From a bacterium (GTDB lineage: Bacteria > Sysuimicrobiota > Sysuimicrobiia > Sysuimicrobiales > Segetimicrobiaceae), in the NCBI GenBank assembly GCA_035295165.1, contig DATGJN010000075.1:1-57207 (forward strand): a DNA stretch of 57,207 nt. Direction: 5' to 3'. The translations under genes were made by a program, and so were the position numbers. Every line of letters starts with the position of its first letter. Positions within the stretch are counted from its first letter, which is position 1. The notes beneath the pieces were generated by a model, which saw nothing but the letters and a program-made list of their open reading frames with translations, did no database searches and was not told the origin of the DNA. Positions 1-57,207 of the stretch are shown here, in pieces.

Positions 1-7
1 AGCTCAT
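1..7 (-). CDS. infB: Probable start of infB (translation initiation factor IF-2), cut by window edge
   Basis: Only an ATG at 7-5 and the next four bases are visible, so the protein cannot be read. The assignment rests on context: rimP-nusA-ylxR-infB is a very conserved order, and this ATG lies 6 nt past the ylxR stop. A GAAGG sequence precedes it as a possible ribosome binding site. This is an inference from synteny; the product is not shown by the sequence. Confidence 0.35.
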
Positions 8-13
8 GGACCT

Positions 14-430
14 TCACGACGATCCCTCCGTTTCACGCCTGTTCAGACCTATCGGAGCCTGCGCCGCCGCGTCCCGGATACCCCGCGGTGCCGCGTTTCC
101 GCGCCCGGCCTCCTGCACTTGCCTCAGGGAAACCCGACGCACGACCGGGGCACGAGGCGTCGCGTCCCGGGCCGCCGCCTCTCGCAGGGCATCGAGCAAC
201 CCGTCCGGCAGGGGCTGCTCCAACACTCCCGCGAGGCGGCCGTCGCGCACCGCCCGGTCCACGCAGTCGGGCTCCGGACACACATAGGCGCCTCGCCCGG
301 CCAGCCTCCCTGTGACGTCCACGCGCACGTCCCCGGCGGGCGTGCGGACGACGCGTACCAGGTCACGCTTGCCCCGAGTCCGCCCGCACGCCACGCACTG
401 CCGTTGAGGAACCTTGCGCACCCTGGGCAT
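14..430 (-). CDS. ylxR: YlxR/RnpM family RNA-binding protein
   Basis: A 138-residue basic protein. The N-terminal half carries the YlxR signature: RQCVACGRTRGKRDLVRVVR, then VDVTGRLAGRGAYVC. These are the conserved CxxC, RGKR and GRGAYxC elements of the fold. Family members bind RNA, and in Bacillus subtilis the protein (RnpM) has been linked to RNase P. The tail of about 55 residues after the domain is rich in Ala and Arg and looks unstructured. I chose the ATG at 430 because it lies 2 nt after the nusA stop and begins MPRVRK just before the domain; a longer frame runs upstream inside nusA but lacks homology-like content. It is cotranscribed with rimP and nusA. Confidence 0.93.
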   Translation of the reverse strand: MPRVRKVPQRQCVACGRTRGKRDLVRVVRTPAGDVRVDVTGRLAGRGAYVCPEPDCVDRAVRDGRLAGVLEQPLPDGLLDALREAAARDATPRAPVVRRVSLRQVQEAGRGNAAPRGIRDAAAQAPIGLNRRETEGSS

Positions 431-432
431 CG

Positions 433-1650
433 CTACTCCGCCGCGGTCTTCTCCTCGACGCGCCCGGCGACCTCGTCCACGACGGCCGCCACGGCGGGCT
501 CCCCTCCGCCGACGCTCGCCTCCTCCGGAAGGGGTGCGGGCTCGCCCTCCGCGGGCAACTGCACCGTCTCCTCCGCGGGAAGGTCGGCGAAGATCTTGCG
601 GGCCTCCAACTCCTTGATCTGCGACTCGCTCTTGATATCGATCCGCCACCCGGTCAGCTTCGCCGCCAGGCGAGCGTTCTGCCCCTCCTTGCCGATCGCC
701 AGCGAGAGCTGATTGTCGGGCACGATCACGAGCGCGGTCTTCGTCTCCTCCGTCACCTGGACCCGAATCACCTTCGCCGGGCTGAGGGCGCTGGCGACGA
801 ACGTGACGGAGTCGGCCGCCCAGGGGACGATATCGATCTTCTCGCCACGCAGTTCATCCACGATCGACTGCACGCGGGAACCCTTCGGGCCGACGCAGGA
901 TCCCACCGCGTCCACGTTCCGATCCCGCGACACCACGGCCACTTTGCTGCGAGCGCCGGCCTCGCGGGCGATCGCCTTGATCTCCACGATTCCCTCGTAG
1001 ATCTCCGGAACCTCGAGCTCGAACAGTCGCTTCAGCAAGCCGGGGTGCGTGCGGCTGACCACGATCTGTGGCCCCCGCGTCCCCTGTTTGACCTCGACGA
1101 CATACGCCTTCACCCGATCGTTCTGACGGTACCCCTCGCGCGGCACCTGCTCGGTCGGCGGCAGCACCGCTTCGATCCGCCCCAGGTCCATGTAGACGTT
1201 CCGCCGCTCGACCCGCTGCACCGTTCCGGTGACGATATCGCCCTCGCGGTCGCGGAACTCCTTGTACACCATGTCACGCTCGGCCTCGCGGATCCGCTGC
1301 ACGATCACCTGCTTCGCGGTCTGCGCGGCGATCCGCCCGAAGTCCTTCGGCGTCACCTCGACCTCGACGATGTCGCCGACCCGGCTCTCCGGGTCCCACG
1401 TCTGCGCCTCGGCCAGCGGGACCTCGGTGTTCGGGTCCGTCACGGTCTCAACGATCGTCCGGACGCTGTAGACGTGCTGTTCGCCGGTCGTCCGATCCAC
1501 CTCGACGCGGATGTTCTGCGCGGCGGCGCCGAAGTTCTTCTTGTAGGCGGACAACAGGGCCGCCTCGATGGCCTCGACGAGCACATCGGTCCCGAGCCCC
1601 TTCTCCTCTTCAAGCTGCTTGATCGCTTTGATCAGCTCCGTGTTGTTCAT
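433..1650 (-). CDS. nusA: Transcription termination/antitermination protein NusA
   Basis: A 405-residue protein with NusA architecture: an N-terminal RNA polymerase-binding domain (about 1-125, starting MNNTELIKAIKQLEEEKG), an S1 domain (about 133-200), KH1 with VGSCVGPKGSRVQSI, and KH2 with AIGKEGQNARLAAKLTGW. It modulates RNA polymerase pausing, intrinsic termination and antitermination. The tail is short and acidic/Pro-rich, without the E. coli acidic repeats, as in most Gram-positive NusA proteins. The ATG at 1650 is preceded by GGGGGTGA at good spacing; an in-frame upstream extension of 18 codons lacks such support. It lies downstream of rimP and 2 nt upstream of ylxR. Confidence 0.97.
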   Translation of the reverse strand: MNNTELIKAIKQLEEEKGLGTDVLVEAIEAALLSAYKKNFGAAAQNIRVEVDRTTGEQHVYSVRTIVETVTDPNTEVPLAEAQTWDPESRVGDIVEVEVTPKDFGRIAAQTAKQVIVQRIREAERDMVYKEFRDREGDIVTGTVQRVERRNVYMDLGRIEAVLPPTEQVPREGYRQNDRVKAYVVEVKQGTRGPQIVVSRTHPGLLKRLFELEVPEIYEGIVEIKAIAREAGARSKVAVVSRDRNVDAVGSCVGPKGSRVQSIVDELRGEKIDIVPWAADSVTFVASALSPAKVIRVQVTEETKTALVIVPDNQLSLAIGKEGQNARLAAKLTGWRIDIKSESQIKELEARKIFADLPAEETVQLPAEGEPAPLPEEASVGGGEPAVAAVVDEVAGRVEEKTAAE

Positions 1651-1744
1651 TCCGGCGTCACCCCCAACATCCCCCGGCGGCCGCCAAACCCGCGGTCGCC
1701 CCACCCTCCACCCGGATCGTCGTGAAGCGGCGCACCCGGCGCGT

Positions 1745-2239
1745 CTACGACCGCCTCAGGTCCTGCCGCAACTCTTCCATGTGGACGACGAGCCGTGCCT
1801 GCGCGATCTCGGTCGGTGCGAAGCGGACCTCGCGCCCGTCGTCGAGCCGCACGGCCACGCGGCCGTCCACTAACCCGAGCAGCCGTCCCCGAAACCGCCG
1901 CTGGCCGTCCACCGGTGCGTACGTCGTGACCGCCACGTTGCGTCCCGAGAACCGCACGAAGTCCTCTGGTTTCCGCAACGGCCGGTCGAGCCCCGGCGAC
2001 GACACCTCCAGCGTGTACGCTCCCAACGGGAGATCGTACAGGTCCAGTTCCCGGCTCAGCGCCTCGCTCAGGCGGGCGCAGTCCTCAACGCCGACCCCGC
2101 CGTCCCGATCCACCAACACCTGCAGCACCTGATGACGCCCCGCGCCGTGCAACTCGACGTCCACGATCTCGAGCCCCATCCGAGCCCCGATCGGCGCAGC
2201 CAGCGCCACCACCTGTCCGGCGACTTCCTGGCGTCTCAT
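1745..2239 (-). CDS. rimP: Ribosome maturation factor RimP
   Basis: A 164-residue protein needed for late maturation of the 30S subunit. It has the two RimP domains: an N-terminal part with LEIVDVELHGAGRHQVLQVL followed by DRDGGVGVEDCARLSEALS, and the diagnostic LEVSSPGLDRPL near the middle, then the small Sm-like C-terminal barrel (GRLLGLVDGRVAVRLDDGREV). The ATG at 2239 is preceded by GAAGGGGAG. An open frame continues about 145 codons upstream across the promoter and is not coding. It is the first gene of the nusA operon, and a leader of about 135 nt separates it from its promoter. Confidence 0.96.
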   Translation of the reverse strand: MRRQEVAGQVVALAAPIGARMGLEIVDVELHGAGRHQVLQVLVDRDGGVGVEDCARLSEALSRELDLYDLPLGAYTLEVSSPGLDRPLRKPEDFVRFSGRNVAVTTYAPVDGQRRFRGRLLGLVDGRVAVRLDDGREVRFAPTEIAQARLVVHMEELRQDLRRS

Positions 2240-2295
2240 CGACTCCCCTTCACACACACGCGCCCCAGCCTTCGGCGCCTCCTGAAGAAGCGAAA

Positions 2296-2319
2296 GAGTG
2301 GGTTTCAAACGACCCACTC
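2296..2319 (-). terminator. Attenuator-like hairpin in the rimP-nusA leader
   Basis: On the minus strand GAGTGGGT and ACCCACTC form a perfect 8-bp stem around an 8-nt loop, followed by a pyrimidine-rich tail starting TTTCGCTTCTTC. It sits inside the 5' leader, after the promoter at 2381-2410 and before rimP at 2239, so termination here would attenuate the operon. The shape is seen directly; regulation by NusA or others is inference. Confidence 0.5.
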
Positions 2320-2380
2320 CCCCGAACGCGCCAAGATTGGGGCACCGTCTTGCGCTAGCGCCGCTAGTGATTCGACTGTG

Positions 2381-2410
2381 AGTATAGCATAGCGCTTGCT
2401 CGACTGACAA
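2381..2410 (-). promoter_or_regulatory. Housekeeping-sigma promoter of the rimP-nusA operon
   Basis: On the minus strand a -35 box TTGTCA (2410-2405) and a -10 box TATACT (2386-2381) are separated by 18 bp. Both are one mismatch from the sigma-70/sigma-A consensus. The predicted transcription start is near 2374, giving a leader of about 135 nt before rimP. Confidence 0.75.
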
Positions 2411-2535
2411 GGACCGCCCCGGCGGGAGGCGCAGGGTGAGATCGCACCCTGGCGGCGGCAGGCGCCGCCGGGGCCCCGGCGAACCCCCCCTCACGCGGTC
2501 GCGACGATGGCCGGCCGCGGGGGAGCGTGCGGGCG

Positions 2536-3225
2536 ATGGGGCGGAAGCTGTCCGGGCGGCCGCGGCGCGCGGGACGGACTGCGGTGACCGCGGTCTGCGG
2601 ACTGCTTGCCGTCGGGTGCGCAACGCCGGGCGCCGTGATCGAGGGCACCGGGGGCGTCGTCGAGCAGGCCCGCGCAATGCCGTACTTCACCGCCGTCCGC
2701 GTCGCCGGCGCCTACGATGTCCACGTGGTTGCCGGCGCGACTCCCGACGTCACAATTCACGCCGACGCGAGCCTACTGCCCTACATCGAGACCTCGATCA
2801 AAGGGGACACCCTGTCCATCGGCACCACGCGCGGCGCGGTGCTTCGTCCCACCCGCACTCCGCGCCTCGATGTCTTCACGCGGGACGTGACCGCGATCGC
2901 CGTCACCGGCACCGCGGACCTCCTCGCCGAGCACCTCACCGGCGACGGCCTGGAGGTACAGATCACCGGCGACGGGCGCGGCACGCTCGCCGGCGCGGTC
3001 CGCGCGCTCCGTATCCGGGTGAGCGGCACGGCCGCCGTGGACGCCCGGAACCTCTCGGCCGACGCTGCGGTCGTGGCGATCAGCGGGGTCGGGGACGTCA
3101 CCGTGACCGCCCGGGACCGCCTCACCGTCGACGTGTCGGGCACCGGCCGGGTGCGCTACGCGGGCCATCCCGCGGATATCACCCAACACGTGAGCGGAAA
3201 CGGTCAGGTCGTACCGGTCCAGTAG
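2536..3225 (+). CDS. Putative lipoprotein with head-GIN/DUF2807-type domain
   Basis: A 229-residue protein, probably exported and lipid-anchored. It opens with a basic stretch and a hydrophobic segment ending LLAVGC, a lipobox that places the lipidated Cys about 25 residues in. The rest matches the DUF2807 (head GIN) pattern: a short FTAVRVAGAYDVHVVAG strand pair followed by repeated parallel beta-helix-like strands (VTGTADLLAE, VQITGDGRGTLAG, VSGTAAVDARNLSA, ISGVGDVTVTA, VSGTGRVRYAG). The family's role is not settled. I chose the ATG at 2536 because GGGGGAG lies about 11 nt upstream; a GTG three codons earlier sits too close to it. The gene is divergent from rimP and convergent with asnS. 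Confidence 0.8.
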   Translation: MGRKLSGRPRRAGRTAVTAVCGLLAVGCATPGAVIEGTGGVVEQARAMPYFTAVRVAGAYDVHVVAGATPDVTIHADASLLPYIETSIKGDTLSIGTTRGAVLRPTRTPRLDVFTRDVTAIAVTGTADLLAEHLTGDGLEVQITGDGRGTLAGAVRALRIRVSGTAAVDARNLSADAAVVAISGVGDVTVTARDRLTVDVSGTGRVRYAGHPADITQHVSGNGQVVPVQ

Positions 3226-3261
3226 CCGGGCGCGCACGCTCCGGCCCGCCGCGGCCCGGTC

Positions 3262-4575
3262 CTACGGATACAACCGGTTGATCAGCCTCGGAAAGGGTAT
3301 CGTCTCCCGCACGTGCTCGAGCCCGCAGATCCAGGTCACCGTCCGTTCGATTCCGATCCCGAATCCACTGTGGGGGACCGCGCCGTAGCGCCGGACGTCC
3401 AAGTACCATTGGTACTCCTCGCGCGGCAGCTTCATCTCGTCGAGACGCCGTGCAAGCAGCGCGTGGTCGTGAATGCGCTCGCCTCCGCCGACGATCTCGC
3501 CGTACCCCTCGGGGGCCAGGAGATCGGCGCCCAGCACGACCTCGGGGCGTTGCGGGTCGGGCTGCATGTAGAACGCCTTGCACCGCGCCGGATACCGATG
3601 CACGAACACCGGCCGGTCGAACTGTCGGCTCAGCACCGTCTCCTCGTCGCCCCCGAAGTCCTCGCCCCACGTGATCGCGGCGCCCTGCGCGCGCAACCGC
3701 TCCACCGCCTCGTCGTACGTGATGCGCGGAAACGGCGGCCGCACGGCCTCCAGCGCGGCGGGATCGCGCTGCACGAGCTCCAACTCGCGGCGCCGCCGCT
3801 CCAGCACCCGCCGCACCACGGCCGTGACCAAGCCTTCCGCCAGGTCCATATAGCCGTCGAGGTCGAGGTACGCGGCCTCGGGTTCCAACATCCAGAACTC
3901 CGTGAGGTGACGGCGCGTCTTTGACTTTTCGGCGCGAAACGTCGGGCCGAAGCAGTAGACGCGCCCAAACGCGGCGGCCGTGGCCTCATTGTACAGCTGG
4001 CCGCTCTGCGTGAGGTACGCGCGCCGCTCGAAGTACGGCGTCTCGAACAGCGTCGTCGTGCCCTCACACGCGGACGGCGTGAGGATCGGGGTATCCATCC
4101 GGAGATAACCGAGCTCGTCGAGATGGTCGCACATTGCCCGCTCGACCTCGGCGCGGATACGCATGATCGCCCACTGCCGCTGGCTGCGGAGCCAGAGGTG
4201 CCGGTGATCCATGAGGAACTCCACGCCGTGCTCCTTCGGCGTGATCGGGTACGGCTCCGCGACGTGCACCACCTGTAGCCGACGAAGCGCCATCTCGTAC
4301 CCGCCGGGCGCCCGCTTGTCCTCGCGCACGAGCCCTTCCACGATGACGGCAGACTCCTGCGTCAGGGCACCCACGGCCTCGAACACGTCCGCCGGAAGCT
4401 CGGCCCGCACCGCCACGGCCTGGAGAATCCCGCTGCCGTCGCGCACGAGCAGGAACCGCAGCGCGCCGCTGCTGCGCAGGTTGTAGACCCATCCGCGAAT
4501 CTCGACGTCCTCGCCCACGTACTCGCCGATGCGCCCGATCGTGGTCCCGACCATGCGACCGCTCCCGTCCATCAT
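3262..4575 (-). CDS. asnS: Asparaginyl-tRNA synthetase
   Basis: A 437-residue class IIb synthetase that charges tRNA-Asn. The N-terminal OB-fold anticodon-binding domain (about 8-115: [20 protein letters not shown]) is followed by the class II catalytic core: motif 2 in [20 protein letters not shown] and motif 3 in [13 protein letters not shown] near the end. The [19 protein letters not shown] block and the QSGQLYNEA segment are characteristic of AsnRS; AspRS has the corresponding FRDED. The start at 4575 overlaps the upstream stop as ATGA, suggesting translational coupling. ATGs at 4572 and 4554 are alternatives, and the last has GGGAG upstream, so the N terminus is uncertain by up to seven residues. 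Confidence 0.95.
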
Positions 4576-5183
4576 GAATGATTGCCCGCCGCGTCCACCG
4601 CGTGCTCGATCGTCGCCAGCTCCGCGCTGTCCGTCAACGGCGGCGACGCGTCCACCTGTCCCTCGCGGACGATCAGGACGCGGTGCCGCCACAGCCCCGT
4701 GAAGGGGATGACGACGCCGGACACACCGCCGAGCCGCTGCCCTGCCACATCCAGCGCCTGGGTCCGCCAGATCGTCACGTCGACCAGGTGCTCGTTCATG
4801 CGGAGGTTCGCCAGCAGGCGCGGCCCCCCGGGTTCCGGGGCGATCGCCGGGACGGCTCCGAGCACCTGCCATACCGCATCGAGGACCGGCGCCGCGGCAT
4901 CGGGCGAGAGGCGGACCGTCTTCCCGCGCACGACGGTGACGAACGCGTTCGACGTGGTGAAGCCGCCGGATGTCTGCACCGGCTCGGTGGCGTGGCGCGG
5001 GGTCGGGGCGGGACCGCGCGTGAGCCTCAATGGACCCACGCACCCCGTCGCCACGACGGTCGCCGCGAGCGCCCATATGATCCCGCCACGCACAATCGCC
5101 GACACGATGCGAACGCGTGTGACTCCCGGGCGGTGCCTCGGGGAAATCTGCGGACACGCATCCGGCGTCCGCCGAACCGTCAT
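4572..5183 (-). CDS. Putative lipoprotein of unknown function upstream of asnS
   Basis: About 203 residues with an N-terminal hydrophobic stretch ([20 protein letters not shown]) ending in ATGC, which could act as a lipoprotein signal. The mature part shows a [20 protein letters not shown] motif and a C-terminal [20 protein letters not shown] stretch. I do not recognise a family. Its stop overlaps the asnS start (ATGA), so the two are probably cotranslated. The start is uncertain: the ATG at 5183 has no clear ribosome binding site, and the frame is open upstream to a GTG at 5276. The gene diverges from the HAD hydrolase. Confidence 0.65.
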
Positions 5184-5240
5184 GGGTAACGGGTACGCCG
5201 GGTGCGCGTGCTTCTCCTCCGCCCTCGCGCGCAATTGCGG

Positions 5241-5270
5241 TTGCGGCGGCGGGGCGGTGCGTCGTACAAT
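5241..5270 (+). promoter_or_regulatory. Leaderless-type promoter of the HAD gene
   Basis: A -35 box TTGCGG (5241-5246) and a -10 box TACAAT (5265-5270) are spaced by 18 bp. The ATG at 5277 begins 6 nt after the -10, where transcription should start, and no ribosome binding site lies between. This predicts a leaderless mRNA. Confidence 0.65.
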
Positions 5271-5276
5271 GCGCAC

Positions 5277-5939
5277 ATGGTGCCGCCGACGCGAGTCGCC
5301 CTGATCTTCGACATGGACAACACGCTGATCGGCTCCCGGATCGATTTCGCGGGCATCCGGCGCAGCCTCATTGCGTTGTTGCGGGCCGCGGGCGCCACCG
5401 ACGACTCCGACGAGGCGCTACTGCGGCGCGCGATCCCCGAGCTCGTCGCGTGCGGCAGCGCGCACGATGGCGTACACGGCACCGTGGTCGCCCCCGAGAT
5501 GTGGCGGATCATCGAGGCACATGAACTCGACGGACTGCGGGACGCCGCCGCGCTCGACGACGCTCCCGCAGTCCTCCGCACTCTCGCGTCCCGAGGGTAC
5601 CGAATCGCAATTCTGACCAACAACGCGCGCGCCGCCGCGACCGAAGCAATCCGCGCGGCCGACCTCGCGCACTGCGCGGAGACGGTCGTCGCTCGCGGCG
5701 ACGTAGCGACGCTCAAGCCCGCCGGAGACGGCGTGCGTGAGGTGATCCGGCGGCTCGGCGGAGTCGACCGCGCCTACGTGATCGGGGATTCGTGGGTCGA
5801 CGGTGCCGCGGCCGCAGCGACCGGGGCGCGGTTCATCGCCTACAGGCGGCCGCTCGAAGACCTGCGCCACCGCGGGGTCTTGCCGTGGCAGACGATCCAC
5901 CATCTCAGCGAGATGCTCGAGCTCAACCTGACCGACTGA
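5277..5939 (+). CDS. HAD-superfamily hydrolase
   Basis: A 220-residue phosphatase-like protein. Motif I is [10 protein letters not shown] (nucleophile Asp12, acid/base Asp14), motif II is ILTNN, the motif III lysine is in TLKPAG, and motif IV is [10 protein letters not shown] helical cap of about 60 residues lies between motifs I and II, as in phosphoglycolate phosphatase-like (class I) HADs. The substrate cannot be deduced. The start is fixed by the -10 box TACAAT six bases upstream, even though the frame is open further upstream. It is divergent from the asnS pair and convergent with the Cys-cluster gene. Confidence 0.88.
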
Positions 5940-6006
5940 CGTCCGCGGGCCCGAGACCTGACCTCCGACCGCATCGCCCGCGGCGCGCCGGGCGTGGTGC
6001 CGCCGG

Positions 6007-7017
6007 TCACCAGAGGTGCTTGTATTTCGCCGCGAACCGCCGCTCAAGGGCCTCCTGGTGGAGGTGGTACACCGGACAGTCTCGCATCGCGCACACGTGC
6101 AACGCGGTGTTGCAGTACGCGTCGGATACACGCCAGCATTCGTTGTTCACGAAATAGGCCGAACACACGCCCTTGCGCGACTGCACCTGACGCGGCTCGA
6201 CGCCGTTGAGCAGCATGTGATCGCCGGCCGGCCGGTGCTCGCGCGGGGCACGCCGACGCGACGCGGCCGCCTTCTTGGCGGACGTCCGCGGCCGGGTCTT
6301 TCGTGCCCGCGCCTTCGCCCGGGCCGCTCCCTCACCCCCCCGCCGCTCGCGCCCCGGGGCTGACGGCGCCCCGGCGACCCGATGAGCCTTGGACGCCGGA
6401 GCGCTCTGCCGCACCGCCGCGTCCGCCTGAGCGGCCTCCTCGCGTGGTGCCGCCGCCTCACGCTCCGCCGCGGTCCGCGGCTCCGGTGGACTCTCAAGAC
6501 GCCTCGGACCCCACCGCGGCTCGACGAGACTCTCATCGCGCCCGTCGGGTTCACGATGCTCCTTGGCGTGCTCCGGGGCGTCATGGCCGTCGTGTGGCGC
6601 ATCCGTCGCGGGTACCCGTCCCGCAGGCGGCGCGTACCCATCCCTCCAGCCCGTGCCGCCGTCGGTTGCGTGCGGGGCGGGCGACGCCGGTCCGACGCGG
6701 GCGGGACCGACTTCCCGCACCTCGACGGCGAGCACCTCGGCGTCCAATATCACCCGTTCGTCGACGTCACTCCCGGCGTCCGACGCGGCTGCGTCCTCGG
6801 CGTCCCGCTCTCCCGTGTCCGCCACGACGGCGCTCTGCACGTCGCCCCACTCCGCGCGGGGATGGGGCGCGTCCTGGGGCGCCGCGGGGGCGCTATCTGT
6901 GTCCTGCGCCGGCGCCTCCACGGTCGCGTCGCGCCCCTCGAGATCGGCCAGCTCGCGGGACGTCTCCTGGATGAGCGACCTAATCCCCCGCCGGAGCGCC
7001 TCGCGGTGCTTGCTCAA
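6007..7017 (-). CDS. Uncharacterised disordered basic protein with C-terminal cysteine cluster, coupled to parA
   Basis: A 336-residue protein I do not recognise as a whole. It begins with a basic amphipathic segment (SKHREALRRGIRSLIQETSR), continues with about 200 residues of low-complexity Ala/Pro/Glu/Asp/Arg sequence, then a Lys/Arg-rich stretch (about 225-270) resembling histone-like tails, and ends in a compact conserved-looking module with Cys285, 294, 302, 309 and 314. That module contains ECW and CPVYHLH, recalling the short CW...C...CPxY cysteine motifs found in some sensory proteins. The start is a TTG at 7017, chosen because AAGGAGGTGAT, a full anti-Shine-Dalgarno match, lies 9 nt upstream inside parA. 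It overlaps the parA end by 38 bp. A role as ParA partner or cargo is inference. Confidence 0.75.
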   Translation of the reverse strand: MSKHREALRRGIRSLIQETSRELADLEGRDATVEAPAQDTDSAPAAPQDAPHPRAEWGDVQSAVVADTGERDAEDAAASDAGSDVDERVILDAEVLAVEVREVGPARVGPASPAPHATDGGTGWRDGYAPPAGRVPATDAPHDGHDAPEHAKEHREPDGRDESLVEPRWGPRRLESPPEPRTAAEREAAAPREEAAQADAAVRQSAPASKAHRVAGAPSAPGRERRGGEGAARAKARARKTRPRTSAKKAAASRRRAPREHRPAGDHMLLNGVEPRQVQSRKGVCSAYFVNNECWRVSDAYCNTALHVCAMRDCPVYHLHQEALERRFAAKYKHLW

Positions 7018-7867
7018 GCGCCATCACCTCCTTGGCGAGACTCATGTACTCCTGGGCCCCGCGCGAGGTGCGATTGTGCACAAAGACCGGCACGCCGACC
7101 ATGCTCGACTCAACGAGCTTGATGTTGTGGTGCACGACACTCCGGAACATCTTGTCCCCGAAGTAGTCCTTGATCCCCTGCAGGATCTCCTTGCTGATGC
7201 TGGTTCGGGCATCGTACATTGTCGGGACGACCCCGGCGATTTCAATCTCGTGCCCAACCTCTTCCCGCACCACCTTGATCGTGCGGAGCAGCTGGCGCAT
7301 CCCGAGCAGCGCGTAGTAGTGGGTCTGGATCGGAATGATCACCTCGCGACAGGCGACGAGGGCGTTGAGCGTCAGGAGGCCGAGGGACGGCGGCGTATCG
7401 ATCAGCACGTAGTCGTACCGGTCGCGGACCGGCGCGATCTTCTTGCGCAGCATGTTCTCGCGGCCGATGCGCGCGGACAGCTCGAGTTCCGCCGCCGCCA
7501 GATCGATCGACGAGGGAACGAGATCCAGGTGCTCGACGTTGGACGGCAGGATGACGCTGGCCATCTCCACGCCGTTGCCGTCGTCGCCGGCATCGTCCAC
7601 GAGAACCTGGTAGATCGTGCGGGACAGGCTCCCCGGGTCCACACCGAGGCTCACGGTCGCGTTCGCCTGGGGATCGAGGTCGATCAACAGCACGCGGCGC
7701 TTGTTGACGGCGAGGCACGCGGCCAAGTTCACCGAGGTGGTCGTCTTGCCGCACCCGCCCTTTTGGTTGACGAGCGCGATCACGCGCCCCGTGGTGCCCG
7801 ATGGTCCCTGCAGGACGCCGCCTCCCACATCCGAACCGCGTCGGGACCTGGCGTCGAACACCGACAC
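6980..7867 (-). CDS. parA: ParA/Soj-type partition ATPase
   Basis: About 295 residues. The deviant Walker A is NQKGGCGKTTTSVNLAACLA; LLIDLDPQANAT is the A' motif and DYVLIDTPPSLGLLTLNAL is Walker B. The remainder matches chromosomal Soj/ParA (VPTMYDARTSISKEIL, YFGDKMFRSVVHHNIKLVES). Such ATPases form dynamic nucleoid-bound gradients that position DNA or protein cargo. No parB or parS-like site is adjacent; the partner may be the overlapping downstream gene. The start is uncertain: GTG codons at 7867, 7861 and 7897 are possible and none has a clear ribosome binding site. About 150 bp separate it from cca, with an 18-bp GC palindrome at 7987-8004. Confidence 0.9.
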   Translation of the reverse strand: MSVFDARSRRGSDVGGGVLQGPSGTTGRVIALVNQKGGCGKTTTSVNLAACLAVNKRRVLLIDLDPQANATVSLGVDPGSLSRTIYQVLVDDAGDDGNGVEMASVILPSNVEHLDLVPSSIDLAAAELELSARIGRENMLRKKIAPVRDRYDYVLIDTPPSLGLLTLNALVACREVIIPIQTHYYALLGMRQLLRTIKVVREEVGHEIEIAGVVPTMYDARTSISKEILQGIKDYFGDKMFRSVVHHNIKLVESSMVGVPVFVHNRTSRGAQEYMSLAKEVMALEQAPRGAPAGD

Positions 7868-8015
7868 GACACCCGTCGCGGTCCGCGTGTTACGCACACG
7901 GGTTCGACCATACGCGCGCGATCTCCTCCGGCACGCGTGGCGCGGGGAACATCCGTCCGCGCGGAAAAGGCCACCGACGCTGCGGCCGCGCGGCCGGCCG
8001 CGCGCGCCGGCGGGG

Positions 8016-9320
8016 TCAGCGGCCGGCGAGCTCGCGGGCGAGCGCGAGCGCTTCGTCCCGCGTCCGGACGCGCCCTTCGAGTCGGGCATCGTCCAGCGAC
8101 CGGAGGATCGTCCCCACCCGCGGGCCCGGGCGCACGCCGAGCGCCAGCAGATCGTCTCCCGTGACGAGCCGCGGGGGAAGCGGCGGCTCGGCCTCGATCT
8201 CGCCCTGACGCTGGCGCACCCAGTCGTACGTGGACAGATCCCCGTGACTCGCCACGCAGTCGGCGCGGTGCAGTTCCAGCAACTCCGGGAATTCCGGGGA
8301 GGCGAGCAGTCGCCTGAGCCGCGCCTCCCGCATCCGGGGCACATCCTTGAAGATCATATGCTGCTGCACGAGCGACGTCACGCGCTCCACGTCACGCCGG
8401 GGGAAGCGTAGACGTTCCATCACCCCGTGCGCGAGCGCCGCGCCGACCTCGTCGTGACGGTCGAACCGGATGCGGTCCGCCCGCACCAGCGTCGGCGGCT
8501 TCCCGACGTCGTGGAGCAACGCGGCCATCGCGAGCGCGGGCGTCGGCGCCGCGAGCGCACCCATCACCAACCGGGTGTGCTCGAAGACGTCGCCCTCAGG
8601 GTGGAACTCCTCGGGCTGCGGAACACCGGCCTCCGCGGCCACCTCCGGCAGCACGACCCCGAGCAGCCCGGTGGCGTGCAGCAACCCGAGCGCCCGCGCC
8701 GGGGCCGGGCCGGTCGCGAGACGCAGGAGTTCGTCCCGCACGCGCTCCGGACTGATCTGGCGGAGCCCGTCGCGCATCCGTCGGAGGGCCGTGAGCGTGT
8801 CCGGCGCGATCTCGAACCCGAGCTCGGCGGCCTGGCGGATTGCGCGAAGCATCCGCAGTCCGTCCTCCGCGAACCGAGCCTCCGGATCTCCAATCGTCCG
8901 CAGCACCCGGGCCTCGAGGTCCGCCTGCCCTCCCACGAAGTCCAGCAGACGCCCGCCCTGGGGGTCCCAGAACAGCCCGTTGACGGTGAAGTCGCGCCGG
9001 AGCGCGTCCTCGCGCGGGGTGGCGTAGCGGACCGACGACGGGTGCCGCCCGTCGCGGTAGGGACCCTCCGTGCGGAACGTCGCCACCTCGTAGGCCTCGG
9101 CGCCGACGATCACCTGGACGACGCCGAACGCGGCGCCGACAGGCACGGTCTTCGGAAACAGCGCAGCCACCTCGGCCGGCGTCGCCGCCGTCGCGATGTC
9201 GTAGTCCGCCGCCCGGCGGCGGAGCAGCATGTCCCGCACGCACCCGCCCGCGAGATAGCTCTCGAATCCGGCCGCGCGCAGGCGCACCACGACCTCCGAC
9301 GCAGTGGTCAGCGAGGGCAT
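8016..9320 (-). CDS. cca: CCA tRNA nucleotidyltransferase / poly(A) polymerase family protein with HD domain
   Basis: A 434-residue class II nucleotidyltransferase that adds or repairs the 3' CCA of tRNA. The head domain has YLAGGCVRDMLLRRRAADYDIATAA (the GG...RD...DxD catalytic signature), followed by RRDFTVNGLFWDP and EDGLRMLRAIRQAAELGFEI (nucleotide-recognition neck). An HD domain follows (AALLHDVGKPPT), then a C-terminal arm. The ATG at 9320 (MPSLTTASEVV) is 35 nt past the sigma-factor stop and has no strong ribosome binding site, so the N terminus is tentative. A CC-adding or A-adding specialist is possible; the residues do not decide this. Confidence 0.93.
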   Translation of the reverse strand: MPSLTTASEVVVRLRAAGFESYLAGGCVRDMLLRRRAADYDIATAATPAEVAALFPKTVPVGAAFGVVQVIVGAEAYEVATFRTEGPYRDGRHPSSVRYATPREDALRRDFTVNGLFWDPQGGRLLDFVGGQADLEARVLRTIGDPEARFAEDGLRMLRAIRQAAELGFEIAPDTLTALRRMRDGLRQISPERVRDELLRLATGPAPARALGLLHATGLLGVVLPEVAAEAGVPQPEEFHPEGDVFEHTRLVMGALAAPTPALAMAALLHDVGKPPTLVRADRIRFDRHDEVGAALAHGVMERLRFPRRDVERVTSLVQQHMIFKDVPRMREARLRRLLASPEFPELLELHRADCVASHGDLSTYDWVRQRQGEIEAEPPLPPRLVTGDDLLALGVRPGPRVGTILRSLDDARLEGRVRTRDEALALARELAGR

Positions 9321-9355
9321 CGTGAAGAAAGCGAGGTTGGCCTCGGTCGCCGCGG

Positions 9356-10147
9356 TCAGTCGCGCGCCGCCGGCGGCCGCCCCGCGATCATGCCGCGCAG
9401 GCGCGCGAGCGCATCGCGCAGCACCCGCGACACGTGCATCTGCGAGATCCCCAACCGACGGGCGATCTCGGCCTGAGAGAGGTCTTCGTAGAATCGAAGC
9501 CGCACCACCTCGCGCGCGCGTTCGGGCAGCCGGGCGAGCGCCGCGTCGAGCGTCGCGCGGTCCTCCAGGGACTCGAGCACCGGATCCTCGGTGCCGACCG
9601 TGTCCGCCAGCGCCGTCCCGTGATCGTCGTCGCCGTCCGGCATCTCCGCGTCGAGCGACGCCGGGCTGTACGCCCGTCCGACTTCCATCGCTTCGAGGAC
9701 GTCCTCGAACGGGATGCCGGCGGCCTCCGCGATCTCGGGAATCGTGGGCGACCGACCCAGCTTTTGCGAAAGCTCCTCGACGGCCCGCATCAGCGCGTAG
9801 TTCAGCTCGCGCAGCCGCCTGGGCACGCGAACCGCCCACAGCTTGTCCCGAAAGTGCCGCTTGATCTCGCCGACGATCGTGGGCGTGGCGTACGTCGTGA
9901 ACTCGATGCCGCGCATGGGGTCGTAGCGGTCGATCGCCTTCAACAGCCCGATCTGCGCGACCTGGATCACGTCCTCGAGCGGCTCGCCCCGGTCCGCGAA
10001 CTTCCGGGCGAGATAGATCGCCAGGTTCTCGTGCGCGAGCACGAGTTCGTCTCGCGCCTCAGCCTCTCGCCCGGCGTGGTACCGCGCAAACAGCGCACGG
10101 ATCTCGGCTTTCGTCGGAATCGGGCGCGCGGGACGGCGCGACGCCAT
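9356..10147 (-). CDS. SigB/SigF/SigG-family RNA polymerase sigma factor
   Basis: A 263-residue group 3 sigma factor lacking region 1. Region 2 (about 35-105: LAIYLARKFADRGEPLEDVIQVAQIGLLKAIDRYDP, then FTTYATPTIVGEIKRHFRD) binds core polymerase and the -10 element. Region 3 follows (LSQKLGRSPTIPEIAEAAG), and region 4 ends in a helix-turn-helix (LSQAEIARRLGISQMHVSRV) for the -35 element. The similarity to stress/sporulation sigma factors is clear, but the regulon cannot be read. The gene directly follows an RsbW-like gene with a 3-nt gap, the usual arrangement for a sigma factor with its cognate anti-sigma factor. It is within the mnmA-cca operon. Confidence 0.94.
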   Translation of the reverse strand: MASRRPARPIPTKAEIRALFARYHAGREAEARDELVLAHENLAIYLARKFADRGEPLEDVIQVAQIGLLKAIDRYDPMRGIEFTTYATPTIVGEIKRHFRDKLWAVRVPRRLRELNYALMRAVEELSQKLGRSPTIPEIAEAAGIPFEDVLEAMEVGRAYSPASLDAEMPDGDDDHGTALADTVGTEDPVLESLEDRATLDAALARLPERAREVVRLRFYEDLSQAEIARRLGISQMHVSRVLRDALARLRGMIAGRPPAARD

Positions 10148-10150
10148 CGA

Positions 10151-10579
10151 TCAGCCTCCGCGCCGCTTGACGAGCCGCACCCCGGCCGTGCCCGCCGCGA
10201 CATCCCGGCGCGCTTCGACCTCGTCCACGAGGCACTGCATCAGGAACACCCCCAGGCGCCCCTCGTCTAGGTCGGCGTCGCCGTCGGGCGCCCCGGGAGC
10301 CAACGAGATCCCCGGGCCGCGCCCGTCCACGCTGACCTCGAGCGCGTCCCCGCGCAGCGCAAACCGCACGACCAGGGAGGACCCCGGCGCAACACCGGCG
10401 GTGATCAGCGACGTACAGGCCTCGCTCACGGCGATCTTGAGGTCCTCGATCTCGTCGTACATCAGCCCCTGGCGTGCCGCCACTGCGGCGGTCGTGAGTC
10501 GCACGACGCTGACGAATTCGGCGCGGGCCGGGATCGTGACCTCGACCTGCTCGACGTCGGCCGACCGCGGCTGCTCCAC
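10151..10579 (-). CDS. RsbW/SpoIIAB-like anti-sigma regulatory protein (GHKL fold)
   Basis: A 142-residue protein with the single GHKL ATPase-like domain of anti-sigma factor kinases: the N-box region DLKIAVSEACTSLI, a G1-like VDGRGPGISL, and a G2-like GRLGVFLMQCLVDEVE. RsbW-type proteins bind the sigma factor and are released by an anti-anti-sigma factor. The Mg-coordinating Asn expected in SEACTN is Ser here, and the G1 box is not canonical, so kinase activity is doubtful while sigma binding may remain. The GTG at 10579 follows GGGAGG and lies 1 nt after the ytxH stop. No RsbV-like antagonist is nearby. Confidence 0.85.
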   Translation of the reverse strand: MEQPRSADVEQVEVTIPARAEFVSVVRLTTAAVAARQGLMYDEIEDLKIAVSEACTSLITAGVAPGSSLVVRFALRGDALEVSVDGRGPGISLAPGAPDGDADLDEGRLGVFLMQCLVDEVEARRDVAAGTAGVRLVKRRGG

Positions 10580-10580
10580 C

Positions 10581-10970
10581 CTACGCCTCCCGGTCGTCGG
10601 CGGGCAGATCGTCGCTTCCCCGCCGCAAGATCGACTCGCGCCCCGACTCGAACGCGTCCCGCATGCGCCCGGACGTCTCGTCGAACACGCCGCGGCCGCG
10701 GTCCAGCACGTCGCCCGCGGTAGAACGGACGCGGGACGCGATCTCGTCGGCGTTGGCTCGGACTCGGCCCGTGACCTCATCGGCGGTCCGGCGGACCTGG
10801 TCCGCCACCCGCTCCGCGCGGTCCCGCGCGCGGTCGCGCATCTGCTCGCCCTCCCGGCGAAGACGCTCCCGCGTCTCTTCGCCGGCGGCGGGTGCGAACA
10901 GGATTCCCAGCGCCACCCCGATCAGGGCACCCAACATCAATCCCGTGAACAAATCGCGACGCTCGTTCAT
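10581..10970 (-). CDS. YtxH domain protein
   Basis: A 129-residue small membrane protein. An N-terminal hydrophobic glycine-rich segment (LFTGLMLGALIGVALGILFA) is followed by PAAGEETRERLR, the classic YtxH signature. A long charged amphipathic helix with periodic Arg/Ala/Val follows, likely coiled coil. YtxH proteins are linked to general stress regulons, but their biochemical role is unknown. The ATG at 10970 overlaps the DUF948 stop as ATGA and has GGAGGAGGG upstream. The neighbouring stress-type sigma/anti-sigma genes fit the family's known context. Confidence 0.85.
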   Translation of the reverse strand: MNERRDLFTGLMLGALIGVALGILFAPAAGEETRERLRREGEQMRDRARDRAERVADQVRRTADEVTGRVRANADEIASRVRSTAGDVLDRGRGVFDETSGRMRDAFESGRESILRRGSDDLPADDREA

Positions 10971-11386
10971 TCCCCGTCCCTCCTCCTGTCCCGTCTCGGC
11001 CGGACCCACTCCATCCCCTCGCGGACGACGGATACGAGCCCCGCGACGCTGGCGAGCGATGGCAACACCACATCACGCGCCGCGTGACCGATGCTATCCA
11101 GCACGCCGTCCACTCTCCGAACGGCCGAGGTCGACAGTTTCTCGAGCCGTTCCACCGACGCCGCAAGGCTGGCCACCGTGTCGGTCGTCCGATTGAGCTG
11201 CTGGATCAAGCCCTCAAGGTCGCGCACCAGACTCGGGAGCGCACCGTCCACGCTCGCGAGCACCGCCTCGGCGCGCATCGCGGTCCGGCGAATCTGCAAC
11301 AGCGCTGGCACCAACGCGATCACCGCCGCGGCGAACGCCAACGCGATCACCGCCAGGCTCAAGTCCGCCACGCTCACCCCGGTCAT
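10967..11386 (-). CDS. DUF948 domain protein
   Basis: A 139-residue protein with one N-terminal transmembrane helix (LSLAVIALAFAAAVIALVPALL), then an amphipathic helical region typical of DUF948 (repeated VDGALPSLVRDLEGL, LIQQLNRTTDTVASLAASVE, LEKLSTSAVRRVDGVL). It is often found beside YtxH genes, as here. Function is unknown; an envelope-associated stress protein is a reasonable inference. The start overlaps the mnmA stop (ATGA) with GGAGGGG upstream, indicating translational coupling. Confidence 0.85.
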   Translation of the reverse strand: MTGVSVADLSLAVIALAFAAAVIALVPALLQIRRTAMRAEAVLASVDGALPSLVRDLEGLIQQLNRTTDTVASLAASVERLEKLSTSAVRRVDGVLDSIGHAARDVVLPSLASVAGLVSVVREGMEWVRPRRDRRRDGE

Positions 11387-12480
11387 CGGCGCCCCCCTCC
11401 ACTATACTCTACCCTGTCGATCACGCCGCCTCCCAACACCACGTCGCCGTCGTAAAATGCGATCGCCTGCCCGGGAGCCGCGGCACGGGGCGGCTCGGGA
11501 AACCGCACGCGCACCCGCCCGTCCGGCGTCGGCAGGACCACCGCCGCGATGTCCGCGCCGGCGTGACGGATCCGGGCGGTGACCCGGCGCTCGCCCGCGA
11601 GCCGCGGGATCGCGATCCAGTTGACCTCGGTCGCCAACAGCTCATCGCAGTGCACGGATGCCTCGTCGCCGACGACCAGCGCATTTCGCGCCGCATCGAT
11701 GGTGACGACGTATCGAGGGTCGGCGCCCGCCGCTCCCAGTCCGCGGCGCTGGCCGACGGTGTACCGCGCCAGTCCCCGATGCTCGCCGACCTGGTGCCCT
11801 TCCAGATCATAGATCGGCCCGGGCCGCGCCGCTGCTGGCTCCAGCCGCGCCACCACCTCGCTGTAGTCCCCGCGTGGCACGAAGCAGATCTCCTGACTGT
11901 CCGGCTTCTCCGCCACGTTGAGGCGGTGCCGACGCGCGATCTCCCGGATCTGCGGCTTCGTATACGCGCCGACCGGGAACCGCACGTGGGCGAGTTGCTC
12001 CTGCGTGAGGCCGGCGAGCACGTAGGACTGGTCCTTGCGCGCGTCGACCGCCCGCAATAGGCGATACCGTCCGTCCGGCCCGCGTGCCACGCGCGCGTAA
12101 TGGCCCGTGGCGAGCGCGTCCATCTCGAACCCGAGGACCCGCTCGAGCAGCAGCCGGAACTTGATCGCCCGGTTGCAGGCGATGCAGGGGTTGGGCGTGC
12201 GGCCGCGCGCGTACTCGTCGGCAAAGTAGCCGATCACCTCGCGCTCGAACGCGTCGCGGAGGTTCAGGACGTAGTGCCGCACCCCCAGTGCGCGGGCGGC
12301 CGCCCGGGCGTCGTCGATCGCGCCCACGCCGCAACACCCGGCCCCGGTCTCGGTCTGGGGCACCCACGACGGCCACAGGTTCATCGTGAACCCGACGACG
12401 TCGTGCCCCTCCGCGACGAGCAGCGCCGCAGCGACCGCGCTGTCCACCCCGCCGCTCATCGCGACGGCCACACGTACCAT
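11383..12480 (-). CDS. mnmA: tRNA-specific 2-thiouridylase MnmA
   Basis: A 365-residue ATP-dependent enzyme that puts sulfur on U34 of tRNAs for Lys, Glu and Gln. The PP-loop is SGGVDS (9-14). TPNPCIACN supplies Cys99 and Cys102, and EICFV supplies Cys199, the two regions that provide the catalytic cysteine pair. ATGHYAR and YTVGQRRGLG are further family blocks. Length is normal. A GGGGAGG ribosome binding site precedes the ATG at 12480. It is the first gene of the run that continues through the sigma factor to parA, although the 49-nt gap to rarA allows readthrough from upstream. Confidence 0.97.
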   Translation of the reverse strand: MVRVAVAMSGGVDSAVAAALLVAEGHDVVGFTMNLWPSWVPQTETGAGCCGVGAIDDARAAARALGVRHYVLNLRDAFEREVIGYFADEYARGRTPNPCIACNRAIKFRLLLERVLGFEMDALATGHYARVARGPDGRYRLLRAVDARKDQSYVLAGLTQEQLAHVRFPVGAYTKPQIREIARRHRLNVAEKPDSQEICFVPRGDYSEVVARLEPAAARPGPIYDLEGHQVGEHRGLARYTVGQRRGLGAAGADPRYVVTIDAARNALVVGDEASVHCDELLATEVNWIAIPRLAGERRVTARIRHAGADIAAVVLPTPDGRVRVRFPEPPRAAAPGQAIAFYDGDVVLGGGVIDRVEYSGGGRR

Positions 12481-12529
12481 GCCTGCCTCCCCGCGTCCCG
12501 CGACGTCGCCTCACGTCGCCGCGCGCTCC

Positions 12530-13864
12530 CTACGGCCGGCGATACCGTTTGCTGCCTGACCACCACGCGCGGAGCCGGCGGGACACCTCCGCCTCGTAGC
12601 CAAACCCCGTGGGGTCATAGTATACCCGATCCTTCACGTTGTCGGGAACATACTGCTGCGCCACGAACCCGTCCGGATCGTCGTGGGGGTACACATACCC
12701 CTCTCCGTGGCCAAGCGCGCGGACGCCGGGCACGCTCGTGTCGCGCAACGCCCGGGGTACCGGCCGGGCCTCCTCGCGCCGTACGTCCTCCGCCGCCCCG
12801 TCGATCGCGCGGACCGTTGCGTTGCTCTTCGGCGCCGCTGCGATGTAGATCGCCGCCTCGGCCATCGGGATGCGGGCCTCGGGCAGCCCGACGAGGTCCA
12901 GCGCCTGGGCCGCCGCGACGGCGATCAGCAGCGCCTGCGGGTCGGCGAGGCCCACGTCCTCCGCGGCATGCACCACCATGCGGCGCGCGATGTAGCGGGG
13001 ATCCTCCCCCGCCTCCAACATCCGGGCGAGCCAGTACACCGCGGCGTCCGGGTCCGACCCGCGCATGCTTTTGATGAACGCCGAGATCATGTCGTAGTGC
13101 GCGTCGCCCGCGCGGTCGTACAACAGCGTGCGCTTGCCCGCCTCCTCGGCGGCGGCCGCGGTGATATGGCGCACGCCCGACGCGTCCGGGGTCGTGGCCG
13201 CGCATGCAAGTTCCAGGACGCCGAGCGCCGTCCGAGCGTCGCCGTTCGAGGCGCGGGCGATGTACGCGAGGGCGTCGTCGGACGCCGCCACGCGGTCCTC
13301 GCCGAGGCCGCGTGGGTCGATGAGCGCGCGGCGGAGGATCGTCTCGAGATCATCGAGGCCGAGCGGCTCGAGCGCGAACACCCGTGAACGCGACACAAGC
13401 GTGGGCGTGACGTCGTGGAACGGATTGCCCGTCGTGGCGCCGATCAGCACGACGGTCCCGTCCTCGACATGCGGGAGGAGCACGTCCTGCTGCGCCTTGT
13501 TCAGGCGGTGGATCTCGTCCACGAACAGGATCGTACGCACGCCGTGGAACCGCCGGCGATCCCGCGCTTCCTCGATCAGCCGCCGGATCTCGGCAACGCC
13601 GGTCGTCACGGCGTTCACCGGCTCGAAGTGCGCCCGGGTGACCTGCGCGATCACGTGCGCCAGCGACGTCTTCCCCGTCCCGGGCGGCCCGAAGAGGATC
13701 GCAGAGGTGAGTAGGTCGGCCTCGATCACCCGTCGGAGCAGACGGTCGGGACCGAGCAAGTGGACCTGCCCCACCACTTCATCGAGCGTGCGCGGACGCA
13801 TGCGAGCGGCCAGCGGAGCCCCGCGGTCGCGCTCTCGCGCGTCGGGCGGCGTGAACAGATCCAC
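12530..13864 (-). CDS. rarA: Replication-associated recombination AAA+ ATPase RarA (MgsA)
   Basis: A 444-residue AAA+ protein related to clamp-loader subunits that acts at stalled forks. Walker A is [10 protein letters not shown] (about 58-67), Walker B is ILFVDEIHRLN, sensor 1 is LIGATTGNP, and the C-terminal tetramerisation region carries HYDMISAFIKSMRGSDPDA and the PHDDPDGFVAQQYVPD motif. The GTG at 13864 is chosen because the promoter -10 box ends 6 nt upstream with no room for a ribosome binding site; a TTG eight codons earlier would lie upstream of the predicted transcription start. Confidence 0.95.
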   Translation of the reverse strand: MDLFTPPDARERDRGAPLAARMRPRTLDEVVGQVHLLGPDRLLRRVIEADLLTSAILFGPPGTGKTSLAHVIAQVTRAHFEPVNAVTTGVAEIRRLIEEARDRRRFHGVRTILFVDEIHRLNKAQQDVLLPHVEDGTVVLIGATTGNPFHDVTPTLVSRSRVFALEPLGLDDLETILRRALIDPRGLGEDRVAASDDALAYIARASNGDARTALGVLELACAATTPDASGVRHITAAAAEEAGKRTLLYDRAGDAHYDMISAFIKSMRGSDPDAAVYWLARMLEAGEDPRYIARRMVVHAAEDVGLADPQALLIAVAAAQALDLVGLPEARIPMAEAAIYIAAAPKSNATVRAIDGAAEDVRREEARPVPRALRDTSVPGVRALGHGEGYVYPHDDPDGFVAQQYVPDNVKDRVYYDPTGFGYEAEVSRRLRAWWSGSKRYRRP

Positions 13865-13870
13865 GCCCCC

Positions 13871-13899
13871 ATCATGCGCGCACCTCAAGACCGTGTCAA
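13871..13899 (-). promoter_or_regulatory. Leaderless-type promoter of rarA
   Basis: On the minus strand a perfect -35 TTGACA (13899-13894), a 17-bp spacer and a -10 CATGAT (13876-13871) are followed after 6 nt by the GTG start. Transcription is expected to begin at or next to the start codon. Confidence 0.7.
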
Positions 13900-13952
13900 G
13901 GAATGGCGCTCGCGCCGGCGCGCCGCGCGGTGGCCCTCACGTCGGTCGCGGA

Positions 13953-15230
13953 CTACGGATAGATCCCGCGCGCCATCAACGCCTCGGCCACGCGCTGCAC
14001 GGAGAAGATCAGCGCCCCGGTGCGCAGCGACACGCCCTGCTCGCTCGCAACCCGCGTGACCTGCCCGAAGCTGTGCACCATCAGCCGCTCGAGGTTGGCG
14101 TTGATCTCCTCTTCGCTCCAGAAGTAGGACTGGAGGTCTTGCACCCACTCGAAATACGACACGATCACGCCGCCGGCGTTGGCCAAGATGTCGGGCACGA
14201 TCGTGACGCCGCGGGTGCCCAGGATCTCGTCGGCCTCGGGCGTCGTCGGCCCGTTCGCCCCCTCGACGATCACCCGCGCCTGGATCCGCTCGGCGTTCGC
14301 CCCGGTGATCTGCCCCTCGATCGCGGCCGGCACGAGCATGTCACAGGGCAACTCGAGCAGCTCCGCGTTGGACACGGCCTCCGCCTCGGGGTACCCGGCG
14401 AGGGCGCCCGTCTCCTTCAGATAGGAGAGCGCCGCGTTCGGATCGAGGCCCTTCGGATTGTAGATCCCCCCGCGCACGTCGCTCATCCCGACGACGGTGC
14501 ACCCCTGCGCGTGCAGCAGGCGCGCGGTGACCCCGCCGACGTTGCCGCTTCCCTGCACCACCGCGCGGCTCCCCGCAAACGGACGGCCGAGATACCGCGC
14601 TGCCTCCCGGGCGGCGATCATGACGCCCCGGCCGGTCGCTTCGAGGCGGCCGGCGGAACCGCCGATCACGACGGGCTTGCCGGTGACCACCGTCGGCACC
14701 GAATAGCCTCGGTGCATGCTGTACGTGTCCATGAACCACGCCATGACCTGGGCGTTGGTGCCTACGTCCGGCGCCGGGATGTCTTCGTGCGATCCGATCA
14801 ACGGGCTGATCTCCGTTGCGTATCGGCGCGTCAGCCGCTCGAGCTCGGCCGCGGACAGCGCCGCCGGATCACAGGTGACGCCGCCTTTGGCGCCGCCGTA
14901 TGGCAGATGGTTGAGCGCCGCCTTCCACGTCATCCACATCGCGAGCGCGCGGACCTCGCTGATCCGCACCTGAGGGCTATACCGAAGCCCGCCCTTCGTC
15001 GGGCCCAGGGTGCCGTTGTGGATGATGCGGTATCCGGTGAACATCTGCACCGACCCGTCGTCCATCTGCACCGGGAAGTGCACCGTGAACTCCCGATGGG
15101 GTTGGCACAGCACGTCCCGAATCCCCCGCTTCAGCGTCAGGCGATCGGCGGCGTAGGAAAACTGCCGCAGCGCCATCTCCCAGGGGTCGTCGTGCAGCGC
15201 CGCCACGTCTGCGGGGGTGCTCTTCACCAC
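13953..15230 (-). CDS. gdhA: Glu/Leu/Phe/Val dehydrogenase (glutamate dehydrogenase)
   Basis: About 425 residues, matching the hexameric glutamate dehydrogenase size. The substrate domain carries GPTKGGLRY and PYGGAKGGVTCDP (catalytic Lys region), then the catalytic Asp segment SHEDIPAPDVGT. The Rossmann domain has VQGSGNVGG (GxGxxG). It interconverts glutamate and 2-oxoglutarate plus ammonia; NAD versus NADP preference is not read here. The start is one of several GTG codons (15239, 15230, 15227). The strongest purine-rich stretch, GAAGGGAGCGGGAG, is somewhat far upstream, so the N terminus is uncertain by a few residues. The gene is transcribed alone from the promoter at 15294-15323. Confidence 0.95.
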   Translation of the reverse strand: MVKSTPADVAALHDDPWEMALRQFSYAADRLTLKRGIRDVLCQPHREFTVHFPVQMDDGSVQMFTGYRIIHNGTLGPTKGGLRYSPQVRISEVRALAMWMTWKAALNHLPYGGAKGGVTCDPAALSAAELERLTRRYATEISPLIGSHEDIPAPDVGTNAQVMAWFMDTYSMHRGYSVPTVVTGKPVVIGGSAGRLEATGRGVMIAAREAARYLGRPFAGSRAVVQGSGNVGGVTARLLHAQGCTVVGMSDVRGGIYNPKGLDPNAALSYLKETGALAGYPEAEAVSNAELLELPCDMLVPAAIEGQITGANAERIQARVIVEGANGPTTPEADEILGTRGVTIVPDILANAGGVIVSYFEWVQDLQSYFWSEEEINANLERLMVHSFGQVTRVASEQGVSLRTGALIFSVQRVAEALMARGIYP

Positions 15231-15293
15231 CGGCGACCCCACGAGACACGCATCCGCATCCGGTCTCCCGCTCCCTTCGTCACACCGCCGTCC

Positions 15294-15323
15294 ATCATAG
15301 CATCGCGCCGCGCGGCGGTTCAA
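15294..15323 (-). promoter_or_regulatory. Promoter of gdhA
   Basis: On the minus strand -35 TTGAAC (15323-15318) and -10 TATGAT (15299-15294) are spaced 18 bp apart. The predicted start near 15287 gives a leader of about 57 nt before the gdhA GTG. Confidence 0.65.
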
Positions 15324-15379
15324 TTCGGCGCACGCTCGCACCAGCGCTCGACCGGCGTGACCGAAGCGCCCGACCGCAC

Positions 15380-17185
15380 CTACCGAGGATCGCGGTCGCG
15401 GATCTGGATGTGGACCTCCTCGAGTGCCTCGGGGTCGACCTCCGACGGCGCGCCCGTCATGAGATCCGTCGCACTCTGGGTTTTGGGAAACGCGATGACT
15501 TCCCGGATCGATTCGTCGCCCGTCAGCAGCATCACCATCCGGTCGAACCCCAGGGCGATGCCGCCGTGGGGCGGCGCCCCGTACTGGAAGGCGTCCAGCA
15601 GGAAGCCGAACCGCTCCCGGGCGATCTCGGGAGCGATGCCGAGCACCGAGAAGATGCGTTGCTGCAGCTCACGCCGGTGGATGCGGATGCTGCCGCCGCC
15701 CAGTTCCACGCCGTTGAGCACGAGATCGTACGCCTTGGCCCGCACCCCGAGCGGGTCGTGCTCGAGCCTCGGCAGGTCCGCGTCGATCGGCGCCGTGAAC
15801 GGATGGTGCACCGCGGCGATCGAGCGGTCCGAGCCGCGCTCGAATAGCGGAAACTCCACCACCCACAGCAGGGCGAGACGGTTCGGGTCGAATCCCACGC
15901 GCTCGTGCAGCTCGGGGCGCAGCCGCACCAGGTCCAGCCGCAGTCGGCCGAGCGCCGTGCTCGCGCCGATGGGCTCGCCGGCCACCAGGAGCAGCAGATC
16001 GCCGGCCGACCCGCCGAGGCCCTTCCGCAGCGCCGCCACCGTGTCAGGCGGAAGATGCCTGGCGATCGCGCCGCGCACCCCGTCAGCGTCGAGGTGCACC
16101 GGCACGAGCCCGCGGGCGCCCGCGGCCTTCGCCAGCGCCTCGAGCTCCTGGATTTCGCGGCGGCTGCATCCGGAGGCGCCCGGCACGCAGATGCCGCGGA
16201 TGGCGCCGCCCGACGCCAGCGCCTGCGCGAACACCTGGAACCCCGTCCCCTCGAACACGGACGAGCAGTCCACGATCTCCATACCGAAGCGCAGATCCGG
16301 CTTGTCGCTGCCGTAGCGGTCCATCGCCTCCGCGTACGTCAGGCGCGGCAGCGGGAGCACGACGTCGCGTCCGAGCGTCTCCCGGATCACCGACGCGATC
16401 ATCCGCTCCCCCAGCGACAGCACGTCGTCCCGGTCCACGAACGACATCTCGATGTCCACCTGGGTGAACTCGGGCTGCCGGTCGGCCCGGAGGTCTTCGT
16501 CCCGGAAGCAGCGGACGATCTGGAAGTAGCGCTCGGCGCCCGCCACCATCAGGATCTGTTTGAACAGCTGCGGCGACTGGGGGAGGACGTAGAACTTGCC
16601 AGGTTGCAGCCGGCTCGGGACGAGAAAGTCGCGCGCGCCCTCCGGCGTCCCCTTGATCAGCATCGGCGTTTCGACCTCGAGGAACCCCTCGGCGGAGAGG
16701 AAATCCCGAATCGCCTTCGCGGCGCGGTGGCGCAAGCGGAGCCGCTCGAGCATCCGAGGGCGACGCAGGTCGAGGTAGCGATACCGCAACCGCACCGCCT
16801 CGTCGACGTCGCCGTCGTCCGCGATGGGAAACGGCGGGGTCTCCGACGGGTTGAGGACGCGGACCTCGCGCGCGCGCACCTCGATCTGCCCGGTGGCGAG
16901 CTTCGCGTTCTCTGTGCCCGCCGGTCGGCCGGCGACCACGCCGCGCACCGCGACCACGTACTCGCTCCGGAGTTGGGACGCGACAGCCGCGGCGTCGGCG
17001 CTCTCTTGCGGGTTGCAGACGACCTGCGTGATGCCCTCGCGGTCCCGGAGGTCGATGAAGATCAACCCGCCGAGATCCCGCCGGTTGTGCACCCACCCCA
17101 TCAACGTGACCTCGCGGCCGACATCGGCCGGGCGCAGCCCGCCGTTGTCGTGCGTCCGCCGCCAGGTCCCCAGCTCGGTGCTCAT
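15380..17185 (-). CDS. aspS: Aspartyl-tRNA synthetase (bacterial type)
   Basis: A 601-residue class IIb synthetase. It has an OB-fold anticodon domain (about 20-110: VTLMGWVHNRRDLGGLIFIDLRD), catalytic motifs 2 (FRDEDLRADRQPEFTQVDIEMSF split over motif and flank) and 3 (GIALGFDRMVMLL), and between them the GAD insertion domain typical of bacterial AspRS. The FPKTQSATDLMTGAPS block near the end is diagnostic. asnS is present at 3262, but whether this AspRS discriminates against tRNA-Asn is not decided here. GGAAGGAG precedes the ATG at 17185, which overlaps the hisS stop by 4 nt. Confidence 0.97.
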   Translation of the reverse strand: MSTELGTWRRTHDNGGLRPADVGREVTLMGWVHNRRDLGGLIFIDLRDREGITQVVCNPQESADAAAVASQLRSEYVVAVRGVVAGRPAGTENAKLATGQIEVRAREVRVLNPSETPPFPIADDGDVDEAVRLRYRYLDLRRPRMLERLRLRHRAAKAIRDFLSAEGFLEVETPMLIKGTPEGARDFLVPSRLQPGKFYVLPQSPQLFKQILMVAGAERYFQIVRCFRDEDLRADRQPEFTQVDIEMSFVDRDDVLSLGERMIASVIRETLGRDVVLPLPRLTYAEAMDRYGSDKPDLRFGMEIVDCSSVFEGTGFQVFAQALASGGAIRGICVPGASGCSRREIQELEALAKAAGARGLVPVHLDADGVRGAIARHLPPDTVAALRKGLGGSAGDLLLLVAGEPIGASTALGRLRLDLVRLRPELHERVGFDPNRLALLWVVEFPLFERGSDRSIAAVHHPFTAPIDADLPRLEHDPLGVRAKAYDLVLNGVELGGGSIRIHRRELQQRIFSVLGIAPEIARERFGFLLDAFQYGAPPHGGIALGFDRMVMLLTGDESIREVIAFPKTQSATDLMTGAPSEVDPEALEEVHIQIRDRDPR

Positions 17186-18519
17186 CCTCGCTCCTTCCCC
17201 GCCGCGCGAGGCCCGACGCGCGCGGTCACCGCGCGCACGATCCGTTCCATCGCGGCCTCGTCCCCGTGCGCCACGGCCCCGGCCTCCGCGGGGTCGGCCG
17301 CGAGCGCCACCTCTTCTTTTGTGCCCATGTCGCGCAGCGGCAGCCGCGTTCCATCCAGGATCAGCACGAAACGGGCACCGACGCGGTTTGCGTGCCGCAT
17401 CTGCGCGGTCAGGCTGCGTCCCATCGCGTCTGCGTCCGCGACAAGCCCAGCCCGCCGCAGCCGATCGGCGAGCGCGTGAGCCGCCACGCTCAGCGCGCGC
17501 GCGGGATCCTCCGACGCGCCCGTCGCGATGAACAGATCGGGCGCCGCGTCGACCGGCACGCCGACGCCCTCCTGCTCCAGCACCAGGAGCACGCGCTCCA
17601 CGCCCATGCCGAACCCCACGCCCGGACTCGGCCGTCCGCCGAGTTGTTCGGCCAGCCCATCGTAGCGGCCGCCGCCGAACATCGCGTTCTGGGCGCCGAT
17701 CTTGCCGGAAAACACCTCCGCGGCGGTGCGCGTGTAGTAGTCCAGCCCACGCACGATCCCGGGGTCCACGCGGTACGTGATACCCATCGCGCCGAGATGC
17801 GCCTGCACGCCGTCGAAGTGCGCGCGACACGCGTCGCAGAGGTAATCGAGCATCCTCGGCGCTCCCGCCGCGATCCGCCGGTCGTGCTCCTTTTTGCAGT
17901 CGAGCAGGCGGAGCGGCGCGATCTCGAAGCGCCGCCGACAGTCCTCGCACAGCTCCTCAAGATGTGGCCGGAAGTAGTGCCGCAGCGCCTCCAGATAGCG
18001 CGGACGGCAGACGGGATCGCCCACGCTGTTCAGGTGCAACGCGACGTCGGTGAGGCCGAGCGTCTCCAGACCCCGGACCGCGAGGCTCAGCACCTCGGCG
18101 TCCGCTGCGGGCTCCGCGCTGCCAATAATCTCCGCGCCGAACTGGGTGTGCTGGCGGTAGCGGCCGGCCTGCGGCCGATCGTACCGGAAGATCGGGCAGA
18201 TGTAGTACACGCGCACCGGCAGGCCGCCGGCCCCCAGGTTGTGCTCGAGGAACGCGCGCATGACGGGAGCGGTCCCTTCCGCCCGCAGCGACAGACTGCG
18301 CCCACCGCGGTCGAGGAACGTGTACATCTCCTTTTCGACGATGTCGGTGCCCGCACCCACGCCACGCTGGAACACCTCGGTGTGCTCCACGACGGGCGTC
18401 CGGATCTCGCGATATCCGTAGCGCCGGGCGATGTCCCGCAGCACGCCCTCGACGTGCTGCCACCGGGCGGTCTCGCCGGGCAGAACGTCCTGCATTCCCC
18501 GCGGCGCCTTGACGTCCAT
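17182..18519 (-). CDS. hisS: Histidyl-tRNA synthetase
   Basis: A 445-residue class IIa synthetase charging tRNA-His. MDVKAPRGMQDVLPGETARW opens the catalytic core, motif 2 is in RYDRPQAGRYRQHTQFGAEI, and the HisRS-specific sequences are VRGLDYYTRTAAEVF and FGGGRYDGLAEQLGG. A C-terminal anticodon-binding domain runs from about residue 345. The insertion contains a Cys-rich CEDCRRRFEI...LDYLCDACRAHF segment, also seen in many bacterial HisRS. AGGAGG lies about 10 nt upstream of the ATG. The hisS-aspS pair is a frequent Gram-positive arrangement. Confidence 0.97.
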   Translation of the reverse strand: MDVKAPRGMQDVLPGETARWQHVEGVLRDIARRYGYREIRTPVVEHTEVFQRGVGAGTDIVEKEMYTFLDRGGRSLSLRAEGTAPVMRAFLEHNLGAGGLPVRVYYICPIFRYDRPQAGRYRQHTQFGAEIIGSAEPAADAEVLSLAVRGLETLGLTDVALHLNSVGDPVCRPRYLEALRHYFRPHLEELCEDCRRRFEIAPLRLLDCKKEHDRRIAAGAPRMLDYLCDACRAHFDGVQAHLGAMGITYRVDPGIVRGLDYYTRTAAEVFSGKIGAQNAMFGGGRYDGLAEQLGGRPSPGVGFGMGVERVLLVLEQEGVGVPVDAAPDLFIATGASEDPARALSVAAHALADRLRRAGLVADADAMGRSLTAQMRHANRVGARFVLILDGTRLPLRDMGTKEEVALAADPAEAGAVAHGDEAAMERIVRAVTARVGPRAAGKERG

Positions 18520-18523
18520 CGCG

Positions 18524-19183
18524 CTAGGCGGCCTCCTCTCCAGACGCGGACCGGCGTGCGAACGGCCGGCACACGCCCCACGCCGCCCCGAGCGCCCCCC
18601 CGACCGCGACGGCGGCGAAAAAGCCCTCGGCCTCAGTCCGATCCAGCACGTAGCTGAGCGCCACGAGATGCCCGTGAGCGCGCCATTCCGCGAGCCCGAC
18701 CGCCACCGCGGCGATCGGCACGGCAAATGCGCGGAGCCGCCACCAGCGGGTGCACCGCGCGACGACAAGCAACCAGCCCGCCAGCAGCGCGAACGCAAAC
18801 GTCGCGATGAGCACGTTCGGCGCGGTCTTGGCCACGACCGCGATCGTGTGCGGCGGCAGGCGGCGCACACCGTAGAGCAGCGCGGCGCCGAACACGCCCA
18901 GCGCGACGAGCGTGCCGCACGCGCTCCAAAGCACCGCGCGCCACGCGCTACCCGGCCGCGGGCCGGCGAGCCACGCCACGAGCGCGCCCTGCGCAGCGCA
19001 CGGGACGAACAACAGCATCGGGATCAGCCCCCACGTCACGGCGTCCCACGTCGCCCGAGGGAACAGGTCGAGCAGCAGCCGGAGCGCGCCGACCCTCGCC
19101 GCCGCGGCGAGAGCCCACACCCCCGCCCCCCCGACCGCGGCGCCCGCGCCGGCGAGTTCCCAGAACGCGACCGGCGGCGTCAT
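18524..19183 (-). CDS. Integral membrane protein of unknown function
   Basis: A 219-residue, very hydrophobic protein with about six predicted transmembrane segments (for example LIPMLLFVPCAAQGALVAWL, LWSACGTLVALGVFGAALLY, LIATFAFALLAGWLLVVA, FFAAVAVGGALGAAWGV). I do not recognise a family, and no catalytic motif is visible. The start overlaps the dtd stop as ATGA, and the stop lies 4 nt before hisS, so it belongs to the dtd-hisS-aspS unit. It may be lineage-specific. Confidence 0.75.
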   Translation of the reverse strand: MTPPVAFWELAGAGAAVGGAGVWALAAAARVGALRLLLDLFPRATWDAVTWGLIPMLLFVPCAAQGALVAWLAGPRPGSAWRAVLWSACGTLVALGVFGAALLYGVRRLPPHTIAVVAKTAPNVLIATFAFALLAGWLLVVARCTRWWRLRAFAVPIAAVAVGLAEWRAHGHLVALSYVLDRTEAEGFFAAVAVGGALGAAWGVCRPFARRSASGEEAA

Positions 19184-19653
19184 GGACCGGTTGGCGCCTC
19201 GAGCAGGATCGTCACCGGACCGTCGTTGTGAATCTCCACGTTCATGTGCGCCCGAAACCGCCCGGTGACAACGGGCACGCCGGCCGCGGCGAGGCACGCA
19301 TTGAACCGCAGGTACAGGGGCTCCGCCTGCTCGGGCGGTGCGGCGTCGACGAAACTCGGCCGGCGGCCGTGGCGCGTGTCGGCGTACAGTGTAAACTGCG
19401 GAATGCTGAGCACCTCTCCTCCCACATCGAGGATGGACCGGTTCATTCGCCCCGCGTCGTCGGCGAACACGCGCAGCCCGGCGACGCGACCGGCCAGCGT
19501 CTCCGCGTCCTGCGGCGTGTCGCCCACGCGCACGCCGAGCAGCACGACGAACCCGGACCCGACGCGCCCCACCGGTTCGCCGCTCGGTGTCCCCGTTCCG
19601 TCATCGACGACGTACACCGCCGCGCGGCAGACGCGCTGCACCAAGGCCCGCAT
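19180..19653 (-). CDS. dtd: D-aminoacyl-tRNA deacylase
   Basis: A 157-residue homodimeric editing enzyme that removes D-amino acids (and Gly) from mischarged tRNA. MRALVQRVCRAAVYV is the typical N terminus, FTLYADTRHGRRPSFVDAAPP is the core active-site region, and NDGPVTILLE holds the cross-subunit GP motif. The usual SQF triad just before FTL reads PQF here (Pro85), and a short insertion (about 18-30) lengthens an early loop. It is placed directly before hisS and aspS with overlaps, consistent with translation quality control. The ATG at 19653 follows a GGGGGACGGAG stretch. About 280 bp of non-coding sequence separate it from the upstream aminotransferase gene; I see no T-box there. Confidence 0.93.
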   Translation of the reverse strand: MRALVQRVCRAAVYVVDDGTGTPSGEPVGRVGSGFVVLLGVRVGDTPQDAETLAGRVAGLRVFADDAGRMNRSILDVGGEVLSIPQFTLYADTRHGRRPSFVDAAPPEQAEPLYLRFNACLAAAGVPVVTGRFRAHMNVEIHNDGPVTILLEAPTGP

Positions 19654-19937
19654 CGCGTGCTCCGTCCCCCTACCCCGCCCCGAGCGCTCGCCGGCGCTCG
19701 GCGTGTCGGTGAAGCCTCGGGCATGCTGGTCGGCAAGACGGCGCTGCCCCACACACCGGCAGTCGCCGCGCTCGAAACTCCATTGAGCGTACCAGGATGC
19801 GGGACGGTGAGCAACGCGGCGCCGAGATCGTCTCGACGGCACGCGCGCGGCGGCGGTCCCGCACTCGGCCCGCGCACCGGGCGCGACACGCGGCCGGGGC
19901 AGCGCCCCACCGCCGGCCGTCCCGTCGTACTCCGCGG

Positions 19938-21110
19938 CTACCGCAAGTGCGTCCGCAGCGACGCGAGTGTGCGCTCGATGTCCTGGAGCGTGTTGTAGAA
20001 GTACGGCGAGAGCCGGATCACCCCGGGGCGGGAATCGATGATCACGCCATCACCGCGCAACGCGGCGACCGCCGCCGGTGGATCCTCGACCGGCACGGTC
20101 ACGATCCCCGCGTGCGCGGCCGCGGCCCCGCGCAGGCGTGGCCGCAGCCCCAACCCGACGAGCCCGTCCGCCAGCGCCGACGTCAACTCGATCTGACGCG
20201 CGCGGATGCGTTCCACACCGATCTCGTGCACGTACTCGAGCCCGGCGCGCCCCGCATACACCGCCGCGAGGGACGGCGTGCCGGCCTCGAGCCGGCGCGC
20301 GGTGTCCGCGTACTCGAGGTGTTGGGTGTCGAACGCGAACTGCTCCCGGTGGGCAAACCATCCCGACACCGCCGGACGCAGTCTCGGCAGGAGATCCCGC
20401 CGAGCGTAGAGATATGCGATGCCCGGCCCCCCCAGCAGCCACTTGAGCCCGCCCGCCATCAAGAAGTCCACGTCGGCGGCGCGCACGTCGGTGGGGAGCT
20501 GCCCGACCGACTGATACGCGTCCACGAGCAGGTAGGCGCCGCGAGCGTGCGCGAGGCGCGCCAGCGCCGCGATGTCCTGCACGACGCCGCTTTGAAAGTA
20601 AACGTGCGAGGTTGCGACGAGCTGCGTCCGGCTATCGATCGCGCGCTCGAACGCCTCGAGCGGCGCCCCCAGCCCGTCGGGGCTCCGCACGAACGTCACT
20701 TCCGCGCCGTGAGCCGCGCGAGCGAGCCACTGATACGCCACGGTCGGAAAGTCGATGTCCGCGACGACCACCCGCGGACGCGCGCGGTAGTCGAAGCAGC
20801 TCGACACCGCGGCAAGCGCCCCGCTGATCGACGGGGCTAGCGCGATCTCCTCCGCGTCGGCGCCCAGCAGCCGCGCGACCGACGCCCGGAGCGCGTCGAG
20901 CTCCTGCCACCACGGGCCGTACCACGCCGACGCGCCCGACTCGCTCCACAGGTCCAGGAACCGCTCGACGGCGGCGCGCACGCGGCTCCCAAGTGCGCCG
21001 AGCGAGCAGGTGTTGAGATACGTCGCCCGGGTGAACACCGGGAACTCGTCCCGATACGCCGCCCACGACCGGACGGCCTCGATCGGCTCGGGACGCGCAG
21101 GCCCCGTCAT
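19938..21110 (-). CDS. Class V PLP-dependent aminotransferase / kynureninase-like enzyme
   Basis: A 390-residue fold-type I PLP enzyme. The PLP lysine lies in MAGGLKWLLGGPG; LVDAYQSVGQLPTDV contains the Asp that contacts the pyridine ring, and ATSHVYFQSGVVQDI is the cofactor-binding loop. The YLNTCSLGALGSRVRAAVERFLD start resembles kynureninases and cysteine-desulfurase-like isopenicillin epimerases. The exact reaction is unknown. It overlaps the class I aminotransferase stop by 4 nt (ATGA), so the two enzymes are probably made together and may act in one pathway. Confidence 0.88.
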   Translation of the reverse strand: MTGPARPEPIEAVRSWAAYRDEFPVFTRATYLNTCSLGALGSRVRAAVERFLDLWSESGASAWYGPWWQELDALRASVARLLGADAEEIALAPSISGALAAVSSCFDYRARPRVVVADIDFPTVAYQWLARAAHGAEVTFVRSPDGLGAPLEAFERAIDSRTQLVATSHVYFQSGVVQDIAALARLAHARGAYLLVDAYQSVGQLPTDVRAADVDFLMAGGLKWLLGGPGIAYLYARRDLLPRLRPAVSGWFAHREQFAFDTQHLEYADTARRLEAGTPSLAAVYAGRAGLEYVHEIGVERIRARQIELTSALADGLVGLGLRPRLRGAAAAHAGIVTVPVEDPPAAVAALRGDGVIIDSRPGVIRLSPYFYNTLQDIERTLASLRTHLR

Positions 21111-22315
21111 CCGCCGGCACGACGCGCGGTGGTGGCCGCGCGCGCGGACCCCGCGCCGGGGCCGAGCCGCCGGAGGCGCGTCCGCACCTCGTCGAACGTC
21201 TCCTCGCGCTTGGGGAACGCGAACCGCACGTAGTCCTTGCCGTGCGCGGGATCGTGGAAGAACGACGACCCCGGCACGGGCGCGACGCCGACGTCCTTGA
21301 TCAGGTGCATCGTGAAGGCGTAGTCGTCCGCAAACCCAAACCCGCTGATGTCGCAGATGATGTAGTAGGCGCCCGCCGGGACGAGACACGGGAATCCGGC
21401 GCCGTGGAGGATCTCAAGCAGAGTGTCGCGCTTCCGCTGGTACATCTCCGCGAGACGCCGGTAGTAATCCCGCGGGAAGCCGAGCGCGACCACCGCCGCC
21501 TCCTGCAGCGGTGCCGCCGCGCCCACGGTGAGGAAATCGTGCACCTTGCGGATCCCGTCCGCGATCGGCGCGGGCGCGATCGCCCACCCGACGCGCCACC
21601 CGGTCACGCTGTAGCTCTTCGAGATGCTGTTCACGATCACGGTCCGCTCGGCCATCCCCGGCAGCGTCGCCAGGCTCACGTGTTCCGCGCCGTCGTAGAC
21701 GATGTGCTCGTAGACCTCGTCCGTGATCGCCAGCAGGTCGTGCCGGCGGCACTGGTCGGCGATCAACTCCAGCTCCGCGCGCGTGAACACCTTGCCGGTT
21801 GGATTGTGCGGCGTCGTCACGATGATCGCCTTCGTGCGGGGCCCGATCGCGTTGCGCAACTCGTCGGGGTCGAAGGGGAACCCCGGCTCGAGGCGGATCC
21901 GGACGAAGCGGGGCACGGCGCCGGACAGCTTCGCGTCCGGGCCGTAGTTCTCGTAGAACGGCTCGAACACCACGACCTCGTCGCCCGGGTTCACGGTGGC
22001 GAGCAGCGTCGCCATCATCGCCTCGGTCGCGCCGCACGTGACCGTGATGTTGCGCTCGGGGTCGGCCTCGATCCCGTTGAACCAGCGCACCTTCTCCGCG
22101 AGCGCCCGCCGCAGCCGCGGGGAGCCCCACGTGATCGCGTACTGGTTGTACCCGTCGGCGAGCGCACGACCGGCCGCCTCCACCAGCTCCGCCGGGGCGG
22201 GGAAATCCGGGAACCCCTGGGCCAGGTTGATGCCGCCGTGCTCCGCGGCCAACCGGGTCATCTCCCGAATCACCGATTCCGTGAACACCGCCACGCGCGA
22301 CGCCGTCTGGATCAT
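21107..22315 (-). CDS. Class I/II PLP-dependent aminotransferase (kynurenine/methionine aminotransferase-like)
   Basis: A 402-residue fold-type I aminotransferase. NLAQGFPDFPAP is the substrate-gate N terminus of the KAT/YbdL-type subgroup, followed by YAITWGSPRLRRALA, TCGATEAMMA, TTPHNPTGKVF, ITDEVYEHIVYDG and the PLP-lysine segment SISKSYSVTGWRVGW. YVRFAFPKREETFDE contains the carboxylate-binding Arg. It likely transfers amino groups from aromatic or sulfur amino acids to 2-oxo acids. GGGAGG precedes the ATG. It is followed by the coupled class V enzyme and lies 55 nt downstream of rel. Confidence 0.93.
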   Translation of the reverse strand: MIQTASRVAVFTESVIREMTRLAAEHGGINLAQGFPDFPAPAELVEAAGRALADGYNQYAITWGSPRLRRALAEKVRWFNGIEADPERNITVTCGATEAMMATLLATVNPGDEVVVFEPFYENYGPDAKLSGAVPRFVRIRLEPGFPFDPDELRNAIGPRTKAIIVTTPHNPTGKVFTRAELELIADQCRRHDLLAITDEVYEHIVYDGAEHVSLATLPGMAERTVIVNSISKSYSVTGWRVGWAIAPAPIADGIRKVHDFLTVGAAAPLQEAAVVALGFPRDYYRRLAEMYQRKRDTLLEILHGAGFPCLVPAGAYYIICDISGFGFADDYAFTMHLIKDVGVAPVPGSSFFHDPAHGKDYVRFAFPKREETFDEVRTRLRRLGPGAGSARAATTARRAGG

Positions 22316-22370
22316 CTCTCGCCTCCCGATCGTTGCGTCAACCCGACCCGCCCACCGTTGCGTCCGCCCG

Positions 22371-24641
22371 TCAGTGGGGCACCACCCGCTCGACGTTGTA
22401 GACGTCCTTCACCCGTCCGATCCGATGCATCACGGCCGTCAACTGCGTCACGTTCCCGATGTCCGCGACGATGCTGACGACCGCCACCTTATCCTTCCGC
22501 ACGCGGGCGTTGACCGACACGAGATTGGTCTTCGTCTCGGTGATCGCCCCGAGGATGTCCTTGAGCATGCCGACGCGGTCCAGCGCCTCCACCTCGATCT
22601 CCACCTTGTAGGTGCCGTCCGGCGACGCCTCCCACTCGACCTCGAGCAGCCGCTCCGGCTGCGACCGCAGAAACTGGATGTTCGGACAGTCCGCGCGGTG
22701 AATGCTCACGCCCCGCCCACGTGTGATGTACCCGACGACGCGGTCACCCGGCAACGGACTGCAGCAGCGCCCGAAGCGCATCAGGACGTTATCCACGCCC
22801 CGCACCCGGATCCCGCGCGCGGTGGTCGCCGCCGGCGGCGCCGCCGGCGGGAGCGGCGCCTGCTCCTCCTCGACCGCGGGCGCGCCGCGGAGCGCCTGGA
22901 CGACGTGCAGCAGCGAGACGTCGCCGTTGCCGAGCGCGGCGTACAGCTCGTCCTCGTTCGGCAGGCTGAACCGGGCGGCCACCTCGCGCAGGCGGTCAGG
23001 CTTCATCAGCGCGGCGACGCTCCCGCCGCGGCGCAGTTCCTTCTCCAGCACCTCTTTGCCGCGCACGATGTTCTCGTCGCGGCGCTCCCGCTTGAACCAC
23101 TGCCGGATCTTCGTGCGCGCGTTGCTCGTCTGCACGAACGCCAGCCAATCGCGGCTGGGACCGGCGCTGTTCTTGTTGGTGACGACCTCGACGATGTCGC
23201 CGGACTGCAGCGGGTGACTCAGCGGCACGAGGCGCCCGTTGACCCGCGCGCCGGTCGTGTGGTAGCCAACGTCGGTGTGCACCCGGAACGCGAAGTCCAC
23301 CGGCGTCGCTCCGGAGGGGAGATCAATCACGTCCCCCTTCGGGGTGAAGACGAACACCTCGTTCTGGAACAGGTCGATCTTGACGGAGTGCATGAACTCG
23401 CGCGCGTCCTGGAGCTCCTGGTGCCACTCCAGCAGTTGACGCAGCCACGAGAGCTTTTGCTCGAACGCCGGCTCGCCCTTACCGCCGCCCTCCTTGTACC
23501 GCCAGTGCGCGGCGATGCCGTGCTCGGCCACCCGGTGCATCTGCTGCGTGCGAATCTGAATCTCGAGCGGTTGGCCCTCGTACAGGACCGCGGTGTGAAG
23601 CGACTGATAGCCGCTCGTCTTGGGGTTCGCGATGTAGTCGTCGACCTCGCCGGGGATGGGCTTCCACAGCGCGTGCACGATCCCGAGCGTCTCGTAGCAC
23701 TCCCGGACGTCGTTCACCACCACGCGCACGGCGAGCCGGTCGTAGATCCGCCCGACGCCCTGCCCCTGGTACTTGGGACGCTGCATCTTCTGGTAGATGC
23801 TGTAGACGTGCTTCGGGCGCGCCGTGATCGCGCCGCGATCCACGCGGATCCCGGCCCGGCCCAGCTCGGTGTGCAGCGTCGCGACGACGCGCGCCAGCAG
23901 CGCGTCCTGTTCCTGGCTGCTGCGTTCGAGCTGCCCCGCGATCTCTGTGTGCGCCCCCGGCTCGAGCACCCGGAATGCGCGGTCCTCCAGCTCGCGTTTG
24001 ATGCTGCCGATCCCCAGCCGCTCGGTCAGCGGCGCGTAGATCTCGAGCGTCTCCCGGGCCGTCCGCTTCTGCTTCCACTCGGGGAGGAACTCGATCGTCC
24101 GCATGTTGTGCACGCGGTCGGCGAGCTTGATCAGGATGATGCGGATGTCGCTGGCCATCGCGAGAAACATCTTCCGGAGATTCTCGGCTTGCCGTTCCTC
24201 GCGGGTCTTCCATTCGATGCGGCCGAGTTTCGTTACGCCGTCCACGAGCCCGGCGATCTCCGGCCCGAACTTCGCCTTGATCTCCTCGATCGGATGGGCG
24301 GTGTCCTCAGGGACGTCGTGCAGCAGCGCCGCGGCGATCGTCGCGGAGTCCAGGCGCAAGCCGACCAGGATGTCGGCCACCGCCACGGCATGATGCACGT
24401 ACGGCTCGTTGGAGGCCCGGGTCTGCCCGGCGTGGGCGGCCTCCGCGAACAGATACGCGCGACGGATCAGGTCGCGGTCGGCGTGCGGGATCGTCTCACG
24501 GACGTGGCGCAGCAGCGCCTCCGCATCCTCCGGCAGCGCCTCCTCGGCGTTCCCGCGGACGAGGTGGAGGCGCTTCATCGCTCCGGCCACGACATCCGCC
24601 GGGCCCGGTGCTTTCGCGCCGCCTGGCTGTTCCGCGCTCAT
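22371..24641 (-). CDS. rel: Bifunctional (p)ppGpp synthetase/hydrolase Rel (RelA/SpoT)
   Basis: A 756-residue stringent response enzyme with the full long-RSH architecture. The HD hydrolase (about 60-200) retains YVHHAVAVADIL, ALLHDVPEDT and LIKLADRVHNMRT. The synthetase (about 225-345) has RPKHVYSIYQKMQ, YDRLAVRVVV and NPKTSGYQSLHT. A TGS domain starts near VFVFTPKGDVIDLPSGATP, followed by a zinc-finger/helical region (FGRCCSPLPGDRVVGYITRGRG) and a C-terminal ACT domain. Both catalytic halves look intact. GGGGAGGGG precedes the ATG at 24641. It follows recJ by 17 nt, a common Gram-positive order. Confidence 0.96.
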   Translation of the reverse strand: MSAEQPGGAKAPGPADVVAGAMKRLHLVRGNAEEALPEDAEALLRHVRETIPHADRDLIRRAYLFAEAAHAGQTRASNEPYVHHAVAVADILVGLRLDSATIAAALLHDVPEDTAHPIEEIKAKFGPEIAGLVDGVTKLGRIEWKTREERQAENLRKMFLAMASDIRIILIKLADRVHNMRTIEFLPEWKQKRTARETLEIYAPLTERLGIGSIKRELEDRAFRVLEPGAHTEIAGQLERSSQEQDALLARVVATLHTELGRAGIRVDRGAITARPKHVYSIYQKMQRPKYQGQGVGRIYDRLAVRVVVNDVRECYETLGIVHALWKPIPGEVDDYIANPKTSGYQSLHTAVLYEGQPLEIQIRTQQMHRVAEHGIAAHWRYKEGGGKGEPAFEQKLSWLRQLLEWHQELQDAREFMHSVKIDLFQNEVFVFTPKGDVIDLPSGATPVDFAFRVHTDVGYHTTGARVNGRLVPLSHPLQSGDIVEVVTNKNSAGPSRDWLAFVQTSNARTKIRQWFKRERRDENIVRGKEVLEKELRRGGSVAALMKPDRLREVAARFSLPNEDELYAALGNGDVSLLHVVQALRGAPAVEEEQAPLPPAAPPAATTARGIRVRGVDNVLMRFGRCCSPLPGDRVVGYITRGRGVSIHRADCPNIQFLRSQPERLLEVEWEASPDGTYKVEIEVEALDRVGMLKDILGAITETKTNLVSVNARVRKDKVAVVSIVADIGNVTQLTAVMHRIGRVKDVYNVERVVPH

Positions 24642-24658
24642 GCCCCTCCCCGTCGCGA

Positions 24659-27600
24659 CTATGCGCGCGCCGCGCGTTGGATCTCCGCCGGCGCGGCCCG
24701 CTCCACCCACGCGGCGAACGCATCGAACGCCGCACGCTCGCGGACGCCCTCGCGAAACCGCAACGAGACGTTGAGGTCACGCCGCGCGTCCGCGGGCACC
24801 AATCGCACCGACCACCCCGACCCGACGCTCTCGCGCACGGCCAGCCCGACCTCCTCGAACACCGCGCAGGCCGCGCCCACCGTCGCGCGCGCGGCCTCGG
24901 GGACCGCGGCGCGGACGCGCGCCCAGGTCTCCTCGTCCGGCCAGGCAATGGGGTCGCCCCCACGCCACTCGCGAAGCGCGCGGTAGATCCGGACCAGCAG
25001 GTCGCGGCCGGGAGACCGGATCTCGATCGCCCGGCGCCGTACCTCCCGGCAGCCGGCGCCGAACGCGAGCGTCACCGTGGATGGACGCCGGTCCAGCCCC
25101 ACCGTGGCACAGGCGGCGAGCAACTCACGGCGCCCGCTCGGAAACGACGCCAAGACGGCCCGCCGCAGATCGTGCGGCACCGCCTCCTCGTGCAGCATCG
25201 TCGTCACAAGCACCCTGAGCCGTCCCTCCTCGAACGCCCGCGCCACCACGTGTCGCACCCGCCCCGGCAGGCCCTCATGCAGGTACCCGATCCGCGCGTC
25301 CGCGCCCGCCCGTTCCCGCAGGCGAGTCGCCAGGCGCACGCATCCCTCGGGCGACGCAGTATAAACGACGGTTTTCTCGCCTACGTTGACCACTTCCTCT
25401 ACCACGGCGTCCGGGTCGGCGGCGTCCCGCCGGTCCTCGAAGCGCACGAGCGGGCGCGCGGGATCGTCCCGCAGCAGCGGCACACCGGGTCGGCCGCGCA
25501 CCAGTGCGGCGGCCTCCGTCGGCTCACCGATGGTCAGCGTAGTGCGGCGCAGGATCGTCGGCGGCAACGTCGCGACATCCGCGAGGGAGACGCCGTCGAG
25601 CACGGTCACCGTCGCCCGGTCGACCCACGGCGCCACCAACGTTCCCTCGCGTGCCGCTTCCACGCTCGCGACCACAACATCCGCGGCCCCCGCGCGGAGC
25701 GCGGCCAGCGCCCGATCCCGCTGTCCGATGCCGAGCAGGCCGTGCACCGGTTGCACCCGGAGGCCGAGCCCGCCGAGCTGGGCCGCCAACTGTTCGCCGC
25801 GGCGGACGGCGTCGCACCACAGCGGTTCAACCACGAGCGCGCCCAGTTCACCGCCCGCCGCCACCGCGGCGGCTCCGGCGATCACCGTGACCCATCCTCG
25901 CCCCGGGGACGCCGCGAGCACGACCGAACGGCCCCGGGCGATCTCGGCCAGCGCCTCAGCCTGGGCGGGCCGCAGGGGGCGTCCGCCGTTGACGTAGATC
26001 GGCAACCGCGCGATCGCCGCGTCCCGGTCCAGCGCGCGCCACGCCCGCCGGGACGAGGCGCCGAATGCGGTGGGCTCGCCGTCCTCGCGCTGAACGTAGA
26101 GGTTCACGCCGAGCGTGCGGTCCCCGCCGCCCGTGACCGCAGACACCGTCGCCCGGTACCGCCCGCCCGCGTCCATCCCGGGCGCGATCCGCCCGGCGAC
26201 GCGCGCACTGAGATAGCCCACCATGCGGCCGTCCGCGGTCGCGACGCGGACGGCGTGCGGGTCGTACGGGTTCGCAGGCTCGCGTCGGAGCGACAGCGGA
26301 TCGCCCTGCACAAGCGTGGCGATCACCGTCTGACGATCGTCGAACGTCACCCCGGCGACCTTGGTGTAGAATTCCGGCGCGTTCTCGCGGTCGTCCTCGG
26401 GTCGGTCGAGATAGTCGTCCGCCCGCCGAAACAGCCGATCCACGAGCAGGCCCGTATCCGACAGCACCGTCGCCGGATCGAGGCCCGGAACCTCCAACGC
26501 GCGCAGCCGGAGGCGAACCCGTCCCGGCTCGAACCGATCGAGCTCCGGCACGAACGCTAGGTCCACCGAGGCGTCGGTGAAGCTCAGCACCTCGCCGAGC
26601 GCCGCCATCGAGAACCCAATCGTCTCAGCGAACACCGACCCGTCCGTGACGCCCATGCGCAGGTGCGCGCCGTCTCCCACGAGCCGCCGCGTCACCGCGC
26701 GGACGGCCCGCACCGCGAGCACCGGTTGGGGATTGCCCGGCCCGAACGGCGCGAGGGCGTCCAGCGCGGTCACGAGGGCTACGGTCACGTCCGGGAGCGC
26801 GAGTTCGGCATCAACGTCGAGCGGCGCCGCCCGCGCGGGCGCACGCTCTGCGGCCACCTCCAGGAACGCGCGGCGAAATCCGTCGATCTCGGCGCCGTCG
26901 ATCGACAGTCCCGCGGCCATCGCGTGCCCACCGAACCCGCGCAGGTGGGCGCGGCAGGCGCCGAGCGCCTCCACCAGGTGAAATCCCTCGACGCTGCGCG
27001 CCGAGCCCCGGCCGGTTCCGCCCGCAAGCGCCACGGCCACTGCCGGGCGGCCGTACTGCTCCGCCAGCCGCCCGGCGACGAGCCCGACGACCCCCGGATG
27101 CCACCCCTCGCCGGCGACCACGAGCGCCGCCCCATCAGGTTCGGGCCCGACCTGCGCGAGCGCCTCTGCCAACACGTGCTCGAGGACGGCCTGCCGCTCG
27201 CGGTTGGCCTCGTCGAGGGTCTGCGCCAGCGCTCGTGCCTCCACAGGATCGTCCGTGAGCAACAGGCGCAGGGCGGGCGTCGGATCACCGAGCCGGCCCG
27301 GCGCGTTGAGCCGGGGGCCGAGCTGCCAGCCGACGTGCCACGCCTCCACCGGCCCCGTGATTCCCGCGATCTCCAGGAGGGCTTTGAGACCCTCGGCCGG
27401 CGCGGCGCGCAGTTGCGCGAGCCCGCCCGCGGCCAGCCGTCGATTGGCGCCGCGCAGGGGCACGACGTCGGCGATCGTGCCGAGCGCGGCGAGGGCCGCG
27501 AGGTCTACCGGCGCCCCGCGCCCCGCGACGCGCCGACGCAGCGCCCACGCGAGCAGGAACGCGAGGCCGGCCGCGCAGGGCGCGTCCGTGCGCCCCTCGT

Positions 27601-28174
27601 CCGCCGCACCGCCGTGGGCGTCGGGCGCCACGATCACGGCGGCCGGCCGCTCGGACCCGGGCATGTGGTGGTCCACGACCACGACGTCGAGCCCCAACGC
27701 CCTGGCGCGGGCGACCGCCTCCACCGCGGTAATGCCGCAGTCCGCCGCGATCAACACGCGGGCGCCCTGGGCCGCGAGTTCCTCCACGGCGCGCACGCCG
27801 AGACCGTACCCGTCCCGCGTCCGGTGCGGCACGTACCACAACGGGTCCGCGCCGAGGCCGCGCAGGGTGCGCACGAGAATCGCGGTCGCGCAGATGCCGT
27901 CCACGTCGTAGTCACCGTGCACCGCCAGCGGCTCCCCCGCCTCGAGCGCGCGGGCGAGCCGCTCCGTCGCGTCCGCCATGCCCGGAACCGTCAGCGGGTC
28001 GGAGAGACCGTCAAGGGAGGGGTTGAGAAAATCGCGCGCCGCCGGAACGGTGACGATCCCGCGGCGCCGGAGGATCCCGCCAACGATCGGCGGCACGCCG
28101 ACCGCGCGCGCGAACGCCTCCGCCTCGGGATCGGGAGGCGCCACCACCCAGGAGGTTTTGTTGGCGACGGCCAT
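24659..28174 (-). CDS. recJ: RecJ single-strand exonuclease fused to HIRAN domain and helicase-like module
   Basis: About 1171 residues, roughly twice the usual RecJ length. Residues 1-575 are a full RecJ: DYDVDG (about 88), ADCGIT, VVDHHMPG (about 168) for metal binding, RLNAPGRLGD, GRGSARS and GGHAMAAG (DHHA1), then the OB domain. Residues about 602-696 match a HIRAN domain (KVAGVTFDDRQ, REPANPYDPHAVRV, GRMVGYLSARVA, GVNLYV), a module that binds 3' DNA ends in fork-remodelling helicases. Residues about 725-1010 resemble two RecA-like helicase lobes, but Walker A reads AASPGRGWVT, without the Lys and Ser/Thr. RecJ degrades ssDNA 5' to 3' in recombination and repair. The start is an ATG (GTG at 28177 is an alternative) directly after a TATAAT box, without a ribosome binding site. 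Confidence 0.93.
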   Translation of the reverse strand: MAVANKTSWVVAPPDPEAEAFARAVGVPPIVGGILRRRGIVTVPAARDFLNPSLDGLSDPLTVPGMADATERLARALEAGEPLAVHGDYDVDGICATAILVRTLRGLGADPLWYVPHRTRDGYGLGVRAVEELAAQGARVLIAADCGITAVEAVARARALGLDVVVVDHHMPGSERPAAVIVAPDAHGGAADEGRTDAPCAAGLAFLLAWALRRRVAGRGAPVDLAALAALGTIADVVPLRGANRRLAAGGLAQLRAAPAEGLKALLEIAGITGPVEAWHVGWQLGPRLNAPGRLGDPTPALRLLLTDDPVEARALAQTLDEANRERQAVLEHVLAEALAQVGPEPDGAALVVAGEGWHPGVVGLVAGRLAEQYGRPAVAVALAGGTGRGSARSVEGFHLVEALGACRAHLRGFGGHAMAAGLSIDGAEIDGFRRAFLEVAAERAPARAAPLDVDAELALPDVTVALVTALDALAPFGPGNPQPVLAVRAVRAVTRRLVGDGAHLRMGVTDGSVFAETIGFSMAALGEVLSFTDASVDLAFVPELDRFEPGRVRLRLRALEVPGLDPATVLSDTGLLVDRLFRRADDYLDRPEDDRENAPEFYTKVAGVTFDDRQTVIATLVQGDPLSLRREPANPYDPHAVRVATADGRMVGYLSARVAGRIAPGMDAGGRYRATVSAVTGGGDRTLGVNLYVQREDGEPTAFGASSRRAWRALDRDAAIARLPIYVNGGRPLRPAQAEALAEIARGRSVVLAASPGRGWVTVIAGAAAVAAGGELGALVVEPLWCDAVRRGEQLAAQLGGLGLRVQPVHGLLGIGQRDRALAALRAGAADVVVASVEAAREGTLVAPWVDRATVTVLDGVSLADVATLPPTILRRTTLTIGEPTEAAALVRGRPGVPLLRDDPARPLVRFEDRRDAADPDAVVEEVVNVGEKTVVYTASPEGCVRLATRLRERAGADARIGYLHEGLPGRVRHVVARAFEEGRLRVLVTTMLHEEAVPHDLRRAVLASFPSGRRELLAACATVGLDRRPSTVTLAFGAGCREVRRRAIEIRSPGRDLLVRIYRALREWRGGDPIAWPDEETWARVRAAVPEAARATVGAACAVFEEVGLAVRESVGSGWSVRLVPADARRDLNVSLRFREGVRERAAFDAFAAWVERAAPAEIQRAARA

Positions 28175-28182
28175 CACTTTGA

Positions 28183-28188
28183 ATTATA
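28183..28188 (-). promoter_or_regulatory. -10 box of recJ, leaderless-type
   Basis: A perfect TATAAT lies on the minus strand with its last base 8 nt before the recJ ATG at 28174 (5 nt before the GTG at 28177). No Shine-Dalgarno fits in this space, so the transcript probably begins at or near the start codon. No convincing -35 is present at 17-18 bp; a TTGACG lies 25 bp upstream of the -10. Confidence 0.55.
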
Positions 28189-28215
28189 GCGCGTGGTCCG
28201 TCGGGCCTCGCACCG

Positions 28216-29511
28216 TCAACCCAGATGGACGCCCGGGACGTGCGCGCCACACCCGTTCAGCGCGAACTCGAAGATGTCAAAGTTCCGCAGGCCCTGGTTC
28301 GCCCGCGCGGCATAGTCGCGGGTCACCGGGTGCGACACGATGAACGGCACGGGTTGCTCGGTTACACCGCCGTGCGACCGAAGCCGCGCCCCGACGAGGT
28401 GCGTCAGGTCGTGCTCGACGACCCGCGAGCCGATCGCACACCCGCGTCTGGCCACGACGGCGATATCGGCCTCCCGGTCCTCGGGCAAGTCGAACCGCGC
28501 ACAGGCGTCCTCCCGCGACAACGCGCATTCCACGGCGGGCAGCGCGCCGATGAACCGCAACACGGTGGCGCGCTCGATCCCGGGACGCATCAGATACACG
28601 CGGACGAAGCCGCCGAGCGCGCCGTGGTGCCTGACAAACGGGTCGGTGATCGGACAGATCACCCGGGTCGCCCCCGCTCCGAACGCCGCGTCCAGTCGAT
28701 CGCCGAGATAGAGCACATTCGGGCGGCCGTCCGGCAGCGCCATGTCGGTCATGCCGTGGTCGGCCACGACCCCGACGCGGGCCCCGCACGCCGCGAGCCG
28801 CCCGAGGCGTTCGTCCACGGCGCCCATGAACACGTTGGCCTCCGGAGACCCCGGCGCGTGCTTGTGCTGCACGTAATCCGACAACGACAGGTAGGTCAGA
28901 TCGGGGCGGCGCGTCTCCAGCAAACGGATCCCGGCGTCCAGCACAAACAAGGAGAGATCGGCCGAGTACGGATCCGGCGCCGAGCGGCCGACCAACTCGA
29001 CGACCCCGTCTATGCCGTTCTCGGCGATCGTGCACGACCCAGCCCGCTCGGCCGAAAAGACGACACCGGTGACCCCCGCCCCCAGCGCCAGCCGCAGCTT
29101 GTCCTTGGCGGTAATCACCGCGACCGCGGCGCCCGCGTCGGAGAACCGCGCGAGGATCGTCGGCGCCCGGAGCGGCTGCGCGTCGACCATCATGACCTCC
29201 CGCCCGGTCTCCCGCTCGAGATAGTAGTTCCCCGACACCCCGTGGATCGCCGGAGGGGCGCCGCAGACAATGGAGATGTTGTTCGGGTTCGTAAACGTCG
29301 GCATCGCCGCCGAGGCGATGGCCGCGAACCCCTCGCGCGTCATGCGGTCGATCACCGGGATCACGCCCGCGGCACGCGCGGCCGCAATGTACGCGGGGTC
29401 GCATCCGTCGATGCAGACGACGACCACCGGCAGCACGGGCCAGCGCAGCACGCGCCCGTTGACGGGAACCGGTGCCTTCCCGGCGCCGCGAGCGCGCTCG
29501 GCCAATGACAT
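28216..29511 (-). CDS. phnA: Phosphonoacetate hydrolase PhnA-like (alkaline phosphatase superfamily)
   Basis: A 431-residue di-zinc hydrolase. VVVCIDGCDPAYI supplies Asp35, MPTFTNPNN supplies the probable nucleophile Thr74, TYLSLSDYVQHKHAPG supplies an Asp/His pair, VVADHGMTD another Asp-His, and LRSHGGVTEQPVPFI the last His. This set and the HGVSGNYYLERETGREVMMV block match phosphonoacetate hydrolase, which splits phosphonoacetate to acetate and phosphate; a related phosphonate or phosphodiester substrate remains possible. No phosphonate transport or regulatory gene is adjacent. The ATG at 29511 follows GGAGG at a rather long 12-nt spacing. The gene is followed closely by the recJ promoter. 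Confidence 0.85.
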   Translation of the reverse strand: MSLAERARGAGKAPVPVNGRVLRWPVLPVVVVCIDGCDPAYIAAARAAGVIPVIDRMTREGFAAIASAAMPTFTNPNNISIVCGAPPAIHGVSGNYYLERETGREVMMVDAQPLRAPTILARFSDAGAAVAVITAKDKLRLALGAGVTGVVFSAERAGSCTIAENGIDGVVELVGRSAPDPYSADLSLFVLDAGIRLLETRRPDLTYLSLSDYVQHKHAPGSPEANVFMGAVDERLGRLAACGARVGVVADHGMTDMALPDGRPNVLYLGDRLDAAFGAGATRVICPITDPFVRHHGALGGFVRVYLMRPGIERATVLRFIGALPAVECALSREDACARFDLPEDREADIAVVARRGCAIGSRVVEHDLTHLVGARLRSHGGVTEQPVPFIVSHPVTRDYAARANQGLRNFDIFEFALNGCGAHVPGVHLG

Positions 29512-29703
29512 GTGCTCGGTTCGCCTCCTGTCGTCCCGGCCGCGTGTCGAGCTCACGGGGTGACACATCTCAAGACCGCATCCGGAGACAGCGTCCGGGT
29601 TAACGGCTCGGGAACGGACGGCGAAGACCTGGGCCAGGCGCTCCGGCGGACGGAACGCCAGGGGCTCCGCCCTCGAGCGCGGGGGCGGCGCGTCCGGGCG
29701 CGG

Positions 29704-30027
29704 CTATGGAAACCGCCGGGTGTCGTCGGGGCCCGGCGGCGAGGAGGACAGGCCCGGCCCGGACGGGGCGCGCGTGGGTCCTTCGTGCGTCCGCAGGCGT
29801 TGTTCGAGGTCGCGGATCCGCCCGCCGAGGCGCACCCGGTGGGGCAGCGAGGAAAGAAACGTCAGCAGCGCCCCGAGCACGCCCGCCCCCACGATGGCCA
29901 GCGCGACCGGGCCGTCGAACAGCTGCCACTGCCAGAACCGCACGACGACCGTGGTGGTGGTATTGCTAAGCGTGAAGATGGTCACCGCGAGCAGGATGAG
30001 CACGAGCCACACCGGCACCCCGCGCAT
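29704..30027 (-). CDS. lapA: LapA/DUF1049 family small membrane protein
   Basis: A 107-residue protein with two transmembrane helices (WLVLILLAVTIFTLSNT and VALAIVGAGVLGALLTFL) separated by VVVRFWQWQLFDGP, the LapA pattern of SNxxxVxxxFxxxxxxxP. A cytoplasmic basic stretch follows (RVRLGGRIRDLEQRL), and the tail is Pro/Ser-rich. In E. coli LapA works with LapB in LPS assembly control; no LapB is present, so the role here is open. TAGGAGG before its ATG includes the secF stop, making it the third gene of secD-secF-lapA. About 190 bp without a visible gene separate it from phnA. Confidence 0.8.
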   Translation of the reverse strand: MRGVPVWLVLILLAVTIFTLSNTTTTVVVRFWQWQLFDGPVALAIVGAGVLGALLTFLSSLPHRVRLGGRIRDLEQRLRTHEGPTRAPSGPGLSSSPPGPDDTRRFP

Positions 30028-30037
30028 CCGCGACCTC

Positions 30038-31081
30038 CTACCGCCGTCGGCGGCCGCTCCGGCGCCGTCCGGCTCCCGGCCTGACTGGGGCGTTCAGCAC
30101 CGGCGCCACCATCGCCTCGTCGCCGCTGCCATCGCCGCTCGGCGCCGGCTCCCGGGGCCCAGCCGCGGGACGCGGGGCGGACGCGCTCGACGACGGGTGC
30201 CGCCGCTCGGCCCAGTTGTGCCAGTCCACCAGAATCGGGCTGGCGTTGAAGATCGAGGAGTACCCGCCGGTGACGATCGACACCACCAGGCCGAACGCGA
30301 CGCCGCGAATCGTCTCCCCGCCAAACACGTAGACCGCGCCGATCGCCAGCACCGCGGTCATCGCGGTGTTGATCGACCGGACGAGCGCCTCGAGCACGCT
30401 GCGGTTGACGAGCGGCTCGAACGGCTCGCGGGTCCGCATGTTCAGGTTCTCGCGGATCCGGTCGAAGATCACGATCGTGTCGTTGATGGAGTAGCCGGCG
30501 ACCGTGAGCAGCACCGCGAGGAACGAGCTGTCGACCTCGAACTGGGTCAGCGCGAACGCCCCAATCACCACGAGCAGGTCGTGCAGCAACGCCACGTCCG
30601 CCGCGATCGCGAACCGGATCGAGCGGAACCGGATCGAGATGAAGATTACCTGCAGGATGATGCCGAGCACGACGCCCATGATCGCCGCGTTGCGCAGCTC
30701 GGCCCCGATCTCGGGCCCCACCGTGTCCTCGCGCAGCATCTGCGTGTGCGTGAACTTGGCCCGCACGGCGTCGGTGATCTGGTTCATCTGCAGTTGGGTG
30801 AGCGGCCGCGTCTTGATGAAAACTTCGTTCTGACCGGACCGCTGGATCACCGCATCGGCCAACCCGAACCCAGTGATCACGTTCCGGATGTCCCCGTCCG
30901 AGAACGGATCGTTGATCTGCAGTTCCAGCTGGTTGCCGCCGGTGAAGTCGACGCCCCAGTTGAGGGCGTGATGATCCCTCACGTGATGCACGTACAGCGC
31001 GATGAGCCCCGGAATGATCACCGCGAGCGATAATAGATAGTACCATCGGCGGTGACGGATCAGATTGAACGTCTTGTCCAC
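30038..31081 (-). CDS. secF: Protein translocase subunit SecF
   Basis: A 347-residue RND-type membrane protein that, with SecD, uses the proton gradient to help complete protein export through SecYEG. FNLIRHRRWYYLLSL starts TM1, NWGVDFTGGNQLEL is the SecF signature after TM1, and TM2-TM6 carry GAELRNAAIMGVVLGI, ALLHDLLVVIGAFAL, LTVAGYSINDTIVIFDRIREN (proton-path motif) and RSINTAMTAVLAIGAVY. A tail of about 60 residues rich in Pro/Ser/Gly/Arg is longer than usual. The GTG at 31081 follows GGGAGAG and lies 4 nt after the secD stop. Confidence 0.97.
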   Translation of the reverse strand: MDKTFNLIRHRRWYYLLSLAVIIPGLIALYVHHVRDHHALNWGVDFTGGNQLELQINDPFSDGDIRNVITGFGLADAVIQRSGQNEVFIKTRPLTQLQMNQITDAVRAKFTHTQMLREDTVGPEIGAELRNAAIMGVVLGIILQVIFISIRFRSIRFAIAADVALLHDLLVVIGAFALTQFEVDSSFLAVLLTVAGYSINDTIVIFDRIRENLNMRTREPFEPLVNRSVLEALVRSINTAMTAVLAIGAVYVFGGETIRGVAFGLVVSIVTGGYSSIFNASPILVDWHNWAERRHPSSSASAPRPAAGPREPAPSGDGSGDEAMVAPVLNAPVRPGAGRRRSGRRRR

Positions 31082-31085
31082 GCGC

Positions 31086-32471
31086 CTACTCTCCCGCGCC
31101 GGCGGCGCCGCCGCCCTGGGCCGCGAGCGGCCGCCCCCGCCCCAGGAACGCCAGGTTCTGGATCCACGCGGCGAGCGACGGGACGTCGAGGGCGATGTCC
31201 ACGAACACGCGCGTCACCACGATCGCCGTGAAAATGCTCGTGAGGATGCCGAGGATCAGCGTCACCGCGAACCCACGGACCGGCCCGGTGCCGAGCCAGA
31301 GCAGGACCAGTGCGCCGATGAGAGTCGTGGCGTTGGAGTCGAGGATCGTCACGATCGCCCGGCTCCACCCCGTCGCCACCGAGGCGCGGAGCGTCTTCTG
31401 CGCGCGCAGTTCTTCTTTGACCTTCTCGAAGATGATCACGTTCGCGTCCACGGCGACGCCGAGCGACAGAATGAACCCCGCGATGCCCGGCAGGCTGAGC
31501 GTCGCGCCGATCCCCGCCATGAGGGCGAACAGGATCAGCGTGTAGACGACGAGCGCGACGTCGGCGAGCAGGCCCGCGAACCGATAGTAGAGGAACATGA
31601 ACAGGGCGACGAGCACGATCGCGATCTCCCCGGCGCGGATGCTCCGATCGATCGAGTCCCGACCGAGCACGGGACCCACCGTCCGATTCTCGACCACGGT
31701 CACGGGCAGCGGCAGCGCGCCGGCTCGCAACAGCACGGCGAGGTCCCGCGCGGAGTCGAGCGTAAAACCGCCTTCGATCACGCCCTTCCCGCCGGGAATC
31801 GGGCTGTTGATCACGGGCGAGCTGATGACCCGGCTGTCGAGCACGATGGTGAGGTATTTCCCGATGTTCTTGGTGGTGTAGTCCTCAAATTTCTTTGCGG
31901 CGGAGCTCTTGAACGTGAATCCGACCTGCGGCCGGCCGAATTGGTCAAAGGTGACCTGCGCGTCGCTCAGGTCGGCGCCGGTCAGCAGCACGCTCTTGTG
32001 CAGCTTGATCGTCGATTTGTCCTGGGGCAGCACGACCGTGTCCGACCCCTGCCACTCCGCGCCCGCGGGCAGCGACTGCGTCGCCGTGTCCACGAACTCC
32101 AAGAGCGCGGTCTTTCCGATGATGTCGATCGCGCGCTGGGGATTCTGGATGCCGGGGAGCTGCACCTGAATTCGGTTCGGGCCCTGGCGCGCGATGTCGG
32201 GCTCGGCCACGCCGAGCTGGTCCACGCGGTTGCGAATCACGCGCAGCACGCCGTCCATCGCGTCGTTGCTGATCGGGGTCTGCGCGGTGGGCTGCGCCTG
32301 CAGCACGATGTTGCTGCCGCCCTGGAGATCGAGCCCAAGGTTGAGGTGCGGGCGCGGCGTCTGAAACACGGGCGTCGCCCCGTCCATGCGGACAGGTTGG
32401 AACGCGACGCCGAACGCCGCGAGCGCGATCACGAGCACTCCGATCAGGCGGAGCGGGTGGCTCAGTTTCAC
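31086..32471 (-). CDS. secD: Protein translocase subunit SecD
   Basis: A 461-residue membrane protein, a typical Gram-positive-length SecD. TM1 is LRLIGVLVIALAAFGVAF, then LNLGLDLQGGSNIVLQ (the D1 signature), a periplasmic P1 region with VIRNRVDQLGVAEPDIARQGPNRI split over the fold, LRAGALPLPVTVVENRTVGP before TM2, and the core motifs FALMAGIGATLSLPGIAG and GVAVDANVIIFEKVKEEL. It pairs with SecF for secretion. The GTG at 32471 is preceded by GGAGGG. A consensus promoter lies about 50 nt upstream. Confidence 0.97.
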   Translation of the reverse strand: MKLSHPLRLIGVLVIALAAFGVAFQPVRMDGATPVFQTPRPHLNLGLDLQGGSNIVLQAQPTAQTPISNDAMDGVLRVIRNRVDQLGVAEPDIARQGPNRIQVQLPGIQNPQRAIDIIGKTALLEFVDTATQSLPAGAEWQGSDTVVLPQDKSTIKLHKSVLLTGADLSDAQVTFDQFGRPQVGFTFKSSAAKKFEDYTTKNIGKYLTIVLDSRVISSPVINSPIPGGKGVIEGGFTLDSARDLAVLLRAGALPLPVTVVENRTVGPVLGRDSIDRSIRAGEIAIVLVALFMFLYYRFAGLLADVALVVYTLILFALMAGIGATLSLPGIAGFILSLGVAVDANVIIFEKVKEELRAQKTLRASVATGWSRAIVTILDSNATTLIGALVLLWLGTGPVRGFAVTLILGILTSIFTAIVVTRVFVDIALDVPSLAAWIQNLAFLGRGRPLAAQGGGAAGAGE

Positions 32472-32521
32472 GCGTACGTACCCTCCGGCACAAACAAAAA
32501 AAGCCTTCCGAACCGCCCCCC

Positions 32522-32551
32522 ATTATATCGGCCGACCGGACGCGATGTCAA
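32522..32551 (-). promoter_or_regulatory. Consensus promoter of secD-secF-lapA
   Basis: On the minus strand a perfect -35 TTGACA (32551-32546), an 18-bp spacer and a perfect -10 TATAAT (32527-32522). The short leader (about 45 nt) contains a run of seven T about 30 nt before the start codon. This is the best match to the housekeeping consensus in the window, so strong constitutive expression is likely. Confidence 0.85.
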
Positions 32552-32583
32552 ACGCCTGATCGGTGACGCGTCGTCCGGGAGCG

Positions 32584-33477
32584 TCACCCCGCGACCGCGG
32601 CCGGGCGAAACGGATCCCGACGTGCCGCACGTCGTCCGTCCGGCAGGTCGCCCTCACGTCCCGGCGCCGGGCGGTAGCGCGCCTCGAAGAACGCGAGGGC
32701 GCCCTCCGCCAACAAGTGATAGTACGCGGAGAACACACCGCGCGCCTCGGCCCCGCTCCACCGCGGCGGCAGCAGCTCCTGCGGGAGCCCCGGATCGATG
32801 AACAGGAATTTTCGAAACTCATGCACGAGCCGCGTCTTTTCGGCGAACGCGGTGGCATCGGACAGGAGCCCAGCCGACCCCTCATCCCGTCGCGCCTGCA
32901 CCTTCGGCCTCCACTCCGTCAGAAATCCGGCGTACGCGCGCTCGATCGCGCCGAGGTCCCAGTGGCGGGCGGCAAGTTCGGCGTCGGCGCTCCCGCCGAG
33001 GTGGCGCGCCGCGAACACTTCGATCCGCCCGGCCAATCCGTACCGGTCCGCAACCCCCGCAACATGCTCCAGCAGATCGTTCGGCGCAAGGTACACGCTT
33101 CGCGCGAGCGGGGCGAACCCCATCCACGCGAGTTCGCGGCGGAGCCCCGCGCGGCGCTGGCGATCGGCGGGGTCGCCCGGGACGATCAGCAGTCGCCACA
33201 CTCCGTCCCACGGCTCCGGGTGCAGCTTGAAGATCCGACGGGCGGCCTCCTCCACGCGCCGCTGCCCCCGCACCGTGAGCGCGTAGTAGCTCGCCCGCCC
33301 GTCCCGGATCGGCGTCAGCCAGCCCTGCCGGGCCATGCGCGACACCGCCGCCCGCACCGCGGTGGCCGTAAAGCTCAATTCCGCCATGAGCGCGATCAGG
33401 CTGCCGATCCAGATCGTGCCGCCGTAGTGTCGGACGTAGTCGCCGAACAGCGTGAAGAGCATCGAGCGGGCCCGCAA
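32584..33477 (-). CDS. paaX: PaaX family transcriptional repressor
   Basis: A 297-residue regulator like PaaX, which represses phenylacetate degradation genes and is released by phenylacetyl-CoA. The N-terminal winged helix is FGDYVRHYGGTIWIGSLIAL...VRAAVSRMARQGWL with YYALTVRGQRRVEEA; then the central PaaX domain WRLLIVPGDPADRQRRAGLRRELAWMGF, and the C-terminal domain with EFRKFLFIDPGLPQELLPPRW, a strong family hallmark. The TTG at 33477 is chosen because AAAGGGGGT lies 7 nt upstream; ATG 33462 is the alternative. It ends the valS-thiolase gene run and may regulate the neighbouring CoA enzymes. Confidence 0.92.
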   Translation of the reverse strand: MRARSMLFTLFGDYVRHYGGTIWIGSLIALMAELSFTATAVRAAVSRMARQGWLTPIRDGRASYYALTVRGQRRVEEAARRIFKLHPEPWDGVWRLLIVPGDPADRQRRAGLRRELAWMGFAPLARSVYLAPNDLLEHVAGVADRYGLAGRIEVFAARHLGGSADAELAARHWDLGAIERAYAGFLTEWRPKVQARRDEGSAGLLSDATAFAEKTRLVHEFRKFLFIDPGLPQELLPPRWSGAEARGVFSAYYHLLAEGALAFFEARYRPAPGREGDLPDGRRAARRDPFRPAAVAG

Positions 33478-33507
33478 CGAAGACCCCCTTTCCGCCTGGT
33501 GGCCGGC

Positions 33508-34713
33508 TTACGCCTCCGACCGCTCCACGAGCGTGGCGATTCCCTGCCCCACCCCGATGCACATCGTCGCGAGCCCGCGCCGGGCGTTCCGGCGTCCCAT
33601 CTCGCGAACCAGCGTCACCAAGAGCCGGGCCCCGCTCGCGCCGACCGGATGCCCGAGCGCGATCGCACCGCCGTTCGAGTTCAGCCGCGCGCGGTCGATC
33701 GCGAGGTCCTGCACGCACGCGAGCACTTGCGATGCGAACGCCTCGTTGAGCTCGATCAGGTCGACCTCATCGAGCGCCCATCCCGCGCGCGCGAGCGCCT
33801 TCCGCGTCGCGGGAACCGGCCCGATCCCCATATACGACGGATCGACGCCGGCCACCGCACCGCCGACAATCCGGGCGAGCGGACGCTTCCCCTGTCGCTC
33901 CGCCCACTCCGCGGACGCCACGAGCAGGGCCGCCGCCCCGTCGTTGATACCGGAGGAGTTCCCGGCAGTGACCGTGCCCCCGGGGCGGAACGCCGGCCGC
34001 AGCGCGGCCAACCGCTCGAGCGTCGTGTCCGGCCGCGGATGCTCGTCAACGTACACCGTCGTGGACTCCCCGCGCGACGCGGGCACCGGAAGCGGCACGA
34101 TCTCCTCCGTGAACCGCCCGTCCCGGACGGCGGCGGCGGCGCGCTGCTGGCTCTCCAGCGCAAAGGCGTCCTGCGCCTCACGCGAGATCGCGTAGCGCTC
34201 GGCGACGTTCTCCGCCGTCTCCCCCATGCTGTAGAGGGGGAACCGCGCCTCCAACCGGGGGTTCGGGAACCGCCATCCGAGCGTGGTGTCCTGCAGCAAC
34301 ATCGGGCCGCGCGGATACGCTGCGCCCGGTTTCCCCATCACGAACGGTGCGCGCGTCATGCTCTCCACGCCGCCGGCGATGTACACCTCGCCGTCGCCGT
34401 ACGCGATCGCGTGCGCGGCGACGTGCACCGCCTGCATCCCGGAGCCGCACAGCCGGTTCACGGTCTGCCCGGGAACGTGATCCGGCAGGCCGGCGATTAA
34501 CACCGCCATGCGCGCCACGTTTCGGTTGTCCTCGCCCGCCTGGTTCGTGCATCCGAACACGACGTCCTCGACGGCCTCCGGGTCGAGGCCATTGCGCTGC
34601 ACGATCGCCTGGACGACGTGGGCCGCGAGGTCGTCCGGCCGCACGGCTCGCAGCGCCCCGCCGTACCGGCCGATCGGCGTCCGGACCGCGTCCAAGATCA
34701 CCACGTCACGCAT
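33508..34713 (-). CDS. paaJ: Thiolase, 3-oxoadipyl-CoA/acetyl-CoA acyltransferase type
   Basis: A 401-residue thiolase. Catalytic Cys lies in [13 protein letters not shown], His in [15 protein letters not shown], and the second Cys in [14 protein letters not shown], with NEAFASQ and [17 protein letters not shown] also present. [20 protein letters not shown] is characteristic of the PcaF/PaaJ group that thiolyses 3-oxoadipyl-CoA at the end of aromatic degradation, though a general acetyl-CoA acetyltransferase cannot be excluded. Flanking paaX and a PaaG-like gene favour phenylacetate or related catabolism. GGAAGGGAG precedes the ATG at 34713. Confidence 0.88.
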
Positions 34714-34788
34714 CACCGCACTCCCTTCCGCTGGCTTCCCGACGTCCCGTCCGGCGTGCCTCCCGCGCACGCCGCACCCGATCCGGCG

Positions 34789-35565
34789 CTAGCGGCCGCG
34801 ATAGGCGGGTGTGCGCTTCTCGCGAAACGCGCTGACGCCTTCGCGGTGATCGTCGGTCCGGCCGGCGATGTCTTGGAGGAACGCCTCGTAGTCCAACGCG
34901 CTGCGTAGGTCCGCGGACAGATTACGTTCGACCCCCCGCTTGATCAATCCGTACGCGCGCGTCGGCCCCTGGGCGAGGCGCGCCGCCCACTCCATCGCGC
35001 GCGGCAGCAGTTCGTCGTGCGGCACGACGCGGTTGACGAGGCCGATCCGCTCGGCGGTGGGCGCGTCCACCGGTTCGGCAAGCATCATCATCTCCAGCGC
35101 GCGGCCCGTGCCCACGAGGCGCGGCAGCAACCAGGTGCCCCCGGAATCCGGGATCAACCCGATGCGCGCGAACACCTCGATGAACGACGCCCGGTCCGAC
35201 GCGATCCGCAGGTCGGCGGCCAGCGCGAGGTTGCACCCGGCCCCGGCGGCGACCCCGTTCACCGCCGCGAGCACCGGTGTCTCCATCGTCCGCATGCGAA
35301 GGATGATCCGGTTGTATCTTGTCCGAAGCAGCGCACCGTACGCGCGCGGACCGGGCGATTCCTCGCGCAGATCCTGGCCGGAGCAGAAGCCCCGTCCGGC
35401 GCCGGTCAACAACACGCTCCGGACGGCGGCGTCTTGTTCCGCGTCGCGCAGCGCGTCATGCAGTTCGTCCCCCATCGTCGCGGTGAACGCGTTGAGGACG
35501 TCGGGTCGGTTGAGCGTGATCACCCGCACCCCGTCCCGCGTCTCGAGCAGCAGCGTCTCAGCCAT
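34789..35565 (-). CDS. paaG: Enoyl-CoA hydratase/isomerase, PaaG-like
   Basis: A 258-residue crotonase-fold enzyme. ITLNRPDVLNAFTATM, RGFCSGQDLRE (oxyanion-hole region), NGVAAGAGCNLALAADLRIAS and FARIGLIPDSGGTWLLPRLVG match PaaG, which isomerises the epoxide of phenylacetyl-CoA to an oxepin. The first crotonase Glu is replaced by Asn in GAGCNLAL, as expected for isomerases of this subgroup rather than hydratases. No paaABCDE epoxidase is in the window, so the pathway assignment is inference. It lies between the UDG and thiolase genes on the same strand. Confidence 0.85.
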   Translation of the reverse strand: MAETLLLETRDGVRVITLNRPDVLNAFTATMGDELHDALRDAEQDAAVRSVLLTGAGRGFCSGQDLREESPGPRAYGALLRTRYNRIILRMRTMETPVLAAVNGVAAGAGCNLALAADLRIASDRASFIEVFARIGLIPDSGGTWLLPRLVGTGRALEMMMLAEPVDAPTAERIGLVNRVVPHDELLPRAMEWAARLAQGPTRAYGLIKRGVERNLSADLRSALDYEAFLQDIAGRTDDHREGVSAFREKRTPAYRGR

Positions 35566-35580
35566 ACGCGCTTCCTCCCT

Positions 35581-36309
35581 CTACGGTGCGAGCGTGGATG
35601 CCGGTCGCGCACCGGGGTCCCGCGCGACGAGCAGGCGCGCGGTCCGGAACACGTCGTCCAGCATCGGCTGGGTGAGCTTTCCCGTGTTGGTGTTCTGGCG
35701 GCTCGGGTGGTAGCTTGCGATCAGTGCCGGCCGCCCGCCCCCGAACTCATAGCACGCACTGTGCGCGAAGCGCAGCCCGCGCACCTCGGCGCCGCAGGCC
35801 CGGAGCAGATGCCGACAGACGTCGAACGCCACGCGGCCGAGCGCCACGAGGACGCGCACACGCGGAAGCAACGCCACCTCCCGTTCAAGAAACGGCAGAC
35901 ACCGCGCGAACTCCGGGCGCAGCGGTTTGTTCTCCGGCGGCGCGCACCGGACCGGGGCCGTCATGTACGCGCCCGACAGCCGCAGCCCGTCCTTGCGGTG
36001 CTCGGATGTCGGCTGGTTGGCAAACCCGGCGCGGTGCATCGCGCGCACCAGCCACATCGCCGAACTGTCGCCCGTGAACATCCGGCCGGTGCGGTTGGCG
36101 CCGTGCGCGGCGGGCGCGAGACCGACCACGAGCACCGCCGCGCGGGGATCTCCGAACCCCGGGACGGGTTGACCCCAGTAGGCCCACCCGGCGAATTCGG
36201 GCTTGCCGCGCGCGGCCACCGCGGTGCAGTATCGTCGGAGCCGCGGGCACGCGTGGCACGCGATCACATCGCGCGCCAGGGCGGCAAGCGAGTCTCGCCG
36301 CTGGGTCAC
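35581..36309 (-). CDS. Family 5 uracil-DNA glycosylase (UdgB-like)
   Basis: A 242-residue Fe-S uracil-DNA glycosylase that removes uracil and other deaminated bases from DNA. Cys18 and Cys21 (IACHACPRL), Cys122 and Cys137 fit the [4Fe-4S] ligands. Motif 1 is GLAPAAHGANRTGRMFTGD, with no acidic residue where other families have one, as in family 5; motif 2 is YHPSRQNTNTGKLT. The GTG at 36309 overlaps the preceding crotonase stop as GTGA. Such enzymes are common in thermophiles and Actinobacteria. Its position inside a CoA-enzyme cluster is odd functionally. Confidence 0.92.
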   Translation of the reverse strand: MTQRRDSLAALARDVIACHACPRLRRYCTAVAARGKPEFAGWAYWGQPVPGFGDPRAAVLVVGLAPAAHGANRTGRMFTGDSSAMWLVRAMHRAGFANQPTSEHRKDGLRLSGAYMTAPVRCAPPENKPLRPEFARCLPFLEREVALLPRVRVLVALGRVAFDVCRHLLRACGAEVRGLRFAHSACYEFGGGRPALIASYHPSRQNTNTGKLTQPMLDDVFRTARLLVARDPGARPASTLAP

Positions 36310-37079
36310 CGGCCGGTCCACTCCGGCCGTCGCTTGTCGAGGAACGCCCGGATACCTTCGCGTGCGTCCGCCGTGCCGAACAACAGGTGGAAGCACCGGC
36401 GCTCGAACAGCACGCCGTCGGCTAGGGGTGTCTCAAACGCCTGCAACACGGCCTCCTTTGCCAGGCGAACGGCGAGCGGCGGCTGTGAGGCGATCACACG
36501 CGCAAGGGCCTTCGCCTCGTCGAGGCAGACCTCCACCGGCACCACCCGGGAGACCAGCCCCGCCGCATGCGCCTCCTGGGCCGTGATCGGCTCCCCGGTG
36601 AGGATCATCTCCATCGCACGCGACTTCCCCACCGCCCGCGTCAGCCGCTGCGTACCACCGGCCCCCGGCATCACGCCCAGGCGGATCTCGGGTTGCCCGA
36701 ACCGCGCGGTCTCGGATGCCACGATGATGTCGCACAGCATCGCGAGCTCGCAGCCGCCGCCAAGCGCGAACCCGCTCACGCTGGCCACGATCGGCGTCGC
36801 CACGCGGCGAATACGCTCCCACTGCTGGAACCGATAGCTCCGGACCATGTCGCCCGTGCTCGCCTCCGCCATCTCGCGGACGTCTGCGCCGGCCGCGAAC
36901 GCGCGCGGGCCACCCCACACCACGGCGCACCGCACGTGCGGGTCCTGATCAAATCCCTCCAGCGTGCCGGCCAGCTCCTCCATCAGCGCCTGGTTCAGGG
37001 AGTTGAGGACCTGCGGCCGGTTGAGCGTGACCACGGCGATCGGATCTTCGATGCTGACCAAGAGGTGTTCGTGCGCCAT
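36306..37079 (-). CDS. Enoyl-CoA hydratase (crotonase family)
   Basis: A 257-residue crotonase. VTLNRPQVLNSLNQALMEEL, RAFAAGADVREMA (oxyanion hole), GFALGGGCELAMLCDIIVAS and FGQPEIRLGVMPGAGGTQRL give both catalytic Glu residues (in CELAM and PEIRL), so true hydratase activity towards short-chain enoyl-CoA is expected; PaaF is the closest role by context. The C terminus FLDKRRPEWTGR is typical. Its stop overlaps the UDG start. The ATG at 37079 begins MAHEHLLVSIEDPIAVV; upstream in-frame sequence is not family-like. Confidence 0.93.
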   Translation of the reverse strand: MAHEHLLVSIEDPIAVVTLNRPQVLNSLNQALMEELAGTLEGFDQDPHVRCAVVWGGPRAFAAGADVREMAEASTGDMVRSYRFQQWERIRRVATPIVASVSGFALGGGCELAMLCDIIVASETARFGQPEIRLGVMPGAGGTQRLTRAVGKSRAMEMILTGEPITAQEAHAAGLVSRVVPVEVCLDEAKALARVIASQPPLAVRLAKEAVLQAFETPLADGVLFERRCFHLLFGTADAREGIRAFLDKRRPEWTGR

Positions 37080-37108
37080 CGGCGGCTCCTTCCCTGACTC
37101 GAGATCTG

Positions 37109-37825
37109 CTACCGCGGGGTCAAGACCGCGTCGAACCCGGCTTTGCTGAGAATGTCGGCGAGGCGCTGCGCGGTCGGCTGGTCCACGTAGCCGCCCACCC
37201 ATACGCGGTACGGCGAACCTTCGACCAGCGTGACCGCGTACCCCAGGGACCGCAATCGCAGCACGAGCGCCTCGGCGTTCTGCCGCGCGTCGAACGCGCC
37301 CACCTGGACGTGGAACCTAGTCGGTGCGACCGGTGGGGCAGCCGCGCTGGCCGCCGGCGGTGCCGGAGACGGGGTGGATGGCGGGTTCGGCCTCGGCGTC
37401 TCCCCCGGCGCGGGCGATCCCGGCGGGATCGGGGTCGGACTCGTGGTCGTCGTCGGCGCCGATAACCCGGGGGTGCCGGGCGTGGGCGCCGTCTGCACCG
37501 CCACGGAGGGAAGCCCGGCGGACCCCGGCGCGGCGCCCGACGTCCCCGACGACACCCCACCGGGTGCCGCCGAGCTGCCGGACGGAGGCGCGGTGCTTCG
37601 TGCACCCGCACCACCGGGCGCCGCTGAGGACGCCCCTGGCGCGGCCGGCGCCGCCTCCGACGGCGGACCGGCCGTGGGGCGGGCGGGAGCACGGGCACTC
37701 GGCGGGGACGACCGGAACGCGCTTTGGCCGAGCAGGTATCCCGTACCGACCGCCCCGGCGAACAGCCCGGCGACGATGAGCAGCAGCAGCACCACACGCC
37801 CCGGTCTCACCGCACGCTCTCCCAT
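37109..37825 (-). CDS. SPOR-domain membrane protein
   Basis: About 238 residues. A short basic N terminus leads into one transmembrane helix (VVLLLLIVAGLFAGAVGTGY), then a long linker of about 125 residues made almost only of Pro, Ala, Ser, Gly and Thr, and a C-terminal SPOR domain (RFHVQVGAFDARQNAEALVLRLRSLGYAVTLV, then YRVWVGGYVDQPTAQRLADIL). SPOR domains bind denuded peptidoglycan glycan strands, so septal wall remodelling is likely. Topology is N-in, SPOR outside. The start is uncertain (ATG 37825, no strong ribosome binding site). It lies between UPF0104 and crotonase genes. Confidence 0.82.
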   Translation of the reverse strand: MGERAVRPGRVVLLLLIVAGLFAGAVGTGYLLGQSAFRSSPPSARAPARPTAGPPSEAAPAAPGASSAAPGGAGARSTAPPSGSSAAPGGVSSGTSGAAPGSAGLPSVAVQTAPTPGTPGLSAPTTTTSPTPIPPGSPAPGETPRPNPPSTPSPAPPAASAAAPPVAPTRFHVQVGAFDARQNAEALVLRLRSLGYAVTLVEGSPYRVWVGGYVDQPTAQRLADILSKAGFDAVLTPR

Positions 37826-37969
37826 CGGCCCCAGAGTTCGCGGGAACCTCGCCGCCGCTCCTGCTGAGGAGCCGACGCGAAGCGGAGTGACTTCCCGGCG
37901 CAACGATCCCCGTGGGGCCAGCACCGCGCCGCCGCGCGCTCCCGCGGGGCCGCAGGTCTCCGAGCGAGT

Positions 37970-38998
37970 CTAGCGGAAGACGTGGCGGTACCGATGGTAC
38001 GCCATCAGCAGCGCGGCACCGATCAATGTGGGCAGGTAGTACGAGAGCGTGCGGTCCAACAGCACGGCGCTCCGGGCGAGCACCGGGGGGAGCGCGTGCG
38101 GGGCCAACAGCGCGATCAGCCCGACCTGCGAGACTTCGGTCACGCCGACGCCCCCGGGGACGAGCAGAGCCATGCCGAGCATGGCCGCGCCGACGTACGT
38201 GAACGACACAAATGTGGGCGACAGACCGGTCCCCATCGCCCAGAACACGATGCAGACCCTGGCGAGATCGAGCGCTGTCACGACCGCGGTGACGAGCACC
38301 AACACCCCAAGCGTCCGACCCTGCCGCCACACGAGAATGCTCTCGCACAGCGTGTCGGTCAGGCGGACGGCGCGCGCGCGGACGCCCGCAGGCATCGGCA
38401 ACCGCCGGAGCAGGTGCCGGGTCCACGTCCGGACACCGAGCGGCGCGGCGGCGAGCACGATCGACCCCGCGATCAGGGCGGCGATCAACACGAGCAAGAA
38501 TTCACTGGCCGTGATCATCCGGCGGGGGAGGAGCAGGCCCGCGACCAGGAACGCGGCGATCATCAACACGATGTCCAGCAAGCGCTCCACCAGCATCGCG
38601 GACGTGGAGAGGCCCAGGCCGGTGCCGTACGAGCCCTTGAGCATCATGATCTTGGCCACCTCGAAGCTGCGCGCCGGGGTGACGCTGCCCGCCGCGACAC
38701 CTGCGAGAATCGAGACCACCGAGAACCTGACGGAGATCACCGTCCCGGTGAGGCGCGCCACCATGTACCGCCAGCGCACCGCTTTGACCAGCACTTGGGC
38801 ACCGACGGCGGCCACCGCGAGGCCCAGCAGGCTTGGGCGCGCGCCGTGAAGCGCCGCGCCCAGCTGACCGGGATTGATCGTGGCCGCAAAGACGACCAGG
38901 ATGACGACCCCGCACAGGATGAGCACATACCCGACCCACCGCACGGGCGCGGCCGGGGTGACCACCGCCTCCGGCGTGCCCGCGACGGGACCGCTCAT
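37970..38998 (-). CDS. UPF0104/lysylphosphatidylglycerol synthase-type membrane protein
   Basis: A 342-residue polytopic protein with about eight transmembrane helices. AVRWRYMVARLTG, SILAGVAAGSVTPARSFEVAKIMMLK and LLVPGGVGVTEVSQVGLIALL are the conserved blocks of the UPF0104/AglD-like flippase domain, which is also the membrane half of MprF. It lacks the soluble aminoacyltransferase domain, so a lipid transport role is more likely than lipid aminoacylation. The substrate is unknown. It lies 21 nt downstream of valS. Confidence 0.85.
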   Translation of the reverse strand: MSGPVAGTPEAVVTPAAPVRWVGYVLILCGVVILVVFAATINPGQLGAALHGARPSLLGLAVAAVGAQVLVKAVRWRYMVARLTGTVISVRFSVVSILAGVAAGSVTPARSFEVAKIMMLKGSYGTGLGLSTSAMLVERLLDIVLMIAAFLVAGLLLPRRMITASEFLLVLIAALIAGSIVLAAAPLGVRTWTRHLLRRLPMPAGVRARAVRLTDTLCESILVWRQGRTLGVLVLVTAVVTALDLARVCIVFWAMGTGLSPTFVSFTYVGAAMLGMALLVPGGVGVTEVSQVGLIALLAPHALPPVLARSAVLLDRTLSYYLPTLIGAALLMAYHRYRHVFR

Positions 38999-39019
38999 CG
39001 GCGCGACGTTCGCATCGGG

Positions 39020-41695
39020 TCAAGCACCTAAGCCGGCGAGGTACCGCGCGAGCGTGTCGCGTCGCGATGCGAGCTCCCGCTCCCGCGTCCGGTCCGCGGC
39101 GACGACCTCCACGGGCGCCTTCTCGAGGAACGCGGGGCTCCGCAGCCGCTCCCCGAGGCGTTCGAGGTCCCGTTCGATCCCGCCCATCTGTTTGCGGAGC
39201 CGCTGACTCGCCGCGGCGCGTGCCTCCTCGGACTCCACCGGGACCGCGATCTCGATGTCTCCCCACAGCGCCGAGACGGCGCCGGCCGGACGCGCGCCGG
39301 CGGCGCCCGCGCGGGCGAGGTCCAGGCGGGAGGCGCGGATCAGCGGCGCGATGTACCGGTGGGCGTCCCGGAGTAACGCCCCCCGGTCGTCCGGGGCGAG
39401 CAGCACCACCGGCACGGCGTCTGCGGGCGCCAATCCCAGGTCGGCCCGCATGCCGCGGACGGCGTGCACCAGTCCCATCACCTCGGCCATCGCCGCATCC
39501 GCAATTCCGTCGGTGCGGCGGGCCCGCCAGTCCGCGCGCGCGGCCAAGTCTTCCGGCACCGGCCACCTGGCGCGCATGATCGTCTGCCCCTCGTGCGGCA
39601 GCGCCTGCCAGATCTCCTCGGTCAGCGACGGCATGATCGGATGCAGCAGCACCATCGTCTCCGAGAGGACCGACGCGAGCACGCGGCGGGTGCCGTCCGC
39701 CAACTCGCCGCCCGCGCGGAGGTTTTCCTTCGCCATCTCCACATACCAGTCGCAGAACTCGCTCCAGATGAACCCGTAGAGGGACGCGCAGGCGTCTCGG
39801 AACTCAAACCCCTCGAGCGCCGTCGTGACGTCCGCGGCGGCTCCGGCAAACCGGCTGAGAATCCAGCGGTCGGGCAGCGTCCGTCCGGCACCGTCCGCGC
39901 CCGCCGCCGCCTGCGGCGCCGCGCCCCCGCCAAGCGACAAGCGCACGAAGCGCGCCGCGTTCCAGATCTTATTGGCGAAGTTACGCGTGTCCTCGACCAT
40001 CTTCTCGGAAAACCGCAGGTCCTGTTCGCCGGTGCAGCGGTTGATCAGCGCGAACCGCATCGAATCGGCCCCGTAGCGGTCCACCAGACCGAGCGGATCG
40101 ATCCCGGTCCCCAAGCTCTTGCTCATCCGCCTTCCCTCGATCGTCAGAACGGTCGGATGCACGTAGACGTCGCGGAACGGCACCTCGCCCCGAAACTCCA
40201 GACCAAACATCATCATTCTCGCCACCCAGAGAAACACGATCGACCGATCGGTGAACAACGTGTTCGTCGGGTAGAAGTACCTGAGGTCGTCCGTCTCCTG
40301 CGGCCAGCCGAGGGTCGCCATCGGCCACAGGGCCGAACTGAACCACGTGTCGAGAATGTCCGGGTCCTGCGTAAGCTCCCGCGCGCCGCACTTGGGGCAG
40401 CCCGCGGGAGCCTCCGCGCTCGCCACCATCTCGCCGCAGCCACAGTACCAGATCGGGATGCGGTGGCCCCACCAGAGCTGACGGCTGATGTTCCAGTCCC
40501 GGATCTGCTCCATCCAATTCAGGTAGAAGTTCGTCCAGCGCTCCGGATGGAACCGCACGCGGCCGTCGCGCACCGCCGCGATCGCCGGCGCCGCGAGCGA
40601 CTTCATGCGGCAGAACCACTGGTCCGAGATGTACGGCTCGATGATCGTCTTACACCGATCACAGCGGCCGATATTGGTAGTGTACGGTTCCTCGCATTCG
40701 AGCGCGCCGGCCGCGCGGAGGTCCTCCACGATGTAACGCCGCGCGTCCGCGCGATCCATGCCGAGATACCGGGGCCCGCCGAGATCCGTGATCCGCCCGT
40801 GCTGATCGAGGCACACGAGCACCGGGAGCTCGTGCTCGGCGCCGATCTCGTAGTCCAAGAAATCGTGGCCCGGCGTGATCTTCACCGCCCCCGTCCCGAA
40901 TTCGCGCTCCACCCGCCGGTCCGCGATCACCGGAACCGGCCGCTCGACCAGCGGCACCACCACCTTCGTCCCCACTAGCGCGCGGTAGCGGGGGTCGTCG
41001 GGGTGCACGGCGACCGCGACGTCGGCGAGGATCGTCTCCGGACGCTGGGTGGCGATCACGACGCCGGGCCCCCCGTCCTCCCCCAGATAGCGGAGAGAGT
41101 AGAGCGTGCTCGCCTCCTCTACGTACTCCACCTCGAGGTCAGATATGCTGGTTTGGTCCTTGACGCACCAGTTGATCATCCGCTTGCCCTTGTAGATCAG
41201 GCCCTTCCGGTACAGTCGGATGAAGCACTCCTGGACGGCGGCGTAGTAGGCGGGATCCATCGTGAACGTGGCGCGTTCCCAATCGCACGAGAACCCCATC
41301 CGCTGCATCTGCTCGAGGATCCGGCTGCCGATCTCCTCCTTCCACCGCCAGGTTTCCTCGAGGAAGCGCTCACGCCCCAGATCGAACCGCGTCTTACCGT
41401 CCTTCGCCAGCCGCCGCTCCATCACCACGTGCACGGCGATGCTCGCGTGATCGGTGCCCGGCTGCCACAGCGCGTTGTAGCCGCGCATGCGACTCCACCG
41501 CGTCAGGCAGTCCTGCAGGCTGTTGTTGAGCGCGTGCCCCATGTGCAGCTCGCCCGTCACGTTCGGGAGGGGCATCATGATCGCGTACGGCGGTCGCGAA
41601 TCCGGGACGGCATGGAAGTAGCCACGGGCCATCCACACCGCGTACCATCGCCGCTCGGTCTCTGCCGGGTCGTAGGTCTTGGGCAACTCGTGCAC
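39020..41695 (-). CDS. valS: Valyl-tRNA synthetase
   Basis: An 891-residue class I synthetase. HIGH-like motif is PLPNVTGELHMGHALNN, and GRRMSKSLGTGIDP is the KMSKS loop. The CP1 editing domain (about 195-345) contains TQRPETILADVAVAV and FGTGAVKITPGHDFLDYE. Zinc ligands appear in CDRCKTIIEPYISDQWFC and CPKCG. An anticodon-binding domain follows, and a C-terminal coiled coil ends the protein (RLRKQMGGIERDLERLGERL). The GTG at 41695 (VHELPKTYDP) has GAGGAGG upstream; frame upstream of it is T-box leader. Expression is probably controlled by the Val T-box. Confidence 0.97.
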   Translation of the reverse strand: MHELPKTYDPAETERRWYAVWMARGYFHAVPDSRPPYAIMMPLPNVTGELHMGHALNNSLQDCLTRWSRMRGYNALWQPGTDHASIAVHVVMERRLAKDGKTRFDLGRERFLEETWRWKEEIGSRILEQMQRMGFSCDWERATFTMDPAYYAAVQECFIRLYRKGLIYKGKRMINWCVKDQTSISDLEVEYVEEASTLYSLRYLGEDGGPGVVIATQRPETILADVAVAVHPDDPRYRALVGTKVVVPLVERPVPVIADRRVEREFGTGAVKITPGHDFLDYEIGAEHELPVLVCLDQHGRITDLGGPRYLGMDRADARRYIVEDLRAAGALECEEPYTTNIGRCDRCKTIIEPYISDQWFCRMKSLAAPAIAAVRDGRVRFHPERWTNFYLNWMEQIRDWNISRQLWWGHRIPIWYCGCGEMVASAEAPAGCPKCGARELTQDPDILDTWFSSALWPMATLGWPQETDDLRYFYPTNTLFTDRSIVFLWVARMMMFGLEFRGEVPFRDVYVHPTVLTIEGRRMSKSLGTGIDPLGLVDRYGADSMRFALINRCTGEQDLRFSEKMVEDTRNFANKIWNAARFVRLSLGGGAAPQAAAGADGAGRTLPDRWILSRFAGAAADVTTALEGFEFRDACASLYGFIWSEFCDWYVEMAKENLRAGGELADGTRRVLASVLSETMVLLHPIMPSLTEEIWQALPHEGQTIMRARWPVPEDLAARADWRARRTDGIADAAMAEVMGLVHAVRGMRADLGLAPADAVPVVLLAPDDRGALLRDAHRYIAPLIRASRLDLARAGAAGARPAGAVSALWGDIEIAVPVESEEARAAASQRLRKQMGGIERDLERLGERLRSPAFLEKAPVEVVAADRTRERELASRRDTLARYLAGLGA

Positions 41696-41715
41696 GATCC
41701 TCGCCTCCTCACACA

Positions 41716-42004
41716 ACAACGCCGCTCCGCCCAAAGGGCGGAGCGGCGCTCCGCGGTACCACCTTCGTTCCGGTCGCAGCCCGCTCCCGGGCACGAACGC
41801 CCGAGCGTGGACGGCATCACCGGCTCTCTGCGCTGTCACGGGCGCGACCCGATCGGCCGCCGGCGCACGCGCCTCCGACCCTCCGCTCCGGGGTGACGTT
41901 CGGTCCGGCGTCCCGGGGAGCTTCCACCATCCTCCCCTCGCTTGAGGGCGCCCGATCAGGGCTGTCCGGACCTACTCCTCCCCATCCTCGCGCACTGTAT
42001 GTAT
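41716..42004 (-). ncRNA. T-box riboswitch with GUC (Val) specifier upstream of valS
   Basis: On the minus strand the leader shows GGAGTA (S-turn) followed by GGTCCGG, the apical block with GAGGGGAGGATGGTGGAAG, and then CCGGACC-GAAC-GTC-A. The GGTCCGG/CCGGACC helix leaves GTC (41897-41895) in the specifier loop, a valine codon. The T-box core GGTGGTACCGCGG (41763-41751) offers TGGT to pair with the tRNA-Val NCCA end. A 13-bp hairpin follows (41720-41748). Uncharged tRNA-Val should favour the antiterminator and allow valS expression; the stem layout is read by eye, the mechanism is established for the class. Confidence 0.93.
41720..41748 (-). terminator. T-box terminator hairpin of valS leader
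   Basis: A perfect 13-bp stem CGCCGCTCCGCCC/GGGCGGAGCGGCG with a 3-nt loop, followed on the minus strand by TTGTTGTGT and then the valS ribosome binding site. It is the alternative to the T-box antiterminator; the weak U tract leaves a translational mode possible too. Confidence 0.85.
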
Positions 42005-42010
42005 GCGCGT

Positions 42011-42040
42011 ATTATACGTCCGCCACGCCGCCCTGCGCAA
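42011..42040 (-). promoter_or_regulatory. Promoter of the valS T-box operon
   Basis: On the minus strand -35 TTGCGC (42040-42035), an 18-bp spacer and a perfect -10 TATAAT (42016-42011). Start expected near 42004, just upstream of T-box stem I. Confidence 0.7.
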
Positions 42041-42106
42041 GCGACCGGCGGCATCCGCCAGCGCTGCGCACGGACCCGCACCCCTCCCCGCAGGGCGGAC
42101 CAGGGC

Positions 42107-44941
42107 TCACCCGGCGCCGACGCGGTTCCCGCCGGCGCGTTTCACCTCGTACATCCGCTGATCTGCCGTGGCGATGAGCGCCTTCGCCGTGTCCCCATCC
42201 TTGTGCATCGTCGCCACGCCGACGCTCACCGTGACCCCCATCGCGCCCGACGCCCGAATCTGTTCGACCCGGGCGCGTACGCGCTCCGCGATCTGCGCGG
42301 AGATGTCGTGTGGCGCATCCGGCAACAGCACCACGAACTCGTCTCCCCCGAAGCGCGTGACGAGATCCATCGCCCGACTGTTGCTCCTGAGCGCGTCCGC
42401 GACCGCCTGCAGGACCAGGTCGCCTTCCAGGTGACCGAACCGATCGTTGAACCGCTTGAACCCGTCGATCTCGACCATCACCACGGACACCGGACGCCCG
42501 TTGCGCCGGGCCCGCGCGATCTCGCGTTCGAGCGCCTCCCAGAGTGCGCGGTGGTTCGCCAGCCCGGTGAGCCCGTCCGTGAGGGCAAGGCGACTGAGGT
42601 CCTCGTCGCGTTGTGCCCGCAGGATGGCCAACCCGGCCAGGACGGCAAACGCCTCCAGGAACTCGCGACTTTCTTTCGGGAACGCATCCACCGTCGGACT
42701 CTCCACGTTCAAGACGCCGATGACTCGATCGTCCACGATCAACGGGAACGCGGCTTCCGAGCGGGTCACCGGCGAGATGGAGACGTAGAGCGGGTCGCGA
42801 GCGACATCCGCAGCGTAGTATGACCGTCGCTTGTCGGCGACCCATCCGACGATCCCCGCCTGGCCGACCCGGAGACGCGTGACCCTCGCCACCTGCGGAT
42901 CGTACCCCCGTTGCGCTTTCACGTACAGCGCCTGAGCCTGCTCGTCGACGAAGAACACGCAGCAGATCGGATAGCCGAACACCTCTTGGATGTGGTGCAG
43001 GATCTCGTCGAGCACCTCCGTGAGATCGAGGGGACGCAACAGGCGCCGGGTCACCTCCGTCATCGCGGGCACGGCGCGGCCGGCGCGCTGGCCGTACGAG
43101 AGCGATCGCGCGATATCGGTCGCAGGCGCCTGCGGATCGCTCGCGCGCGGCACTCCGTCCTCGGCGGAGACGGCGGCGTCGCTGCCGCCGTCCCCGACCA
43201 GCCGACAGAACGCTTCGACGACGTCCGGATCAAACTGGACGCCGGCGCAACGGCGCAGCTCCGTCAGCGATTCATCGGTGGTCCGCTGCGTGCCGTAGAC
43301 GCGGTGGACCCGATCGTCGGTCATCGCACTGTAGGCGTCCACCACGGCCAGGATGCGCGCGCCGAGCGGAATGGCGTCGCCCGCGAGCCGGTCCGGGTAC
43401 CCGGATCCGTCCCAGCGCTCGTGGTGGTGCCGGACGAGCAGCGCGACGTCGCGCATCCGCTCGACGGGATTCAAGATCTCCGCCCCGATCGCCGGGTGTT
43501 GGCGCACGATCTGCCACTCGCGGTCTGTCAGCGCCCCGGGCTTCCGGAGAATGCTGTCGGGGACCCCCAATTTGCCGATGTCGCGAAAGAGCCCACCCCA
43601 GTGGATGTCCTGCGCCTCCGCGTCAGAACACCCCATCGCCCGCGCCAGGGCGACCGCCCGGGTCGCGAGGCGTTCGTCGTGATCGCCGGTATAGCTCTCC
43701 CGCGCAGCGGTCACTTTGGCGAGGGCCAAGACCATCTCGATGTAGGATTGCTCGAGACGGTCGTGGAGCCGCGCGCGGCGGATCGCCGTGCCCGCGATTT
43801 CCGCGATCCCCTCGAGCAACCGAACCTCGGCATCGGTGAACGCGCGGACCCCGGGGCGATTCCACCGGGCCACGCGGAGCGTGCCGGTGATCTTCTCGTC
43901 CGATCGAACGGGAACGATGATCAACGGCCCGGACGCATGGTAGGCCGGGTAGTCGGAGCCAAGATGCGGCACCTCGCTGCTGAAGTCCCGCGTGACGAAC
44001 GTGAGGCCCGTTTTGAGCACGCCACCGGACGGGCTCTGGGCCGCGGAGAACACGAGCCCCGGTTCCTCCAGCGCGACCCCCTGCGTATGCGCCACCGTGA
44101 ACGACTGGCGGTCCGGGGCGGCCAGCGCCAGGGCGCCGTGATCGGCGATCAGCAGCCCGCACGCGTGCTCGACGATGATAGGGTACATCTGCTCCACGGT
44201 CCGGGCCTGGCGCAACCGGTGGCTCAAATCGTAGAACGTCTCCAGCTCAGACGTGCGCTGGCGCGTCGCCTCGAGCAGTTGCAGGCGATGGGCCAGGCCG
44301 CCGATTTGCGTTCCGATCGCCTCGACAAGCCGCAGATCGTGGGACGACCACGTCCGTGGAGCCGCGGACAGTGCGGCGATGGCACCGATCGGAAGACCCG
44401 CCGCCAGAATCGGAGCCTGGAGCGACGCGCGAACGCCCGCCCGGAGCATCGCGGACGCCATCGGTTCGGCGCCGACGGGTGCGCGACTCTGCCAATCCTC
44501 CACCGCGCACACGGTGCGGGGATCCGCCAGCAGCGACGCGAACAGATCCACCGTCACCCCGCGGAGATCGTACGTATCACCGATCCAGATGGCGCCTTGT
44601 TCACACCCGAGGGCGTCGAGCGCGCGGCCGATCGTCGCCTGGAGGAGCGCAGGCGGGTCGCCAACGGAGATCGCGGCGGAGATGACGGCGTTGAGCGCCT
44701 CGAAATACGCCGCGCGGCGGCGAGTCTCCTCTTCGGCCCCTGTCAGGTCCGCGTCGTGCAGCGATCCCCGGAGCGCGGCCCAGACGCGGCGAAGCCGCCC
44801 CAGGATCGGGCTGGGGACGGGTCTGAGCAGCAGGGACCAACGGCTCTCCGCGTGCGGTCTGTCGTCCTGAGGAAGCAGTGCGCAATCCCCCTTGGGGCGC
44901 GGGCGTCGATGGCGAAAACCTACGCGGCGCACCCCAGACAT
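42107..44941 (-). CDS. Multi-GAF protein with degenerate HD-GYP and GGDEF domains
   Basis: About 944 residues, with no transmembrane segment. By approximate residue: GAF (80-220), GAF (235-390), HD-GYP (405-590), GAF (630-780), GGDEF (785-940). The GGDEF has RFGGDEFVVLLPDA with RAMD five residues before GGDEF (inhibitory I-site), so active, product-inhibited diguanylate cyclase is expected. In HD-GYP the GYP part is intact (HHERWDGSGYP) but the HD pair reads FRDIGK: metal-binding His is Arg453, so phosphodiesterase activity is doubtful. It likely senses small molecules through GAF domains and makes c-di-GMP. The start is uncertain; the ATG at 44941 has no ribosome binding site and the frame is open to 45097. 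Confidence 0.88.
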   Translation of the reverse strand: MSGVRRVGFRHRRPRPKGDCALLPQDDRPHAESRWSLLLRPVPSPILGRLRRVWAALRGSLHDADLTGAEEETRRRAAYFEALNAVISAAISVGDPPALLQATIGRALDALGCEQGAIWIGDTYDLRGVTVDLFASLLADPRTVCAVEDWQSRAPVGAEPMASAMLRAGVRASLQAPILAAGLPIGAIAALSAAPRTWSSHDLRLVEAIGTQIGGLAHRLQLLEATRQRTSELETFYDLSHRLRQARTVEQMYPIIVEHACGLLIADHGALALAAPDRQSFTVAHTQGVALEEPGLVFSAAQSPSGGVLKTGLTFVTRDFSSEVPHLGSDYPAYHASGPLIIVPVRSDEKITGTLRVARWNRPGVRAFTDAEVRLLEGIAEIAGTAIRRARLHDRLEQSYIEMVLALAKVTAARESYTGDHDERLATRAVALARAMGCSDAEAQDIHWGGLFRDIGKLGVPDSILRKPGALTDREWQIVRQHPAIGAEILNPVERMRDVALLVRHHHERWDGSGYPDRLAGDAIPLGARILAVVDAYSAMTDDRVHRVYGTQRTTDESLTELRRCAGVQFDPDVVEAFCRLVGDGGSDAAVSAEDGVPRASDPQAPATDIARSLSYGQRAGRAVPAMTEVTRRLLRPLDLTEVLDEILHHIQEVFGYPICCVFFVDEQAQALYVKAQRGYDPQVARVTRLRVGQAGIVGWVADKRRSYYAADVARDPLYVSISPVTRSEAAFPLIVDDRVIGVLNVESPTVDAFPKESREFLEAFAVLAGLAILRAQRDEDLSRLALTDGLTGLANHRALWEALEREIARARRNGRPVSVVMVEIDGFKRFNDRFGHLEGDLVLQAVADALRSNSRAMDLVTRFGGDEFVVLLPDAPHDISAQIAERVRARVEQIRASGAMGVTVSVGVATMHKDGDTAKALIATADQRMYEVKRAGGNRVGAG

Positions 44942-45178
44942 CCCGAGGCAGCAACTGCAGGCGGGAAGACAAGAGGGCCCGCGGCCGCCTGCATCGACCG
45001 GTATACCCGAGTTTTGGAGGTTGTAGCCGCACTCCATTCGTCCCTGAGTCCACCGCACCGACCGCGTAACCCCAGATCCGGCCGAACCGGCGTCCAAGCG
45101 TGTGCCCCGTGGCGCCGCGGGCGGGTCTGAGGGGCGCTCGGGTGGAACGGCGCCTGGAAGATGGCCCCGTCGCGGTGG

Positions 45179-45184
45179 TAGACT
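45179..45184 (+). promoter_or_regulatory. -10 box of lhr, leaderless-type
   Basis: TAGACT ends 7 nt before the lhr ATG at 45192, with no ribosome binding site between, so transcription is expected to begin near the start codon. No good -35 is seen (TGGAAG at 45155-45160, 18-bp spacing). The whole region 44942-45178 between the divergent starts holds no gene I can support. Confidence 0.5.
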
Positions 45185-45191
45185 CGACTAG

Positions 45192-48100
45192 ATGAGCCTC
45201 GCCCTGTTTCATCCGTTAGTCACCCGTTGGTTCGTCCAGCGGTTCGACGCGCCCACCGCCGCCCAGGTCGCCGGGTGGGCGGCGATCGGCAGCGGGCGGG
45301 ACACCCTCGTCGCCGCGCCCACCGGATCTGGCAAGACGCTCGCCGCGTTCCTGTGGTCGGTGAACGGGCTCGTCCGCGAAGGCGCCACCGGGGGTCTCCG
45401 CGACGGCACGTCCGTCGTATACGTCTCGCCGCTCAAGGCGCTCGGCAACGACATCCAGCGCAACCTCGTGACGCCGCTCGAAGAACTGAGGCGGCTGGCC
45501 GCGACCGAAGGGACGACGCTCCCCGAAATTCGGGTGGCGGTCCGCTCGGGCGACACACCCGCGCGCGAACGAGCGCTTATGCTCCGGCGGCCGCCGCACA
45601 TCTTGATCACCACGCCGGAGTCGCTCTATCTGCTCCTGACGGCAGAGCGGAGTCGGGAGTTTCTGCGCACGGTACGGACGGCGATCGTCGACGAGATCCA
45701 CGCCGTCGCCGGGGACAAACGCGGCGCGCACCTCGCGCTCTCGCTCGAGCGGTTGGACCTCCTGACGGGCACCCGCTGCCAGCGCATCGGTCTATCGGCC
45801 ACCCAACGACCGATCGAGGAAATCGCCCAGCTACTCTCCGGGTCGGCGCGGAACGGCCGCGGGCCGAGCTCGGAGTGTACGATCGTCGACACGGGCCACC
45901 GCCGGCCGTGGGAGTTGGCGGTGGAGGTGCCGGGTCCGCCGCGCGGTCCGATCGCCACGCATGAGATGTGGGACGCGATTTACGACCGCGTGGCCGCGCT
46001 CGTGCGGGCCCACCGAACCACGCTCGTGTTTGTGAACACGCGGCGGCTAGTCGAACGCGTGGCGCACCACCTGACGCTGCGACTGGGCGAGGGGCGGGTC
46101 GCCGCGCATCACGGCAGCCTGTCCCGACAGATCCGACTGGACGCCGAGCAGCGTCTGCGCGCTGGGGACGTCCCGGTGGTGGTGGCCACGGCGTCCCTCG
46201 AACTCGGCATCGACATCGGTCACGTGAACCTGGTCTGCCACCTCGGCGCGCCGCGCGCGATCGCCACGCTGCTCCAGCGCGTCGGACGCTCGGGGCACGG
46301 CGTGGCGGAAACGTCCAAGGGCGTGCTGTTCCCGCTCACGCGGGACGATTTGATGCAGGGCGCGGCCGTCGTACGCGCGGCGCGGGCAGGCGACCTGGAC
46401 GGCGTCGTGCTGCCCGACAAACCCCTCGACATTCTCGCGCAGCAGATCGTCGCCACCGTCGCGACGCAGGAGATCGCCGAGGACACACTCTTTGACGTCG
46501 TGCGGCGCGCGCACCCCTACCGCGATCTCACCCGGGGCGAGTTCGACCAAGTCGTGGGGGTGCTCGCGGAAGGCGTGGCCCGCCGACTCGGCCGGACGAC
46601 CGCGTTGCTCCACCGCGACGGCGTGCACCGCGTCCTGCGGCCCAGACGCGGCGCGCGCCTTGCGGCGATCACCTCGGGCGGCGCGATCCCGGACACCGCG
46701 GACTACGACGTGGTGCTGGAGCCGGACGGAACCGTCGTCGGCACCGTCAACGAGGATTTTGCCGTGGAGAGCATGGCGGGCGAGACGTTCCTGCTCGGGA
46801 ACACCTCCTGGAGAATCCGCCGTATCGAGGCGGGGCGGGTGCGCGTCGTGGACGCGCACGGTGCGCCGCCGTCGGTGCCGTTCTGGATCGGTGAGGCGCC
46901 CGCGAGGACGCCGGAGCTCTCCGCCGCGGTGTCCGCGCTCCGCGGAGACATCGCCGCGCGCCTCGAGGATCGGGCGGCGGCATCCGCCTGGCTCGCGGCC
47001 GAGGCGGGCGTGGATGCGGACGGCGCGGCGCAGGCGGTGGACTACGTCGCCGAGACCGTGGCGTCGTTGGGCTGCGTCCCGTCCCAGGAAACGATCGTCG
47101 CCGAGCGGTTCTTCGACGAGGCCGGCGGGATGCAGGTCGTGCTGCACACGCCGTTCGGCGCGCGGATCAACCGGGCGTGGGGGCTCGCGCTGCGGAAGCG
47201 GTTCTGCCTGACGTTCGACTTCGAGCTGCAGGCCGCGGCGACGGACGACGGGATCGTGCTCTCGCTCAGCCAGCAGCACAGCTTCCCCCTCGACAGTCTC
47301 TTCGGGTTCGTGCGGACCCGGACGGTGGAAAAGGATCTCGTCCAGGCGCTGCTCGCGACACCGCTGTTCACGACGCGCTGGCGGTGGAACGCCACGCGGT
47401 CCCTCGCGCTGCTGCGTCACATGGGCGGCCGACGCGTGCCGATGCCGATCCAGCGGATGCGGTCCGACGACCTCCTCGGGGCGGTGTTCCCGGAGCAGGT
47501 GGGCTGCCAGGACAATCACATGGGGCCGATCGAGCCGCCCGACCACCCGCTTGTGACCGAAACGATCCGCAACTGTCTGCACGAGGCGATGGACCTCGAC
47601 GGTCTGCGCGGGGTCCTCGGCGCGCTGGAGGCCGGCGCCATCCGCGCGGTTGCGGTGGAGACGCCGACCCCGTCGCCGATGTCGCAGGAGATCCTGAACG
47701 CGAACCCGTACGCGTTCCTCGACGACGCGCCGCTCGAAGAGCGGCGCGCCCGCGCGGTCTCGCTTCGGCGTACCGACCCCGATCTCGCGCGCGGCGTCGG
47801 GGCGCTCGACCCCGCGGCGATAGCCGAGGTCCGCGCGCAAGCGTGGCCGGACGTCCGGACCGCCGACGAACTACACGACCACCTGCTGACGGTCGGCGTG
47901 CTCCCGGTTGAAGACGTGCTGTCCTGGACGCATCCGCCCGGCGGACCGCAACTGGCCGACGCGCTGGTCGCGGCCGGGCGCGCCGTCGTCGCCCGGTGGG
48001 CCGACGTCGCAGGCCGCGAGCGGCGCGCCTACGTCGCCGCCGAACGCGTGGCGCTCGTCGGCACGGCGCTGCCGGGCGCGCGATTCGACCCGGCCCCGGC

Positions 48101-49568
48101 GGCGCACGACGCCTCATCCTCCGCGCCGCCCGGCGGATCGGCGACGATCGGGCGCAGCGACGCGGTGCGGGAAATCGTGCACGGGTGGCTGCAGTGCATC
48201 GGCCCCGCCACGGCCGGCGGCCTCGCGGACAGGATCGGCCTCCCGGTCGCCGACGTCGAGGCCGCGCTCGCCGTGCTGGAGGGCGCGGGGACCGTGCTGC
48301 GCGGGCGATTCACGCTGCGGCCGGACAGACTCGAGTGGTGCGAGCGACGGCTGCTGGCGCGTATCCACCGTCTGACGCTCGGCCGGCTCAGGCGCGAGAT
48401 CGAACCGGTTGAACCGGCCGCGTTCATGCGGTTTCTCCTGCGCTGGCACCACGTGCAACCGGGAACACAGCTGTACGGCCGGGACGGGGTCGCCGCGGTC
48501 GTCGCGATGCTAGAGGGCGTGGAGGTGCCCGCACCCGCGTGGGAGGAGCATGTGCTCCCTGCGCGGATCCGCGAGTACAATCCGGCGGATCTGGACGCGT
48601 TGTGCCTCGACGGCACGGTCACGTGGGGGCGGGTTCCCGCGAACCGACCGGCCGCCGAACCGGAGGATGAAGCCGGCGCGCGGGTCAAGCCCGGTCACCC
48701 ATGGCCCGGCCTCTCGCGCGCCGTCCCGATCACGCTCGCGCTACGCGACAACCTGCCCGCCCTCCTCGGGCCCGGCGCGCATGTCGAGGAGACGCCGGGG
48801 CTCAGCCACGCCGCGCGCGACGTGGCGGGCGTCCTGGCGGCGCGCGGCGCGTCGTTCCTCCTCGATATCGCCCGCGCCGTGCGCCGCCTTCCGGCGGAGG
48901 TCGAAGCGGCGCTCTGGGAACTCGTCGCCGCCGGGATCGTGACGGGAGACGGACTAGCGGGGCTGCGTCGCCTGGTGCACGGCGCGCCGCGCGCCCGGCG
49001 CCGGCATCGCGCGTCTCTTTCGGCGGTCGGAAGACGGGTGTCAGCACGGCCACTCCCGGCGGGACGCTGGGCGATCTGGGACCCGGGCGCCGAACCGCTT
49101 AGCGCCGACGAACGCACCGACGCGCTCGCCCGCCGATTGCTGCAGCGCTACGGAGTGGTCTTCCGCGACCTGCTGGCGCGCGAGCGATGTGCGCCGGCGT
49201 GGCGCAGCCTGCTCGACCGTTATCGACGGTGGGAAGCCCAAGGCGCGATTCGCGGCGGGCGGTTCGTTGCGGGATTCACCGGAGAGCAGTTCGCGCTCCC
49301 GGAGGCGGTCGACGCGCTGCGGGCCGTTCGCCGGACGCCCGACGAGACGCGCGAGGTCGTCGTCTCGGCGGCCGACCCGCTCAACCTGATCGGGGTGGTG
49401 CTCCCGGGTACCCGGGTGTCACCGCTCTCTGGGCTTGCGATCGCGTTCCGGAACGGCGTCCCAGTCGACGTCGCTCCGCGCGGCGCGCTCCTCGCGCGGC
49501 TGAGCCTGGCCGCACACGGGCCTGCGTCGCCGACCGCCGCCGCCACGCCCGTGCCGCGGCGCCCGTGA
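45192..49568 (+). CDS. lhr: Lhr-family superfamily 2 DNA helicase (long form)
   Basis: A 1458-residue ATP-dependent 3'-5' helicase. Motifs: Q-like FDAPTAAQVAGW, Walker A AAPTGSGKT (about 42-49), TTPESLYLLL, Walker B AIVDEIHAV, motif III LSATQRP, motif IV LVFVNTRRLVERVA, motif V VVVATASLELGIDIG and motif VI LLQRVGRSGH. The Lhr-core winged-helix and domain 4 follow, then a long C-terminal extension found in bacterial full-length Lhr, including WNATRSLALLRHMGG and ANPYAFLDDAPLEERR. Lhr is linked to repair of crosslinked or alkylated DNA; its tail carries uracil glycosylase activity in E. coli. It has TGATG overlap with the next gene. Confidence 0.95.
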   Translation: MSLALFHPLVTRWFVQRFDAPTAAQVAGWAAIGSGRDTLVAAPTGSGKTLAAFLWSVNGLVREGATGGLRDGTSVVYVSPLKALGNDIQRNLVTPLEELRRLAATEGTTLPEIRVAVRSGDTPARERALMLRRPPHILITTPESLYLLLTAERSREFLRTVRTAIVDEIHAVAGDKRGAHLALSLERLDLLTGTRCQRIGLSATQRPIEEIAQLLSGSARNGRGPSSECTIVDTGHRRPWELAVEVPGPPRGPIATHEMWDAIYDRVAALVRAHRTTLVFVNTRRLVERVAHHLTLRLGEGRVAAHHGSLSRQIRLDAEQRLRAGDVPVVVATASLELGIDIGHVNLVCHLGAPRAIATLLQRVGRSGHGVAETSKGVLFPLTRDDLMQGAAVVRAARAGDLDGVVLPDKPLDILAQQIVATVATQEIAEDTLFDVVRRAHPYRDLTRGEFDQVVGVLAEGVARRLGRTTALLHRDGVHRVLRPRRGARLAAITSGGAIPDTADYDVVLEPDGTVVGTVNEDFAVESMAGETFLLGNTSWRIRRIEAGRVRVVDAHGAPPSVPFWIGEAPARTPELSAAVSALRGDIAARLEDRAAASAWLAAEAGVDADGAAQAVDYVAETVASLGCVPSQETIVAERFFDEAGGMQVVLHTPFGARINRAWGLALRKRFCLTFDFELQAAATDDGIVLSLSQQHSFPLDSLFGFVRTRTVEKDLVQALLATPLFTTRWRWNATRSLALLRHMGGRRVPMPIQRMRSDDLLGAVFPEQVGCQDNHMGPIEPPDHPLVTETIRNCLHEAMDLDGLRGVLGALEAGAIRAVAVETPTPSPMSQEILNANPYAFLDDAPLEERRARAVSLRRTDPDLARGVGALDPAAIAEVRAQAWPDVRTADELHDHLLTVGVLPVEDVLSWTHPPGGPQLADALVAAGRAVVARWADVAGRERRAYVAAERVALVGTALPGARFDPAPAAHDASSSAPPGGSATIGRSDAVREIVHGWLQCIGPATAGGLADRIGLPVADVEAALAVLEGAGTVLRGRFTLRPDRLEWCERRLLARIHRLTLGRLRREIEPVEPAAFMRFLLRWHHVQPGTQLYGRDGVAAVVAMLEGVEVPAPAWEEHVLPARIREYNPADLDALCLDGTVTWGRVPANRPAAEPEDEAGARVKPGHPWPGLSRAVPITLALRDNLPALLGPGAHVEETPGLSHAARDVAGVLAARGASFLLDIARAVRRLPAEVEAALWELVAAGIVTGDGLAGLRRLVHGAPRARRRHRASLSAVGRRVSARPLPAGRWAIWDPGAEPLSADERTDALARRLLQRYGVVFRDLLARERCAPAWRSLLDRYRRWEAQGAIRGGRFVAGFTGEQFALPEAVDALRAVRRTPDETREVVVSAADPLNLIGVVLPGTRVSPLSGLAIAFRNGVPVDVAPRGALLARLSLAAHGPASPTAAATPVPRRP

Positions 49569-50539
49569 TGACGCACGGCCCGGTGCTCCTGATCGTGCCC
49601 GCGCCCATCCCGGACCAGGTGCGGGCCCGGCTCGCGGAGTCGGCCCGGACCGCCGCCCCAGGGATCGATCTCACCGTCACGGATGGTGCGGACCGCGCCG
49701 TCGCGCGCGCCGAGGACGCGGAGGTCATCGCCGCCTACGAAGTGCCCGCGTCGCTCGCCGCGCATACCCGCCGACTGCGGTGGATCCACGCGTTTACCGC
49801 CGGTGTCGATCAGTTCATGACGGTCCCCGGCATCGCGGACGGCGGCGTCACGCTCACGCGGACCGTCGGCGCCCACGGCGCCATGCCCGAACACGTCATG
49901 GCGCTGATCCTCGCATTTGCGCGCCGCCTGCACGTGAGCATCCGGAACCAGGCCGCGCACCGGTGGGACCGCGGGTCCGCGATCGGCGACGAGGTCGCCG
50001 GCCGGACGCTCGGCGTCCTCGGGCTCGGCCAGATCGGGCAGGCGCTCGCGTCGCGCGCGGCGGCGTTCGGCATGCGCGTCATCGGCACCCAGCGCTCCCC
50101 GCGACCGCTCCCCTTCGTCGACCGGGTATTCGCGCCGGACCGCCTCCTTGAGGTGCTCCACGAGGCCGACTACGTCGTCGTCTTGCTGCCGCTTACCGCG
50201 GAGACGCGGGGCTTGCTCGGCGAACCCGAGCTGCGGGCGATGAAACCGAGCGCGGTGTTGATCAACGTCGCCCGCGGCGCGATCGTGCAGGAACCGGCGC
50301 TGCTCGCGGCGCTCCGGCAGGGGTGGATTGCGGGAGCGGGGCTCGACGCGCTCGAGCAGGAGCCGTTGCCGCCCGAGCACCCCCTGTACGAGATGGAGCG
50401 CGCCATCATCACCCCGCACGTCGCCGGCGTCGCCCCGGCGTACTTCGACCGGGTGATCGCCGTCTTCTGCGAAAACCTCCGGCGGTACGTCGAGGGCGCA
50501 CCGCTCCTCCACGTCGTGGACGTCGTGCGAGGCTACTGA
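49568..50539 (+). CDS. D-isomer specific 2-hydroxyacid dehydrogenase
   Basis: A 323-residue NAD(P)-dependent oxidoreductase. VLGLGQIGQALASRAAAFGM is the nucleotide-binding GxGxxG. The catalytic set is Arg in LINVARGAIVQE, Glu in GLDALEQEPLPPEHPL and His in IITPHVAGV. Similar to GhrA/phosphoglycerate dehydrogenase-like enzymes that reduce glyoxylate, hydroxypyruvate or related 2-oxo acids; the substrate is unknown. The ATG at 49568 overlaps the lhr stop (TGATG), so it is translationally coupled. It is convergent with lon across a hairpin at 50588-50623. Confidence 0.92.
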   Translation: MTHGPVLLIVPAPIPDQVRARLAESARTAAPGIDLTVTDGADRAVARAEDAEVIAAYEVPASLAAHTRRLRWIHAFTAGVDQFMTVPGIADGGVTLTRTVGAHGAMPEHVMALILAFARRLHVSIRNQAAHRWDRGSAIGDEVAGRTLGVLGLGQIGQALASRAAAFGMRVIGTQRSPRPLPFVDRVFAPDRLLEVLHEADYVVVLLPLTAETRGLLGEPELRAMKPSAVLINVARGAIVQEPALLAALRQGWIAGAGLDALEQEPLPPEHPLYEMERAIITPHVAGVAPAYFDRVIAVFCENLRRYVEGAPLLHVVDVVRGY

Positions 50540-50587
50540 AACGCACACGGCGCCACAGTCTCGCGCGACCGGCACCGCGGAATAACA

Positions 50588-50623
50588 CGGGCGGGGCGGC
50601 CCCTCAGAGGACCGCCCCGCCCG
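50588..50623. terminator. Bidirectional terminator-like hairpin between dehydrogenase and lon
   Basis: A perfect 12-bp stem CGGGCGGGGCGG/CCGCCCCGCCCG around a 12-nt loop lies between the two convergent genes. T tracts are poor on both sides, so termination is inferred from position and stem strength. Confidence 0.6.
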
Positions 50624-50675
50624 GAATCGCTTGAAGACCGCGCCGGGCCGCGCCGCCCGGACGATCCTCGTTACG

Positions 50676-53105
50676 CTATGCCTGGATCGAGGGCTGGGAC
50701 CGGCGCACCGAGCTCGGCGGCGGGGTGAGCATGGGCAGTCCCGCCGGTTCCCCGAGGGCCTCGGTGAGCACCTGGTCCATGTGCTGCACGAACACAAACC
50801 GCAACTTCTTCCGCACGTTGCCCGGGATCTCGTAGAGATCCTTCTCGTTCTCCTTGGGAAGCACCACCGTCTTGATCCCTGCTCGGTGCGCGGCGATCAC
50901 CTTCTCCTTCACGCCGCCGATCGGGAGCACCTTGCCCCGCAGCGTGATCTCGCCGGTCATCGCGACGTCGCTCCGCACCGGCCGGCTCGTCAGCGCCGAC
51001 ACGATCGCGGTCGCCATCGTGATCCCCGCGGAGGGCCCGTCCTTGGGCACCGCGCCCGCCGGCACGTGCACGTGCACGTCGTACCGCGACGCGAACGCTT
51101 CGTCGGCCCCCAAGCGGCGCGCTCGCGAGCGCACGTAACTGAACGCCGCCTGCGCGGACTCCTTCATGACGTCGCCGAGTTGTCCGGTCATCGACAGCTT
51201 CCCTTCGCCCCGCAGGAACGTCGCCTCGACGGTGATGATGTCCCCGCCCTGCTCCGTGTAGACGAGCCCCGTGGCGGCGCCGATCTCGTCCTCTTTCTCC
51301 GCGGTCCCGTAGTGGAACTTCGTCGGCCCGAGGAACTTGTGCACGTTCTGAGTGGTCACCTTGACCGACGTCACCTCTTCCTCGGCGACCTCGCGCGCGA
51401 TCTTCCGGCAGATGGTGCCGATTTCGCGCTCGAGGTTCCGGACGCCGGCCTCCCTGGTGTACTGACGGATCACGTGCCGCAGCGCATCGTCGGTGAACGT
51501 CACTTGGTCGGGCTTGAGACCGTTCTCCTTGAGCTGCTTCGGGATCAGGAACTGGGTCGCGATGTGGTGCTTCTCCTCCTCGATGTACCCGGAGAACCGG
51601 ATCACCTCAAGCCGGTCCCGCAGCGCCGGCGGCACCGTGTCGAGAATGTTGGCGGTGGTGATGAACATCACTTCGCGCAGGTTAATCGGCAGCTCGAGGT
51701 AGTGGTCGCTGAACGCGTCGTTCTGCTCCGGATCGAGCGCCTCGAGCAACGCGGCCGATGGGTCACCGCGGAAGTCCATGCCGAGCTTGTCGATCTCGTC
51801 CAGCATGAATACGGGATTGCGGCTGCCGGCGGTGCGCATCCCCTGAACGATCCGGCCGGGCAGTGCGCCTACGTACGTCCGGCGATGCCCCCGGATCTCC
51901 GCCTCGTCCCGCACGCCGCCCAGCGACACGCGCACGAACTTTCGGCCGAGCGCCCGCGCGATCGACTTCCCGAGGCTCGTCTTGCCGGTGCCGGGCGGTC
52001 CGACGAAGCACAGGATCGGTGCCTTCGAGTCCGGCGCGAGCTTGCGGACGGCCAGGTACTCAACGACGCGGTCCTTCGCTTTATCGAGACCGTAATGGTC
52101 CTCGTCGAGAATCGTCCGCGCGACCTTGGTGTCGAGGCGATCGTCGGTGTGCGTGCTCCACGGCAGCGCCAGGATCCAGTCGAGGTACGTCCGGACGACA
52201 ACGGCCTCGGCCACCATCGGGGGCATCTTCTCAAGCCGCCCCAGCTCCTCGAGCGCCTTCTCCTTGACCTTCTCCGGGAGGTTCGCCTCCTCGATCTTCT
52301 TGCGGTACTCGTCCACCTCGGCGGTACGCTCGTCCTTCTCGCCGAGCTCCTGCTGGATCGCCTTCATCTGCTCCTTGAGGAAGTACTCGCGCTGGCTCTT
52401 CTCCATCTGCTTGCGCACGCGATTCTGAATCTTGCGCTCGAGCTCGAGGATGTTGATCTCCTTGGTCAGGATGCCGCTCAACATCTCGAGCCGGTCTTTG
52501 GGCGCCGCCACGAGCGCACGCTGCCGCTCCTCCACCCGCAGCTGCAGATGTTGGGCGACCAGATCCCCCAGGCGGCCGGGTTCCTCCGCGGACATCACGA
52601 GCATGAACGCCTCGGGCGGAATCGAGCGGGACAACCGCGCATAGCGCTCGAACTGGGAAGTCACCCCGCGCATCAGCGCCTCGATCTCGAGCGGTTTGTC
52701 GGTCGAGTCCGGCCGCGTTTCGACCCGCGCCTGGAAGAACGGCGCGCTCTGCACGAACTCAACGATCGCTGCGCGCACGGCACCCTCGACCACGACCTGC
52801 ACCGTACCGTCCGCCTGCTTCCCGACCTGCAGGATGCGGCACATCGTGCCCATCCCGTACAGCCCGTCGGGCTCCGGATTCTCCTCGTCGTCCTTCTTCT
52901 GGGCCACGAGCAAGATCACGCGATCCCCAGTCAACGCGGCCTCGAGCGCCGCCAGCGACTTCGGGCGTCCCACGCCCAGGGGTACAACCATCGAAGGCAG
53001 CACCACCGTGCCCTTGAGCGGCAGGGCCGGCACCACCTCCGGGAACGATTGAATATCCGGCGTCGGCAGCTGCTCCGGCGTCTGCTTCGGCGTTTGTTCC
53101 GTCAT
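50676..53105 (-). CDS. lon: ATP-dependent protease Lon
   Basis: An 809-residue serine-lysine protease that degrades misfolded and regulatory proteins. LON N-domain (about 20-210: [21 protein letters not shown]), coiled-coil linker ([20 protein letters not shown]), AAA+ module with Walker [21 protein letters not shown] (about 369-376) and [10 protein letters not shown], and the protease domain with catalytic Ser692 in KDGPSAGIT and Lys735 in GGVKEKV, the canonical 43-residue spacing. GAGGAGG lies 7 nt before the ATG at 53105. The gene has its own upstream region (see 53106-53533). It lies downstream of clpX. Confidence 0.97.
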
Positions 53106-53533
53106 CGACAAACCTCCTCGGGGAGGACACCCTCCCCCTCACGACCCATTCCTAGAGCCGGACGCCCCACCCAGATGTGCCGCGACTCCATGCGATAACC
53201 ATCCAACATGAGCGCCCGCTCACCACACGTGCCCATCCCATTCTTGCCCTAGTTGCCCCTGTCTCGGCTCACGCCTCCGACTTCCGTTCTTATCTACTAT
53301 ATACGGTGGAAACGCCCGCGGGGATTCCAGCCCCCAGCGGACTAGTTCCGGCGGCCCCATCGAAGGACCCGATACGACCAGCGTCGGGACTCGCTCGCGA
53401 GCTCCACGGCCCCGCCTCGGCGTCCGCCGCCCAGTTTGGACGTAGCCTGGCCGGATGCCCCAAAAGGGGAAGAAGCCTGCGGTGCAGGCTTCTTCCAAGG
53501 CCGTACTCACGGTGTCCGCGTGCCCGGGCTCGC
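53106..53533. other. Intergenic region between clpX and lon
   Basis: A 428-bp non-coding stretch. It holds the clpX terminator hairpin (53468-53496) and an AT-rich island around 53288-53306 (ACTATATAC). On the minus strand this island reads TATATAGTAGAT and could hold a lon -10 box; I see no good -35, no CIRCE and no HAIR repeat. A lon leader of about 180 nt would result. I see no gene here. Confidence 0.5.
53468..53496 (-). terminator. Terminator downstream of clpX
   Basis: A perfect 13-bp stem (GGAAGAAGCCTGC/GCAGGCTTCTTCC) with a 3-nt loop lies 38 nt past the clpX stop. On the minus strand it is followed by CCTTTTGGGG. It probably ends the tig-clpP-clpX transcript and separates it from lon. 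Confidence 0.8.
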
Positions 53534-54808
53534 TCAGGCGGGCTTCTCCTTGGGCATCTTCTTCAGGTCGCCGGCGGTGAGCAGCAGCGGCTCCATGTGT
53601 TTCTCCACGGTCTCCCGCGCCACGATGCAGCGCTTGACGTCCCCGCGGGCGGGGATCTCGTACATGATGTTGAGCATGAGCTCCTCGATGATCGTGCGGA
53701 GCCCCCGCGCGCCGGTGTTCCGCGTCATCGCCTCCCGGGCGATCGCGCGGAGCGCATCGTCGCCGACGATCAGCTCGACGCCGTCCATCTCCAAGATCTT
53801 CTGATACTGGCGCACGAGCGCGTTCCTCGGCTCCACCAGAATCGTCACGAGGTCCGACTCCGTCAGCGGCTCCAACGGCACCACGACCGGAAGCCGGCCG
53901 ATGAACTCCGGGATGAGGCCGTACCGGAGCAGGTCCTGCGGCATCACCTGGGCGAGCAACTCGCCGATCCGGTGCTCCCGCTTGGGTTCGATCTTCGCGC
54001 CAAACCCGATGCTCGCGACGCGGACGCGCGACTCGATGATCCGGTCGAGCCCGTCGAACGCGCCCCCACAGATGAACAGGATGTTCGTCGTGTCGATCTG
54101 GATGAACTCCTGGTGTGGGTGCTTCCGGCCGCCCTGCGGTGGGACGTTCGCGGTCGTCCCCTCCAGGATCTTGAGCAGCGCCTGCTGCACGCCTTCGCCG
54201 GACACGTCGCGTGTGATCGACGGGTTCTCGGACTTGCGCGCGATCTTGTCGACCTCGTCGATGTACACGATGCCGCGCTCGGCGCGCTTGACGTCGTAGT
54301 CCGCAGCCTGAATCAGCCGCAGCAGGATGTTCTCGACGTCCTCACCGACGTACCCCGCCTCCGTCAGCGACGTGGCGTCGGCGATCGCAAACGGCACGTC
54401 GAGGATCCGCGCGAGTGTCTGCGCCAACAACGTCTTGCCGCACCCGGTCGGGCCGATCAGCATGATGTTGCTCTTCTGCAGCTCGACCTCGGGCGACCGT
54501 TTGGAGTGGGACCCGATGCGCTTGTAGTGATTGTAGACAGCCACGGCCAGCGCTTTCTTGGCACGTTCCTGACCGATCACGTACTGGCAGAGGGTCTGGT
54601 AGATCTCGTGCGGCTTGGGAACGCTCCGCGGCTTCGCGTGCCCGTGGGGTCCCGCCGCGAGCTCCTCCTCGATGATCTCGTTGCACAACTCGATGCACTC
54701 GTCGCAGATGTAGACACCCGGGCCGGCCACGAGCTTCCGCACCTGTTCCTGGGTCTTCCCGCAGAACGAGCACTTCAGGCGGTCCCGGTCGTCTGTGGTC
54801 TTAAACAT
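53534..54808 (-). CDS. clpX: ATP-dependent Clp protease ATP-binding subunit ClpX
   Basis: A 424-residue AAA+ unfoldase that feeds substrates into ClpP. The N-terminal zinc-binding domain has Cys13, Cys16, Cys35 and Cys38. Walker A is [10 protein letters not shown] (about 117-126), Walker B is [11 protein letters not shown], and pore loop GYVGED and sensor GRLPVVVPL are present. The ClpP-docking IGF loop appears as SIGFGAK (about residue 270). It lies 33 nt downstream of clpP in a conserved tig-clpP-clpX order. Confidence 0.97.
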
Positions 54809-54841
54809 CGTGTCTCGGCTCTCCGTCTGCCCGGCGCGTCG

Positions 54842-55441
54842 TCATGTAGGCCGGTTCCCGCTCCGCGGCTTGATCACGTCGTCGATGAGCCCGTATTCCT
54901 GCGCCTCGCTGGCGCTCATCCAGAAATTCCGGTCGGTATCCCGCTGCACGCGCTCCAGCGGCTGCCCCGTGTGCTGGGCGAGGATTTCATCCAGAATTTG
55001 CCGGATCGCGAGGAACTCCTTCGTCTGGATGCTGATATCCGACACGGAACCCTGTGCGCCGCCCCACGGCTGGTGAATCATCATGCGAGAGTACGGCAGC
55101 GCAAACCGCCGTCCCTTCGTTCCTCCGGCCAATATAATCGCCCCGGCGCTGGCCGCGAGGCCTACGCAGATGGTCGACACGGGCGACTTCAGGAACTGCA
55201 TCGTGTCGTAAATCGCGAGCCCCGCGGTGGCCGACCCGCCCGGGCTGTTTACATAGAGTTGAATCTCCTTTTCGGAGTCTTCATAGTCCAAATACAGCAT
55301 TTGGGCGATGATGAGGTTGGCCATCTCATCCTCGATCGGCCCGCCGATGAAGATAAGACGTTCCCGGAGGAGCCGGGAGTAGATATCGTACGCCCGCTCT
55401 CCGCGGGCCGTCTGCTCGACAACGATCGGCATGTAGTACAT
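54842..55441 (-). CDS. clpP: ATP-dependent Clp protease proteolytic subunit ClpP, with Asn at triad acid
   Basis: A 199-residue Clp[21 protein letters not shown], the nucleophile Ser98 in GLAASAGA, His123 in MMIHQPWGG and [18 protein letters not shown] are present. The triad acid, Asp172 in most ClpPs (DTDRD), aligns here with Asn172 (codon AAT at 54928-54926). The usual ASMG around the Ser is ASAG. Listeria ClpP1 also has Asn at this position and needs a partner ClpP for full activity. The ATG at 55441 follows GGAAGGGAG. It is followed by clpX. Confidence 0.95.
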
Positions 55442-55554
55442 GCATGCGCTCCCTTCCTACAGTCCCGCGTTTCCTCCGCCCTCTTCCTTCCCATCGTCGG
55501 CCGCGTGACAATGCGACGAGCATGGCGGAAAGGCGAGGAGAATGCGGCCCGAGG

Positions 55555-56931
55555 CTACGCGCCCGTACCCCGATCGGACTCCGGCGTCGCCGGGGGCTGC
55601 GGGTCACCCTCGGCCGTCGCCTGACTGGCCGCTGCGGGTTCGCCCACCGGCGTGCTCAGCGTGGAGGTCGTCTGCGGCTCCGGTCCGGCGACCGCCTCCA
55701 CGAGCACCGCGATGGCCTTTCGCCGTGCCATGGTCTCCCGAAGGCCGTCCCGCCGCCCGCGCTCGGCGAGCCACGCCTCGACCTTGGGGATGTCCTGTCC
55801 CAACTCGGCCGCGAGTTTCTGGACCTCGGCGAACATCTCCTCCTCGCCGACGGCGAGCGACTCCCGCTCCGACACCGCCTCGAGCAGCAGGCGTACCCGC
55901 ACCCGGCGCTCCGCCCGCGGCCGCATCTCCGCACGCAGCGCCGCCTCGTCCTTCCCCGCGCTGCGGAGATATCCATCGAGCGTCAACCCGCGCGACTGCA
56001 GCCGACCCGCGAGGTCCTCCAGGACATGCTCGACCTCGTGCTCGACCAAGCTCTCCGGCAGGTCGATCGCGGTCTGCGCGAGGACGGCGTCCACCACGCG
56101 GTCCTGCAGCGCTCCTACCTCTTCGTCGGCCCGCTCCGCCGCGAGACGGGCGTGCAGTCCCTCCCGCAGCGCCGCGAGCGTGGGTTGGTCCGATACCGTC
56201 TTCGCGAATGCGTCGTCGAGCGGCGGCAGCTCCTTGCGGCGCACATCGTCGACGCGGACGGTCACCTCGCCCTGGTCCGACGCCAGCTGGGCGGTGCGGG
56301 TCTCGCCAGCGCGGGTGCCCTCGAGCGCCGTCTCCACTTCCTGCGGCAGCAGCCCTCCGCCGAGCTCAACCAGCATCTCTTTGCCGGCCTGGAGCCGCTC
56401 GAACCCGGCCGGGGAGGCGGTGACCGTTAGGAGCACGAAATCGCCTCGCCGCGCCGCTTCGTCTGGCGCGCTCGCCAGCCGGCCATGACGCGCGCGGATG
56501 TCCTCCAGCGCGCGATCCACATCCTCGTCGGCGATCGGATGCGACTCGCGTTCGATGTGGATCGCCCGATAGTCCGGCAGCGTCACGTCGGGGTACACGT
56601 CCACCGTGGCGGTCACGCGTAGGCCCTTGCCGTCCTCCCCATCCTTCACGTCGATGGCAGGCTGGGTGATCGGAGCGATGCCCGCCTGCGAAATCGCCTC
56701 AGAGTACTGCGCCGGGACGAGTGTCCGGATCGCCTCTTCGCGGATCGAACCCTCGCCGAGATGGCGCTCCAGGATGGCGCGCGGCGCCTTACCGCGCCGG
56801 AACCCGGGCACGCTGACTCTCCGAACGAGCGACGCGTAGGCCTGGTCCATGGCGCGGGCCAGCGCTTCCTCGGGCACCTCGATCTCCAGCACGGCCCGGC
56901 TGCCGGGTTCGTTCCGCACCGCCACCTTCAT
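55555..56931 (-). CDS. tig: Trigger factor (ribosome-associated chaperone and PPIase)
   Basis: A 458-residue chaperone that binds ribosomal protein L23 at the exit tunnel and shields nascent chains. The ribosome-binding signature is SVPGFRRGKAPRAILE (GFRRGK at 43-48). The FKBP-like PPIase domain (about 150-235) holds GDFVLLTVTASP and LLPQEVETALEGTRAGET; the helical C-domain follows. The last 40 residues are Pro/Ala/Thr-rich and disordered. GAAGGAG lies 10 nt before the ATG at 56931. It heads the tig-clpP-clpX set. Confidence 0.96.
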   Translation of the reverse strand: MKVAVRNEPGSRAVLEIEVPEEALARAMDQAYASLVRRVSVPGFRRGKAPRAILERHLGEGSIREEAIRTLVPAQYSEAISQAGIAPITQPAIDVKDGEDGKGLRVTATVDVYPDVTLPDYRAIHIERESHPIADEDVDRALEDIRARHGRLASAPDEAARRGDFVLLTVTASPAGFERLQAGKEMLVELGGGLLPQEVETALEGTRAGETRTAQLASDQGEVTVRVDDVRRKELPPLDDAFAKTVSDQPTLAALREGLHARLAAERADEEVGALQDRVVDAVLAQTAIDLPESLVEHEVEHVLEDLAGRLQSRGLTLDGYLRSAGKDEAALRAEMRPRAERRVRVRLLLEAVSERESLAVGEEEMFAEVQKLAAELGQDIPKVEAWLAERGRRDGLRETMARRKAIAVLVEAVAGPEPQTTSTLSTPVGEPAAASQATAEGDPQPPATPESDRGTGA

Positions 56932-56977
56932 CGCAACCCGCTCCTTCACGCCAAAACGGGGATCAGGACGGAAGAAA

Positions 56978-57004
56978 GCCTCGGCGCGGCATCGCCGCCG
57001 AGGC
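56978..57004 (-). terminator. Attenuator-like hairpin in the tig leader
   Basis: On the minus strand GCCTCGGCG and CGCCGAGGC form a perfect 9-bp stem with a 9-nt loop, followed by TTTCTTCC. It lies between the tig promoter and the tig start, inside the leader. Whether it terminates is not visible. Confidence 0.5.
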
Positions 57005-57022
57005 CCACAATCACCCGGGCGC

Positions 57023-57052
57023 AGTATACACAGGGCAACGCGCGCGTGTCAA
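57023..57052 (-). promoter_or_regulatory. Promoter of tig-clpP-clpX
   Basis: On the minus strand a perfect -35 TTGACA (57052-57047), an 18-bp spacer and -10 TATACT (57028-57023). The predicted leader is about 85 nt and contains the hairpin at 56978-57004. Confidence 0.8.
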
Positions 57053-57069
57053 GGCGATGTCGGCAACCG

Positions 57070-57207
57070 TGTAGTAGTTCAGCAATAATGTCACCCCCTA
57101 ACAGTTCCGTGACTATGTCACCCTGGGACTATGACCAGGGAGACGATCATGTTGAGTCAGAAGGATCAACAGCGCGTGCAGGTCCTGACACAGGTCCATC
57201 GGGGCAC
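57070..57207 (+). mobile_element. Left end of an insertion sequence (ISNCY-like), truncated by window edge
   Basis: From about 57070 (TGTAGTAGTTCAGCAATAAT) base composition falls and a transposase-like start appears. The sequence ATGTCACCC occurs twice (about 57088 and 57114). The N-terminal transposase sequence resembles helix-turn-helix starts of ISNCY/IS481-like transposases. The exact left boundary and the terminal repeat cannot be confirmed because the other end lies outside the window. Confidence 0.6.
57149..57207 (+). CDS. N terminus of probable IS transposase (partial)
   Basis: An ATG at 57149 behind GGGAG encodes MLSQKDQQRVQVLTQVHRG before the window ends. This is typical of transposases starting with an M(L/I)SQK...RV.VL..V..G segment that leads into a helix-turn-helix. 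Only 19 complete codons are visible, so the family call is tentative. Confidence 0.55.
   Translation, partial: MLSQKDQQRVQVLTQVHRG

Follow-up and report, generated by a model that had tools for sequence, protein, structure and literature searches.

ParA-type ATPases position chromosomes, plasmids, carboxysomes, flagella, and chemoreceptors. The cargo of an orphan ParA depends on its partner, and the diversity of partners is so great that many have yet to be identified (PMC10241942). In M. xanthus, residues L11, L15, L18, and I19 of ParB occupy a hydrophobic pocket in the ParA dimer, for which the ParA residues V116, L150, L152, L155, L187, and L192 were tested, and ParB R13, surrounded by Y81, E82, D110, and E117 of ParA, is critical for the stimulation of hydrolysis (PMC12462528). 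A ParA-binding motif is also found on PadC of the same species, a protein linking ParA to a non-DNA structure (PMC12704722). In the PpfA/TlpT system of chemoreceptor positioning, an orphan ParA has a partner other than ParB, whose N terminus modulates the ATPase activity (PMC7333895). McdB, the partner of McdA in carboxysome positioning, is of very variable length, binds its ATPase through basic residues at the N terminus, and carries a Trp near the C terminus (PMC12204374; PMC11321042).

Here we describe a pair of genes from the order Sysuimicrobiales (Sysuimicrobiota), located in a 57,207-nucleotide stretch of DNA that was analyzed as a whole and is called the window below (contig DATGJN010000075.1). 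The two genes probably constitute a ParA-type system dedicated to positioning, distinct from the chromosomal ParABS and equipped with a new adaptor family (Table 1). A search of the literature on Sysuimicrobiota found no mention of ParA in the passages of the main paper that it covered.

Table 1. Features of the parA–partner locus (positions in the window).
Feature	Position	Strand	Remarks
parA	6980..7867	-	second, non-ParABS Soj-like ParA ATPase; KGGCGKTT signature-lysine Walker A
Partner/adaptor gene, 336 aa	6007..7017	-	TTG start; 38 bp overlap with the parA stop
Partner N-terminal 28 aa	6934..7017	-	basic amphipathic helix; candidate ParB-type ParA-activating motif L8-x-R10-x-I12-x-x-L15-I16
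Partner linker	6181..6933	-	low complexity, Ala/Pro/Arg-rich; Lys/Arg-rich stretch at its end in family f1 only
Partner C-terminal five-cysteine module, 57 aa	6010..6180	-	terminal Trp
AAGGAGGTGAT, ribosome-binding-site-like string	7023..7033	-	doubles as parA codons AKEVM

A preliminary description of this DNA had reported a 336-residue protein overlapping parA by 38 bp, and this layout was confirmed: parA ends with TAG at 6982-6980, and the partner reading frame runs from its TTG at 7017 to 6007. The start of parA is uncertain, with GTG candidates at 7867, 7861, 7828, or 7783; alignments with relatives start no earlier than residue 8. A full ribosome-binding site had also been claimed for the partner. 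The string AAGGAGGTGAT does precede the TTG, but the same bases encode AKEVM, a stretch that tends to be kept in ParA (K 61%, E 87%, and V 89% among 38 sequences), so that the site arises in part simply from the coding of ParA. Across families the gene order recurs, with a CCA-adding enzyme upstream, then parA, the partner, AsnRS, RimP, and NusA; these are names that we assigned by reading the sequences. Upstream of the CCA-adding enzyme, at 9356-10780 (-), lies what we take, likewise from reading, to be the gene of a SigF/SigB-like sigma factor, preceded by an anti-sigma-factor-like kinase gene.

The ATPase matches Pfam AAA_31 (5.4e-61). Its closest solved structures are 8ray (E 4.5e-62), identified as M. 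xanthus ParA because its residues fit the numbering of PMC12462528, and Thermus Soj 1wcv, which bears out the Soj type given in the preliminary description. Orthologs occur in 42 of the 43 genomes of the order at 64–93% identity, and 38 of the 43 encode other Soj-like ParAs alongside (38–50% identity). The signature Lys31 together with Lys36 is present in 40/40 readable orphan ParAs and the catalytic D58/D60/N64 in 41/41; at the position of R238, a basic DNA-binding residue in M. xanthus, there is Lys in 40 and Arg in one of the 41. The Walker A motif reads KGGCGKT in 30 sequences and has Ala at the G35 position in 10, with one sequence masked. This KGGCAKT variant (10/40 readable; L047, L054, L055, L067, L076, and others) belongs to family f2 as far as seen. 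A tree was built from 40 orphan ParAs (the 41st was omitted because of masked bases) together with the Soj of the genome itself, M. xanthus ParA, and 24 ParAs from outside the order. The orphan ParAs formed one clade with 100/100 support, inside which the larger families of the order were recovered; its attachment point is uncertain (long branches).

On another contig the same genome encodes a single ParB, with an N terminus matching LGRGLGALI, next to a ParA of its own that is 41% identical to the orphan ParA. A single perfect parS, TGTTTCACGTGAAACA, lies inside this chromosomal parB (G000:C94:7857-7872, L145/L146). The window's contig has no parS with up to two mismatches, in agreement with the earlier remark that none lies near the orphan ParA, and the perfect site occurs at the other locus only. 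Because the genome thus also has an ordinary ParAB with parS, the orphan ParA and its partner are a separate pair. The preliminary description had itself raised the objection that a ParB elsewhere with normal parS sites might account for the orphan ParA; that ParB has its own adjacent ParA, and the objection fails in substance.

The partner is restricted to the order. Its last 54 residues, used as a single-sequence query against 61 genomes, matched 41, all of them Sysuimicrobiales (41/43, seven families), and none of the 18 outside. A profile of the C-terminal module (27 rows) found the same 41 in a sample of 386 genomes and 0/343 outside the order, and a second, partly overlapping sample of 385 genomes centered on another lineage yielded two matches, both already-known members of the order, and 0/383 among the others. 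Module identity across the seven families is 57–85%. The profile of the partner's N terminus matched 42/43 genomes of the order and gave one weak match (E 6e-4) among the 343 others. The gene immediately upstream on the same strand is parA in each of the 41 genomes with the module; the co-occurrence that the preliminary description had proposed to check is therefore found throughout, and the module does not occur mainly away from parA. The overlap of the partner start with parA is exactly 38 bases long in 38 of 41 cases (37 found by script, plus L043 with the same TTG); two others overlap by 110 bases, and in L050 the script-assigned start lies beyond the parA stop. In G004, ParA and the N-terminal helix of the partner are followed by the contig end, and G034 (72% complete) has neither a ParA ortholog nor a partner. 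A second module match in G033 comes from a related strain, on a contig that contains masked bases. Viral contigs gave no confirmed match to the partner. As plasmid homologs, just four Rhizobium matches came up (32.7% identity, E 0.07-0.08), which were put down to chance. A search for the ParA in 80 genomes outside the order returned matches in 24 (E <= 1e-66). No obvious counterpart of the pair was seen at these 24 loci, 23 of which have a downstream protein bearing a ParB-type N terminus, with L165 lacking one. Together, the invariable coupling, the pattern in G004 and G034, the single ParA clade, and the recurring synteny indicate that the pair is old, vertically inherited, and core to the order, not mobile.

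Searches in Pfam, NCBIfam, PHROG, and PADLOC assigned no credible family to the partner, and no ParB CTPase fold or HTH domain turned up in Pfam or NCBIfam at E values as high as 1. Weak matches to Pfam Ank_4, DUF1439, and DUF7830, in PHROG (E 0.22 and 0.63), and in PDB (E 0.17) were judged to be chance. Two parts of the protein are conserved, the basic N-terminal helix of residues 1-28 (REELRRGIRxLIQDTSxEL) and the last 57 residues, and the linker joining them varies from 42 to 279 aa in the 41 homologs. In the C-terminal module, 16 of 57 columns are invariant (27 rows), including five Cys; all 41 partners have five cysteines within the module and zero outside, and Cys285/294/302/309/314, listed in the preliminary description, are indeed the sole cysteines of the window's partner. 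The final residue is Trp in 40/41 and Tyr in 1/41. In five comparisons of the window's partner with relatives, dN/dS was 0.08-0.16 for the module, 0-0.25 for residues 13-28, and 0.53-0.83 for the linker, the last range resting on an unsure linker alignment; conservation of residues 1-12 is not independent of parA because they overlap it. A chance frame in this high-GC DNA, where many frames overlap, is practically ruled out as an explanation of the second gene by the module identity between families, dN/dS far below 1, and the start kept in 38/41.

In a structure model of a 142-aa homolog, the N-terminal helix spans residues 2-27 (block pLDDT 74-89), the linker is mostly below pLDDT 50, and the module is helical with middling confidence. 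Modeled alone, the module reached pLDDT 70 and pTM 0.43, so its fold is uncertain, and comparison of this model with PDB (Foldseek, VIA-align) gave no match. A presumed likeness to a "two-CW" cysteine domain was dropped, with no paper found and no NCBIfam match. The hydrophobic moment of the N-terminal helix exceeds that of shuffles (mean z +2.4). An amphipathic C-terminal helix serving as membrane anchor was rejected, as the hydrophobic moment there does not exceed that of shuffles (mean z -0.3). All partners of family f1 (11/11) have 30 consecutive residues with a net charge of +7 to +13, against <= +4 in the other 30 partners; thus the Lys/Arg-rich, histone-like stretch pointed out in the preliminary description exists and is not conserved. 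The suggestion of a DNA- or metal-binding cargo system gains no support from this family-specific stretch, and metal binding by the module is hinted at by its five invariant cysteines only. Partners of families f2 and f6 (e.g., L047, L057) share RP(I/L)LRLVR in the middle of the linker, and some of f4 have VRY(L/I)RP or a similar string. This may be a second binding motif; it is not evident in the window's family.

The N-terminal helix matches the contact positions of M. xanthus ParB at the same spacing, with L8, R10, I/V/L12, L/F/I/V15, and I/L16. Among the 41 partners, L8 is found in 41 and R10 in 39 (His in two), and positions 12, 15, and 16 are hydrophobic in 41 each. The pattern L.[RK].[ILVMF]..[ILVMF][ILVMF], derived from ParB L11/R13/L15/L18/I19 (PMC12462528), is present in 39/41 partners vs 76/41,000 shuffles and 2/1,664 other ORF starts; a stricter pattern, made post hoc and also requiring Gly, is present in 37/41 vs 13/82,000 shuffles and 0/1,658 ORFs. 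When the N termini of 23 ParBs (the genome's own and 22/23 outside ones; L162 was left out) were turned into a score matrix, the best window fell on the expected site in 41/41 partners, at index 7 in 40 and at index 6 in one, whose start was set six residues later. Just 18/41 scored above the 99.9% shuffle level, because the invariant Gly of ParB at +1 is Arg in the partners. Measured against the ParB motif LG-R/K-GL, the five contact positions are kept in 39/41, but Gly at +1 is replaced by Arg in 40/41. Most of the pocket of the orphan ParA is likewise kept, and part of it has diverged: Y81, D110, E117, L150, and G151 are kept in 41/41, L152 in 39, and L155 in 40, and V116 is Leu in 40, E82 is H/Q/N, L187 is mostly M/V, and L192 is mostly V. 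Such retained contacts amid altered flanks might be expected of a paired system that is insulated from the ordinary ParAB of the cell. The basic N terminus, the conservation of which had been left to be checked, is thus conserved and fits the ParA-binding motif of ParB; together with its place behind parA in 41/41 genomes, this gives good support to the earlier idea of a new ParA partner.

With ParABS the locus shares a Soj-type ParA and a partner gene directly downstream; unlike ParB, the partner has no ParB domain or HTH and no nearby parS, reads LRRGIR where ParB has LGRGL, and comes from a genome with a separate ParABS. The variable length and basic N terminus are reminiscent of McdB, as is the Trp, which is the very last residue here and alone is no sign of homology, but the window's genome has no BMC shell protein. 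No cysteine module is known in McdB. PpfA/TlpT offers an orphan ParA with a non-ParB partner, but the present partner has no chemoreceptor domain, and no chemotaxis gene was recognized nearby; the ParB fold with its CTP binding sets PadC apart. Like ParA/MinD ATPases and their partners in general, the pair combines a linked gene, a basic N-terminal helix, and a separate further part, and it likely works like these positioning systems, with a partner that is a member of neither the ParB nor the McdB family. Our literature search for ParA partners rich in cysteine, or for ParA-binding motifs beyond ParB, listed no paper on a partner of this kind besides the ParB papers already cited. From its sequence features, the partner is a previously undescribed kind of adaptor, with a putative ParB-type activating helix, a flexible linker, and a five-cysteine head.

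The five invariant cysteines admit other readings. Combined with the basic stretch of family f1 and the ParB-type motif, they could belong to a second DNA-partition system, in which the head would be a zinc-type DNA-binding domain marking a chromosomal site and the partner a ParB analog. We consider this decidedly unlikely, given that 38/43 genomes of the order encode another ParA, Soj-like, in addition to the orphan one and that the window's genome has a full ParABS, that the partner has neither HTH nor ParB domain, that the basic stretch is missing from 30/41 partners, and that known zinc domains in Pfam or PDB gave no match. Alternatively, the head could be a redox or metal sensor, a switch by which oxygen, metal, or iron-sulfur status would govern the release of ParA, and not a grip on cargo. 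The confinement of all cysteines to the module would suit such a sensor, but no known sensor family was matched and cysteines can be purely structural, which makes this reading unlikely as well.

Concerning the cargo of a dedicated positioning system, the neighboring genes give no pointer. The BMC shell protein PF00936 had no matches in the window's genome (2/14 controls matched), and positioning of BMCs or carboxysomes is excluded for this genome. In Sysuimicrobiota, reports of flagellar core genes concern two named families (PMC11604079), which makes flagella unlikely as universal cargo. One particular form of the same system would be positioning of the division site or cell pole as by PomXYZ or MipZ, in place of Min. 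MinC_C was over cut-off in 0/43 genomes of the order, with one sub-threshold fragment, and gave no match of any kind in the 28 good-quality genomes (controls, 6/14 matched), and the pair is near-universal in the order, as expected of a division factor. Many bacteria without Min, however, have no such replacement, no division gene was recognized beside the pair, and the MinD search covered PF13614 in the genome's own sequence only; we see this as possible but rather improbable.

For the dedicated positioning system with its adaptor, we propose the following mechanism. ParA-ATP dimers would coat the nucleoid, and the N-terminal helix of the partner (L-x-R-x-I-x-x-L-I) would dock in the dimer-interface pocket used by ParB, thereby raising ATP hydrolysis and freeing ParA. 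The flexible linker would tether this helix to the five-cysteine head, a compact helical unit that ends in Trp and is probably stabilized by a metal or cluster. The head, with its terminal aromatic residue, may grip a cargo, which would then follow the ParA gradient across the nucleoid. Most likely, the cargo is built of protein and shared by all families of the order. A variant in which the head is a metal- or redox-responsive cysteine switch, with cargo carried over the nucleoid in only one head state, appears very unlikely; if true, it would tie the positioning of a core cell structure, possibly the division site, to the metal or redox state.

These results assign a clear partner family, together with a testable activation motif and a mapped pocket, to an orphan ParA that forms part of the core of an entire order. 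The five-cysteine head is new and is the probable cargo handle. The separation of a ParB-type activating peptide from the ParB fold suggests that this peptide may be a portable part.

Follow-up and report, generated by a model that had tools for sequence, protein, structure and literature searches.

The recJ gene in the 57,207-nucleotide stretch of DNA analysed here (the window) encodes a protein of 1172 amino acids in which a RecJ nuclease is fused to a HIRAN domain and to the body of a RecQ-like helicase. Sequence comparison indicates that the ATPase motor of this helicase was inactivated once, in the common ancestor of those Sysuimicrobiota that were sampled (the phylum of the window genome, also known as CSP1-3 or ANGP1 and described in PMC11604079), and that the fold has since been kept under purifying selection.

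The gene occupies positions 24659..28177 (like all features described below, on the reverse strand) and begins with a GTG start codon at 28177; it was annotated using Pfam, NCBIfam and AlphaFold, the full-length model reaching a pLDDT of 87.5 and a pTM of 0.80. The original prediction had placed an open reading frame at 24659-28188, which is real, although its upper boundary is at 28177 and the frame had been drawn 11 bases too far. The gene is followed directly by relA/spoT (22371..24710; TIGR00691, 771 bits), while secF (30038..31081; PF02355 and synteny) and secD (31086..32471; TIGR01129, 443 bits, and synteny) are its conserved upstream neighbours. The order secD-secF-recJ-relA was found in 11 of 11 Sysuimicrobiota loci checked, as well as in many Clostridia and Coriobacteriia, and because this neighbourhood is conserved the fusion is shown to be the ordinary housekeeping recJ of the genome, orthologous by locus. 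An assembly fusion, an explanation raised alongside the original prediction, was looked for by searching other Sysuimicrobiota genomes; the same in-frame fusion was present in dozens of them, which ruled out an assembly or frame artefact.

Residues 1-565 (26483..28177) make up the RecJ exonuclease core. The Pfam domains DHH (85-234), DHHA1 (352-442) and RecJ_OB (455-557) all scored above their gathering thresholds, the NCBIfam recJ equivalog TIGR00644 was matched at 428.9 bits (cut-off 396.9), and the catalytic residues D89, D91, D93, D146, D169-H170-H171 and G416-G417-H418 were invariant in an alignment of 36 sequences, so that the core is intact as had been proposed. The best PDB folds over this part of the full-length model (Foldseek) were the RecJ proteins of S. 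aureus and D. radiodurans, and the window protein was thereby identified as a predicted RecJ 5'-3' ssDNA exonuclease. It shares the DHH/DHHA1/OB core with S. aureus RecJ (PDB 8Y30) and D. radiodurans RecJ; however, those proteins are approximately 700-760 amino acids long and carry neither a HIRAN domain nor a whole helicase, whereas the window protein has both.

The HIRAN domain spans residues 603-692 (26102..26371). What had been described as a HIRAN-like segment is real by profile search (PF08797 at 603-684, 50.8 bits against a gathering cut-off of 24.7) and is the only HIRAN over the cut-off in the window genome; a sequence search of the PDB also matched it to the HIRAN of HLTF (E = 4.7e-5 over 46 residues, including NPYD). 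In HLTF, Y72 and Y93 flank the DNA-binding cavity (PMC4666394); the position of Tyr93 is a tyrosine (Y638) in the window protein and a histidine in most relatives. The HIRAN motifs are kept across the Sysuimicrobiota set (identity 0.80-0.88) and, by homology to HLTF only, binding of 3' DNA ends by this domain is plausible. In HLTF the domain is joined to a SWI/SNF motor that works, whereas the window HIRAN sits between RecJ and a dead RecQ-like body.

The remainder of the protein consists of lobe 1 (residues 715-905, 25463..26035), lobe 2 (residues 906-1040, 25058..25462) and a winged-helix/tail region (residues 1041-1172, 24662..25057, with the motif RRDLxxSxRxxEG). Lobe 1 was delimited by alignment with live relatives and by Foldseek matches to the RecQ family, lobe 2 by alignment, Foldseek and Pfam Helicase_C (927-998, 31.0 bits against a cut-off of 23.5), and the tail by alignments. 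Two RecA lobes of about 280 residues had been proposed; a two-lobed superfamily 2 helicase is indeed present, but it spans approximately residues 715-1040 (about 325 amino acids). The winged-helix/tail region that follows had not been named in the original prediction. A confident AlphaFold model of residues 585-1172 (51 sequences; pLDDT 90.3, pTM 0.88) contains the predicted helicase fold, with RECQL5 as the best PDB match (2.2e-14) and E. coli RecQ and WRN also at the top, so that of the RecQ/RecG types suggested for the second lobe the closest is RecQ. TM-scores were modest, reaching approximately 0.6 of the target at most, and the modelled half is therefore best described as homologous to RecQ helicases but diverged, rather than as a close likeness. 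A profile of the live relatives likewise matched RecQ (4tmu) best of all families in the PDB, at 210 bits, while the window's own C-terminal half gave a convincing match in a PDB sequence search to HIRAN alone and the window protein did not exceed the cut-off of the NCBIfam RecQ family model TIGR00614; the RecQ kinship was thus established from folds and live relatives. RecQ, RECQL5 and WRN have the same fold and order of the two RecA lobes, but RecQ family helicases keep their ATPase/helicase motifs, whereas the Sysuimicrobiota body has lost all of them and sits on RecJ behind a HIRAN domain.

Mapping of long RecJ fusions, a check proposed with the original prediction, found them throughout Sysuimicrobiota and also in Clostridia, Halanaerobiales and Coriobacteriia. 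Members of the latter groups, among them Thermincola, Orenia, Frackibacter and Peptococcaceae, carry this RecJ-HIRAN-helicase fusion with intact motifs (GTGRGKS, DESHH/DEAHH, TATA, SAFGEG and QxxGRAGRDG). Judged by E-value and frame length, the fused form was present in approximately 25 of 299 sampled genomes from the phylum of one live relative. By their motifs and domains these live fusions resemble the classical RecQ-RecJ resection pair joined on a single chain. WRN and exonuclease-DinG similarly combine an exonuclease and a superfamily 2 helicase on one polypeptide, but their nucleases are of the 3'-5' DEDD kind and not RecJ.

Against this live set, the former Walker A motif (residues 757-763, 25889..25909) reads SPGRGWV instead of GTGRGKS, with W762 in the lysine column (S757-P-G-R-G-W762-V763). 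The lysine was present in 23 of 23 live relatives and in none of 32 distinct Sysuimicrobiota sequences, so that the loss noticed in the window (ASPGRGWVT) was borne out throughout the phylum but not among the live homologues. It also goes deeper than had been noticed, extending phylum-wide to motifs I, II, III, V and VI. At former motif II (DExH; D861-G862 and following, 25583..25597) the glutamate was found in 23/23 live and 1/32 Sysuimicrobiota sequences, and the DExH histidine was missing in 32/32; at former motif VI (residues 1021-1030, 25088..25117) the arginine fingers were present in all 23 live relatives, compared to 0/32 (first arginine) and 3/32 (second arginine) in Sysuimicrobiota. 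Motifs III and V were also lost, and mean column identity over motifs I, Ia, Ib, II, III, IV, V and VI was 0.80-0.97 in the live set versus 0.17-0.53 in Sysuimicrobiota. An apparent Walker A pattern (GGGKT) in one sequence (L010) was coincidental and lay around motif IV, the aligned position having no lysine. Searches of the phylum returned a match in 41/41 and 43/43 genomes, some cut by contig ends; two incomplete genomes (G034 and G042) gave weak helicase-like matches only, and the piece from G034 (L141) belongs to another helicase. Practically all 43 Sysuimicrobiota genomes therefore carry the RecJ-HIRAN-pseudohelicase fusion, and the full-length form is kept across seven families.

Selection was assessed in five Sysuimicrobiota pairs, which gave dN/dS values of 0.15-0.23 for the core, 0.04-0.12 for HIRAN, 0.11-0.26 for the winged helix/tail, 0.25-0.37 for lobe 1 and 0.15-0.45 for lobe 2; the lobes mostly fell within 0.15-0.31 and the top values came from a single pair (L036/L142). 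In three live pairs the lobes gave 0.05-0.12 where measurable (dS not saturated). The dead lobes are thus relaxed by approximately two- to four-fold compared to live ones, yet are far from neutral and under purifying selection, and within the Sysuimicrobiota fusion HIRAN is under the strongest constraint, stronger even than that on the nuclease core. The lobes evolve faster than the RecJ core, and part of their retention could be structural. At the level of single columns, 41 with a conservation of 95% or more in the live set were lost in the dead set, and 23 (H812, Y965, P971 and R1146 among them) are conserved in the dead but not the live set, a count inflated by shared ancestry as these columns all come from one clade.

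Loss of the motor was not confined to Sysuimicrobiota. Dead or degenerate fusions were also found in Bacillota, both within the order of Orenia and Frackibacter (G350, G354, G356, G357, G230 and G355) and outside it (G075, G204 and G351), one of these genomes (G204) additionally encoding a separate live HIRAN-helicase of 657 amino acids. In a RecJ-core tree, unrooted and built by a quick method, Sysuimicrobiota formed a single clade (support 100) and the live label changed 8 times, at least 4 of these changes being forced by well-supported branches. The direction is taken to be loss because piecemeal gain of partial lobes is unlikely, and the tree accordingly indicates that the motor was lost once in Sysuimicrobiota and several more times in Bacillota.

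The C-terminal tails of 22 Bacillota RecJ proteins (approximately 100-500 amino acids) mostly matched the end of the helicase profile, namely lobe 2, the winged helix and the DLxxS tail, with E-values that were computed for a tiny database; one tail (L189) weakly matched both Helicase_C and PF10141. Profile-profile comparison related 12 tails to the helicase with a probability of 99.4% and three PF10141-type tails with one of 95.9%, compared to at most 0.6% for reversed and column-shuffled controls, which ruled out chance similarity of the short tails to the helicase. PF10141 (ssDNA-exonuc_C) had no direct Pfam match in the window protein at E <= 10, the two being related by profile-profile comparison alone; S. 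aureus RecJ (8Y30) ends in a tail of this type. By these profiles the Bacillota tails appear homologous to lobe 2 and the winged helix of the live helicase, and we infer that they are worn-down helicase remnants. A limited literature search found no published statement of a helicase origin for these tails, although a remark on the 8Y30 tail is possible.

In Eremiobacterota a live HIRAN-helicase is encoded as a separate gene directly after secD-secF. Among 98 genomes the helicase profile was matched in 53 (in one of them, G395, no more strongly than by an ordinary RecQ) and RecJ in 28, while none had both (Fisher P = 4e-13, treating as independent genomes that are phylogenetically related). Since no genome has both and the helicase follows secF, the simplest reading is the reverse of Sysuimicrobiota, with the nuclease lost and the helicase retained.

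For the Sysuimicrobiota fusion we favour, at about even probability, a housekeeping RecJ carrying HIRAN and a dead RecQ body as an ATP-independent module that positions DNA or protein, the positioning step being inferred. By analogy with HLTF (PMC4666394), HIRAN would capture either a 3' DNA end or, at a junction, the 3' strand. The dead lobes would serve as a stiff spacer or scaffold, and they and the winged-helix tail would hold the DNA (or a partner) such that the 5' strand opposite is led into the RecJ channel. Other enzymes would have to do the unwinding, for example an AddAB/AdnAB-like helicase-nuclease, which is probably encoded in nearly every Sysuimicrobiota genome, as all but two (G019 and G022, with small, weak matches) contained large open reading frames carrying a PDDEXK_1 nuclease domain. 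RecQ over the cut-off was absent from 42 of 43 genomes, the sole case being inside a large DinG-RecQ fusion in the window genome (G000). As housekeeping RecQ is absent from the phylum, the earlier proposal that the dead helicase is a docking platform for RecQ was judged unlikely. The other proposed role, a DNA clamp, was weakened for the lobes: motifs Ia and Ib contact ssDNA in live helicases, and they are eroded too, whereas HIRAN and the winged-helix tail are better kept.

The eroded Ia and Ib motifs, lost along with those of the ATPase, also fit a possible but less probable alternative, in which the dead body makes no contact with DNA but serves as a protein-docking scaffold, recruiting RecJ by binding to SSB, RecO, the replisome or a separate helicase; the newly conserved positions could form the interface, and the net charge is near zero. 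The strong constraint on HIRAN (dN/dS 0.04-0.12) and the retention of the tail point instead to DNA, the winged helix of RecQ being a DNA-binding type of fold. More doubtful again is a vestige in decay everywhere, with no specific function and heading towards a short PF10141-type tail, the helicase being kept only because RecJ folding tolerates or needs the body. The graded Bacillota series (full live, full dead, lobe-2 remnant and a tail of about 100 amino acids) and the relaxed constraint relative to live lobes agree with such decay, as does a halanaerobial dead pair (L170/L171) in which the whole HIRAN-helicase unit may be decaying because HIRAN is relaxed there too (dN/dS 0.41); however, Sysuimicrobiota keep the full length phylum-wide in seven families, their dN/dS is well under 1, and HIRAN is more strongly conserved than the nuclease core. 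That the unusual motif retains ATP hydrolysis is very improbable, for although a glycine-rich P-loop remnant (SPGRG) and the DExH aspartate (D861, kept in 22/32 sequences) are still there, the lysine, S/T, catalytic glutamate, DExH histidines, SAT-like motif, motif V and arginine fingers have all gone.

AddB and RecC offer a precedent, in that a resection enzyme has retained a dead helicase which scans DNA (PMC4824097). The likeness is one of working and not of membership, as an inactivated helicase domain is kept in a resection enzyme in each case; unlike the window pseudohelicase, which belongs to superfamily 2, lies on the nuclease chain and has no known motor partner or recognition sequence, the AddB/RecC domains belong to superfamily 1, are separate subunits with a live motor partner and read Chi. 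By this analogy, and rather speculatively, the dead RecQ and HIRAN might together read DNA ends or junctions without ATP and so license RecJ, as a single-chain superfamily 2 counterpart of the Chi-scanning dead helicase in AddB/RecC, and the Bacillota tails, including those of model species, would be reduced forms of this reader.

No RecJ-HIRAN or RecJ-RecQ fusion was found described in the literature searched. The classical resection partners RecQ and RecJ are here joined naturally in one polypeptide, whose body outlasted its motor, the latter having disappeared at least once for a whole phylum and on several further occasions in Bacillota. The results suggest a possible origin for the unexplained C-terminal domain of Bacillota RecJ, and the live, dead, shortened and nuclease-less forms provide a natural series for asking what an immobile helicase body does for a nuclease.

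In the window, the interval between secF and recJ is occupied by a phosphonoacetate hydrolase gene (28216-29568, minus strand; TIGR02335, 575 bits). No copy of it was detected by tblastn with the window protein in the 32 related loci checked, and it is therefore probably a local insertion. A RarA/MgsA AAA+ ATPase gene (12530-13888, minus strand; PF12002) lies approximately 11 kb from recJ, without a link to it, and a large Lhr-type helicase with DEAD, Helicase_C and Lhr winged-helix domains is encoded at 45192-49568 on the plus strand.

Elsewhere in the same genome, a single reading frame of 1800 amino acids joins a DinG-type helicase to a RecQ helicase (locus L213, G000:C17:23500-30500, bases 3-4367); 1455 of these amino acids fall within the stretch seen. 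The gene downstream starts with a histidine-kinase/HSP90-like (sacsin-like) ATPase; the names DinG and ATPase were assigned by eye from the sequence. L213 appears to serve an accessory or defence role and not that of a housekeeping RecQ.

In Eremiobacterota loci L060, L061 and L069, secD-secF is followed directly by a live HIRAN-RecQ-like gene, with helicase motifs intact. RecJ is absent from the genomes of L060 and L061, and none of 98 Eremiobacterota genomes had both this live helicase and RecJ. The Bacillota genome G204 (L134/L147, L135/L145) encodes both a RecJ-dead helicase fusion of 1091 amino acids, without detectable HIRAN, and a live HIRAN-helicase of 657 amino acids, which is a separate protein encoded at a distance of approximately 750 kb.

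The most eroded Sysuimicrobiota RecJ fusions (L138 and L139, from genomes G019 and G022) are 1109-1126 amino acids long, with C-terminal profile scores of approximately 230-240 bits. PDDEXK_1 matches in these two genomes were small and weak only, and their resection machinery may therefore be different.
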